IMG/VR virus record: IMGVR_UViG_3300034105_001000
Span: 1 to 41,326 of that record
DNA length: 41,326 nt
Strand: one strand, 5' to 3'
DNA from: a virus
Both the position numbers and the translations under genes were made by a program. Positions 1 to 41,326 of this stretch are shown one piece after another (within the stretch, counting starts at the first letter, position 1; each line of letters begins with the position of its first letter). The notes below the pieces were generated by a model, which worked only from the letters and a program-made list of their open reading frames with translations, was not told the DNA's origin and made no database searches.

Positions 1-2395
1 TTGTTTCGTCTGTTATCTTTACTTTTTCATCAGGAGCACGTTCATTTTCATATTCTAAAGATTTTTTAGCATCCTTATTTAACTTATCTAATTTTGTAGA
101 CTCAATATATGACAATGCATTATGCTTATCAAACATGATAGCGGATCTAGTATCATTCAACTCTTTGAATCTACCTTTTATTCCTTCTATTAATCCAGCG
201 TTTTGCTCATTAGGAACTTTTGCTATAGATATTGCCTCTTGTTTAAGTTCAAACTTTTTTTGTTCAATTTCTAATAAATCTCTTATTTGATCTTTTGAAT
301 AAGATCCAATTTTATTTATGCTTTTTTGTAATGTTATTTTATTAGCGTTCTCTAATGAATTAATATTATCATTAATTACTTTGCGAGTAGTCGGGTCTAG
401 TGTCTCATCAAGTAACCTGTCATTTAATTCACTTATTTTAAGCAAATTTTTTGACGTTTGAAGTCTTTCATGATCCGGAGATATTTTGCCTACTGCATAC
501 CCAAATATATTACCCATACCAGCAACCGCGGTATGCATTAAAGCCATATTTTTATATCCGTCAACTAAAGCTTCTTTTATGTCGGATTTCTTACCTAATA
601 TTACATTGTCTGTAATATTATCTATTGCTGCAACCGTAAACCCAGTTAAACCAGCTTTATTTGTTTCGCTTAAAAATTTAGGCACATTGCTAATAGCTTT
701 ATTAACATAGGATTTAATACCGTTATTAAGCAAAGCTCTTTCTACTTCATTTTCACCAGCAGTAGCTACAACGCCTTTTGCTCCTTTTAATATTCTATTC
801 ATTCCGCCTACCATATAGAACTCCCCAAGGCCATAACCTAGCATTGCCCCGGTATATTGCAAGTCGTTATATTCAAGTGTAGGATCTGCTGCCATTTCTT
901 CATCCATTGCATAAGCTTTTTTTCCTGCTGCTCCTGCTGCAAATACGCCTTTAGCTATATTAGTTGTACCACCTACAACATACGGGGCAAGGCCTCCAAT
1001 AACCTGCCCGAGCCACATGCCCATATCGCCAATAGAATTAACTTTATCAATCTCAAACGATCGATGAGCCATACGTAACTCCTCCGATCTTTGTATCATT
1101 TTTTCACCGACCTCTGTAAAAATATTATCTTCGTATCCGCCTAAACTTTTATCTATTTTCCCTAATGAAACTAATGCGCCTCCGGCCATGCCCTCAGCAG
1201 CTCCGCCTACATTATTAATTAAATTTGAATAAGGGTTATAATTTAGTTTAAATAGATCTATATTAGATTGAACACCGGCTTTTTTGGTATCTAATTTAAC
1301 ATTCTCATTTAAAATATCTTGATATTGTGTCTTATTATTTTTATAATCTTGTAAATCTATTTTAAATTTAGCAATGTCATCAGGAGTTGCTGTCTTATCT
1401 TTTATTTTTTGCTGAGTTTTTAATATGTCCTCCGCTAGATAATTCATAGTATCTCCGTATAATACTGATTGCGCAGTATTCGCTTTTTGTTTATTAGTAA
1501 TATTTTGTATATTATTAATTTCCTGGACTTTTAAGGCTTCTTTTTGTTCTTTTAATTCTTTGTCATTTTCAGTTAAACCTCCCGTAAAGCCAGGAGTAAA
1601 CATATCATTAATTATACGTTCTTTATTTTCTTTTACTTTATCTTGTAGAAATAAATCTTTTTGCACATCTATTAATGGAGGGGCGACAAAATTTATATTA
1701 TTTTGCTTTGCAATTAGTTTTTCATTTTTTATTTTTTCTTTTGCTGCCTCTTCATATTTTGAAAATGGAATTTTTGTTTTTTCTGTATCATATAATTCAA
1801 ATGAAGGTAAATCAATAGTATCTCCGCTTAGAGCTTCAAGTGTTTTTGGAACAATATTTGCAATACCCATTGCAACATTACCCGCTTTTTCTAATCCTGT
1901 GGATATATAATCAGAAATCTGTGTAGTATTTTCTTCATCAACTAAATCATTTTGAGCATCATTATAAGCTTTGCTATTGATATTATTAATAATATTTTGA
2001 TTATTCTTATAAGCCTTACTTAATCTAGTCTTTTGCTCTTGGAAACGAATTAAAGATTTTGCTTCTTCGCCTTCCTTTATAGTGATGTCTTTTGCTTTTT
2101 TTGCTTTATATTCTGGAGTTGCACCTTCTTCTTTAAAAACAAATTCTTTTTTAAAAACTTTTGCTCCAATATCTGAAACGCCTGGTTCAACAGTAATATC
2201 TATTTGTTCTTCTTTCTTTGCTACCGGAGTTGGTTTAACAACTTCTTTTTTAACCTCTGCTTTCTTTTGCTTTGGTCTTAAAGTGAGTTTATTCTTTTTA
2301 ACATAGTCGTCAGGAGTTAAACCTTTTTGTACAGCCAGTTTTATTACTTCGTTCTCTGGCAACGCGGTCCCATCAGGGAGTAGATATTCAAACAT
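1..2395 (-). CDS. Large internal/ejected virion protein (C-terminus off the left edge)
   Basis: The frame opens with ATG at 2393-2395 and runs leftward without a stop to base 1, so only about 798 N-terminal residues are visible. It begins MFEYLLPDGTALPENEVI. A charged Lys/Glu-rich linker follows (about residues 40-110), then long helical, coiled-coil-like stretches. Glycine/alanine-rich hydrophobic segments near residues 455-490 and 520-580 could insert in membranes. It is the most downstream virion gene seen here, after two smaller coiled-coil virion proteins, which is where short-tailed phages place large DNA-ejection proteins (compare T7 gp15/gp16). No enzymatic motif was recognised in the visible part, but a transglycosylase or protease domain could lie beyond the edge. 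The role is inferred from position, size and composition. Confidence 0.6.
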   Translation of the reverse strand, partial: MFEYLLPDGTALPENEVIKLAVQKGLTPDDYVKKNKLTLRPKQKKAEVKKEVVKPTPVAKKEEQIDITVEPGVSDIGAKVFKKEFVFKEEGATPEYKAKKAKDITIKEGEEAKSLIRFQEQKTRLSKAYKNNQNIINNINSKAYNDAQNDLVDEENTTQISDYISTGLEKAGNVAMGIANIVPKTLEALSGDTIDLPSFELYDTEKTKIPFSKYEEAAKEKIKNEKLIAKQNNINFVAPPLIDVQKDLFLQDKVKENKERIINDMFTPGFTGGLTENDKELKEQKEALKVQEINNIQNITNKQKANTAQSVLYGDTMNYLAEDILKTQQKIKDKTATPDDIAKFKIDLQDYKNNKTQYQDILNENVKLDTKKAGVQSNIDLFKLNYNPYSNLINNVGGAAEGMAGGALVSLGKIDKSLGGYEDNIFTEVGEKMIQRSEELRMAHRSFEIDKVNSIGDMGMWLGQVIGGLAPYVVGGTTNIAKGVFAAGAAGKKAYAMDEEMAADPTLEYNDLQYTGAMLGYGLGEFYMVGGMNRILKGAKGVVATAGENEVERALLNNGIKSYVNKAISNVPKFLSETNKAGLTGFTVAAIDNITDNVILGKKSDIKEALVDGYKNMALMHTAVAGMGNIFGYAVGKISPDHERLQTSKNLLKISELNDRLLDETLDPTTRKVINDNINSLENANKITLQKSINKIGSYSKDQIRDLLEIEQKKFELKQEAISIAKVPNEQNAGLIEGIKGRFKELNDTRSAIMFDKHNALSYIESTKLDKLNKDAKKSLEYENERAPDEKVKITDET

Positions 2396-2420
2396 ATTGT
2401 TTTGTTTAAACTAGTTATTA

Positions 2421-3836
2421 TTATTCGTTAATTAAAGACCTAGAAGCTCCTATATAAAGCGCTAACTCTCTTGGATTACTTATTCCTTCTGTGCCGGCTA
2501 TTTGAGCATCGTTTTTATCAACTGCCCTCCAGTGCCCGTCAATTATCTTTAAGACGTTACCTCCAACTCCTCTAACAGATCCTTTTTTACTTTTTATCAA
2601 AGACAATACATTTTGATCCAATTGATTTTGTTTTTTATCTGCGGCAGAAGTTCCTCCAGTTGTTGTAGTCCTCGTTTTGCCTTTAGTAAGTTTTGGTGCA
2701 ACATTTGTAACTGTCGCAATATCATTATCAGGAGTCATTACAGCTTGTTTGTCTGGTATTGTGTCAACGATGTATTGTAAATACGCGTCCTGGAATTTTT
2801 GTTTACCTTCTGGCGTAGCCAAGTCTAATGGTGTACAAAAGTCATTTTTACCTTTTGCATATACCTCATTATACCAAGCAGAAGCTGATCTAACATCCGC
2901 TAATAATCCAGCAGACTGCTTATTCGCGTCTATGGCTAATAAAGGTTTTATTTTTTCTTTATCTACTTGTCTATAAACTTGTTTTACTGTTTTGCCGGTA
3001 ATTCTTTCAGGACTATCAACTAATATTTCTTTGCCTAAATAAGCATCATTAATCAGCCCTAATGATCGAGTTGTATTGCCTTTAGCATCTTGCTTAGTGT
3101 CTACAACATAAGCCCCACTATTAAGCTTATTTTGATCCATTGCATCCATGGTATTTGGTATATAAACAAATGGACCACCTCCTTGCTCATTAGCATTCTT
3201 TAATTGATTACCATCAATAACTTGTTCAAAATCTTGACCTCCAATATTACCTTTAACAACCCACGTACGTATACTAGGATTGTTTGGATCAACTTTAAGA
3301 GACGTTGTACCTTTTGCTTTACCGGAAAGTACTTGATAAGCCATTACCATTTTAGGGTCATTACTAGCGGATAATCCTCCCATATTTCCAATGTTAGAAC
3401 TATTCTTATCAAATGATTCGCCATAAGAACCTATAGTAGCAATATCTTCTTGAGCACCTGTAATTGAACTACGTATTTGGGCCATTCTTTGTAGAGTTTT
3501 ACTTCTATCTTGAGCTGCACCAGTTTGTAACGACATATTTAATCTACCGTATTCTTTTACAAACGGGTCGAATGTGGCATGAAAATCAACGCCTTGCTTG
3601 CTGGCAGATGTTTTATCTATTTCAGAATATAATTTTAAATTACCTTCATCAACGTTCAATTGATTTGCTAATAATTCTTTTTTATTTGCTTCTAATTCTT
3701 TTTTTAATTGCGCTTGCTTAGCGGCATAAGAAGCCGCAACTCCCGCAACAGTTTGTGTTATTGTATTTTGAAGATTTCGAAAATGTTGTCCTGTTTGAGT
3801 ATCTAGTACTTCTTGCGGATTTGTATATGCTCCCAT
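2421..3836 (-). CDS. Internal virion protein, coiled-coil (putative)
   Basis: This is a 471-residue soluble protein. Residues about 15-75 form a Lys/Glu/Gln-rich helix (AAKQAQLKKELEANKKELL) that should be a coiled coil. The middle is mixed and the C-terminus includes a low-complexity Thr/Gly linker. No signal peptide, membrane segment or catalytic motif is visible. It lies between the small glycine-rich virion protein (3862-4722) and the very large virion protein that starts at 2395, with short A/T-rich gaps. It is therefore most likely co-transcribed with them and part of the same internal or ejected protein set. I do not recognise a named family. A tail-hub or fibre-attachment protein is an alternative. 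Confidence 0.5.
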   Translation of the reverse strand: MGAYTNPQEVLDTQTGQHFRNLQNTITQTVAGVAASYAAKQAQLKKELEANKKELLANQLNVDEGNLKLYSEIDKTSASKQGVDFHATFDPFVKEYGRLNMSLQTGAAQDRSKTLQRMAQIRSSITGAQEDIATIGSYGESFDKNSSNIGNMGGLSASNDPKMVMAYQVLSGKAKGTTSLKVDPNNPSIRTWVVKGNIGGQDFEQVIDGNQLKNANEQGGGPFVYIPNTMDAMDQNKLNSGAYVVDTKQDAKGNTTRSLGLINDAYLGKEILVDSPERITGKTVKQVYRQVDKEKIKPLLAIDANKQSAGLLADVRSASAWYNEVYAKGKNDFCTPLDLATPEGKQKFQDAYLQYIVDTIPDKQAVMTPDNDIATVTNVAPKLTKGKTRTTTTGGTSAADKKQNQLDQNVLSLIKSKKGSVRGVGGNVLKIIDGHWRAVDKNDAQIAGTEGISNPRELALYIGASRSLINE

Positions 3837-3861
3837 TTATTTTATTATATTTGTTTAAATT

Positions 3862-4722
3862 CTACTCCGTCGGCGTTTTTTTAAATGCTCCTGAGCTGGC
3901 CATTGACCCTATTGTAGAGGTTATTCCGCCAATCATACCCGTTAATGCTCCTGTTTGATCTGCTCTGGCTTGTGCTGCTCTTCCTTGTGCTCCAGCTAAT
4001 TGGCCAGCAACTCTATCTAACTTTTGCATTTCTCTAGCTTCCTTTTGACCAAAAACAAATTGTTTGCCAGCAACACCTGCTTCTTGCATTCTGCCTGCTT
4101 CTGACATTTGAATGCCTTGTAACCTACCAGCCTCTGACATTTGTATGCCTTGCAGTCTACCAGCTTCAGACATTCGTATTTGCTCAAGTTGTTGTTGTCC
4201 TTGTGCTCTTAGCTTCTCATTAGCAACTTCTTGTTGTTCTATACCAGCTGCAATACCCATTTTAGATTTTAATGCTGCTTGAGCTAAAGCGGTAGCGCCT
4301 CCTGAGCCGGCTCCTGTTTGTTTTAATGTATCTAATGTATTAGCCAAAGATAAATCAACTTGTTCAGCTTCATACTCTGTAGCCTTAGTGGCTACGCTTA
4401 AATTGGCGTAAGGATTACTTATCATTCCGCTAAGGTCTTTTGCCATACCCGACAAATCTTTGGCTAAACCGCTAAGATCTTTAACTCCCGCATAAGGGTT
4501 TATAATTGCTTGCCTATTATTTTCTAAAGCGGTTAATTCGGCTTGCAGTTTTGCTGCTTCTCTTTCAGCGTCTCTTCTCGCTCTTTTAGCATCACTCATC
4601 CCCACGAGACCGGTTACAACAGAGGCGGCTCCTCCAATAAGACCGGCAATAAGCATGTTCGCCTCTTGCAAATGAGCTATAGGTTTTGCAGTGTGGATTA
4701 AAGTTTCTATTAGTAGTAACAT
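3862..4722 (-). CDS. Small internal virion protein (gp14-like in organisation)
   Basis: A 286-residue Ala/Gly/Gln-rich protein. A glycine-rich hydrophobic stretch (residues 23-42, MLIAGLIGGAASVVTGLVGM) is followed by an Arg/Ala/Glu coiled coil. Two sets of short repeats follow: LAKDLSGM units near residue 85, and units built on QMSEAGRLQGI near residues 185-215. A second glycine-rich segment lies near the C-terminus (TGMIGGITSTIGSMASSGAF). This layout matches the small membrane-active ejection proteins of podoviruses (T7 gp14-like). The start at 4722 follows an A/T-rich leader like its neighbours. The in-frame ATG at residue 23, preceded by AGAGG, is a credible alternative that would begin right at the hydrophobic segment. 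Confidence 0.55.
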   Translation of the reverse strand: MLLLIETLIHTAKPIAHLQEANMLIAGLIGGAASVVTGLVGMSDAKRARRDAEREAAKLQAELTALENNRQAIINPYAGVKDLSGLAKDLSGMAKDLSGMISNPYANLSVATKATEYEAEQVDLSLANTLDTLKQTGAGSGGATALAQAALKSKMGIAAGIEQQEVANEKLRAQGQQQLEQIRMSEAGRLQGIQMSEAGRLQGIQMSEAGRMQEAGVAGKQFVFGQKEAREMQKLDRVAGQLAGAQGRAAQARADQTGALTGMIGGITSTIGSMASSGAFKKTPTE

Positions 4723-4765
4723 ATATTATTTATTTAAAATATTATTAAAGCATCAAACGCTTATT

Positions 4766-6136
4766 CTAACGTTGTGATTGTTTATATTCGGAAGACACAA
4801 CATATAACTCGGGAGCAGTATTTGTTGAGTTGTAAGTAGACATAGTTACGGTAGCAAAAAAGCCTTTTATACCGGACATTGATTGACCAAACTGGACTTC
4901 TCCGTTATTAGCATAAGGAGTTATATTAAGAATATTACCGAAAAATTTATTTTCTTTTGACTTAAAGTTATTAGTAAATAGTTGTTCAGTCATTTCCCCA
5001 TTGCTCAATGCTAAGCTATAATTAGAGATTGGCGCAGCGGTATCGCTCTCTGTAAATAAAGATGTTACAGACCAATCCTTTGTGCCTTCATAGTTAATAG
5101 TTAAAAATGATTTGGACATGGAGGAATCTGGATTAAAAATTAATGTTACATTTGATTCATTATCTACCCCATAAAAGCTTGCTCTATTTACAGAAGGGGA
5201 ATAATGTTTCCATAGAGAACCTCCATTAAATGTATAAACATTATTTTTTAAATTTATAATTTGAGAAGGCTTATAACTAAAAAAACTATTAAAACCACCA
5301 GTTATTTCGCTAAACCCTAATGTTTTATATGATGGAGTAACAGACGGGTCTGCATTCTGCAAAGATAATATATATTGTTTACTATAAGAATCCCATCCAC
5401 CTACTATTTTCCCTTCTCCTAAATATACACTATCAATGCTTGAGAAGTTACTTCTGAAGAAATTTATCATTCCATTGGAAGATATTTCTGTTATACCGTC
5501 TTGCGATAGCCTTAGGACCGCATTTCTGTCTCTATCCGTAAAATATTTTCTATACCCATAAGCTGCAAAACTTTGCGGGTCTCTGCTTATTCCATACTCT
5601 CCGGCATAAGTTTGTACTTGGCCTATAACAGAATTAGTTGAAGTTACAGTGCCCCCTCCCTCGGCAGAATAAATAGCGCTTTTATCAATTAATGCTCTGC
5701 TGACTTTATTTTCCTGAAAGATTGTTAAATTTGTATCCTCCGCATATATTTTTTGTATAGTCCCATTTGCCGGGTCTAAACTTTTACTTATTTCTTCGCC
5801 AACTGGAAACTGATTAGTATTGTTTACACCGGTTCTGGAGTTAATTACACCAGAATATATTAAAGAACTTGATCTAGGCGTTGGATAATTATGTTCTTCA
5901 ACTAGATAAGCTTTAACACCTAAATCAACACTGGAATTATTATACCCTCCTTCTATTCTAGCTTCTTCTATTGCCCAAGCTGCAATATTAGAATTTGGTG
6001 TAAGTTGATTTGCTCCGCCGGACGGGAATGGTATTCCTAAAGAGCCGTTCCATTCCGGAGTAGTAGCCGATGAATTGGCGAATGTTTTCTTTAATAAGAA
6101 AGTATTAAAATATTTTACTTCTATTTGTGTCGCCAT
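4766..6136 (-). CDS. Tail/stabilisation structural protein
   Basis: A 456-residue beta-rich protein starting MATQIEVKYFNTFLLKK, which lacks membrane segments. The central part (about residues 125-260) has the pattern NLTIFQENKVSRALIDKSAI, then AEYGISRDPQSFAAYG-like text and TDRDRNAVLRLSQDGI. I associate this pattern with tail-hub or stabilisation proteins (P22 gp10-like) of uncultured marine phages and crAss-like phages. It lies directly downstream of the 1670-residue hub protein, with a 73-bp A/T-rich gap, so the two probably build the same tail structure. The family link is from memory. The structural role is well supported by neighbours, but the exact position in the tail is not. Confidence 0.6.
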   Translation of the reverse strand: MATQIEVKYFNTFLLKKTFANSSATTPEWNGSLGIPFPSGGANQLTPNSNIAAWAIEEARIEGGYNNSSVDLGVKAYLVEEHNYPTPRSSSLIYSGVINSRTGVNNTNQFPVGEEISKSLDPANGTIQKIYAEDTNLTIFQENKVSRALIDKSAIYSAEGGGTVTSTNSVIGQVQTYAGEYGISRDPQSFAAYGYRKYFTDRDRNAVLRLSQDGITEISSNGMINFFRSNFSSIDSVYLGEGKIVGGWDSYSKQYILSLQNADPSVTPSYKTLGFSEITGGFNSFFSYKPSQIINLKNNVYTFNGGSLWKHYSPSVNRASFYGVDNESNVTLIFNPDSSMSKSFLTINYEGTKDWSVTSLFTESDTAAPISNYSLALSNGEMTEQLFTNNFKSKENKFFGNILNITPYANNGEVQFGQSMSGIKGFFATVTMSTYNSTNTAPELYVVSSEYKQSQR

Positions 6137-6209
6137 GTTGCATATTAATTACTTATAAATATCACTTGTTTTTTTTGTTTTTTATATGTTTTTGTTACGT
6201 GTAAGCTGA

Positions 6210-9200
6210 TTATACCCATCCTTTAGTTACAGTTCCTGTAAATACACTGCCAAATGGTTCTATTGGAGTGAAACTGGGCAGGAAATATATATTATACAAG
6301 CCATTGTTAGTACTCCATCCCTGAATTACTATGTTACCATCCGCCGGAATGCCTAAATCCGCATTTGTTTTTCCGTTGGACATTAATAAATTTGATATAT
6401 TATACTTATCTCCACTTGCAATGTCAGGCGGATACGGGCTAGATAGCACAATTTGTAGTCTAGTGGAGCCAGTAGCTGGAGGAAACAAATTTGTTATAAG
6501 CCAAGGTCCTTTTTCTGCTTCTGTGCACCAAATACCTGCTCTATTCCCGCCTCCTTGAGGAGTAGTAAATTTTAAATAAAAGTTTGTATTAGGACTACCG
6601 GGTTGGGCTACAAAATAACTTCCGTCTTTAAAACTACTTACTACACGTTTCCCCACCCCATAACTTTGAGCTGTAACGCCAGCGTTATTTAAGTCTTCTG
6701 TTGGTATTGAAAATGACACATCCTCTGAATGATCAACATTGCTAGTTGCTAAATAAACCCAAGAGTGTATATACCATTTGGAATTTCCTAATATTTGAAA
6801 ATATCCATTAATACTCTCTGAATTGGTTGCTTGATTTAATATACTATAAGTTTTCCAATCAAAAGGGGCAAAACTTCCAGTAAAATTACCGTAAAAATTA
6901 ACAGATGTTGGCGTTGGTGGGTATACTATTTTAATATCTACACTATCTAATAATGATCCAGCGTCAGATACATCAATAGTTATATAATAATTATCATATA
7001 ACGCTGAAGAACTAGTTAGTCTACCTGCGCGTAATCCATTGCTATCAGTAAAGGTTTGCATATTAAATTTATTCCAATCGCCAACTCCGTTTCTAACGCT
7101 ATAAGTTAAGCCAATAGCCTTATTGATATCACTATTTGCCGTATTTGTTCCATTCTGTGCATAAAATGTGAATAAATTAGTTTGATTTAGTATTGCTGTT
7201 ATTGTTGGAATACCACTAACTATAGGAGGCGTAATAGTGAAAGACGGTTCTGAATTTGTTAAAAGATTGTTAGTAATTTTTTTTGTGAATGTATAACCAG
7301 TCTGCGTTGCCGTAATTGTAAATGTAAATAAATTATAGTCATTATTAGGTTCAAACACAAATAAACTATTAGTTTTAACTTTCCACTGCGTATTACTACT
7401 GCCAGCAACAGCGTACACTGTAAACCTTGCATCATTAATTGAAACGCTTATTGGAGCTATTATTGTGTCGGTATTGTCTTTAAATACAAAATAACCGGAG
7501 TTAGGAATTACGTCAGTATCTATATTAGAATTTTCATTCAAATAAAAACCCCAATTATCTAATAATACAATCCGCCCCGATGGAACCCCAGCATCAATTG
7601 CGGTATTTAATTCGCTTATTAATCCAGATGTGGAAGTTTCCCAATATATATCTAGTTTAGACTCAACAGGCAATGTTTCCATTACAGCTAATTTTTGCAA
7701 AGTAAGTGGACTGCCTCCAGCTGTTCTGGCTGGAATACCAATTTGGTTTTTTGTACTGATCCTTGCTATTAATGGATTTGAATTATAAGTATAAAAACTA
7801 TCATAACCAATATAAGGTATTAACATTACTGCTCTTATGGTAGAACCACCTAATGTCGCTGTAGGTGTTGCGGAAACTACAAATGTATTGGAGCCAGCAT
7901 CAATAGAAACAACATACGTTCCATCAGCAAAGGCCCCATTACCTGCAGTAATAGTTACAGTCATACCAACAGCTAGCCCAGTTACACTCGCAACTGTAAT
8001 AGTCAAACCAGCATTTGTTCCATTAACTAAATAAACTGTATTATTTAATGTTATAGAACTTTCCTGAGAGGAAAAAAACATTGAATTAAGATCAGCTATA
8101 GTATTAACAGTAGAGTTAGTATCTGACGGATAATACTGTGCATTTCCAGCTGCTGTAGTATTATTTTGTACTCTTGTAAATAATACTGCGTCACTCCTAA
8201 ATTGTCTTTGAGTTGGCCCGACAGTAATCAAATCAGCCGGCACTTTATTTATATTGTCATTTAATAATGCAATATGCGAGGTTTTGCCAATTTCCAAAGA
8301 AGTATTATTAGGATATGCTGCCATAATTCCTGGTAAATATATATTATAATATTCTTGTTGCGTTTGTTTTATAACTATTTTATAAGAATACCACCCAAGC
8401 GGATTATAATCTATACTAGTAGGATCGCCGTTATATAAACCTGGCCAATTTATTGTGGTATCCTTCGTTGCGGGTTCAATTTTTGAATTAAAAGAAACTT
8501 TTATAGAAAGTCCTGGCCATTCCAGAATACTTCCTACATCAGAAGAGCTTAAATACGGAATACTAAATGTTCCTGAATTTGATGAACTTGATACTATTAC
8601 TCCGGATTCTCTACCAAATTTATCGCACAGGACAACACCTACCTGATAGTTTCTGTTTTGTTTTATTGAATGATTCGGGTATTCTTTAATACTGGAACCG
8701 TACTCATTACCATTTTTATCGCTATATTTAATTAATGGATCAAACGAGCTTTTATTACTAAATCCAGCATTAAAGTTTAATGCTTTTGGATAGTAAAATT
8801 TATCTTGGTAATTGCCGTATACTATCCTATTGCTAACCGCTTCTTGTGTTAAAGCTTTAATTGGAGTTTTATCTGATACTCTTATTAATTCTCTTTCTGG
8901 TAAAGTTCTAAATGGTTTTTCGCCGGTATATGTATATTTATATATTTTATTTTCTGTGTCCCAGAATGCATCGCCGTCATCAATACTTACAACATCTACA
9001 ACATCAACGCTTAATGTATTGGAATTCTTATATAATATCTCTATATCTGATACTTTGCATGTTGGCGCAAGGTCTTTTGCTGCAGCAAGTAATGGTATTT
9101 GTAATATAACTTTATTAACTTTATTTTCCATAAAATCAACAATTGTACTCCTATAAGTATCCGCTTCATTATCTATTGTTGGAGAGGTGCTGCCGTCATA

Positions 9201-11222
9201 AATAAAATACCCGTCTTGTTTAGGGATAAATGCTATCTGTGTAAAAGGAGCAATTATTGAATATTCACCATCTTCAAACCTGTATCTATAACTAAATCTA
9301 ACAAATTTGTCTTCTAAAAATTGAGTATTGCCATTATATGAAGGATCTAAATATGGATTTATAGTAGTGTTATTGGGAAGGTAGGGGCTTACCGCATCGT
9401 ACATAGAAGTTTCATATAATCCAGCGGCTGTATTTTTTATATCAGTTAATGTGCCTCCGTATGGCAGTGTATACAAGGACGGACCTTTAACATTTATAGG
9501 TTGTTGAGGAACTGTGCGCTCGTAACTAATTGATGTATCCGTAACCGCTGTAACCACGAACGACCCCCTATAGCCAATAATCCCGTTTATAGTTATAGGT
9601 AATTCACGTGTTATGCTTCCTTTTGGGGTAGCAAGACTATATGTAAATGTATTAGAAGACGGAACTGAGGTAACCGTATATGTGCCCTCATACCCAGAAA
9701 GCGGTCCATTAGTTCCAATATTTACAGTTTGGCCTTGTAATATATAATGTTCGTTAGATGTGGTTACCGTAACGGTATTCGCATACCATGAAAAAGTTTT
9801 AGATGTATATAGATACGGAATGGCTACCGTTATTATTCGGCCAACGGGTATGTCATGAGGCGTAGTTGTAGTTAAGGTTGCTATATTTGAACTCCATGTT
9901 GCGCTTGATACAGAGAATACGGTAGGATAAATAACAACTGTAGATTGCTGCCCAGCAGGGTCTACTAGTCCAGTAATAGTAGTCCTGCCAATGCCTAAAG
10001 TTCCCCCAAGAGGAAGTGGCGAGGGTGTTGCGGTTATATTAGAACCTACTCGTACGTAGGACAAATTAGGAGCAGGTGTATAAACCAAAGTTACAATTCC
10101 GGTATAGGAAGGATTTGGCATCGCTGCTTGCTGAAATACGCTGCTTAACGATCCCTGTCCAATTAATAAGGATGTAGTTAAATCAGTTTGACGAAATAAA
10201 TCAATAGGCAGTACTGGGCTTAATTTTGATACAGATATTTGGTCTTCAGTCGTATAATAAGTAGGAATAGGGTCTTTATTAGGGTTTGCTTTGTCAACGT
10301 TTATTCTTCTTGGCTGATTTCTATTATCCGTAAAAAAAAGCAATCCTTCAATTAAATTAACTCCTAGTATTAAGTTTAATGTAGAAAAGTTTAAGAAAGC
10401 CCCTTGTACTAACATTACGCTAGAGTTATTTATAGTATTATAACTATAAATAAAATTATTTGAAAATGGACTATTGAATGTTAGCGTGGCTCCAACCGCT
10501 AAAGATAAGGATTTATTAAATGTTACGCTAGGGTTAGATCCGTTAATGTCTGTTGTATTCGTAACAGTTATTACCTCAGTTATACCAGGACCGGTCACTA
10601 TTGCTTCAATTAAGTCTGTATTTGGCAAAGAATCAAGCCTCCATTGTCTTTTTGCTACAATGGTGGCCGTTCCGCCCACTCCAGATGTAACATTTGCCGA
10701 AACTTTTTCATATGAAAATGTATTATATGAAGGTACGGCTATAATTGTATAAGTACCATTGAATACGTTATTAGTAACTCCTGAAATAGTTATTACATCA
10801 CCTACGTTTACAATAGATCCAACTCCAATTCCCCAAGTAATAGTGGCTATATTCCCAATTAAAGAAGCGCTTGTGACTGATTCAGTTAAATATGGATTAT
10901 AAAGGCTTAAAGGCACTACACCTGTACCATATATTTTAGGTTGGTAAGTTGACCTTGTGTTTGAAGTTAAAAATAAATATATATTATCGGATGCTTTATC
11001 GGCATAAGAACCTATACATTGTAAATTGGTTGATCCAGTAATATCATTATAATTAACAACATTTTGGTTGCCTAATACGCTTTGTAACACACCAATATTA
11101 TTTCCTTCCGCTGTATTAACCTGAATATTCCAAGCATCTTGGTATTCGTTATTAGGTATAAGTCTATCATCTAAATCTTTATTCATTTTAGATGATAAAA
11201 AGCTATTTTTAACTTCTGCCAT
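6210..11222 (-). CDS. Giant tail-hub/stabilisation protein with inserted beta modules
   Basis: At 1670 residues this is the largest protein in the window. The N-terminus (MAEVKNSFLSSKMNKDLDDR, then LIPNNEYQDAWNIQV) and the middle (about residues 640-1000, with YSYKIVIKQTQQEYYNIYLPG) look like a conserved phage tail-hub core. The core is interrupted by related beta modules with the pattern 'G-TYTV--V-S-NTF-Y' at about residues 115-190, 440-477, 481-534, 540-572 and 1070-1128. The last 450 residues resemble immunoglobulin/cadherin-like surface domains and may contact the host. The gene follows the connector protein at 11229 with a 6-bp gap. It is beta-rich, with no catalytic motif or membrane segment seen. 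The structural role is firm from context, while the individual domain names are inferred. Confidence 0.65.
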   Translation of the reverse strand: MAEVKNSFLSSKMNKDLDDRLIPNNEYQDAWNIQVNTAEGNNIGVLQSVLGNQNVVNYNDITGSTNLQCIGSYADKASDNIYLFLTSNTRSTYQPKIYGTGVVPLSLYNPYLTESVTSASLIGNIATITWGIGVGSIVNVGDVITISGVTNNVFNGTYTIIAVPSYNTFSYEKVSANVTSGVGGTATIVAKRQWRLDSLPNTDLIEAIVTGPGITEVITVTNTTDINGSNPSVTFNKSLSLAVGATLTFNSPFSNNFIYSYNTINNSSVMLVQGAFLNFSTLNLILGVNLIEGLLFFTDNRNQPRRINVDKANPNKDPIPTYYTTEDQISVSKLSPVLPIDLFRQTDLTTSLLIGQGSLSSVFQQAAMPNPSYTGIVTLVYTPAPNLSYVRVGSNITATPSPLPLGGTLGIGRTTITGLVDPAGQQSTVVIYPTVFSVSSATWSSNIATLTTTTPHDIPVGRIITVAIPYLYTSKTFSWYANTVTVTTSNEHYILQGQTVNIGTNGPLSGYEGTYTVTSVPSSNTFTYSLATPKGSITRELPITINGIIGYRGSFVVTAVTDTSISYERTVPQQPINVKGPSLYTLPYGGTLTDIKNTAAGLYETSMYDAVSPYLPNNTTINPYLDPSYNGNTQFLEDKFVRFSYRYRFEDGEYSIIAPFTQIAFIPKQDGYFIYDGSTSPTIDNEADTYRSTIVDFMENKVNKVILQIPLLAAAKDLAPTCKVSDIEILYKNSNTLSVDVVDVVSIDDGDAFWDTENKIYKYTYTGEKPFRTLPERELIRVSDKTPIKALTQEAVSNRIVYGNYQDKFYYPKALNFNAGFSNKSSFDPLIKYSDKNGNEYGSSIKEYPNHSIKQNRNYQVGVVLCDKFGRESGVIVSSSSNSGTFSIPYLSSSDVGSILEWPGLSIKVSFNSKIEPATKDTTINWPGLYNGDPTSIDYNPLGWYSYKIVIKQTQQEYYNIYLPGIMAAYPNNTSLEIGKTSHIALLNDNINKVPADLITVGPTQRQFRSDAVLFTRVQNNTTAAGNAQYYPSDTNSTVNTIADLNSMFFSSQESSITLNNTVYLVNGTNAGLTITVASVTGLAVGMTVTITAGNGAFADGTYVVSIDAGSNTFVVSATPTATLGGSTIRAVMLIPYIGYDSFYTYNSNPLIARISTKNQIGIPARTAGGSPLTLQKLAVMETLPVESKLDIYWETSTSGLISELNTAIDAGVPSGRIVLLDNWGFYLNENSNIDTDVIPNSGYFVFKDNTDTIIAPISVSINDARFTVYAVAGSSNTQWKVKTNSLFVFEPNNDYNLFTFTITATQTGYTFTKKITNNLLTNSEPSFTITPPIVSGIPTITAILNQTNLFTFYAQNGTNTANSDINKAIGLTYSVRNGVGDWNKFNMQTFTDSNGLRAGRLTSSSALYDNYYITIDVSDAGSLLDSVDIKIVYPPTPTSVNFYGNFTGSFAPFDWKTYSILNQATNSESINGYFQILGNSKWYIHSWVYLATSNVDHSEDVSFSIPTEDLNNAGVTAQSYGVGKRVVSSFKDGSYFVAQPGSPNTNFYLKFTTPQGGGNRAGIWCTEAEKGPWLITNLFPPATGSTRLQIVLSSPYPPDIASGDKYNISNLLMSNGKTNADLGIPADGNIVIQGWSTNNGLYNIYFLPSFTPIEPFGSVFTGTVTKGWV

Positions 11223-11228
11223 TTTTGT

Positions 11229-12440
11229 TTAATGTTTAATCCATTTATATTGACCGCGTAATACCTTAGTAAATTCTTCTAACTTAATATTAGATAACCG
11301 TAATTTAGCATTCCTTAGTTTAGCAAATTTTTCTTGTTTTAGTCTTTGCACTACATATTCAGGTTGATTTGCGCGAGTTGACAAAATAGCATGAAGTATG
11401 TAAGCATACATTGCTTCCTCCGCTATTTTAGGTACTTTAGTGTCTAAATCATAGGCTAATCCATCTGAAATATATTCTAATAAAATTAGTGATCCAACCA
11501 ATTCGCTGCTAAAAGATATTTTGCCTTCTCTATCGTTAATGATAAATGTGCCATTAAAGTTAGCATTAGAAGTGTCCATTCCGTATCTTTGTCCTAAATG
11601 ATTGTATGTATTAGAATCTCCATTGCTAAAGTTTAAATCATTTACGCGGGTTTTATTTTTATTTTCGGATGGGTTTGATTCTTTCCATCGTTCTTCAATT
11701 ATAGAGGTCCCGGTTATATTTGCGTCAAATGTATCCTGTATAGGTATGCCCTCGGTATCCTGTATAGGGATTGTATATGGAGAACCATTTAACATTCCAG
11801 GATATATTATATGTTTTACACCATTTGAATCAATACGGGAGATCCTAACGTAGTTCACATAGTCCTGTGGTATAATAACATTTAAGTTAGGCGGTATAGT
11901 TAATTCTTGGGACTTTATGCTTTTTAATGTATCATAGCTAAACTCCTGCATTGCACGTTTAGCATGAAATATTACATCTGTTCTTTTAACATCCGAAACT
12001 AATTTTCCGGCTCCAACGTATGCAATAAGAAAGTTATTTATAATATCGTCTAGGGTAGTGTAAGCATAACTGCCATAGTTTTCCTCAACTACGGTTCCAT
12101 ATGCATTATTATCCCCGTATTTACCTCCTTCTAATCTTTTTAATTGTACTAAATAAATATCATTTACAGTTGCTCCGCTTGTTAACGTAACAATACCATT
12201 AACGACACTTGATATACGAGGGTTTGTTGGGAATAATACTTCTGTAAAATCAAAACCGTTATTCGTACTTTTGTAAAATTTAAAATTATTTAATTCGTAG
12301 TTATCATTATCCGTATCAGACGTTTTCCAAATAAGAGCAGTATCAAATCCGCCAAAATTAAATATAGTTTGACCCGAAGTAGCAATAATACTTTTTGCTC
12401 CCTCGTAATATTGTCTATTAGTTTCTGTAATTAAACTCAT
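11229..12440 (-). CDS. Head-tail connector / tail-ring protein
   Basis: A 403-residue protein. Residues about 130-215 contain DDIINNFLIAYVGAGKLVSD, RTDVIFHAKRAMQEFSYDTL and IIPQDYVNYVRISRID. This block is typical of the conserved ring/adaptor proteins (P22 gp4-like, 'tail tubular') found after the capsid gene in crAss-like and marine Bacteroidota phages. A beta-rich N-terminal region (residues 20-110) precedes it, and an Arg/Lys-rich helix closes the protein. It lies 6 bp downstream of the other connector gene (12447-13157) and 6 bp upstream of the hub gene, which fits a ring between portal and hub. Its structural class is fairly sure, the exact ring assignment less so. Confidence 0.7.
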   Translation of the reverse strand: MSLITETNRQYYEGAKSIIATSGQTIFNFGGFDTALIWKTSDTDNDNYELNNFKFYKSTNNGFDFTEVLFPTNPRISSVVNGIVTLTSGATVNDIYLVQLKRLEGGKYGDNNAYGTVVEENYGSYAYTTLDDIINNFLIAYVGAGKLVSDVKRTDVIFHAKRAMQEFSYDTLKSIKSQELTIPPNLNVIIPQDYVNYVRISRIDSNGVKHIIYPGMLNGSPYTIPIQDTEGIPIQDTFDANITGTSIIEERWKESNPSENKNKTRVNDLNFSNGDSNTYNHLGQRYGMDTSNANFNGTFIINDREGKISFSSELVGSLILLEYISDGLAYDLDTKVPKIAEEAMYAYILHAILSTRANQPEYVVQRLKQEKFAKLRNAKLRLSNIKLEEFTKVLRGQYKWIKH

Positions 12441-12446
12441 TTGTTA

Positions 12447-13157
12447 TTATGATTTTGAATTAACTTGTTCGTTTTGTATTTGTTGAGCAGCAACTTGTAT
12501 TAGGCCCACGTCTTGAATTATAACACCTGAATACATTAATATTCTAATTATTATATTTGCTTGTTCTGATATATGTAATTCAAAGTCAATACTGGGAGAC
12601 TCTGTATCTGTAGTGGGAGTAAAAATATACTGATAATTTGATGATTGGTTTGTAGTAAAATTCCATGCAGGATCTACTAGTTTTCTTAAATAATTGACTG
12701 AAACACCAGTAGTTATTGTAATTGGATATACCTTAATCAAATTATTTTCATATAAGTATATCGGGTAAGCCTCAGATGGTTTCGTTAGTTTTGACTTATT
12801 AAGATCATAAAATTCATTTCTTTGAACACGTTGTATTTCGGTTTCATTGTATATTACACTACCTAGTTCACGCGTATTATTAGGCGCTGTAAATACGCCT
12901 AGTGTTCCGCCTCCTGGAATTGCGCTTGTTTTAAATATTGCAATTTTTTCATCTAAAAGTTTAACACGATCAGCATAATCTAAATCAGTTTGCGGAACTC
13001 TAAGTAATTGGTTTAAGTCATCAAAATATTTATTAAATATCTCAAGTTGCACTTGCGCTGCTGTCTTATTAAATTCATCAGGAGTCATATAACCTCTCTG
13101 CTCTTTGTTAAGTATTAATAAGACTGTTCTATAAACTGTATCTACACTTACTGCCAT
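12447..13157 (-). CDS. Head-tail connector / ring protein
   Basis: A 236-residue protein opening MAVSVDTVYRTVLLILNKEQ, followed by an alpha-helical segment (RGYMTPDEFNKTAAQVQLEI). This opening matches a family of small ring or neck proteins seen downstream of the capsid in uncultured marine phages. The remainder is mixed alpha/beta and ends with a helix rich in Gln/Ile. It follows a 77-bp gap that contains a 7-bp perfect inverted repeat (13183-13214). It sits 6 bp upstream of the next connector gene, and the two are clearly co-transcribed. Family membership is remembered and was not tested. Confidence 0.65.
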   Translation of the reverse strand: MAVSVDTVYRTVLLILNKEQRGYMTPDEFNKTAAQVQLEIFNKYFDDLNQLLRVPQTDLDYADRVKLLDEKIAIFKTSAIPGGGTLGVFTAPNNTRELGSVIYNETEIQRVQRNEFYDLNKSKLTKPSEAYPIYLYENNLIKVYPITITTGVSVNYLRKLVDPAWNFTTNQSSNYQYIFTPTTDTESPSIDFELHISEQANIIIRILMYSGVIIQDVGLIQVAAQQIQNEQVNSKS

Positions 13158-13182
13158 TTGTTATGTTTATTATAATAAATAA

Positions 13183-13214
13183 GCGGATACTGCAGTTTTA
13201 TTTACAATATCCGC
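13183..13214 (-). terminator. Inverted repeat between two structural genes (possible weak terminator)
   Basis: GCGGATA at 13183-13189 pairs perfectly with TATCCGC at 13208-13214 around an 18-base loop. On the leftward strand the hairpin follows the 254-aa gene and is trailed by TTATTTATTATAAT rather than a clean U-run. It could be a weak terminator, an RNA-processing site or an mRNA-stabilising end. It lies 26 bases upstream of the next start codon. Confidence 0.4.
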
Positions 13215-13234
13215 CTACATATTAGTATTACGTA

Positions 13235-13999
13235 TTATTTAAGTTTTTTCTCTATTGACTTAAAGACTTCCGTCCCTTCATCTGTTTTGAAAAATGCGGC
13301 CATTGCTGAGAATGGATTTTCATCAAATGGCACTGTCATTAATTTTTTATCATTAGTTCCCCAGGTAAATGTACGCTGGTCTTGCGAAAGTTTTATAATG
13401 CCTGCTTCAGATGCCCGAATTGCTAAATTACGGAGTTGTACGTTATCGTCATTAGCTAATTCTAAGAATAAACCAGGGTTGCTTTTAGCAAATAATAACA
13501 AATCTCTTTTTAGCTCCTTAGAGGTCATCGATGTAACCTTAGAACCCAGTTCAACTCTTAGTATTGCTTCTGCTTGGTCAATTTCAATATTCATTGCCAT
13601 ATTGAGGGCATTGATTTCTAATTCTAAATCTTCTAATTCATCAATTGCGTCTGCAGCAAAGTCTAATTCTTTATACTTTCTGTTTAATAATGGATGATAA
13701 ATAGATAATAGTTTTTGTAAATTTTGTTTTTCTTTTGGAACAGTTAGTGAGCCATTTTCAAATGTAATATGCCCCATTGTAACTTCTCCCTTTTGTTCTT
13801 CAACTAATGGACTATGCTGATTTGTCGCATATCTTAATTCTTTTTGTTTTTCATTTACTTCATCAAACCATAATAATGGAAATCTAGCAGAATGTCTTGA
13901 AGATATTGTATATGTTAAAGGATTATGTAGCCCAGTTAATATGTAAGTTCTATTTTTTATTTCCCATTTAGGGGTTTGTTCAGTTTGTGTTTTTGACAT
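13235..13999 (-). CDS. Conserved virion-region protein downstream of the capsid gene
   Basis: A 254-residue soluble protein. A short beta-rich N-terminal part (residues 10-90, including GHITFENGSLTVPKEKQNLQ) is followed by helices rich in Glu/Leu/Ala. The C-terminal region ends TFTWGTNDKKLMTVPFDENP. This layout is familiar from phage proteins encoded next to capsid genes, where a short ITFENG-type strand precedes a HP-x-N-x-Y helix, but I know no function for it. Roles as a capsid cargo, decoration or completion protein are all possible. It starts behind the strong capsid terminator (14021-14070). Its leader shares a 15-base string with the scaffold gene's leader, so it may have its own initiation signal. 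Confidence 0.55.
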   Translation of the reverse strand: MSKTQTEQTPKWEIKNRTYILTGLHNPLTYTISSRHSARFPLLWFDEVNEKQKELRYATNQHSPLVEEQKGEVTMGHITFENGSLTVPKEKQNLQKLLSIYHPLLNRKYKELDFAADAIDELEDLELEINALNMAMNIEIDQAEAILRVELGSKVTSMTSKELKRDLLLFAKSNPGLFLELANDDNVQLRNLAIRASEAGIIKLSQDQRTFTWGTNDKKLMTVPFDENPFSAMAAFFKTDEGTEVFKSIEKKLK

Positions 14000-14020
14000 G
14001 ATATAATATGATTAATTGAT

Positions 14021-14070
14021 TTTTAAAAAGCAAAGGTTACCCCCGCGATTACAGCAGGGGTAAAATTTGC
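14021..14070 (-). terminator. Strong terminator after the major capsid gene
   Basis: The hairpin spans 14030-14070. An outer stem GCAAA/TTTGC and an inner stem TTACCCC/GGGGTAA are separated by a small GG/AA internal loop. The inner stem extends by GC pairs to a 7-base loop. On the leftward strand it is followed directly by TTTTTAAAA (14021-14029). It lies 17 bases past the capsid stop codon at 14088. This is the clearest intrinsic terminator within the late operon and would set capsid mRNA apart from downstream genes. Confidence 0.8.
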
Positions 14071-14087
14071 AATACTTATATAGATTA

Positions 14088-15539
14088 CTATACTGAAGTA
14101 AACAATACGAAATTGTTAGCTCCTTGAACGCATAAACATCTTTCAGACAAGAAGTTAACCTCCATTGCGTCAAGATCAGATGTGTAAGCTCCTCCAACAG
14201 AACCGATTACCCATGTTTTCATTTTACGGTCATCAGCTTGTGAAGCTCTATAACGAACGTGTAAAAATGGACGACGGATATTAGTTCCTAATTGTTGGTC
14301 ATATACTGTAGATGTTCCAGCAGGAATAAGCACTCCTTCAATACCTGATTTTGCAACGGCTCCTCTTGTAGAAGCGTCATTTAGGTATTTCCAGTCAGTT
14401 TTGTAGAAATCGTAAGATCCTCTACGGAAACCTGTAAATCCTAAGTTAAGAGACATTTGCTCAGAGTTTTCGAACAAACCATAAGCAACACCCCCAGCAC
14501 CACCAGAAGATAAATTAGCTAACATATCGTCAAACTCAAGAGAAGTAGATCGGTTCAAGAAAAGCATGTTCTCTTCAATTGCTCCTTGAGTATCTAAGTT
14601 TTTCAGAATTGAATCAAATTCTCCCAATCCACCAGAAGCTGTAAAGTTTGTTACTTCATTTCCTCTTGCTTGAACTGCAGCAAATAAACCTTCAGTACCT
14701 TTTTTACCAGCGCTATATGCACCAGAAGCAACTCCACCACCGATATCAGCACTTGCTAATTCGCCTTCAACAACTGCCATTTCTAAATAATCTTCAAAAC
14801 GCAATCTAGTTTCAGATTCTGCTTTAAGATACCATAAGAATCCATTTGCACCAGCTTCTGTAGCAACTTCAACCCACCCGATTTGAGCAGTATCAGAACC
14901 ACTAACTACATATTTATTACGGATAATAATAGGAGAGTTAGAGAACTGAGTGAATGAAGGCTCAATGCTATTGTACTCTGAACTTGGCAATGAAGATCCT
15001 TTAGCATATTCAGAACCGTAAACAAAGATTTTCAAAGCGTCGTCGCCATCTGCGAAACCAGCTCCAGCTAATGTAGCTGCTGTGTAAGGAGCAACAGTCA
15101 AAGCCCCAGTAACTTTATCACTTGCAGTTACAACAGCTTTTACTTCTAAACCTGTGCTAGGTTTGATAATTACGATTGTTTGGTTTATAGAAATAACGTT
15201 TTGAACTAAAGTTTTTCCGCTACCTCCAACAGGGATTAACAAAGTATTACCAGCTGCACTTACAGTTGCTACATTGTTATAAGCAATATGTAATCTGTTT
15301 TGTTCTGACCAGATAACCTGATCTGATTGCATAGGCATTTCAGCACCTACCATACGTAAGAAACCAGAAAGAGTTCTGTTTCCAAAACGCTCTACTTCTT
15401 GTTCGTAGATTTCTGGTAAATATTGTTTAGCGAATGTTTGACCACCAGAAGCGGCATCAAATGTTAAATAGTTTGTATCTAAAGCTTGTTGCTTTTGAGA
15501 CGGGATAATTGATCCAAAAGTAGGCGTGATATTAGCCAT
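14088..15539 (-). CDS. Major capsid protein
   Basis: A 483-residue protein starting MANITPTFGSIIPSQKQQAL. It builds the icosahedral shell and is presumed to have the HK97 fold. Support comes from its place directly after portal and scaffold genes, its size, and its composition: even, Gly/Ala/Ser-rich and free of membrane segments. It also has a capsid-like N-terminal helix (KQYLPEIYEQEVERFGNRTL, residues about 38-57), and its C-terminal region (HVRYRASQADDRKMKTWVIG) is typical of capsid P-domains. The gene has its own terminator just behind it, which fits high expression. It uses TAG as stop, showing that TAG is not recoded here. The gap to the scaffold gene is 17 bp. Confidence 0.85.
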   Translation of the reverse strand: MANITPTFGSIIPSQKQQALDTNYLTFDAASGGQTFAKQYLPEIYEQEVERFGNRTLSGFLRMVGAEMPMQSDQVIWSEQNRLHIAYNNVATVSAAGNTLLIPVGGSGKTLVQNVISINQTIVIIKPSTGLEVKAVVTASDKVTGALTVAPYTAATLAGAGFADGDDALKIFVYGSEYAKGSSLPSSEYNSIEPSFTQFSNSPIIIRNKYVVSGSDTAQIGWVEVATEAGANGFLWYLKAESETRLRFEDYLEMAVVEGELASADIGGGVASGAYSAGKKGTEGLFAAVQARGNEVTNFTASGGLGEFDSILKNLDTQGAIEENMLFLNRSTSLEFDDMLANLSSGGAGGVAYGLFENSEQMSLNLGFTGFRRGSYDFYKTDWKYLNDASTRGAVAKSGIEGVLIPAGTSTVYDQQLGTNIRRPFLHVRYRASQADDRKMKTWVIGSVGGAYTSDLDAMEVNFLSERCLCVQGANNFVLFTSV

Positions 15540-15556
15540 AATTTTTTAATTTAGTG

Positions 15557-16774
15557 TTAAAATTTTCTTGTTTGTATTCTCAGTTTTGAAGAATCAACGC
15601 CATTGACTGCTTTAACACGCATTCCGTTAACAAATAATTCTCCTGAACTAGTTTGTCTAGGTTCAGTTGAAATGTTATTAGACTTTGCGACAACTTCTTT
15701 TATTGCGTCGGCTTTACCCTGTTCGTAAAAGTGTTTTGCAATTGTGTCAACATTATCAGCGGCATACATAGCTTTGTGATATCCTTTCAAATCTACAACA
15801 TCTCCTTTATCATTTAAGAACTTCTTAACTAGGTTAGTTATATTTGATTGTTTATCTGCTACAACATCTTTATTAGCGACTCCATATCTAAAACTTTTAT
15901 CTCCCAAATTAAAATCAAAACCTTTGAAATCTTGGTTAAATAAGTTTTTAGTGTCATCTTTAAATTTTGAATGTTGCAACTCCACCATTTGCTGCTCTTC
16001 ATTATAGCGGTTAAAAAAGTCATTTGCTTTTTGTTGGTCTTGTGTAATACCAGGTCTCAACTTGATTTCCTCGTAATATTTACTTTTAAGTCCGTCTAAA
16101 AAGGTTCTTGCTTTTGCAACCTCTTCTTTGAAAGCGAGTTTCTTTTTACGTATATCTCGCTCTTCATCCAGCTCTTCATCATATTCAAAGTTATCTTCCA
16201 TAAGGAATTCAATCTCTTCATTATCTAAATGCGGACGTGTTTTTTTATAATATTCCTTTAATAAGGTTTCGTTATTTATATTTGAGTAATCTGCGTTAAG
16301 CCTAACATAATCATTAATATCTCCGCCTGTTTCTTCCATAAAAGAAATAAGTTTCTCTATGTTTTCAGGTAATGGTTTTCCAGAATACTCTGATGCCTTT
16401 ATTGCGTCATTTGCTTCCTTTGTTAGGTTAGTTGTTTCTTGGCGAATCTCCTCTTCAGTAATTTCATTTATTACAGTTACTTCTTCTTCTTGACTGGTAA
16501 CGATTTTAGATTCTTCGTTTCCTTGGACCACTTCTTGCAGTCCCACTTGGGACCCTTCGCTGCCCAACATGCTTTCATTTGTGTTTTGCTCTTGAACGGC
16601 ATCTTGTGTTTCTGTTTCGTTAGTAATAAATACTTTTGTTACTTCTGGCTCAACTGTTGGAGCAGGTTCTGAGCTACTAATTGTAACCTTTGTAACCTGA
16701 TCGACTTTGTTTAGCTTTTTAGGGGTCTGTTTTTTTACTTTAAACGCTCCCTCCGTTTTAATTTCTTCTGACAT
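15557..16774 (-). CDS. Capsid scaffolding protein (putative)
   Basis: A 405-residue, strongly acidic protein without recognisable catalytic residues. Residues about 20-130 are low-complexity Glu/Thr/Val/Gln (EPEVTKVFITNETETQDAVQ), and residues 180-270 form charged coiled coil. The C-terminal tail is basic and compact (MRVKAVNGVDSSKLRIQTRK), as expected of the shell-binding end of a scaffold. Position supports this strongly: it lies between portal (32 bp upstream) and major capsid protein (17 bp downstream). No protease motif was seen, so prohead maturation may rely on another protein. Confidence 0.7.
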   Translation of the reverse strand: MSEEIKTEGAFKVKKQTPKKLNKVDQVTKVTISSSEPAPTVEPEVTKVFITNETETQDAVQEQNTNESMLGSEGSQVGLQEVVQGNEESKIVTSQEEEVTVINEITEEEIRQETTNLTKEANDAIKASEYSGKPLPENIEKLISFMEETGGDINDYVRLNADYSNINNETLLKEYYKKTRPHLDNEEIEFLMEDNFEYDEELDEERDIRKKKLAFKEEVAKARTFLDGLKSKYYEEIKLRPGITQDQQKANDFFNRYNEEQQMVELQHSKFKDDTKNLFNQDFKGFDFNLGDKSFRYGVANKDVVADKQSNITNLVKKFLNDKGDVVDLKGYHKAMYAADNVDTIAKHFYEQGKADAIKEVVAKSNNISTEPRQTSSGELFVNGMRVKAVNGVDSSKLRIQTRKF

Positions 16775-16805
16775 GATATAATATTATAAGATTGATTGGT
16801 AAAAT

Positions 16806-19223
16806 TTATTTTGGTTCAAACTGAGCTAAATCAAAACCGCTCATATTATCAAATCCAGCGGATTCAAAATCCTTAGGCATTGTTTTATTTTGTCTTTGAT
16901 CTATTAGTTCTGACTGCTGTGTTGCAGTTGTTTTTAATCTATTGTCTTTACGATCTTCAATAGTATTAAGTTTTGATTGTTGTGCTTGTGCATTAATTTG
17001 CGCTAATTGCATTTGGTATTTAAACTCCTCAGCCATTAACAGCTTTTTAAGCTGAGCCTCATGCTCCATCCTTTGAATTTCAAATTGGTTTTTGGCTTGC
17101 ATCTTCTGAATTTCGGTTTGGGCTAAAGCTTGATTTTTTTGCACTTCAGCCATTGCGGCGGCTTCCGTTGTCTGCGCGTTTGCGTGTGCTTGTGCTTGTA
17201 TATTCGCTTGTTGGTTCGCTTGATCTCTTTCTTGTTTCTTTCTTCTCTTATATTTCAAAGATTGATTAGCAAGTTTAAGATTATTAATTTCTCTTAGATC
17301 AATAGCGTCTTCAAGATCAATCCCGCCTGTCTGCAAAGCAACTTGTATATTTTGTTCTAATTGGGCTTTTTCTTCTTCGTCTGGTTCCAATTCTAAGAAT
17401 ATACCAAAGTCATGAATATCTAAATTTTGTAATTCTTCTAATGTTCTAACATTTGATACTGATATACTTTGCACTAATGCATTTGCTGTTAATGGGAACT
17501 TTAAAGAATCACCTATTCTCTTAGATATGTTCTCACATATTCTTAAAGTTATATATAAACTAGCGTCTAATACGTGTCTTGTCGCTACATTTGAATTAGC
17601 GGCTGCCATTTTTTGTAAACCTACTAATGAATTTGAATCCGGCATTGAACCATCTCTTGCTTCATTAAGTCCGGTTACATCGCGAATCATTTGTAAATAA
17701 TACTGATATGTATTTATTAATGACGAGATCTTGGCATTGCCAGACGATGTTTGTAGTTCCTGGATTGGTACTTTTCCTGGATTGCCAGACCCATCTTGCG
17801 TCATTGATCTACCAACAATACTACCAGTTTGAAAATACATATTTAATGCTTCTGCTGGATTATAATTTGTACCATTACCCAAATCAACTTCAGCTAAGCC
17901 GTCAACATCGACAAATACTCCATCAGGAACCATCCTAGCAAGCACTTGTTGTAATTTTAGATGCGTTATTTGAATCATATCTGCAAAAGAAGTAATTCTA
18001 CTTACTATAGACTCGATTCTTCCTTTATAAAGACGTGGTGCGCAAATCGCATAATTCATTTCTACTTTTGTAGTGTCAGCAAGAGGTCTTGTCATATTCT
18101 CAGCTAACTGCCATTTAAGCATTTTATTATGCCCAAGTATTTTTGCTCCAGAATAAAGAACCTCAATGCTCCTAGACACTACATTGAAATTATCATTTAC
18201 TGGGGGATTGAAGCCGTCTGACTTAACTAACGCCTTTTCTAACCCCTGCTCTGTTTGTTTTATTTTAAATACTTGATTTGAATATGTTTTGTATTCAAAA
18301 TATAAAACCTGTATTGTTGTTGTGTCGTAATTTTGATTTGTGTATGTACGACTATAATCATTTGTACCAGGGAACTTTTCAATTTCTTCTAACTCTTCAT
18401 TAGTAAGATTTGGAAATTGTTTTTTTAATTCTTCTAAACTAATAGACTTTACTTCCCCAACATAATATATATCAGAAAAATTAGGATCTTCTGTATAGGA
18501 ATAAACTAAATTTGACGGATCAACATAATCTACCGTTACTCCATTTGAACCATTCCAATTAGTTTTAGCAGCTGCAATACCTAATACAGTTAAATCATAA
18601 TTAAGTCTTTTAGCAATATTATCAAATTTGTTTTTATTTAAAACATAATTGATAACCTCTTCTTCTGCAATTTCAACAGCTTGCTTATAATTTAATTGTA
18701 AATGTATTTCCAATTCTTCATTATCCTCAGGTAAAGTACTAGGGTCTGGCGTACTATATAAATTCGCTCCTAACTTTTCCTGAATATCATTCAACAACTC
18801 CTTGGCGTTCATGTCTCTTAACAACGCTGCGGTATAATTTGTTTTTTGCGCAATAGATTGCGGATCTTGTGCAAATGTTTTTATTTTAAATAATTTATTT
18901 GACATACCATTAACGACTATATCAACAAACTTTGGTATAATTGGTATTGGTTTCCAATCTAAATTCAAATAAGATAAATCACCGTTAATAGATAATTCAT
19001 CTTTGTATTTTTGTATGCTTTGTTCACCTCTAGCATATAATCTAAGGTTGTGGAAAGTTTGCCAGTTGGTACTCCATCTGTCATTTCCAAGACTAGTTCT
19101 ATTACCTCTGAACCATTCACCTTCTATTGCCATACCTACTGCATAGCCATAGTCTAATGTTTGTTTTTCTTCGTCCGGTACCACCTGACTTGGGAAAGAG
19201 CTATTCGTGTTAGTATAAATCAT
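16806..19223 (-). CDS. Portal protein
   Basis: An 805-residue portal, expected to form the dodecameric ring at the capsid vertex through which DNA passes. The N-terminal two thirds are the conserved core (FRGNRTSLGNDRWSTNWQTF near residue 40, then a stem and crown region). Residues about 390-560 include LYKGRIESIVSRITSFADMI and RDVTGLNEARDGSMPDSNSL, which resembles portal stem/tunnel segments. The C-terminal ~130 residues form a long Gln/Ala coiled coil (residues about 660-770), consistent with the crown or barrel of large podovirus portals. The gene starts 3 bp after the terminase stop codon and precedes the scaffold, the usual packaging order. Confidence 0.9.
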   Translation of the reverse strand: MIYTNTNSSFPSQVVPDEEKQTLDYGYAVGMAIEGEWFRGNRTSLGNDRWSTNWQTFHNLRLYARGEQSIQKYKDELSINGDLSYLNLDWKPIPIIPKFVDIVVNGMSNKLFKIKTFAQDPQSIAQKTNYTAALLRDMNAKELLNDIQEKLGANLYSTPDPSTLPEDNEELEIHLQLNYKQAVEIAEEEVINYVLNKNKFDNIAKRLNYDLTVLGIAAAKTNWNGSNGVTVDYVDPSNLVYSYTEDPNFSDIYYVGEVKSISLEELKKQFPNLTNEELEEIEKFPGTNDYSRTYTNQNYDTTTIQVLYFEYKTYSNQVFKIKQTEQGLEKALVKSDGFNPPVNDNFNVVSRSIEVLYSGAKILGHNKMLKWQLAENMTRPLADTTKVEMNYAICAPRLYKGRIESIVSRITSFADMIQITHLKLQQVLARMVPDGVFVDVDGLAEVDLGNGTNYNPAEALNMYFQTGSIVGRSMTQDGSGNPGKVPIQELQTSSGNAKISSLINTYQYYLQMIRDVTGLNEARDGSMPDSNSLVGLQKMAAANSNVATRHVLDASLYITLRICENISKRIGDSLKFPLTANALVQSISVSNVRTLEELQNLDIHDFGIFLELEPDEEEKAQLEQNIQVALQTGGIDLEDAIDLREINNLKLANQSLKYKRRKKQERDQANQQANIQAQAHANAQTTEAAAMAEVQKNQALAQTEIQKMQAKNQFEIQRMEHEAQLKKLLMAEEFKYQMQLAQINAQAQQSKLNTIEDRKDNRLKTTATQQSELIDQRQNKTMPKDFESAGFDNMSGFDLAQFEPK

Positions 19224-19226
19224 CTA

Positions 19227-21446
19227 TTATATTATTTGTGAACTATAACCTCGGTTATTATATTTTTTGAAATTTAATTCTACTTTTTCTTTTTTATATG
19301 TAGTTGATGGCGAATATAAATGTTTATTACATGCCATTATCGCAAATCCAGAGCTTATAGTTGCATCATGCTTCGTTCTGTTATTTATATTAAATCTAGA
19401 CCAGTCGTTTAGTGTTTTTTGAAAATACATATTTCCATATCCACTTTCTTTATAACCAACATGCTCCTCTATATAAGTCTCAATAGCGGAAGCGTGGGCC
19501 TGTATAATATCTTGACCAGCTGACGGTATACCCCCAATTTCTTTTTCCGTTGGTGATAAATTGTTCCAAACTTTGTCAGGGCGATTCATCGAGAACGGCC
19601 TATAACCTCTTCTTTTTAAATAGTATAATAACCTAGCCTTATTGTTCTCCGCTAGTATTGGCATACCATAAAATACTAAAGCCATAAGAACTTCTTCAAA
19701 AAATATCTCTGAAGTTTGCGGTCTAGCAATATATTCTAAAAAAAAATGACTTGGAGGAACATCTTCCATTGAAAACTTAGTTAACCCATGAAGCGATCCA
19801 TTTGATCCTCTTACGTCAACTGTTCCGGATATATCATAACTATCACAGCCAAAAGCACCTAAGTGCTCATTGCCTGGATATTTGAGCCCATCCTTTATTA
19901 TTACACGGTTTTGAAGATGTTTCGGTGGAACCCATGATATTAAGAATCTTCCTTCTTTACTAGGATAGAATACAACCTTTGAATCTTGTATTCCATTCTC
20001 CCATTGGAAACTGCCTTGTGTTATAACTTGCGAGTTTCGTAGATCATCATTATAATCTATTTGCTCGTATATTTTTGTAAGATTAAACAAAGATTGTTTT
20101 GTCTCATCCCTGAACGCGTGTTGTTCTGTTCTTGGAAACTGACGGTAGTATTCGTTTAAACCATCTTGGTCTTGTTTTAAGCCATCAACTTCGTTTTGCC
20201 AATGTTCAATAACGCCATACTCTATATAATTCCCATCTATACCTTTAATTGGTTTTGTTGGAGTATCGAATACAGGTATCCCATAAGCATCAATGAATCC
20301 TTCGTACGACCATTCCATAGGTATGAACAAACTATATAATCCTGAACTAGTCTGTCCATTGCGGTTTCTTTTCGTAACATCTGAATCATTATATAATCTT
20401 TTGAAGTTTTCACCTCCTTTGTCTAAAGCATTTGAGGTTGAACCCATCATACACTTTCCAATAACTCTACTACCTAATCTAAGTGTTGTTTTAGTTACAC
20501 GCCAGTTATTTAATATGTTATCGGGTCTTTCCCATTTACCACTCTCGTCGTGTACTAATAGTTTTAATTTTTCACCATCATAACTATTGTCACCTGTGTT
20601 TTTCCAGTCAATTGTAGTATCTAATCCTTCAAGGTCTTCTAGTTTCTCATTAGAATCTAATTTTCTTCTTGTAAGTTTAGATGCCGGTATTCTATATGCT
20701 AATTCTGTTTTTGGTCTATCCATACCATCTTGGATAGGTTTAAAAAAGAATGGGTAATTAACCGAGATAGGCACCACCTTATCCGTAAACATTTTCTTTG
20801 CATCCGCACCTGATTTTGACAATATACCAAATCGTGAATCACTGGATATTGTTGCTTGATTTACAAGTTCAGCTGAGGACATAAATGAAAATCCAGAACG
20901 TCTATTTTTTAAATAACACATTCCGTAACATCTTGGATCTGCTTTACAAGCTTCCCAAAATATAAAGAATAATCTATTTGATTCTCTAAAATCTGCAGCA
21001 CCTACATCTATCTTGCTCCATTGCAAGTACATATAGTGCGTGCCTGTTATATATGTTGGTTTACCATTACTATAGTATGTAAAACCTTCTTCTCTTCTTT
21101 TAAATTCTTGATCAATATAATCATACCAGTATTCCTTAAAATTATCTGGGTGCTTATTCCAATCATTAACATTCTTAATCTTGTCTAATTCTTTTGGATA
21201 TATAGATTGTTCCCAATATTGCTCTTCTTTTACATCGGATCTTTTATATGGATTTTCATCCAATGGCAACGCAATTCTAAGATTTTGTATTTCGTATATT
21301 TCTCCAATCTTTCCATTCTTACTGATAACAACTACATCATAGTCTTTATCATATCCGTATTTCCATTTATTTAACCTATTGTTTTTTTTAATAACAGTAG
21401 GTTTTATATAATCTGTTAATACTTTATATAAAGTTTGTTCGTACAT
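19227..21446 (-). CDS. terL: Terminase large subunit
   Basis: A 739-residue packaging motor that couples ATP hydrolysis to DNA translocation and cuts the concatemer. The ATPase domain has a Walker A-like loop at residues 181-191 (NRRSGFSFMSS) that departs from the classical GxxGK(S/T). The Walker B with catalytic Glu is LLVHDES (296-302), and the coupling-motif candidate is KCMMGSTSN (331-339). The C-terminal RNase H-like nuclease shows acidic residues in FGCDSYD (532-538) and ILAENNKAR (597-605). The start codon overlaps the stop of the upstream 91-aa gene by one base (TAATG). Portal follows after 3 bp. Identity is firm. Confidence 0.95.
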   Translation of the reverse strand: MYEQTLYKVLTDYIKPTVIKKNNRLNKWKYGYDKDYDVVVISKNGKIGEIYEIQNLRIALPLDENPYKRSDVKEEQYWEQSIYPKELDKIKNVNDWNKHPDNFKEYWYDYIDQEFKRREEGFTYYSNGKPTYITGTHYMYLQWSKIDVGAADFRESNRLFFIFWEACKADPRCYGMCYLKNRRSGFSFMSSAELVNQATISSDSRFGILSKSGADAKKMFTDKVVPISVNYPFFFKPIQDGMDRPKTELAYRIPASKLTRRKLDSNEKLEDLEGLDTTIDWKNTGDNSYDGEKLKLLVHDESGKWERPDNILNNWRVTKTTLRLGSRVIGKCMMGSTSNALDKGGENFKRLYNDSDVTKRNRNGQTSSGLYSLFIPMEWSYEGFIDAYGIPVFDTPTKPIKGIDGNYIEYGVIEHWQNEVDGLKQDQDGLNEYYRQFPRTEQHAFRDETKQSLFNLTKIYEQIDYNDDLRNSQVITQGSFQWENGIQDSKVVFYPSKEGRFLISWVPPKHLQNRVIIKDGLKYPGNEHLGAFGCDSYDISGTVDVRGSNGSLHGLTKFSMEDVPPSHFFLEYIARPQTSEIFFEEVLMALVFYGMPILAENNKARLLYYLKRRGYRPFSMNRPDKVWNNLSPTEKEIGGIPSAGQDIIQAHASAIETYIEEHVGYKESGYGNMYFQKTLNDWSRFNINNRTKHDATISSGFAIMACNKHLYSPSTTYKKEKVELNFKKYNNRGYSSQII

Positions 21447-21721
21447 TATTTGGATCTCCCCTCTGCAAATCCTTTAAATGGTTTTGCTATAGTTTCTTTA
21501 GAAGCTTCCTCAATCATTTTTGTTTCGTCTTCTATTCTGGCGAGAATTTCAAACGCATCGAATATTGCTAACTTCTTTGTTGCTGCTGCATTTTTTAATT
21601 TGTCTGCTGATAAATCATCATCGCCATTATTTAATATAGCTTCTTCCGCAACTTTAATTAGCTCCAATACCGCTTTGTGCCCAGCTTGGATTATATTCAA
21701 CTTCGTCTCCTTTGTATCCAT
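21446..21721 (-). CDS. Small helical protein upstream of TerL (small terminase candidate)
   Basis: A 91-residue, almost wholly helical protein (MDTKETKLNIIQAGHKAVLE, then DDDLSADKLKNAAATKKLAI). It is translationally coupled to TerL by a TAATG overlap. Its 5' end overlaps the upstream 205-aa gene by 68 bases in another frame. The DDDLSADKLKNAAATKKLAI block looks conserved among phages that carry it next to TerL. No helix-turn-helix is obvious, so a small terminase role is only a positional guess. A portal- or terminase-associated accessory protein is equally possible. Confidence 0.6.
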   Translation of the reverse strand: MDTKETKLNIIQAGHKAVLELIKVAEEAILNNGDDDLSADKLKNAAATKKLAIFDAFEILARIEDETKMIEEASKETIAKPFKGFAEGRSK

Positions 21722-22271
21722 ATTTAATTACAATATCATTAGATTTCATACAATATAATCGCTGGCCTTCTACAATAAATTCATACTCACCATTAGGGGT
21801 ATAACCTATTAGGTCGCCAGGATTAATTTTAAGCTCGTTTAAGGAGTTATTTCCGTATTTTAGTATACCAACAAGCTCTCTTTCTTTATCTAACTTAAAA
21901 TGATTATTATTTTTTATAGGTTTTACAAAGCATCTATCATTAAAAGCAATCCATTTATCATCATTTTTATATAAATAAATTTGATCGATGTTGCAAAAAT
22001 ATTGATCGTCCTTAAAGTATGATGAACTATTTTTGCTTCTGCCTTTCATGTCGTAAAACCTCCTAAACACATTATGGTGAATTACTACTAAATCTCCTTC
22101 TTTAATTTCTGTTTTGAATGCTAAAGGAGTTGCAATTACAACCGCTACATTATTAACAGATTTAAAACTTTCTATTTTCGTATTTAGTAATAATTCTTTA
22201 TTATCTACCGTAATGCTATTTTCATATCTTTCGCCTAATGGCTTAACTATAAAGTTAAATATACTTCTCAT
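21654..22271 (-). CDS. Tandem GroES-like barrel protein (putative co-chaperonin-related)
   Basis: A 205-residue protein that reads as two chaperonin-10-like modules. The first (about residues 38-105) has VAVVIATPLA, then EIKEGDLVVIHHNVFRR and a closing strand IDQIYLYKND. The second (about 110-190) starts DRCFVKPIK and continues ELVGILKYGN, INPGDLIGYTPNGEYEFIV and SNDIVIKYG. Both follow the GroES order: R-V-x-V-K-P strand, G-x-V strand, K-x-G-D turn, and a final strand ending in D-I. No clear mobile loop is seen. Its start shares a base with the previous stop (TAATG at 22271). With GroEL/GroES nearby, a folding role is plausible, but a virion structural use of the barrel cannot be excluded. 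Confidence 0.5.
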   Translation of the reverse strand: MRSIFNFIVKPLGERYENSITVDNKELLLNTKIESFKSVNNVAVVIATPLAFKTEIKEGDLVVIHHNVFRRFYDMKGRSKNSSSYFKDDQYFCNIDQIYLYKNDDKWIAFNDRCFVKPIKNNNHFKLDKERELVGILKYGNNSLNELKINPGDLIGYTPNGEYEFIVEGQRLYCMKSNDIVIKYGYKGDEVEYNPSWAQSGIGAN

Positions 22272-22498
22272 TAATATTCCAAATCATATTCAACGGAAAT
22301 AGCCATGTTAGAATTAAACTTCTTCCATGGCATAATCTCATCTCCTTTTTTTATATGAATATTATAAGAATTTTCTAGTTCATTAAACAATATATGAGAA
22401 ATCTCATGACCCCCATATACTGTTTGTCCTATAGAATAGTGCATTGCATCATTCTTATAGTCTGAACCTATACTTATTTTTCTTATAACAGAACTCAC
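22271..22498 (-). CDS. Conserved small hypothetical protein
   Basis: A 75-residue soluble beta-rich protein (MSSVIRKISIGSDYKNDAMH, ending SMA-type strand and EYDLEY). The opening 'ISIGSDYK-DAM-Y-VGQ' and the closing 'FNSN--ISVEY' are a pattern I associate with small proteins beside TerL in uncultured marine phages. Its function is unknown. The stop codon overlaps the start of the tandem-barrel gene (TAATG), so the two are translationally coupled. It sits 2 bp after the upstream coiled-coil gene. Confidence 0.65.
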   Translation of the reverse strand: MSSVIRKISIGSDYKNDAMHYSIGQTVYGGHEISHILFNELENSYNIHIKKGDEIMPWKKFNSNMAISVEYDLEY

Positions 22499-22500
22499 AA

Positions 22501-22755
22501 TTAGTTTTCCGCTTCTTCTTTTACAATCTCAGTATAAGAACCATCTTGTAAATTAATATTGATTGCTCCATATTCTGCTTCAATCTCAGATTTAAACTCT
22601 TCAATAGATTTGTTTAACTCCGCTAATTGATGCAGATAACTATGTTTCTGTGATTCTAAAACCCCAATATTAGTTAATACTGCTTGTAAGTCTTTTTGAC
22701 CCGCGTTAATTTTTTCTAATTGTTCTTCTGTAATCTTTTTAATTTCTGTGCTCAT
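22501..22755 (-). CDS. Small coiled-coil protein
   Basis: An 84-residue protein dominated by a single coiled coil (residues about 8-60, including LQAVLTNIGVLESQKHSYLH). It ends in a short conserved strand, EYGAININLQDGSYTEIV, and an acidic tail. The combination of a Gln/Lys/Glu helix with 'YG-INI-L-DG-Y' recurs next to terminase genes in related phages as I recall, with no known function. It may be a structural chaperone or transcription accessory factor. The leader is A/T-rich with no Shine-Dalgarno. Confidence 0.65.
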   Translation of the reverse strand: MSTEIKKITEEQLEKINAGQKDLQAVLTNIGVLESQKHSYLHQLAELNKSIEEFKSEIEAEYGAININLQDGSYTEIVKEEAEN

Positions 22756-22800
22756 TTTATTTAATTTGATTGTTTAATATATGTAATTACGTATTATAAT

Positions 22801-23169
22801 TTATTTAGACGTCATTCCTATGTTTTTTCTACCCGCCAGATAAACTGTGCTAGTAAGTCTTCTAGTGTTTGTGTCAGATTTTTCTGCTTCAAATTTTCTT
22901 TCTAGTTCAGTCGCTTCTGTAGAGCCTTTTCTAGCTCTTGATATTTCTTTTTTATCGCCTCCTCTTAATATAATTAAGTCTCCAGTTGTATCTAAAGTTT
23001 TTTCATACCCACCTTTATTAGCCAAATTTGGCAATGGGGATGTTGCTGGATTATATCCTTCTGGATTTCCTTTGCTTGTATTAGCAGCGGAACCGCTGTT
23101 TAAGCTTGTTGGTAGTCCGCCTCCTGTTTTAAAGCCGTTACCTCTTCCCGGTGTTTGAGTATATGGCAT
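22801..23169 (-). CDS. Small disordered Gly/Ser-rich protein
   Basis: A 122-residue protein with a Gly/Pro/Asn-rich N-terminal half (GRGNGFKTGGGLPTSLNSGS) that is probably disordered. The C-terminal half is charged and ends with a basic tail (STVYLAGRKNIGMTSK). No domain or membrane segment is visible. It lies in the run of small leftward genes between the GroES region and TerL, downstream of the 43-aa lysine-rich gene. The codon use resembles that of its neighbours, so it is likely real. Its function is unknown. Confidence 0.5.
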   Translation of the reverse strand: MPYTQTPGRGNGFKTGGGLPTSLNSGSAANTSKGNPEGYNPATSPLPNLANKGGYEKTLDTTGDLIILRGGDKKEISRARKGSTEATELERKFEAEKSDTNTRRLTSTVYLAGRKNIGMTSK

Positions 23170-23170
23170 C

Positions 23171-23302
23171 TTATTTTTTCTTTTTAGCTTTTGCTTTTTC
23201 TTTCATCTGCATTTTTTTGCCTTCGCCTTTTTCGTGTTTGGCCATTGCTGCTTTAGAAGCGTACTTTTCCCCAGTAGCTTTCTCTGTTACCATTTTTTTC
23301 AT
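23171..23302 (-). CDS. Tiny lysine-rich protein
   Basis: A 43-residue frame from ATG at 23300-23302 to TAA at 23171-23173. It starts MKKMVTEKATGEKYASKAAM and ends in a run of Lys/Ala. It is extremely basic, with no cysteine and no hydrophobic segment. The gap between its neighbours would otherwise be empty, and the frame fits the local one-gene-after-another packing (6 bp to the neighbour upstream). It resembles the other small basic proteins at 34629-35398 and 37074-37322. A DNA-binding or capsid-cargo role is a guess. Confidence 0.5.
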   Translation of the reverse strand: MKKMVTEKATGEKYASKAAMAKHEKGEGKKMQMKEKAKAKKKK

Positions 23303-23307
23303 AATAA

Positions 23308-23484
23308 TTACTCTTCAGTTTCGTTAATATTTTTTTTATTTGTATGTAATGCCACCCACCTATTAATAGTATAACCAATAGAGACTAGTAATAACATTAT
23401 CTTTAAAGCGGGTTCTACGGCAGTCATGCTTATTACCATAGTCAAGCCATTGAATAAATATATTTTTAAATCAGTATGCCCCAT
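23308..23484 (-). CDS. Small membrane protein (possible holin)
   Basis: A 58-residue protein using the start MGHTDLKIYLFNGLT at 23484. The longer frame that begins at 23541 would overlap the upstream gene by 71 bases, whereas this start overlaps it by only 14. Residues about 8-25 and 27-48 are hydrophobic (YLFNGLTMVISM, then LKIMLLLVSIGYTINRW) and predict one or two membrane passes. A short charged tail follows (KKNINETEE). Small membrane proteins of this type are common in phage late regions. A second holin or an antiholin is possible, because the better holin candidate lies next to the endolysin at 27196-27381. Confidence 0.55.
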   Translation of the reverse strand: MGHTDLKIYLFNGLTMVISMTAVEPALKIMLLLVSIGYTINRWVALHTNKKNINETEE

Positions 23485-23701
23485 TGTAACGCCCTTTTGC
23501 TTTTTGAGTAATTGGACAACCGCAAGCCATGGGTTTATCATTATTTAAAATGATACCATCTTTACCAGAGCTAGATCCTTTACCTTTCGGTAAAGAGTCG
23601 GTATTAAAAGGACCATTCCATAAAGCATTAGCGCCAACCCCTGACGTTTTAGCAAGTTTATCATGGAGATCCATTGGATGTGTTTTAATATTTAAGTTCA
23701 T
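23471..23701 (-). CDS. Small hypothetical protein
   Basis: A 76-residue protein (MNLNIKTHPMDLHDKLAKTS) with a Gly/Lys/Ser-rich centre (LPKGKGSSSGKDG). A Cys-Gly-Cys motif (MACGCPITQKAKGRYNGAY) lies near the C-terminus. The CxC pair is the only notable feature, and no metal-site partner residues are evident. It overlaps the membrane-protein gene by 14 bases and sits 2 bp after the Asn/Pro-rich gene, consistent with tight operon packing. The function is unknown. Confidence 0.5.
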   Translation of the reverse strand: MNLNIKTHPMDLHDKLAKTSGVGANALWNGPFNTDSLPKGKGSSSGKDGIILNNDKPMACGCPITQKAKGRYNGAY

Positions 23702-23703
23702 GA

Positions 23704-23955
23704 TTAATATGTTTGTAGGTTATTATTAGGCATAATTTGTGTTTGTACATTTTGGGGGGTTGGAACGGGAATACTTGAAGTTACATATTCCGTGTCCACG
23801 ATAGGGGGAGGAGGACCTGCTCCAACTGTTCTGTTAAATGTATTTGGCATTTGTGAACCATTTACTCCTTGTAACGTTTGCATATTACTCATTGCATTAG
23901 GGTTAACTGCATTATATTGCAATTGATTCGGGTTCATGTTATAGTTATCTATCAT
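23704..23955 (-). CDS. Low-complexity Asn/Pro/Gln-rich protein
   Basis: An 83-residue low-complexity protein (MIDNYNMNPNQLQYNAVNPN) with a proline run (GPPPPIVD) and a Gln/Asn-rich end. It is probably disordered. It is placed between two tightly packed genes (1-2 bp gaps) in the late operon. No family was recognised. It may be a small virion or assembly-associated linker protein. Confidence 0.45.
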   Translation of the reverse strand: MIDNYNMNPNQLQYNAVNPNAMSNMQTLQGVNGSQMPNTFNRTVGAGPPPPIVDTEYVTSSIPVPTPQNVQTQIMPNNNLQTY

Positions 23956-23956
23956 T

Positions 23957-24397
23957 TTAATTATTTTTATTAACGTTTTCTATTGCTTTTTTTAATACTA
24001 TATCACTATATGTTTTACCTTTCATTATAGGGTTTCTTTGTGTGCTAGTAGGTATTTCTTCGATACCGAGCATTATACGGTACATTCTACTTATTAATTG
24101 TTTGCACTTAAAAGAAACTTTATATATATGATATTTTTGTGTGGTATGATTCCTAGGTCTCCAAACAACTATCCACCCTTCTTTTAATAAGGAGTTCCAT
24201 CGTCTATTGTCCCAACTATATGAATATGTACCTATCTTAAAATCTTGTTTTGTGAATAAGTCCATACAATCAAAGTATATTAGCAATTCTAAATCGGCGT
24301 CACTCAACTCATTTGTTTTGCATGCCCATTTACGTATTATTCTATAATTTTTCAATAAGTTAAGTTCTTTTATGTCCTTAGCCTCAAACCGTTTCAT
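23957..24397 (-). CDS. Putative winged-helix DNA-binding protein
   Basis: A 146-residue basic protein. Helices NLLKNYRIIRKWACKTNELS and DADLELLIYFDCMDLFTKQD are followed by SYSWDNRRWNSLLKEGWIVV, then a basic hairpin and helix (KYHIYKVSFKCKQLISRMYR). This order of helices and an aromatic wing resembles MarR-type winged helices ('adLELLiyfd...F...W...L..eGwi...R'). I recall it as a conserved family of uncultured marine phages. The last 4 bases overlap the GroES start (ATGA, 24394-24397). A late transcription regulator or a small terminase-like DNA-binding protein would fit. Confidence 0.55.
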   Translation of the reverse strand: MKRFEAKDIKELNLLKNYRIIRKWACKTNELSDADLELLIYFDCMDLFTKQDFKIGTYSYSWDNRRWNSLLKEGWIVVWRPRNHTTQKYHIYKVSFKCKQLISRMYRIMLGIEEIPTSTQRNPIMKGKTYSDIVLKKAIENVNKNN

Positions 24398-24654
24398 AAT
24401 ACAACAACTATATCTTGCAATTTTATAACCGTATATTTATCACCTTCAAATTCAATCCCGTGACCAGCGTGTTTATCGTAGTATATTTCATCTCCTTCAA
24501 CAACTGCTTTTATATCTTCACTAACTGAAACAACAACTGCCTCTTTGTATCTAATATCTTCTTTATCTTTTTCAATTAAAAGAAGACCTCCTTTTGTTTT
24601 ATCTGTAACTACTTTTTTTGGTAGTATGATTATATTATTACCTATTGCCTTCAT
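24394..24654 (-). CDS. groES: Co-chaperonin GroES
   Basis: An 86-residue chaperonin-10. The N-terminal strand is IIILPKKV, and the mobile loop is TKGGLLLIEKD at about residues 20-30, with the hydrophobic tripeptide LLL that docks on GroEL. Next come the EAVVVSVS strand, the EGDEIYYDKHAGHGIEF roof-loop region, and the closing strand VIKLQDIVVVL. Length and order are typical of bacterial GroES, slightly short. The gene overlaps groEL by 17 bases upstream and the winged-helix gene by 4 bases downstream, so the pair is translationally coupled. The order here is groEL then groES, opposite to the usual host groES-groEL order. It would cap the phage GroEL and possibly the host's. Confidence 0.95.
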   Translation of the reverse strand: MKAIGNNIIILPKKVVTDKTKGGLLLIEKDKEDIRYKEAVVVSVSEDIKAVVEGDEIYYDKHAGHGIEFEGDKYTVIKLQDIVVVL

Positions 24655-26194
24655 TCACTCTTAAGTTATTGATTACACAATCGGTTGATAATATTGTAAC
24701 AGCAACTGATGCTGCATTTCTTAATGCTGATTTTGTAACTAATAGTGGGTCAATAATTCCAACCTCAATCATATTAACCGTTTTATTAGTTATAACATTT
24801 AAGCCAAATCCAACACGTCTATTTGTAGGTATCACATCAATACCGGCATTTCTTAAAATGGTATAGAATGGAGCGGTAATTGCATTTAATAAAACAGTTT
24901 CTCCGGCAGACTCTGAATTAATAATTTCTGAAGCATCAAGTAAAGCGATGCCCCCTCCTGGAATAATACCTTCTTTTATTGCTGCTTTAGTTGCGCAAAT
25001 TGCGTCTTCTACTCTGTCTGCTTTTTCTTTTAATTCAATATCAGAATTAGCGCCAACCTTTACAATCGCTACTTTAGCGCATAGCCTAGCTAATCTTCTT
25101 TCTAATCTAATAACTTCTCCAGGCGGATTATTATCTAATAATTTTGCTTTTATATCGTCTATTAGTTTAGCAATCTCTTCTGTTGGTTCGCCAACTTGTA
25201 ATATTGTATCTCCGTCACTAGTTATGCTTTTTAAACATGAGCCTAGGTACTCCGGTTGGATTAAATCCATATCATCGCCTAAGTCCTCATTGATAACAGT
25301 TGCTCCTGTTAATAAAGCTAAATCGGATAACATATCTTTTTTGCTTACTCCATATGTGGGAGCGTTAATAACATTAACTTTGATATTCCCTTTAACTTTA
25401 TTCATTGCTAATGCTGATATAACCGCCGGTTCCACATCTGCAATAATTAATAAAGATTTATTTGCTTTTATAATATATTCTAATACTGATTGTATTTGTC
25501 TAATATTTTCAACCGGCGATTCAATAATCAACACTTGTGGATTATCTAACTCGGCGGTCTTTTTTGTATGGTTTGTAACAAAATGAGAATTAACTAATCC
25601 TTTGTCATATTGTACCCCGTCTAATACTTCAATTTCTGTTTCAGCAAGTGATGATGATTCCATCATAACAATCCCGGTTTCATTAACGGCTCTAAAAGCG
25701 TCTCCAATAATTTTTCCTAGTATAGGATCATTGTTTGTTGATATAGTTGCAATCTGATCGATCATTGTTCCAGTAACTGGCATCGCAATAGATTCTAAAT
25801 ACTTAATTACTTTTTCAACTGTATCTTCAATACCATTCTTAAGTTCTCTTGAACTAATAGCATCTTTAACTTCATAAGCCTCAGACAAAATAGCGTGAGC
25901 TAATACTGTCGCTGTGGTTGTTCCGTCGCCGGCTTCTTTAACTGTTTTTCTAGCAGCTTCTTTTAAAAGCCTTGCTCCCATATTTTCAATAGGATCTAAT
26001 AGTACTATACTATCTGCTACGGTTACACCGTCTTTTGTAATTACAGGATTACCTGATCCGTCTTCTAACATTACACATTTACCACTTGCTCCAAGTGTTG
26101 AACTAACAGCTTTGGTTAATTTTGTAATACCTTCAAAAACCTTGTTCTTGGCGTCATCGCCAAAACTTAAGTTCTTAACAATTGCATCTGACAT
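24638..26194 (-). CDS. groEL: Chaperonin GroEL
   Basis: A 518-residue group I chaperonin. It has equatorial motifs KDGVTVA (54-60) and GDGTTTAT (89-96, nucleotide binding). The catalytic Asp is in VEDA (395-398, the counterpart of E. coli D398), and IPGGG is at 411-415, so it should be an active ATPase. The apical substrate groove differs from E. coli: Leu200 and His204 stand where E. coli has Tyr199 and Tyr203, and Gln235 replaces Leu234, while Phe205 and Leu238 are kept. It ends soon after CVINNLRVNEGNR, lacking the Gly-Gly-Met tail. It lies inside the virion/lysis operon, implying a role in folding late proteins such as capsid or fibres. Confidence 0.96.
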   Translation of the reverse strand: MSDAIVKNLSFGDDAKNKVFEGITKLTKAVSSTLGASGKCVMLEDGSGNPVITKDGVTVADSIVLLDPIENMGARLLKEAARKTVKEAGDGTTTATVLAHAILSEAYEVKDAISSRELKNGIEDTVEKVIKYLESIAMPVTGTMIDQIATISTNNDPILGKIIGDAFRAVNETGIVMMESSSLAETEIEVLDGVQYDKGLVNSHFVTNHTKKTAELDNPQVLIIESPVENIRQIQSVLEYIIKANKSLLIIADVEPAVISALAMNKVKGNIKVNVINAPTYGVSKKDMLSDLALLTGATVINEDLGDDMDLIQPEYLGSCLKSITSDGDTILQVGEPTEEIAKLIDDIKAKLLDNNPPGEVIRLERRLARLCAKVAIVKVGANSDIELKEKADRVEDAICATKAAIKEGIIPGGGIALLDASEIINSESAGETVLLNAITAPFYTILRNAGIDVIPTNRRVGFGLNVITNKTVNMIEVGIIDPLLVTKSALRNAASVAVTILSTDCVINNLRVNEGNR

Positions 26195-26253
26195 ATTTAT
26201 TTGATTTAATTTAATTTGATTATATTGCTATTATTACGTGGGATTAATATTTT

Positions 26254-26730
26254 TTAACTAAGTATCTTAAGTGTGTTCGTTTTATTATGATATTTATAAA
26301 ATATAAACATAATAAGTATAACAGATAACAAAGCTATTAAGTACGCAATATAGTTTGCTTTTTTAATTACTTCTTTTTTCTTTGTTACGATTTCTGTTTT
26401 AACCGCTGTTTTTTGCGTTTTAGACGTGTTTAAATTAGTTTTTTTACTTTTTGAATGTATATTACTGTTAGTACGTTTTTTAATCGTTATGGTGACGTTT
26501 TTATATATCTTTCCATCAACAATAAATTCAGCACAAGAATCAATTGGCTTAATAATTATGTCTTCTAAAATCGCTTCTTTTTTTACGTAACTACTATCTA
26601 TTACTTTTACTGACAATGTATCTTTTATTTCAACAACACTGTCTTTTTTTATTTCAACTTTATCAATTTGAACTTTTCTACTTGCGCACGATGACAAGAA
26701 AATTAGAAGTAATATTATTATTTTTTTCAT
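26254..26730 (-). CDS. Unimolecular spanin (lipoprotein with C-terminal membrane anchor)
   Basis: A 158-residue protein with start at 26730 (TAATG overlap with the endolysin stop). An N-terminal signal MKKIIILLLIFLSSCASRK carries a lipobox ending at Cys15, for lipid attachment and outer-membrane anchoring. The middle is a Lys/Ser/Thr-rich periplasmic linker. Residues about 127-145 (YIAYLIALLSVILIMFIFY) are a C-terminal transmembrane segment for the inner membrane. A lipobox at one end and a membrane anchor at the other is the plan of a u-spanin, which fuses inner and outer membranes at lysis. The position behind the endolysin supports this. A start 27 bases earlier is possible but would put extra residues before the signal. 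Confidence 0.75.
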   Translation of the reverse strand: MKKIIILLLIFLSSCASRKVQIDKVEIKKDSVVEIKDTLSVKVIDSSYVKKEAILEDIIIKPIDSCAEFIVDGKIYKNVTITIKKRTNSNIHSKSKKTNLNTSKTQKTAVKTEIVTKKKEVIKKANYIAYLIALLSVILIMFIFYKYHNKTNTLKILS

Positions 26731-27194
26731 TATTCTTTTATTTGAAAGTGCATACAATCTTTACCCCATAGATCCCCTCCCCATTCAAAGCCATACTTTT
26801 TAAATATGCTTATCATGGGCTTGTATTCCTGTTTTGAAAATTGGGCTTTAGTTAAAATGGTGTTCATGCTATTTCTAGCTGGATCTAAGTCTATAGCTAT
26901 TGCCCAAGAATGGGTACTCCATCTATTAGCGGCTCTCATCTTTCTAAAATTAAAACAACCACCAAATAAATCAATACCTAGCTCCTGTATTTTTGCAATA
27001 CCATAAGTACTTAGTAATTCATTAAAAACATTTAAGAATTTATCTGATACAAGTTTATGACAACGCATAGTCTTAACCTCTGTGTCTATATCCCAAGCTA
27101 AACGCATTGAGTAAGGCAATTTTATTGTGGTTAAGTATCCTTCTCCTGTTTGATTAGGCTTACCGTATTTAGTTGTGATTTGCGCTGTTGTCAT
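26730..27194 (-). CDS. Endolysin, M15-family peptidase
   Basis: A 154-residue zinc peptidase of the M15 (VanY / L-Ala-D-Glu or D-Ala-D-Ala peptidase) type that cuts peptidoglycan cross-link peptides. The zinc and catalytic pattern is clear: STHSWAIAIDLD (residues 93-104, with His95 and Asp102 seven apart) and DCMHF (146-150, with His149). EWGGDLWGKD (137-146) is the usual aromatic motif before the last His. The substrate region includes FGGCFNFRKMRAANRW (77-92). There is no signal peptide, so export depends on a holin. The holin candidate ends 1 bp upstream, and the spanin start overlaps its stop. Confidence 0.9.
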   Translation of the reverse strand: MTTAQITTKYGKPNQTGEGYLTTIKLPYSMRLAWDIDTEVKTMRCHKLVSDKFLNVFNELLSTYGIAKIQELGIDLFGGCFNFRKMRAANRWSTHSWAIAIDLDPARNSMNTILTKAQFSKQEYKPMISIFKKYGFEWGGDLWGKDCMHFQIKE

Positions 27195-27195
27195 T

Positions 27196-27381
27196 TTAAT
27201 TTTTTATTTTACTTACTATATCTGTAAACCCTTGTATGCTAATATAAGCAGTTGCTATTATAACCCAGTCGGTTGATATTAAATACCCAGAAAATAATCC
27301 AGCACAAGCAACTATAAAAACAGAAAGTTTACGACTAATCCATTTGTTTAATAATATATCTAATTTTTCTTTACTACTCAT
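27196..27381 (-). CDS. Holin (putative)
   Basis: A 61-residue protein with a charged N-terminus (MSSKEKLDILLNKWISRK) and two hydrophobic segments: residues 19-36 (LSVFIVACAGLFSGYLIS) and 38-56 (DWVIIATAYISIQGFTDIV). They are joined by a tight Thr-Asp turn, and the tail is short and basic. Size and topology match small two-segment holins. It lies 1 bp upstream of the M15 endolysin and 1 bp downstream of another membrane-anchored protein, completing a lysis cassette. The specific family was not tested. Confidence 0.7.
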   Translation of the reverse strand: MSSKEKLDILLNKWISRKLSVFIVACAGLFSGYLISTDWVIIATAYISIQGFTDIVSKIKN

Positions 27382-27382
27382 A

Positions 27383-27697
27383 TTAATCTATCGATTTTAA
27401 TGCATGGTCATTTTCTATTTTATCTAGTATCCAAACTAATGCTAATCCACATTTTGTGAGTGTACCAGTTAATTGATTCTTTCCTAGAACACTAGATATA
27501 GTCTCCTCAATATTTCCAAATCTATGTCCCTTATCATTTATAAGTACTTTGTTAAATAAAGTTCTAAACTCCCTATTGCCAAACTTGTCTAAGTTAACTG
27601 CACTACTCTTAAAATATCCAGACTTGTTCTTAACAAATAACCAGTTTATTATAGTTAATGGTAAATAAAGAATATATGCTATTATAAACAGTATCAT
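27383..27697 (-). CDS. Membrane-anchored conserved phage protein
   Basis: A 104-residue protein with an N-terminal membrane segment (residues 1-21, MILFIIAYILYLPLTIINWL), followed by a soluble domain. The soluble part carries the pattern YFKSSAVNLDKFGNREFRTL, then EETISSVLGKNQ and LVWILDKIEND. I recall this pattern as common near lysis genes in phages of Gram-negative hosts, without a known role. It overlaps the upstream gene by 4 bases (ATGA) and is packed against the holin gene. A lysis-control or superinfection role is possible, but that is inference. Confidence 0.6.
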   Translation of the reverse strand: MILFIIAYILYLPLTIINWLFVKNKSGYFKSSAVNLDKFGNREFRTLFNKVLINDKGHRFGNIEETISSVLGKNQLTGTLTKCGLALVWILDKIENDHALKSID

Positions 27698-28110
27698 AAC
27701 AAGATTGCGTCTGCTTGTATAAATAAATCATCAACCTGCTCGTTAGTCATTTGTAATGCAGACTGTAATAATAAAACGGTCTGACTTGCTCTCTCCACAG
27801 TTGTTCCAAATTTCCATATGTATGTTGCAGCAGTCTTAGAAGGTTCTGGCATAGCTTCTATAGCAGACTCTATCTGAGTCTCAAGCTGCATTAACTTTAA
27901 AACCGTTCTAATCCTCCATAGTTGTACCTCGTAAGGTACAGTTATAGTAGGCATGTCTACATATTGTATATACGCAGGAAGTTCATCCTCTGAAATTTCA
28001 AACAAGGTTGGATAATTTACTACTGAACGATGACTCTCTAATGGCTCTTGAGCTACTACTACTGTGTAACTATTTGTACCTACTGAATTAATTTGTCTTA
28101 TATGTCTCAT
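27694..28110 (-). CDS. Tail-fibre-linked small protein (possible fibre chaperone)
   Basis: A 138-residue protein. The N-terminal part is beta-rich (SYTVVVAQEP...), and a helix-rich C-terminal part starts YEVQLWRIRTVLKLMQLETQ and ends QVDDLFIQADAILL. Its ATG shares a base with the fibre stop (TAATG at 28110), so it is translated with the 1382-aa fibre. Small helical proteins encoded right after fibres often assist fibre folding or attach to them. No named family is assigned. It also overlaps the downstream membrane-protein gene by 4 bases. Confidence 0.55.
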   Translation of the reverse strand: MRHIRQINSVGTNSYTVVVAQEPLESHRSVVNYPTLFEISEDELPAYIQYVDMPTITVPYEVQLWRIRTVLKLMQLETQIESAIEAMPEPSKTAATYIWKFGTTVERASQTVLLLQSALQMTNEQVDDLFIQADAILL

Positions 28111-31100
28111 TATTTAAAGTATAATATTGTTAAAGAAACTGATTTTGCTGTTATAGCAGCACTATGTTGAACTACTATTTCAAAGCCATCATTAGCAGCA
28201 TTTCGTCTTAAAAAACAAGACCTACCAGCGGATGGGGGCAATATATTAATATCTGTAAATAACAAACCACTCCCAAAACACATTATATTAGATGCCCCTG
28301 TAAAACCCGTTATGTCTTTTGGAGTTGGAGAACCAGTAGGCAAAGGTAGTCTTACGCTTGTGTTAGAAGAACCAACACTATAACTTAAATTTATTCTTAA
28401 AGTAACCACGTTATTTTGTTCAACCCATTCAAAGTTGTTGGCTAATAAAGTTGTCGGAGCACTTAATGACCAAATAGGAGTTTCTGAATATGTCCCTGAA
28501 TTCGATGTTGAACCACCACCTCCTGTTGCGGCTATTGTTAATTGTCTTGTTGCCCCTGTTCCTGATGGTGTAATAGTTATATTAGTTCCAGCAACTAACT
28601 CCGCTTCAACTTGCGCCCTTGTTGCACTGTTGAAGTCTGAAATGTCGGTGGTCGTTATGTCTGCACCTGCAGTAACTAATCCCTTTGAATCATATGTAAT
28701 CTTTGTTTTTGTAGCTCCTGTTATTGCAGTATTTTCATCTACTTTACCATCTAATTGTGTTTGTATAGAACTTGTAACGCCTTTTACATATTGCATTTCT
28801 AATGCTGTTGGACCTATTGTATCGAATCCAATAAACAACTCTCCAGTAGATGGATTACCATAAACTACAGTGGCAGATGTATTTGCAAGTGATACAGGTA
28901 GTCTAATATTAGAACTAAATGTTTTTTCTCCTGCTATAGTTTCATTTCCTGTTAGATGTACTACACTTGCGTCATTTGCTTTTGCGTTTATTTGAGTTTG
29001 TATTGCACTTGTAACGCCTTTTACATATTTTAATTCTACTAATGATGGATAACCATCCGCTGTAGTTAAACTTTTAATACTTTTATTTGAATCAAAAGAG
29101 GCTATTGTAGAAGTTACTTCTGAGTTAATTACTAACCCTAAATCATTCATTTTAACTCTTTCAATTGATGAAGAACCATTACTAGTGTAAAATATTAAAT
29201 CAGTTTTACCTGAACCACCAGTACCAATACCATTTTGTGTAATAGCTTTTATTTGTGCAGTTGAATAAGCAACACTGTCATCATCTTTTGCAGAAAATTG
29301 TAATGTTCCTACAGTATTTCCAGCTACAATATTAGTATTAGTATTTCTTATATCAAATACTCCACCAGTTGTAGAACCTACTGTAGCTTGTGGTAGTAAT
29401 CCATAGGTAGGAGTTCCAACAACCCCATCCCCAAGAATAGTTTGACTACTGAATGTTTTTGCCCCTGCGAATGTTTGTGTTCCTGTTGTAACTACACCTC
29501 TTGCAGTTGCACTTGCACTTGGTAAATTAAATGTATGTGTACTTCCACTTGAAACAATATCAAAATCTGTTCCTGTTGTTCCTGTTGCAAGTGTTTGAGA
29601 AGGCTGCGTAATTCCATTTATAGCAGTTATACCACCAACAAAATTAGTTATCACTTCGCAAAGGTTACTATCTTCGGTATGTAACGTAACACTATGTAAT
29701 CCAACTGCATTTGAAGCTATAACTCTAATTGCTAATCTATCTGTTGCTAATAAAGTAGTTTGTGGAATACCTACGTTTGTGACATATAAATTAGTAGTTG
29801 TATTTGTTTGTAAACTAATCGGATTTGAAACCCCAGTTGCAATTAATGTAAACGCACCATCATATTTGTATAATTCTATATGAACATTAGTACCTGAATT
29901 GTTAATACTTGATTGTAACCATAACTCAAAGTTCCAAGCACCTGAAGGAATTTCTAATCTGTTTGGACTTTCAACATCTGTTAAGAATTGTGCTATTGTT
30001 CCATTACCAACTAAAGAAAAGTCTGTTCCAGCTCCAATTACCGCAGTTGCTCCTATTTGTTTATATCCAGCTACATTGCTTGCAATACTTCCATTTAAGT
30101 AAAAGTTTACCGAACTACTACCGCCAGCTCCGCCAGTTGATGATATAGTACCTCCACTTATAGTTATGTTTGTACCTGCTGTTATTGTATCGCCATTAGC
30201 AGCTAATAATTGTGCGGAAGTACCACCATCTTTTATTAATTTTTGAGCGGTTAACTCTCCCTCTTGGTTTATGGTTAGTTTATCAACCCCATTCTTATCT
30301 AATTCTATAAAATTCCCTGTTGAAGATGTTCCACTATTTATTACTAAACCTTTATTTGTGTTTCCTAAATTAACTTCAACGCTTGGTGTACCATTACCAT
30401 TACCATTTACTTCAATTCCTTTGCCGTTATAGGACAAAGCGGACATGCCAACTCCCGAAACGACAACTCCCGAAACACCGACTCCCGAATATGAACTTCC
30501 GTAAACCCCAACTCCCGTATATGAAGCTCCTTCAATAGCAGTACCTTCTGCAGAAATTCCTTTAACCCCTATATAATCTGAATTTGAAGAAATCCCAGTA
30601 GAGGTAGTCCCTGACGCGGTTACAGTTAAAGCTACTGCATCATTATTTGTAACTGCAACTGTTATGGGATTAGTTGTGGTTGCGCCAATATTAGTAACCT
30701 GTTGAAGATTTTGTGATCCCACAACATTTGTTAAATATTCTTTAGTCACTACAGCTTTACCAGTAGCGTCTCCGTCTATTAATATATTTGTTTGCCCCGG
30801 TACCGTTGTTAATCCTGTACTTGTAGATTGTAATCTAATTTGTCCTAATCCGTTTCCTATTATTACATTGCCTGCCAATCCAGCAGCGAACGTTCCGTCC
30901 CAACAACCTATAATTGTATTATTAGATCCTGTTGTTACTCCTGATTTTTGTTTAGGATTTAATATTATATTATAACTGCCGGAAGTTATAGACGCATTGG
31001 TTATGTTTTCTATTAATAGATTATTAGTTCCTGTACTAACATCTCTACCAGCTTGAAACCCTATAAGTATATTAGAGCTACCGGAAGAAGCCGTAGCGCC

Positions 31101-32258
31101 TCCCGCAACTGACCCGATTGCAGTATTATTAGAACCTGTATTATTTTGCAAAGCAGACGTACCGACTGCGGTGTTTCTTGATCCATTTAGATTATTTCTA
31201 AGAGCGCTAGGCCCAATAGCGGTATTATATGACCCGCCTTGAAGCAAATGTAAAGCTCCTCCGCCAATTGCAGTATTAAATGTTCCTGTGGTACAAAATC
31301 TCAACGTCCAGTCTCCAAACGCATCATTTGAATGACCTGTAGTTAATGATTTTAATGCTTCCTCGCCAAACGCAGTATTATAATATCCTTGATCTCCTGT
31401 AGTATGTACAACTGATTGCAACGCTAGATATCCTACCGCTGTATTTTCTGATAGAGGGTCAGAGATATTTCCTCTGCCAATTCTTATTCCATTTATTTTT
31501 TTGTCTACGCCACCAAGTTCTTGTAAAGAAGTATTATTTACTATTCCGCTTGTTGTTGCTGAAACTACTCCTACTGTTGGTATGTTAAGTATATTACTAA
31601 TTAATGTAGCCGCCCCAGAACCTGTTGTTGTTAAACTAGTAATCCTATTGTTATATGCAGTATTCCAACTTGACGAACTAGTTATTCTGGAATCTTCTAA
31701 AGTACCCGCCCATCCTAATGTAAGACTTACTCCTTGTAATAACGCGTTACCAGGAGAACCGCCTAGTGTTAGTGTTACATTCGTATCGTCTACTTTTGTA
31801 AGAGCAGCCGGAGTTACAAGTGCAGTACTGTTTAATACATTACCTGTAAATGATAACCCTGTACCTAATGTTATTTCTTCAAATACACCAGTTCCAGTGG
31901 AATATCTACCAATAAGTTTATTAGTGGACATTGATGTCGATATCACAGGAGTCGTGCCTATTGTAGCCGTTATAGGCGCAATAGCGCTTATAGAAGTTAT
32001 ACTTCCAATATCATACCTAGGTATATTAAGTATGCCTGTTGTTTGATTAAGCGTTGCTGGTCCAGCGGAATTATTCGTAGTTAATGTTATTTCTTTTTGT
32101 AATCCACCGTCAACTATAAAGAACTCTGCTAAGTCAGATAACAAAAAATTCCTAGTAACAGTTTTTAATTGACCATTAATACTCTTCTCCGTTGTGCCTA
32201 CTAACTCATCTAATAACTTTATATCGTCGTTTAATGGATATGAATATATTATAGCCAT
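28110..32258 (-). CDS. Large tail fibre with head-like (Hep_Hag-type) repeats
   Basis: A 1382-residue fibre. Residues 1-50 (MAIIYSYPLNDDIKLLDELV, and so on) are the virion-anchoring module shared with two genes upstream. Residues about 270-415 hold repeats of the form 'NTAIG--AL----G--NTA(I/V)G', as in trimeric surface adhesins. Residues about 575-620 hold a second repeat set (VYGSSYSGVGVSG). Two MQYVKGVTSSIQTQ-like repeats lie near residues 1075 and 1155. The last ~130 residues form a compact beta-rich tip. No S74 autocleavage chaperone is seen at the C-terminus. It is expected to be a trimeric host-recognition fibre, and the small protein at 27694-28110 is coupled to it. Confidence 0.85.
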   Translation of the reverse strand: MAIIYSYPLNDDIKLLDELVGTTEKSINGQLKTVTRNFLLSDLAEFFIVDGGLQKEITLTTNNSAGPATLNQTTGILNIPRYDIGSITSISAIAPITATIGTTPVISTSMSTNKLIGRYSTGTGVFEEITLGTGLSFTGNVLNSTALVTPAALTKVDDTNVTLTLGGSPGNALLQGVSLTLGWAGTLEDSRITSSSSWNTAYNNRITSLTTTGSGAATLISNILNIPTVGVVSATTSGIVNNTSLQELGGVDKKINGIRIGRGNISDPLSENTAVGYLALQSVVHTTGDQGYYNTAFGEEALKSLTTGHSNDAFGDWTLRFCTTGTFNTAIGGGALHLLQGGSYNTAIGPSALRNNLNGSRNTAVGTSALQNNTGSNNTAIGSVAGGATASSGSSNILIGFQAGRDVSTGTNNLLIENITNASITSGSYNIILNPKQKSGVTTGSNNTIIGCWDGTFAAGLAGNVIIGNGLGQIRLQSTSTGLTTVPGQTNILIDGDATGKAVVTKEYLTNVVGSQNLQQVTNIGATTTNPITVAVTNNDAVALTVTASGTTSTGISSNSDYIGVKGISAEGTAIEGASYTGVGVYGSSYSGVGVSGVVVSGVGMSALSYNGKGIEVNGNGNGTPSVEVNLGNTNKGLVINSGTSSTGNFIELDKNGVDKLTINQEGELTAQKLIKDGGTSAQLLAANGDTITAGTNITISGGTISSTGGAGGSSSVNFYLNGSIASNVAGYKQIGATAVIGAGTDFSLVGNGTIAQFLTDVESPNRLEIPSGAWNFELWLQSSINNSGTNVHIELYKYDGAFTLIATGVSNPISLQTNTTTNLYVTNVGIPQTTLLATDRLAIRVIASNAVGLHSVTLHTEDSNLCEVITNFVGGITAINGITQPSQTLATGTTGTDFDIVSSGSTHTFNLPSASATARGVVTTGTQTFAGAKTFSSQTILGDGVVGTPTYGLLPQATVGSTTGGVFDIRNTNTNIVAGNTVGTLQFSAKDDDSVAYSTAQIKAITQNGIGTGGSGKTDLIFYTSNGSSSIERVKMNDLGLVINSEVTSTIASFDSNKSIKSLTTADGYPSLVELKYVKGVTSAIQTQINAKANDASVVHLTGNETIAGEKTFSSNIRLPVSLANTSATVVYGNPSTGELFIGFDTIGPTALEMQYVKGVTSSIQTQLDGKVDENTAITGATKTKITYDSKGLVTAGADITTTDISDFNSATRAQVEAELVAGTNITITPSGTGATRQLTIAATGGGGSTSNSGTYSETPIWSLSAPTTLLANNFEWVEQNNVVTLRINLSYSVGSSNTSVRLPLPTGSPTPKDITGFTGASNIMCFGSGLLFTDINILPPSAGRSCFLRRNAANDGFEIVVQHSAAITAKSVSLTILYFK

Positions 32259-32287
32259 TGCTTATTTTGTATTTATTAATTTAATAA

Positions 32288-33016
32288 TTAATTATTTTCT
32301 ATTAGTCTTACTGACATTCCCCATTCTTTTTGCTGGGATGCGCTGATTGCAGTTTGAACATTATATTGAAGCATACGGAAATTAGCGTAGAAAGTACCGT
32401 CTTCTGTTAAACTCCACCAGAGACCGTAGTAGCCAATGTCGAAAAATGCTCCGTCCTCCTCGCGGCGCCCTCCAGGAAGGCCCGTAAAGCCACTTGAGTT
32501 GCTAGCTATCTGAACAGCTTCTTCCCATAAACCAGTGCCCGCTTGTATAGTTCCTGTTGATTTCATCTTGCCTCCTGCCACACTTTCTCCGCCTAAATAG
32601 GTGGTTAATGTTGTCCATTCTGCATCTGTTGGAATATGATAACCCGCAGGTGCTAATCCCCCATTACTAATATTATTAACGGCATGCCAGTTGTATAGTT
32701 TACCATAAATAGCATCATTGGCAGGGTCATTATCATAGTGACACCAAGCCCCTATTCCATCGTTACCTTTGCTGAACCAATCGGCATCGTCAATTGCTTG
32801 GGGTATAGGATCTCCATTAGCGTAAGTACTGACATTAAGATTACATCCTTTCCAAGTTTGTGTCCCAATTACTACATTGGGAAGATTACACGGTGTAATT
32901 GGCGGAGCTAAAGGCCAAATTAAAGTAGAGCCGCAATATATTTGGCTTACATTTGTATTCCCGACTTTTATATTGCCAGATAACGGTGTAATATTATTTA
33001 TCTTTAAATCGCTCAT
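32288..33016 (-). CDS. FISUMP-domain receptor-binding protein candidate
   Basis: A 242-residue protein. Residues 1-42 (MSDLKINNITPLSGNIKVG, then VSQIYCGSTLIWP) are a short phage-type anchor. From about residue 45 it is a 'Fibrobacter succinogenes major paralogous' domain: IGTQTWKGCNLNVSTYANGD, then YGKLYNWHAV (about 108), GLAPAGYHIPTDAEWTTL, GLPGGRREEDG, YYGLWWS and the closing MSVRLIEN. This fold is related to C-type-lectin-like domains used for ligand recognition. The domain is visibly richer in G+C than its neighbours, suggesting capture from a Bacteroidota host. Its start overlaps the adaptor-gene stop (TAATG), so the two act as an adaptor/tip pair. Confidence 0.8.
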   Translation of the reverse strand: MSDLKINNITPLSGNIKVGNTNVSQIYCGSTLIWPLAPPITPCNLPNVVIGTQTWKGCNLNVSTYANGDPIPQAIDDADWFSKGNDGIGAWCHYDNDPANDAIYGKLYNWHAVNNISNGGLAPAGYHIPTDAEWTTLTTYLGGESVAGGKMKSTGTIQAGTGLWEEAVQIASNSSGFTGLPGGRREEDGAFFDIGYYGLWWSLTEDGTFYANFRMLQYNVQTAISASQQKEWGMSVRLIENN

Positions 33017-33444
33017 TATATTATTATATATAGTGTACTATCTAATTTTGTAGCTGCGGCATACTGCGCGGCATCTAATGTTACTATTTGTGTAATCTTA
33101 GGGGTCGCTGTATATATATCATCAGTATTCCTTACGTAATCAGCATTATTTATTCCCGCGCTATTTGTTGTAGTGCCATTTGCCATTAAGTATTCAGTGC
33201 CTAATCCGCCTGATTTTATAAACGAATTAGCTGTTATATTTAGCGTTGTATTTGGACCGGCTGCTGTTACTTGTTGCAACGTTGGAGTTGGCTGTATAAC
33301 TGTTTCTACTAATTCAACTATTGATTGAATTGTAAACGTCCTTGTTCTAGGAGTGTCTTCTCCTCCTTGAACGGCCATTTCTGTGCCTATTAGCAAGTCT
33401 TGCAGCTCTGGTGTTGCTATTGGGTAACTATATATTATTGCCAT
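33016..33444 (-). CDS. Fibre adaptor: shared N-terminal module with short C-terminal module
   Basis: A 142-residue protein. Residues 1-50 (MAIIYSYPIATPELQDLLIG, TPRTRTFTIQSIVELVE) are nearly identical to the start of the next fibre gene upstream (33488-34615) and related to that of the 1382-aa fibre. The C-terminal 25 residues (ITQIVTLDAAQYAAATKLDS, then TLYIII) match the small phage motif 'L--A-Y-A---D--TLY-I'. It has no large receptor-binding tip of its own. The FISUMP gene is coupled to it by a TAATG overlap, so it may carry that protein as its tip. Confidence 0.7.
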   Translation of the reverse strand: MAIIYSYPIATPELQDLLIGTEMAVQGGEDTPRTRTFTIQSIVELVETVIQPTPTLQQVTAAGPNTTLNITANSFIKSGGLGTEYLMANGTTTNSAGINNADYVRNTDDIYTATPKITQIVTLDAAQYAAATKLDSTLYIII

Positions 33445-33487
33445 ATTTTGCGTTTATTATTTTAATTGAAGTTTGTAATACTATTAT

Positions 33488-34615
33488 TTAATTGTATACT
33501 CTTATTTCTATTGGTGTGTTTAACAATAAATTATTAACACCACTTCCACTACCTGTTGTAATATATACATCATTATTATAATCAATTCTGTAATTAATCC
33601 AGTAGGATTGACCGCTGAAGAAACTGGTATCTCCAAAAGTTATTGTTTTATTAGGCGTAAATAAATTACTAGATTTAGCAAAATATTCTCCATTAGAGCC
33701 AACGGGTCCTCCTCCTTGGTTATATTCAAACCATATATTTCCAATAGTGTTCTCTAGTACAGTTGCTACTGGAGCTCCTGTGTTGGCTTTTAATCCCACA
33801 TTAATTCCCCAACTATTCGGAATAGTGCCTGTTGCTACAAAGTAAGTTCCAATATTATTATTTGGCGCACCTACATTTGTAAAATCAAAACTTGCAGCAC
33901 CAGTCAAATCATATATTTCATAAGTTTTACCAATTTCTAAAGTACCAGCAGTATAAATAACAAGATTACTATCACCATTCTGTGTTAATAAAGCTGTATA
34001 CACTTTATATGGTCTTGTAGGTATATCATCTAATGTAGCTAAAGTATATGTTCCTGCTACAGATTTTGCTGGAACTTTTACAGTTGTATTAACTGTTGGA
34101 GAGCCAAATTCTAAATTAGTTGTTTTAGCTATAGCTATATTCCTTTGTCTTAATGAGGCAAATCCATAATCTAAAACCATACTAGCTTGATTATTTTGAT
34201 AAGACTGTTCAATAACTGCTACGTATGGATCTAAAGATAAATTTGAATTTGCTAATGTAGAATTAAAAACACCAAAAGCTGTATTTCTTGCCCCCTCATC
34301 ACCTTCCAATATTTTAATGTAATCTTGTCCACTTTTATCTGCTCTAGTACCAACATCTATTACTTGTTGAAGTCCAGGTGTTGTAGGAATAATAGGTTTG
34401 TTTAATATTTCCGCAAATCCAGATGTAGCGTTCCAGTCTGAATTAACCTGTGTGATATAAGGCGGTAAAGTTGCCTCTACTAAATCAACTATGGATCCGA
34501 TCGTAAATGTTCTTGTTCTCGGAGCATTTTCGCCGCCTTGGACAGCCGTTTCTGTACCTATTAAAAGATCTTGTAATTCCGGTATTGCCGTCGGGTAAAC
34601 GTAGGTTATTGCCAT
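33488..34615 (-). CDS. Tail fibre / spike protein
   Basis: A 375-residue protein that begins with the shared anchoring module (MAITYVYPTAIPELQDLLIG, APRTRTFTIGSIVDLVE; residues 1-52). A glycine/proline linker (KPIIPTTPGLQQVIDVG) follows, then mixed beta structure. The C-terminal tip contains FEIYDLTGAASFDFTNVG-like text and SGQSYWINYRIDYNNDVYI. It probably arose by duplication with the 142-aa adaptor gene next to it, since their first 50 residues are almost the same. It should be a host-contact fibre, with the tip as the variable part. Confidence 0.7.
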   Translation of the reverse strand: MAITYVYPTAIPELQDLLIGTETAVQGGENAPRTRTFTIGSIVDLVEATLPPYITQVNSDWNATSGFAEILNKPIIPTTPGLQQVIDVGTRADKSGQDYIKILEGDEGARNTAFGVFNSTLANSNLSLDPYVAVIEQSYQNNQASMVLDYGFASLRQRNIAIAKTTNLEFGSPTVNTTVKVPAKSVAGTYTLATLDDIPTRPYKVYTALLTQNGDSNLVIYTAGTLEIGKTYEIYDLTGAASFDFTNVGAPNNNIGTYFVATGTIPNSWGINVGLKANTGAPVATVLENTIGNIWFEYNQGGGPVGSNGEYFAKSSNLFTPNKTITFGDTSFFSGQSYWINYRIDYNNDVYITTGSGSGVNNLLLNTPIEIRVYN

Positions 34616-34628
34616 GTTTATTTATATA

Positions 34629-34901
34629 TTAACAGTTCCACTTGTCTAACGCAAGCTTCTTTCTTGTTGGTTCTCCGTTTGGTTTTTTCATTGGCCCTGG
34701 CATACCGGACATTCTAGCACAAAAAGATTTACGTCTCTTTGCATCTTTACTGCCAGCTTTTAATTCCGATGGTTTTTTAGTTACCGCAGTTTGTAATTTA
34801 CTGCCTGGGTTCTCTCTTCTATATGAAGCAACTCCTTTAGCGTTTAATCCGCCTTTTGGATCTTTGCCTTCTTTGCGTGTCCACGCTGCTGTCTTTGCCA
34901 T
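34629..34901 (-). CDS. Small basic protein (DUF6321-like)
   Basis: A 90-residue, very basic protein starting MAKTAAWTRKEGKDPKGGLN, with AKGVASYRRENPG and RRKSFCARMSGMPGPMKKPN. The pattern W-RKEG--PKGGLN-KG---Y and FCARM-GM-GP is that of a small phage family I recall as DUF6321, often near structural or packaging genes. It has no membrane segment. A nucleic-acid-binding or capsid-internal role fits the charge but is unproven. It is separated from the next basic gene by 1 bp. Confidence 0.7.
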   Translation of the reverse strand: MAKTAAWTRKEGKDPKGGLNAKGVASYRRENPGSKLQTAVTKKPSELKAGSKDAKRRKSFCARMSGMPGPMKKPNGEPTRKKLALDKWNC

Positions 34902-34902
34902 G

Positions 34903-35163
34903 TTATTTTTTTTTAGTTCTATTTGTCGATGCGTTGTATGTAAAACTACTTGCCGGTTTTCCAGTCTCTTTAGAAGCTCGGTCCTTGGCTCTTTCTTCAG
35001 CAGTCATTGCATTACGTTTCTTACCATGCGCAGTTAATGTTTTACCATCTGCTTTTAAGTCGCCACGTTTCTTGAGTATACCAATAGCCATTGCTCGACT
35101 ACCAACTTGCGCTGATAATCTATCAATCAACTGTCCTTTACCCATAGCTTTTTGAGTGGCCAT
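34903..35163 (-). CDS. Small basic protein
   Basis: An 86-residue Lys/Ala-rich protein (MATQKAMGKGQLIDRLSAQV, then LKKRGDLKADGKTLTAHGKK). A helical N-terminal half (GQLIDRLSAQVGSRAMAIGI) is followed by a long basic, likely disordered region ending TNRTKKK. It is the middle member of a three-gene run of tiny basic proteins (34629-35398), with 1-bp gaps. The function is unknown. Its charge and the late-operon position suggest DNA binding, for example as capsid cargo. Confidence 0.6.
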   Translation of the reverse strand: MATQKAMGKGQLIDRLSAQVGSRAMAIGILKKRGDLKADGKTLTAHGKKRNAMTAEERAKDRASKETGKPASSFTYNASTNRTKKK

Positions 35164-35164
35164 G

Positions 35165-35398
35165 CTATTTCTTTTTATTTTCTATCTTCTTTGCTTGTGC
35201 TAATATTGCTTTAGTAGGTTTCTTTCCAGAACCTTTATTAGCACGTATGTTGTCCCATAATCCTCTTTCAGATTTAGAACCATCTTTTCTTTTGATCATT
35301 TCTTTCATATTACTTTTATCATTACTGGCATCACCAATCCAAAGACCTTTATGCCCTTTAACACCTAAACCTTGTGGACCTATACCTTTTATAACCAT
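35165..35398 (-). CDS. Small basic protein
   Basis: A 77-residue basic protein (MVIKGIGPQGLGVKGHKGLW) with a glycine-rich start, then MKEMIKRKDGSKSERGLWDN and a Lys-rich end (AILAQAKKIENKKK). No domain is recognised. Like its two downstream neighbours it is strongly cationic and packed with a 1-bp gap, so the three are one translational block. Confidence 0.55.
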   Translation of the reverse strand: MVIKGIGPQGLGVKGHKGLWIGDASNDKSNMKEMIKRKDGSKSERGLWDNIRANKGSGKKPTKAILAQAKKIENKKK

Positions 35399-35415
35399 AA
35401 TTTCAAATATTAAGA

Positions 35416-35637
35416 TTAATCAAATAAGTCAGTAAGAAAACCTTTTTCAGTAAGGTCCTCAGGGTTTTTATTAGCTCTTTCCTGGGCTTTATTAATTTCA
35501 TCTTGAGTGAATAAAATACATCTTTCATTAGATCCATTCTCATCCTCTACTTGCACTGCAATATAAGAATGAGCTGACCCAAATTTTCTTTCTGTATTTT
35601 CTACGTGAATTAATCTACCTTTTACGATTTTTGTCAT
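35416..35637 (-). CDS. Small hypothetical protein
   Basis: A 73-residue protein (MTKIVKGRLIHVENTERKFG). Its beta-strand-rich first half includes SAHSYIAVQVEDENG, and its acidic helical second half ends GFLTDLFD. Unlike the genes on both sides it is not basic. It lies between the three basic proteins and the collagen-like fibre. No family was recognised. A small beta-domain binding DNA or a fibre is a guess. Confidence 0.5.
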   Translation of the reverse strand: MTKIVKGRLIHVENTERKFGSAHSYIAVQVEDENGSNERCILFTQDEINKAQERANKNPEDLTEKGFLTDLFD

Positions 35638-35671
35638 ATCTATTTCTTTTTATTTAATGCAAGTTCTAATT

Positions 35672-37063
35672 TTATAATGTAATCTCTATATACGTAACAT
35701 ACACATCTAAATCCCCAGTGCCTAGCGTTGGATTTCCCCCATTAGCTTTTAATTTATATGGTCCAGTTGATGTACTTCCACTAACGCTATCTGCTAAGTA
35801 TATAGTATTATTCATATATCCAGCGGAAGTATTTGTTAATGGATTAGGATTTATCTGAGTCTGAGTATCAATATTTAACCCATCTAACAATGCAAAAGCA
35901 ATTGTATTTAATGTATATGCAGTTCCAGAATTTCTTTTAATATGAATATTAATAGGCACATTAACCTTTCCAGACGAAGCTGTAGGTAAAACTGTTATAG
36001 GAGTTGTAAATAACTGTAATACTTGAGCACTAGTTACGATTGTCTTTAACACTTTAGTAACCTGAGCGCCAGTAATATCACTTGTTAAAGCAATAGTGCC
36101 ATCTGCATCCGGGAGGCTTTGAACTCTATTTGCAGAAACAGTAGTGGGTAGTTGTAATGTTATTGTTTTTAAACCCCCACTATTTTTACCAAATCTTACA
36201 TTATTTGTATTTACAATAACCGAATCTGAATTAAGTGAATTTTGAACAGATACACTTGAACCATTTATAGTAGAACTTGTATTAAGTGTTCTAGCAGCAG
36301 AACCAGACATTATGGTTCTAGATATAGTATTAACTTTCCATAAACCACTACCTAAGCTAATAAAAACATAAGACTCGCTAGAAAAAATTGTAAATACCCC
36401 GGTCTGTTGATTCGCAGCACCCATTACAAATGGAAATGGTAAATTTAGTGTAGCATCACCATACATAGTTAATACATTAGTTCCCGTCTCTAAAAAAACA
36501 CTTATTTCTTTGCCTATTGGAGCAGAAGCTGGTAAGTGCACAGCAGAGCTTCCAGAACTTAAATTAATTCTGTTTATATCATAACTAAGTGTTTGATATG
36601 GTGAATCACCCGGATAAAGATACATTATGCCATTAGTTTGTGCAGTAGCGCTACCGGCCGGCCCCTGTGCTCCAGTAGGCCCTTGAACCCCTTGAATACC
36701 TTGCGCTCCTTGTGATGCTAATAATGCCCAGTTTGCCGTAGCTAAATCTGGCGCCGTAGTCCCTGAAGTTGCTAAAATACAAAACCAAGAAGCCCCATCA
36801 TATCCTACAGCATCATCTGCAACATAAGATGTTCCTGAAACCCATGCGCCTTGCCAGTTTAATCCAGCTGGACCGACTGCTCCAGGTGTACCAGGAATAC
36901 CTTGAACTCCTTGTGGACCGGCTGAACCAGGACCGACAGTGTCAAGAACGTCCTGCATTGTATACCACTGTTGCATTGCTTTTAAAGATGTACTACCAGA
37001 ATATGTTGTGTTAGTACCGTTACTAACCATAAAGACTTTCTCGTCTGATTGTATTATTGCCAT
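35672..37063 (-). CDS. Collagen-like tail fibre with carbohydrate-binding module
   Basis: A 463-residue fibre. Residues 1-43 are an attachment region (MAIIQSDEKVFMVSNGTNTT) unlike the module of the other fibres beyond the MAII start. Two collagen-like Gly-x-y segments lie at residues 44-67 and 118-138. Between them, residues 68-115 form a small aromatic domain (NWQGAWVSGTSYVADDAVGY, then SWFCILATS) that resembles carbohydrate-binding modules of the CBM5/12 type. The C-terminal part is Ser/Thr/Asn-rich beta structure. It probably forms a trimer that contacts surface polysaccharide. Confidence 0.8.
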   Translation of the reverse strand: MAIIQSDEKVFMVSNGTNTTYSGSTSLKAMQQWYTMQDVLDTVGPGSAGPQGVQGIPGTPGAVGPAGLNWQGAWVSGTSYVADDAVGYDGASWFCILATSGTTAPDLATANWALLASQGAQGIQGVQGPTGAQGPAGSATAQTNGIMYLYPGDSPYQTLSYDINRINLSSGSSAVHLPASAPIGKEISVFLETGTNVLTMYGDATLNLPFPFVMGAANQQTGVFTIFSSESYVFISLGSGLWKVNTISRTIMSGSAARTLNTSSTINGSSVSVQNSLNSDSVIVNTNNVRFGKNSGGLKTITLQLPTTVSANRVQSLPDADGTIALTSDITGAQVTKVLKTIVTSAQVLQLFTTPITVLPTASSGKVNVPINIHIKRNSGTAYTLNTIAFALLDGLNIDTQTQINPNPLTNTSAGYMNNTIYLADSVSGSTSTGPYKLKANGGNPTLGTGDLDVYVTYIEITL

Positions 37064-37073
37064 TTTTATTTGT

Positions 37074-37322
37074 TTATTTATTAGTTATTTTATATTTTTT
37101 ACCACTTTCTTTCTTGGTACCTTCCCCATCATTGCCTCGGTTCTGTTTCACAGATTCAAACCTTTTATCTTTATGGTCGTAATCCTTATCTTTATTCCCA
37201 GGGCTTTTACGATGCATCCTTTGAGAGTGTGCCTTCTTATTTTTTCTATCTTCAGTTTTAGCATAAGCCAAATCCCTAGCAGCTTTTTTCTTAGCAGCTT
37301 CAGGTGATAATTTCTGTGCCAT
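37074..37322 (-). CDS. Small Lys/Arg-rich protein, first gene of the leftward operon
   Basis: An 82-residue, highly charged protein (MAQKLSPEAAKKKAARDLAY). A helical Ala/Lys start precedes a basic, polar stretch (RKNKKAHSQRMHRKSPGNKD) and a Lys-rich end. It is probably disordered and nucleic-acid-binding. It is the most upstream leftward gene, so it sits closest to the divergent junction. A candidate Bacteroidota-type -7 element (TAGGTTTG) lies about 35 bases before its ATG. Confidence 0.55.
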   Translation of the reverse strand: MAQKLSPEAAKKKAARDLAYAKTEDRKNKKAHSQRMHRKSPGNKDKDYDHKDKRFESVKQNRGNDGEGTKKESGKKYKITNK

Positions 37323-37356
37323 ATCTTAAATTTAATATAGTTATATACTCACGCAA

Positions 37357-37364
37357 CAAACCTA
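37357..37364 (-). promoter_or_regulatory. Candidate leftward late promoter (-7 element)
   Basis: On the leftward strand the sequence TAGGTTTG fits the Bacteroidota -7 consensus TAnnTTTG. A start site would fall near 37350, about 28 bases before the first ATG of the leftward operon (37322). No convincing -33 TTG was found upstream, so this is a weak call. Confidence 0.3.
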
Positions 37365-37385
37365 AATCTTACGCATCGTAAAAAC

Positions 37386-37437
37386 AGTGACGTTAGCCTA
37401 CTACTATTATATATAACTAGCTAATGTCGCTCTTTTA
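37386..37437. terminator. Bidirectional hairpin at the divergent junction
   Basis: A 12-bp stem pairs 37386-37397 with 37420-37431 (two G-T pairs). It is followed by CTTTT on the + strand (37432 onward) and by GTTTTT on the - strand (37381-37385). The sequence is homologous to the hairpin at 39372-39425, including parts of the loop. It probably insulates the leftward and rightward transcription units from each other. Confidence 0.6.
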
Positions 37438-37440
37438 CCT

Positions 37441-37459
37441 TAAAGTAAAATATACTTTA
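37441..37459. repeat. Inverted repeat (possible operator)
   Basis: TAAAGTA (37441-37447) and TACTTTA (37453-37459) form a perfect inverted repeat around a 5-base spacer. It lies just after the bidirectional hairpin, in the intergenic region that faces the leftward operon. It could be an operator for a dimeric regulator. There is no direct evidence of binding. Confidence 0.35.
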
Positions 37460-37499
37460 CAAAAAGATATGTATTCGTAAACTGTATCTTACCTTGTAA

Positions 37500-37950
37500 A
37501 AAAATATAATAAAAAATTTTTTAGTAGGCCCTGTGCTGTCTGGGGAGAAGTTGAGAATGTGTTATCAGATATATATAATTAGGGGGCTATATACCTATTT
37601 TCATTTTCCCAAACGTAAACGGAATTCGATTTCATTTTGCCGGGTCCCCCAACGTTTTTCGGGTTTCGGCGTATGGTTTCGACTTTCCTGTGGGTTTTCG
37701 GGAACGGGTCTGACTTTCCTGGTACGGGTACTGGCTGCTGCCGTGTGCCGTGCGTTTGTTATGTTATGTTGCCGTGTGTATGTTATGATGTGACGTCGTG
37801 TGTACGTTATTATGTACGATATGATACGATATGTACGTAATACGATACGTTGCGTTACGTGTGGTATGTGTGCTCGTATGACACGGCTATGGTCGATACG
37901 ATAACGGAGCGGAGCGACGCGCAGCGTGTATAGCAACGCGTATAGCATTT
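37500..37950. other. Non-coding divergent region of unusual composition (candidate origin)
   Basis: About 450 bases without a credible gene, between the two divergent gene sets. From about 37610 the + strand becomes rich in G and T and poor in A relative to the flanks. It contains GACTTTCCTG twice (near 37680 and 37710) and CCGTGTG twice. TACGATATG occurs twice in near-tandem (37815-37823, 37825-37833), with related TACGATACG (37841-37849) and TACGATAACG (37897-37906). Clusters of short repeats at a switch of gene direction are typical of phage replication origins. An open frame on the - strand here looks accidental. Confidence 0.4.
37927..37935 (+). promoter_or_regulatory. TGTATAGCA site (possible operator)
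   Basis: This 9-mer is one of five complete copies of TGTATAGCA or its reverse complement in the right part of the window. It lies 16 bases upstream of promoter element 1. A partial copy, CGTATAGCA, follows at 37939-37947. It may be a regulator site. Confidence 0.35.
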
Positions 37951-37951
37951 C

Positions 37952-37991
37952 CTTACAAGACGAATACGAAGTGTATTTGATAATATATATG
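37952..37991 (+). promoter_or_regulatory. 40-bp promoter-like element, copy 1
   Basis: CTTACA occupies positions 1-6 and ACGAATACGA positions 9-18. TTTGATAAT is at 25-33 and ATG at 38-40. It is followed by a leader AATCTAAACAATAACA and the 68-aa gene at 38010. The same element, with identical internal spacing, occurs six more times to the right. Confidence 0.75.
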
Positions 37992-38009
37992 AATCTAAAC
38001 AATAACAAT

Positions 38010-38216
38010 ATGAGAGCAAGACTAAGTGATCTGCATCCGCAGACAAGACTAGACCTGATTGAGGAATCGAGATGGCAGAAAGGATCAGAGTATGTAAACG
38101 AGTGCATCAAGTCAGATGCATACATATCTGAGATGTGCGTGTGGATCAACACAAGACAAGGGCACGCATACTGGGACTACATTGATCGAAGAGGATCAGA
38201 TCCTAGGCTTAACTAA
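38010..38216 (+). CDS. Small early protein with T-x-x-G-x-x-YW motif
   Basis: A 68-residue protein (MRARLSDLHPQTRLDLIEES, ending RRGSDPRLN). The region SEMCVWINTRQGHAYWDYID carries a 'W--T--G--YW--I' motif shared with the protein at 40298-40516, so the two are probably paralogues of a small phage family. The inner ATG was chosen because other early genes here start at an inner ATG behind a short A-rich leader. The in-frame ATG at 37989 lies inside the promoter element. The function is unknown. A terminator follows 13 bases after the stop. Confidence 0.6.
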   Translation: MRARLSDLHPQTRLDLIEESRWQKGSEYVNECIKSDAYISEMCVWINTRQGHAYWDYIDRRGSDPRLN

Positions 38217-38229
38217 CATAAAACAATAA

Positions 38230-38252
38230 GGTCCCTTAAATGGGATCTTTTT
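38230..38252 (+). terminator. Intrinsic terminator after the first early gene
   Basis: GGTCCC (38230-38235) pairs with GGGATC (38242-38247), including one G-T pair, around a 6-base loop. It is followed directly by TTTTT (38248-38252). It ends the transcript of the 68-aa gene. The rest of the 38217-38477 gap holds a G+C-richer stretch and two promoter-like elements. Confidence 0.75.
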
Positions 38253-38305
38253 ACTCCACTAGATGGAATTGGCAGGGCGGAGCATGCGAGCTTGCGAGCG
38301 AAGCG

Positions 38306-38314
38306 TGTATAGCA
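38306..38314 (+). promoter_or_regulatory. TGTATAGCA site
   Basis: A perfect copy of the 9-mer, only 3 bases before promoter element 2. A short G+C-rich run with repeated GCGAGC and AGCG precedes it (38276-38305), as also happens before element 1. Confidence 0.35.
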
Positions 38315-38317
38315 AAA

Positions 38318-38357
38318 CTTACAGAACCGACACGAGGAGTATTTGATAATATATATG
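38318..38357 (+). promoter_or_regulatory. 40-bp promoter-like element, copy 2
   Basis: The copy has CTTACA, then CCGACACGA, TTTGATAAT at positions 25-33 and ATG at 38-40. It lies 43 bases before copy 3. The two act as a tandem pair upstream of the 119-aa gene, with no gene between them. Confidence 0.7.
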
Positions 38358-38400
38358 TAAGTAACAAAGTAACAAACTAATCTAAATTGAAATAAGAGTT

Positions 38401-38440
38401 CTTACAATAACAATACGAAGAGTAATTGATAATATAAGTG
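38401..38440 (+). promoter_or_regulatory. 40-bp promoter-like element, copy 3
   Basis: CTTACA, then AACAATACGA, ATTGATAAT at positions 25-33 and GTG at 38-40. The transcript would start near 38440, giving a leader of about 38 bases before ATG at 38478. Confidence 0.7.
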
Positions 38441-38477
38441 TAACAAATAACAACTAATAACTTTAAATTAAATAACT

Positions 38478-38837
38478 ATGAACAATCAAGAATTATTGCA
38501 ACAAGCTATCGCTAAATTATCTAAAGAAGAATTGGCTTTAATCTATCCACCGATCGAACGTGCAAACTTCGTAGTCCGTAAGAATTGGCTAGGCCGAAAT
38601 CAAGTAATCACATTCATCAACAACAAGAATCAACGAGTGACTTATAATCACGACGAAGTGTTGAATGTAATGCTACCTAAGCTATCCATAATGCCATGTT
38701 GGATTAAACGTGAGTATTGGTCTCAATCAACCGATATGCCAAGTAATGTTAGACACTTAGCTAAAATCGAAGTGGTCGAAGTTGAAATCAATGAAAATTC
38801 AAAAGAATTTCAAGATGCTGAAGCAAGTCTAAGTTAG
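38478..38837 (+). CDS. Early hypothetical protein
   Basis: A 119-residue soluble protein (MNNQELLQQAIAKLSKEELA). An N-terminal helix is followed by a beta-rich middle (RNQVITFINNKNQRVTYNHD) and an acidic Glu-rich end. No domain or membrane segment was recognised. It has two promoter-like elements in front and starts in the AATAACTATG context common to this region. A 15-base palindrome (38826-38840) overlaps its stop codon. Confidence 0.6.
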   Translation: MNNQELLQQAIAKLSKEELALIYPPIERANFVVRKNWLGRNQVITFINNKNQRVTYNHDEVLNVMLPKLSIMPCWIKREYWSQSTDMPSNVRHLAKIEVVEVEINENSKEFQDAEASLS

Positions 38838-38860
38838 ACTGCTTTGGCGCCCTACGGGGA

Positions 38861-38869
38861 TGCTATACA
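38861..38869 (-). promoter_or_regulatory. TGCTATACA site (reverse orientation)
   Basis: The reverse complement of TGTATAGCA, abutting promoter element 4 directly (its last A precedes CTTACA). Confidence 0.35.
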
Positions 38870-38909
38870 CTTACAGTATAAATACGAAATACAATTGATA
38901 ATAATAATG
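38870..38909 (+). promoter_or_regulatory. 40-bp promoter-like element, copy 4
   Basis: CTTACA, then AAATACGA, ATTGATAAT at 25-33 and ATG at 38-40. The following bases TAACTAGG are both the usual leader start (GTAACTA) and the 5' acceptor strand of the tRNA-like element at 38911. Confidence 0.7.
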
Positions 38910-38910
38910 T

Positions 38911-38982
38911 AACTAGGACGAGTAATGGTAAACTCAGGCCGACCAGGCGCCCACAATGTAGGTTCGATTCCTACCCTAGTTT
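38911..38982 (+). tRNA. tRNA-like gene with abnormal anticodon arm
   Basis: A 72-base cloverleaf candidate. The acceptor is AACTAGG/CCTAGTT (perfect 7 bp). The D arm is GAGT/ACTC with loop AATGGTAA. The T arm is GTAGG/CCTAC with loop TTCGATT, and the discriminator is T. No CCA is encoded. The anticodon arm (38937-38953) does not form a normal 5-bp stem with a 7-base loop: only GGC/GCC can pair, and no U precedes any anticodon. A shifted reading would place CCA (Trp), but with two mismatches. It is transcribed directly from promoter element 4. It is either a degenerate tRNA or a tRNA-like RNA with another role. Confidence 0.5.
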
Positions 38983-39001
38983 CTAACTTAAATAAACAAC
39001 T

Positions 39002-39145
39002 ATGCAATTACAAACTCTAGCTTACAAACTAGCCACTAAGCACGGCTACAAGTACACACGTACAACTGAATTCATGATTCTGAGCTATTCAGATCAACTT
39101 AAACTAAGCAACTTAATCAGATTTATACTAGAACAAGAAAGATAG
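39002..39145 (+). CDS. Small early hypothetical protein
   Basis: A 47-residue frame (MQLQTLAYKLATKHGYKYTR, ending LSNLIRFILEQER) that begins at ATG in the context AAACAACTATG, 19 bases after the tRNA-like gene. It is basic and mostly helical, with a leucine-rich C-terminal helix. It ends 3 bases before the 70-aa gene, as expected in an operon. No family was recognised. Confidence 0.5.
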   Translation: MQLQTLAYKLATKHGYKYTRTTEFMILSYSDQLKLSNLIRFILEQER

Positions 39146-39148
39146 TAT

Positions 39149-39361
39149 ATGATAACAAAAATAATCTTTGTATGGTACCTAATGACTGGGGCCATACACT
39201 CAGAAGGATTCAACTCTGATCTGAGCCGTGAACAATACACGATACACAAACCAGACAGCGAGTATCCTGATGTAACATTGCATGTTGAAAACGCATACAA
39301 AGAAGAAGTGCTGAACTGGATCGAAACTGGTAAGTTTGTATATGATGAAGATATGAAATAA
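39149..39361 (+). CDS. Small early hypothetical protein with hydrophobic start
   Basis: A 70-residue protein. The first 15 residues (MITKIIFVWYLMTGAIHSE) are hydrophobic and could be a short signal or membrane anchor. The remainder is acidic and soluble (REQYTIHKPDSEYPDVTLHV, ending KFVYDEDMK). It follows the 47-aa gene by 3 bases and is closed by the hairpin terminator at 39372-39425. The function is unknown. Confidence 0.55.
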   Translation: MITKIIFVWYLMTGAIHSEGFNSDLSREQYTIHKPDSEYPDVTLHVENAYKEEVLNWIETGKFVYDEDMK

Positions 39362-39371
39362 TGATTAGAAA

Positions 39372-39425
39372 AGTGCGACGTTAGCCTGCTATTAGTAGTT
39401 ATAAGCAGCTAATGTCACTCTTTTT
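39372..39425 (+). terminator. Terminator hairpin, homologous to the junction hairpin
   Basis: The arms 39372-39390 and 39404-39419 pair (AGTG, AC-TTAGC and TGCT blocks, with small bulges), followed by CTTTTT. It closes the operon of the tRNA-like gene and the two small proteins. It shares GACGTTAGCCT and TAATGTC-CTCTTTT with the hairpin at 37386-37437. Confidence 0.7.
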
Positions 39426-39433
39426 GCTATACA
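39425..39433 (-). promoter_or_regulatory. TGCTATACA site (reverse orientation)
   Basis: The reverse complement of TGTATAGCA, overlapping the end of the terminator. The non-coding stretch from here to 39552 also holds an inverted repeat CGGTAA/TTACCG (39501-39524). Confidence 0.35.
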
Positions 39434-39540
39434 CCATATTAGCCTGGCTTTGAAAGATCGCCGGAAGAGTAGACTCCGTCCTACAACATACCCAAATTCG
39501 CGGTAAAACGATCATTTCTTACCGTTTTCGTAGTAAAACG

Positions 39541-39549
39541 TGTATAGCA
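39541..39549 (+). promoter_or_regulatory. TGTATAGCA site
   Basis: A perfect copy 3 bases before promoter element 5, the same arrangement as at 38306. Confidence 0.35.
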
Positions 39550-39552
39550 CCG

Positions 39553-39592
39553 CTTACAAAACGAACACGAATCAAGTTTGATAATATATATG
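39553..39592 (+). promoter_or_regulatory. 40-bp promoter-like element, copy 5
   Basis: CTTACA, ACGAACACGA, TTTGATAAT at 25-33 and ATG at 38-40. It is followed by the leader AATCTAAAAACAACC, nearly the same as after copy 1, and then the 103-aa gene. Confidence 0.75.
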
Positions 39593-39610
39593 AATCTAAA
39601 AACAACCACT

Positions 39611-39922
39611 ATGAACTATAAATTAATTACAAGTAGTCAAATCTACTTCTGTTACGCCGATGATCGACATATTATAGTAATAAAAGAAGGCGACGATATT
39701 GTCGGACTCAATTACATGCAAGGTGACGAGTACCAATTATTCCTAGAACAATATAGTGACATCGACCATGACTTAACTGACTTCTACAATGGCGTTAAAT
39801 ACTATCTTGGTGGCGAAACTGAGCTAGATCGAGTAAATCAAGCGATCTGGGCATACCATGACTACTCTTCTCGTCGTGATGAAAGAGAAACTGGGTTCAT
39901 ATCGTTAAAGACGGGATTATAA
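39611..39922 (+). CDS. Early hypothetical protein
   Basis: A 103-residue acidic protein (MNYKLITSSQIYFCYADDRH). A beta-rich first third is followed by helices rich in Asp/Glu (YSDIDHDLTDFYNGVKYYLG) and a C-terminal Arg/Asp patch (SSRRDERETGF). The start at 39611 fits the ACTATG context. An in-frame ATG at 39590 lies inside the promoter element and was not used. No family was recognised. Confidence 0.55.
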   Translation: MNYKLITSSQIYFCYADDRHIIVIKEGDDIVGLNYMQGDEYQLFLEQYSDIDHDLTDFYNGVKYYLGGETELDRVNQAIWAYHDYSSRRDERETGFISLKTGL

Positions 39923-39959
39923 CTACCTATCTTTAAATTCGATCAAACATCTATCCACC

Positions 39960-39999
39960 CTTACAAAACGAATACGAGATTGATTTGATAATATAAGTG
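39960..39999 (+). promoter_or_regulatory. 40-bp promoter-like element, copy 6
   Basis: CTTACA, ACGAATACGA, TTTGATAAT at 25-33 and GTG at 38-40. It drives the longest early cluster, starting with the 55-aa gene at 40024, and seems to serve eight small genes up to 41195. Confidence 0.75.
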
Positions 40000-40023
40000 T
40001 AACTAACAAAAACTAATTCTACT

Positions 40024-40191
40024 ATGCAAGATTACTATGGAATGACTGAAAAAGAGTACTTTGCCTATATGTTTGGCGAAGAATTTATGAACTCTAATAA
40101 CAAAGGTTCTTTGGTTGAATACCCTGAAGAAGAAGAATACATACAAATGTGGCGAAATTCGCTAACTATTAATCAAATAAACAGTATATAA
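40024..40191 (+). CDS. Small acidic early protein
   Basis: A 55-residue protein (MQDYYGMTEKEYFAYMFGEE) rich in Tyr and Glu, with a run of four Glu in PEEEEYIQMW. The start is in the CTACTATG context, 24 bases after promoter element 6. Its stop shares one base with the next start (TAATG, 40189-40193). It is probably helical. An acidic decoy that binds a host protein is one possibility. Confidence 0.5.
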   Translation: MQDYYGMTEKEYFAYMFGEEFMNSNNKGSLVEYPEEEEYIQMWRNSLTINQINSI

Positions 40192-40298
40192 TGAGAAGAA
40201 AGATTAGATTTTCCGATGTGATTAAGTTAATAATCCTAAGAATTAAGTATGAACTTCGCGAAGGCGGTAAAGCGGCGGGTTACGCTATAAGACGATAA
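40191..40298 (+). CDS. Tiny basic early protein
   Basis: A 35-residue frame (MRRKIRFSDVIKLIILRIKY, ending AAGYAIRR). It is basic with an amphipathic helix. It is joined by TAATG overlaps on both sides to the 55-aa and 72-aa genes. The exact fit of both overlaps is the main support that it is translated. The function is unknown. Confidence 0.45.
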   Translation: MRRKIRFSDVIKLIILRIKYELREGGKAAGYAIRR

Positions 40299-40516
40299 TG
40301 ATGACTAGAATACAATGGATGCGCGGTTTAGATCGTGAGTTAAGAGAAAAGATTATCGCTAGAATAGTCGATGGTAACGAAGATGTTGATTTTATCGATC
40401 GCTGGATGGCGAGTGATGCGGACATCAAAGAAGATGGAATTACAGGTGCATTTACTTTTTCAACTACAAGAGAAGGTTTAACCTATTGGTCAAGAATTAA
40501 CGCTAATATTAAATAA
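40298..40516 (+). CDS. Small early protein with T-x-x-G-x-x-YW motif
   Basis: A 72-residue protein (MMTRIQWMRGLDRELREKII). The C-terminal TGAFTFSTTREGLTYWSRIN carries the same 'T--G--YW--I' signature as the first early protein (38010-38216), although the rest differs. I associate the pattern with a family of tiny phage proteins without known role. The start shares a base with the previous stop (TAATG), and a second ATG directly follows. Confidence 0.6.
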   Translation: MMTRIQWMRGLDRELREKIIARIVDGNEDVDFIDRWMASDADIKEDGITGAFTFSTTREGLTYWSRINANIK

Positions 40517-40524
40517 AGAAAACT

Positions 40525-40629
40525 ATGGAAAGTAATTGTTGTGGGTCTTACGAATTATATGAAGATACAGGTATCTGCGCTGAGTGTGGCGAACACGCTG
40601 ATTGGAATAACTATGAAGATGAAGAATAA
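40525..40629 (+). CDS. Tiny zinc-ribbon-like protein
   Basis: A 34-residue frame (MESNCCGSYELYEDTGICAE, then CGEHADWNNYEDEE) in the AACTATG context. It has Cys5, Cys6, Cys18, Cys21 and His24, a CxxC knuckle pair suggestive of one zinc site, and an acidic tail. It lies 8 bases after the previous gene and 1 base before the next. A mini zinc ribbon that binds a host protein or nucleic acid is plausible. Confidence 0.5.
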   Translation: MESNCCGSYELYEDTGICAECGEHADWNNYEDEE

Positions 40630-40630
40630 T

Positions 40631-40855
40631 ATGGAAGATATAATTGAATACACGAGAACATTACGTGACGGTACTACACAAGCTATGTACCGATCAAAGT
40701 GGATGAATCAAGAATATCACTCTGACAGTAGAGAAGATATACAAGAATGGTTAAACGAGAAAGTAACTAATGTCGAGAAATACAAGGCTATTAGAGAAGC
40801 AGAAGATAAAGCAATCCACTCATTCTTTGAGGGCACATTAACAAGTAAAGATTAA
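40631..40855 (+). CDS. Small early hypothetical protein
   Basis: A 74-residue protein (MEDIIEYTRTLRDGTTQAMY). Helical and charged stretches include REDIQEWLNEKVTNVEKYKA, with an acidic C-terminus. The open frame extends 90 bases further upstream, but that part overlaps the zinc-ribbon gene, and this ATG follows its stop by one base. No family was recognised. Confidence 0.5.
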   Translation: MEDIIEYTRTLRDGTTQAMYRSKWMNQEYHSDSREDIQEWLNEKVTNVEKYKAIREAEDKAIHSFFEGTLTSKD

Positions 40856-40858
40856 GTT

Positions 40859-41032
40859 ATGAAAGAAGGATATAAAGTATTAGAAACTATTGGTAGTGGA
40901 TTATATATTCAAGTGACCAACTATTTAGGATTAAACGAAATTGGGCATTATAGATATTATGGCGAATCTAGCGTAATAGACTCGCCCTCAGTGATTGGAA
41001 TGTGGAAACCGAAATTAATTAAACAACAATAA
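40859..41032 (+). CDS. Small early hypothetical protein
   Basis: A 57-residue protein (MKEGYKVLETIGSGLYIQVT, ending GMWKPKLIKQQ) rich in beta-strand and Tyr/Gly. The start lies 3 bases after the previous stop, in the same cluster. No membrane segment or recognised family. Confidence 0.45.
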   Translation: MKEGYKVLETIGSGLYIQVTNYLGLNEIGHYRYYGESSVIDSPSVIGMWKPKLIKQQ

Positions 41033-41033
41033 T

Positions 41034-41195
41034 ATGGAATATAGAATTAGGATTACAGAGACTGCATCCAGAGTAATGGTTATTGATGCAGAAGATGAAC
41101 AATCAGCGGTTGATATTGTTAGCGAACAATATGGTAAAGGTGAAATCATATTAAACTATGACGACTACGATTGCACGGATATTGAAGCCTTATAA
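41034..41195 (+). CDS. DpnD/PcfM-like small protein
   Basis: A 53-residue protein (MEYRIRITETASRVMVIDAE, then YGKGEIILNYDDYD). The order 'I-ITET-SR-V-IDA---E-A---V---Y--GEI-L--DD' fits the small DpnD/PcfM family found on mobile elements and phages. Its function is not established. It follows the previous gene by 1 base and precedes promoter element 7. The family call is from motif memory. Confidence 0.55.
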   Translation: MEYRIRITETASRVMVIDAEDEQSAVDIVSEQYGKGEIILNYDDYDCTDIEAL

Positions 41196-41199
41196 TACT

Positions 41200-41239
41200 C
41201 TTACAGAACGAATACGAATTAGATTTGATAATAATAATG
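41200..41239 (+). promoter_or_regulatory. 40-bp promoter-like element, copy 7
   Basis: CTTACA, ACGAATACGA, TTTGATAAT at 25-33 and ATG at 38-40. It starts 4 bases after the preceding stop codon and leads into a leader of 19 bases before the next start. Confidence 0.75.
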
Positions 41240-41258
41240 TAACCAACAATAAACAACT

Positions 41259-41326
41259 ATGAACAAAGAAAAAAAATCAATCAAGTTTTTAAAGAACAAT
41301 TTTATTAAACTAAACGGTGTGCTATA
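41259..41326 (+). CDS. Start of an early gene cut by the right edge
   Basis: ATG in the AACAACTATG context directly behind promoter element 7. Twenty-two codons are visible (MNKEKKSIKFLKNNFIKLNG and two more) before the window ends. It is basic and helical, and nothing can be said of its function. The last bases, TGCTATA, are a truncated copy of the TGCTATACA site inside this frame. Confidence 0.4.
   Translation, partial: MNKEKKSIKFLKNNFIKLNGVL

Follow-up and report, generated by a model that had tools for sequence, protein, structure and literature searches.

A repeated element in a viral genome fragment

The DNA analysed here is a 41-kb virus record of 41,326 nucleotides (the window), evidently a fragment, with genes cut at both ends. 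Its named relatives are Caudoviricetes sp. MW202828 (terminase 62%) and Flavobacterium phage elemo (43%), and its portal protein relates it to Maribacter phage Panino, Cellulophaga phi38:1 and Tenacibaculum Gundel_1. A long block of structural genes on the minus strand is followed by a short array of small genes on the plus strand (Table 1), for which gene content and strand suggest early expression.

Seven copies of a 40-bp element are distributed along the plus-strand array. All seven start positions given in a preliminary description of this DNA are exact and on the plus strand, and the invariant spacing noted there also holds: each copy carries CTTACA at positions 1-6, (A/T)TTGATAAT at 25-33 and the G of RTG at 40, and the ACGA-type block between these boxes is fixed at positions 15-18. 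Dinucleotide shuffles predict a mean of 0.08 matches by chance, versus the seven observed. An eighth copy was not found in the window even with three mismatches allowed; the left-hand late region is devoid of the element, as had been noticed for the leftward half, and so is the minus strand.

The copies had also been described as each preceding a gene cluster or a tRNA-like gene, which is correct except for the copy at 38318, where no gene lies directly behind. The tRNA-like gene behind the copy at 38870 is a genuine Rfam match (35.5 bits, cut-off 29) with an intact acceptor stem of 7 bp and an odd anticodon arm; ARAGORN did not detect this tRNA. The initial 46 bases of the last copy are identical to an element copy at G008:8300(-).

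Table 1. Coordinates of the element copies and neighbouring features in the window
Feature	Position	Strand	Description
Late/structural strand	1..37322	-	Tail spike, GroEL, GroES, TerL, portal, virion proteins, start of giant virion protein; 0 element copies
Element copy 1	37952..37991	+	CTTACA 1-6, AATACGA 12-18, TTGATAAT 26-33, ATG 38-40; gene start 38010
Small-gene array behind elements	38010..41195	+	Early strand
Element copy 2	38318..38357	+	Tandem with copy 3, which starts 83 bp further downstream
Element copy 3	38401..38440	+	Second of the tandem pair, then gene 38478-38837
Element copy 4	38870..38909	+	tRNA begins 2 bases past position 40
tRNA, Rfam RF00005	38911..38982	+	Directly 3' of element copy 4
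Element copy 5	39553..39592	+	Gene start at 39612
Element copy 6	39960..39999	+	Then gene 40024-40191
Element copy 7	41200..41239	+	Gene from 41259, truncated by contig end

Distribution of the element in related phages

A motif search over the window and related phages, proposed in the preliminary description, recovered the seven window copies and the same element in most related contigs. A strict form of the motif matched 14 further viral contigs, and a looser form revealed one to seven copies in each of these, confined to a single strand every time. The consensus of 49 unique sites from the 14 contigs reads CTTACA R.. AAY ACGA n7 W TTGATAATA ...TG TAAC. Position 40, which lies outside the search pattern, is a purine throughout these sites (92% G, 8% A); GATAAT is present at 28-33 in 49 of 49, but belongs to the pattern itself.

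Scanning with a PWM gave 5-13 copies per contig, or about 8-13 where the genome is near-complete. They share a strand with the replication genes, and every score for reversed-sequence controls fell below zero. The element is found in most related phage contigs of 50-70 kb and always on the early/replication strand. It is absent from MW202828, elemo, Panino and phi38:1. In the whole viral collection, at least 119 stretches match with the correct spacing of the element, versus none in two scans with the spacing shifted by one base. Our search of the literature found no description of the motif, and its carriers constitute a family of Bacteroidota viruses that is widespread and unstudied.

A divergent sigma factor accompanies the element

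The early strand of one related contig, G005, encodes ribonucleotide reductase, thymidylate synthase, a primase-helicase, Erf, an exonuclease and a sigma-like protein of 254 amino acids. This protein matches the PHROG family of RNA polymerase sigma factors (E=1.6e-18), and Pfam alone gives sigma regions 2 and 4 as sub-threshold matches only. A profile of seven homologues retrieves FliA, SigA and RpoD from the PDB (E about 1e-7; 6e-8). An AlphaFold model (pLDDT 75) aligns along its whole chain with sigma-A from initiation complexes in Foldseek (E=8e-6, probability 1.00), and its low overall TM-score arises because the domains are placed differently. With regions 2 and 4 recognized in a single chain by PHROG, PDB profile and Foldseek comparisons, the protein is, as judged from sequence and model, a divergent member of the sigma-70 family, with predicted roles in core binding and initiation.

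The sigma gene is present in all eight first-set genomes that cover the replication region and, in a second set, in 28 of the 31 contigs that carry the motif. It was not found in the four named relatives tested, which also lack the element, and has no match among 50,697 named phages. Among bacterial genomes it occurs on a single short contig of a Flavobacteriaceae MAG, which is probably phage DNA. The earlier suggestions that the element needs a phage factor, and that a sigma factor be sought, therefore now have a specific candidate in nearly all motif-bearing contigs. In relatives, sigma lies in a region beyond the point where the window stops, and we infer from these relatives that the window phage carries one as well. 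The co-occurrence of sigma and element is confounded by ancestry and may reflect plain co-inheritance.

To characterize the element independently of its motif, we retrieved 80 loci using only the sigma gene as bait. In these loci AYACGA and GATAATA are separated by nine bases 361 times, and each alternative gap between 3 and 17 occurs at most twice; TACA and ACGA are eight bases apart in 306 cases, with no other gap occurring more than seven times. Core copies number 385 on the sigma strand versus one on the opposite strand. The core is present in 70 of the 80 loci, and several of those without it contain variants in which the geometry and GATAATA are unchanged (for example TTACAAtAATAATACGT, TACGGAGCAAACACGT and TTACAAAtAAAAT); other core-less loci include little DNA upstream of sigma. 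G020 has TTCGAA where others have TTACA.

Promoter-like features of the element

A transcription start at the position-40 purine would put GATAAT at -12 to -7, as expected for a sigma-type promoter. With this assumed +1, the element has the A at -11, T at -7 and purine start typical of a sigma-70-type -10 box, and GATAAT is present in 361 copies from the sigma-chosen loci. The preliminary description judged the distance from CTTACA to GATAAT too long for a standard sigma-70 promoter, and indeed the spacer is 21 bp, outside the normal range of 17 +/- 1 bp for a -35 hexamer. It was also right that the element does not fit the Bacteroidota consensus, as both TAnnTTTG and a TTG near -33 are missing. 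Flavobacterial sigma-A needs TAnnTTTG at -12 to -5, and GATAATA is not among the alternative motifs described (TAnnTTGY, the sigma-54 -24/-12 pair and ECF CGT) (PMC9723704).

The location of the copies also suggests a promoter. Of 183 unique copies, 177 lie outside genes, and the leader from element to start codon has a length peak of 18-22 nt. Placement before genes and the tRNA, the -10 geometry and rigid spacing over hundreds of copies all favor the promoter reading first proposed for this DNA, as far as sequence can indicate. An unsupervised dyad search of regions upstream of early and late genes gave ACGA-N9-GATA and TACA-N8-ACGA among the top words for early genes (up to 74 of 177 regions), and little signal beyond shuffles for late genes. 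A promoter class for the late strand was sought, yielding weak words only (ACGTAATAATA).

In the sigma-bearing phages, TAnnTTTG occurs upstream of early genes in 3 of 177 regions and upstream of late genes in 5 of 157; the counts for relatives that lack sigma are 9 of 49 and 27 of 47. We found no host-type promoters before genes in the sigma-bearing contigs, nor any further promoter class that would require the phage sigma.

The upstream boxes may have a separate reader

The -10 box is constant and the upstream boxes differ by lineage, although the constancy partly reflects the collection of copies via GATAATA. Distances between sigma proteins show no correlation with the divergence of the upstream boxes (rho 0.04; -0.02 for region 4), and the recognition helix of region 4 is nearly identical across lineages with very different boxes. 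Sigma therefore cannot account for the entire element, and region 4 was rejected as the reader of the upstream boxes. Since these boxes drift without a matching change in region 4, a second factor probably reads them. Plausibly, the phage sigma recognizes the -10 box and another factor recognizes the rest.

The two upstream boxes are most alike at an offset of 11 bp (the best of 5-15), or one helical turn, with weak repeat similarity. A protein of 207 amino acids with a weak HTH adjoins sigma in 75 of the 80 loci. It was considered as the box reader and set aside: despite its co-conservation, its recognition helix stays almost constant where the boxes change. The divergence of a 106-aa protein tracks the boxes best (rho 0.50); this candidate was also rejected, as it ends in DDLPF like a single-strand-binding protein and its signal comes partly from one lineage with a different protein.

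A model for element function and its alternatives

We consider it reasonably probable that the element is an early-strand promoter used by the host core RNA polymerase, with a phage-encoded sigma on the -10 box and likely a second factor upstream. The element would thus define a promoter class for the early, pre-replicative strand in a lineage of podovirus-type phages of Bacteroidota. GATAATA (-12 to -6) would serve as a sigma-70-type -10 box, melted by host core and a sigma from the same gene array, and a start at the position-40 purine would leave a leader of about 20 nt ahead of the start codon. TTACA (-38 to -34) and AAYACGA (-28 to -22), with TACR half-sites one helical turn apart, may stand in for the -35 box; the protein on them is probably a second DNA-binding factor of the phage, or else sigma region 4 in an unusual placement. 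The predicted outcome is that transcription is diverted from host sigma.

An unlikely alternative, drawn by analogy, is that the element is read by host sigma-A holoenzyme with the help of a phage activator bound to the upstream boxes, leaving the phage sigma for other genes. T4 middle promoters likewise combine a stringent -10 box with a tolerant activator box in place of -35 (PMC2988021), a pattern that the constant -10 and drifting upstream boxes of these phages share, and the conserved HTH protein beside sigma could be such an activator. This arrangement would also remove the start-up problem: the sigma gene itself lies downstream of elements, so that a first round needs another starter if the phage sigma is the sole reader. 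However, GATAATA mismatches both the TAnnTTTG of flavobacterial sigma-A and the described alternative motifs (PMC9723704), and the phage sigma would have no other promoter class to serve among those we could find.

The need to read early genes before any phage protein exists, with sigma encoded downstream of elements, could also be satisfied by an alternative host sigma or other host factor acting on immediate-early promoters through an unstudied host regulon. This seems improbable, because sigma-less relatives have host-type boxes and no element, and promoter versions vary by phage lineage around a fixed -10 box. Nor do the elements near sigma point to a starter. The sigma gene follows its nearest upstream element at a median distance of 2.4 kb in most lineages. 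A few lineages have an element immediately ahead of the gene, which would mean positive feedback, not a start of the first round.

A starter might instead arrive with the virion. Residues of about 1316-1430 in the giant virion protein of G005 contain a collinear sigma-2-like sequence, and the Foldseek list for this domain consists almost entirely of sigma factors, none individually significant (best E=0.17), a weak though consistent indication. Sequence profiles did not confirm the sigma-2-like identity, and some element-bearing phages lack the domain. It is improbable that these phages run a self-contained sigma programme with no host sigma-A promoters, in which the phage sigma reads GATAATA, a second factor reads the upstream boxes and the virion sigma-region-2-like domain starts the first round.

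The preliminary description also raised the possibility of a phage RNA polymerase, made early or carried in the virion, as the reader. The motif is long and rigid, the giant virion protein (about 2,000-3,900 aa) is N4-like in this respect, and a crAss muzzle domain indicates distant kinship to crassviruses, some of which carry a virion polymerase. Against this, no RNA polymerase family was found in the early proteins, late proteins or giant virion protein examined, and DxDGD and DFDxD motifs are absent from the six largest ORFs of each contig. A PF00940 search of 16 genomes also gave no match, but is weak evidence since positive controls went undetected. The giant protein was rejected as a polymerase, having neither a polymerase motif nor a PDB match. 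The -12/-7 geometry suits a sigma factor, and a phage polymerase appears quite improbable as the reader; most likely it is host RNA polymerase reprogrammed by the virus's sigma. Finally, although the promoter reading comes from sequence, a replication, packaging or RNA-leader element is very improbable, given copies on a single strand at gene starts with leaders of about 20 nt, and copy 4 cannot be an RNA leader because the tRNA starts two bases behind it.

Comparison with known promoter systems

T4 middle promoters pair a sigma-70 -10 box with a MotA box at -30 through sigma appropriation (PMC2988021). Like them, the element has a stringent -10 box at -12 to -7, substitutes a phage-specific, drift-tolerant box for -35, and serves pre-replicative genes and a tRNA. 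Unlike the single T4 box, centred at -30 and 12 +/- 1 bp from the -10, it has two boxes (-38 to -34 and -28 to -22), the nearer of which is 9 bp from the -10. Moreover, the element phages carry their own sigma, and the Pfam families reported for 45 early proteins of G005 include neither MotA nor AsiA.

SPO1 gp28 and T4 gp55 are phage-encoded sigma factors with their own promoters. The proposed system resembles theirs in combining a sigma-family phage protein, a phage-specific promoter and host core polymerase, but its 40-bp tripartite element acts for the early/replication strand and not for late genes, and the host phylum, Bacteroidota, has a primary sigma that is itself atypical. Flavobacterial sigma-A promoters presumably share the polymerase core and have similarly short leaders without a Shine-Dalgarno sequence; in the element, however, the -7 box is missing, the -10 box is different and there are two upstream boxes. 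Promoters of the Pho-box type have two 11-bp direct repeats in place of -35. The element likewise has two similar half-sites 11 bp apart that end about 10 bp before the -10, although repeat similarity is weak and no response regulator was found.

Implications

For a large group of Bacteroidota phages known almost only from metagenomes, these findings name a promoter class together with a candidate sigma. The lineages with one fixed -10 box and drifting upstream boxes offer a natural series for assigning proteins to promoter parts. If the proposed reading is true, a sigma recognizing an E. coli-like -10 box in a phylum of TAnnTTTG promoters would be an orthogonal switch, with use as a genetic tool.

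Recurrent words on the early and late strands

A 10-mer, TGCTATACAC, recurs on the early strand at a density of about one per kb, reaching up to 18 copies per genome against fewer than 0.1 expected. Most copies lie within genes, in frames 1 and 2, and across the 80 loci fetched with the divergent sigma-70-family gene as bait the strands are split 220 to 41. None was found in the four named relatives (MW202828, elemo, Panino and phi38:1). The 10-mer is also present in related contigs G010 and G005 and in others, and its reverse form, GTGTATAGCA, occurs in the window.

On the late strand, ACGTAATAATA lies 5′ of the gene encoding the phage's GroEL, as well as of a few further late genes, and is possibly a late promoter.

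Coordinates of sequence words, genes and a protein segment
Feature	Location	Strand	Remark
TGCTATACAC	window 38860-38871, ~39428	+	
GTGTATAGCA	window near 37926, 38298, 39538	+	
ACGTAATAATA	window near 26239	-	
ACGTAATAATA	G044 (related contig):56391	+	
Sigma genes	G055 20760-21524, 83045-83800		129.5 kb contig
Sigma-region-2-like segment	L114:11575-11940	+	residues 1316-1437, G005 giant virion protein
106-aa early protein	L115:5024-5344	-	DDLPF tail

Sigma genes and other proteins

Related contig G055 carries two sigma genes, separated by ~62 kb, roughly the length of one genome; the contig may consist of two related phages that were fused in assembly. By eye, one part of the giant virion protein resembles sigma region 2, also in stretches L381-L446. 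Its Foldseek matches were mostly sigma factors, none significant, and sequence profiles did not confirm the likeness.

The conserved 106-aa early protein is probably a single-strand-binding protein. Among the G005 late proteins from L112:11767 to L114:7591, one gives a match to the C-terminal domain of the crassvirus muzzle (PF25729 in Pfam, 2.4e-7), which suggests that the tail machine is distantly akin to those of crassviruses.
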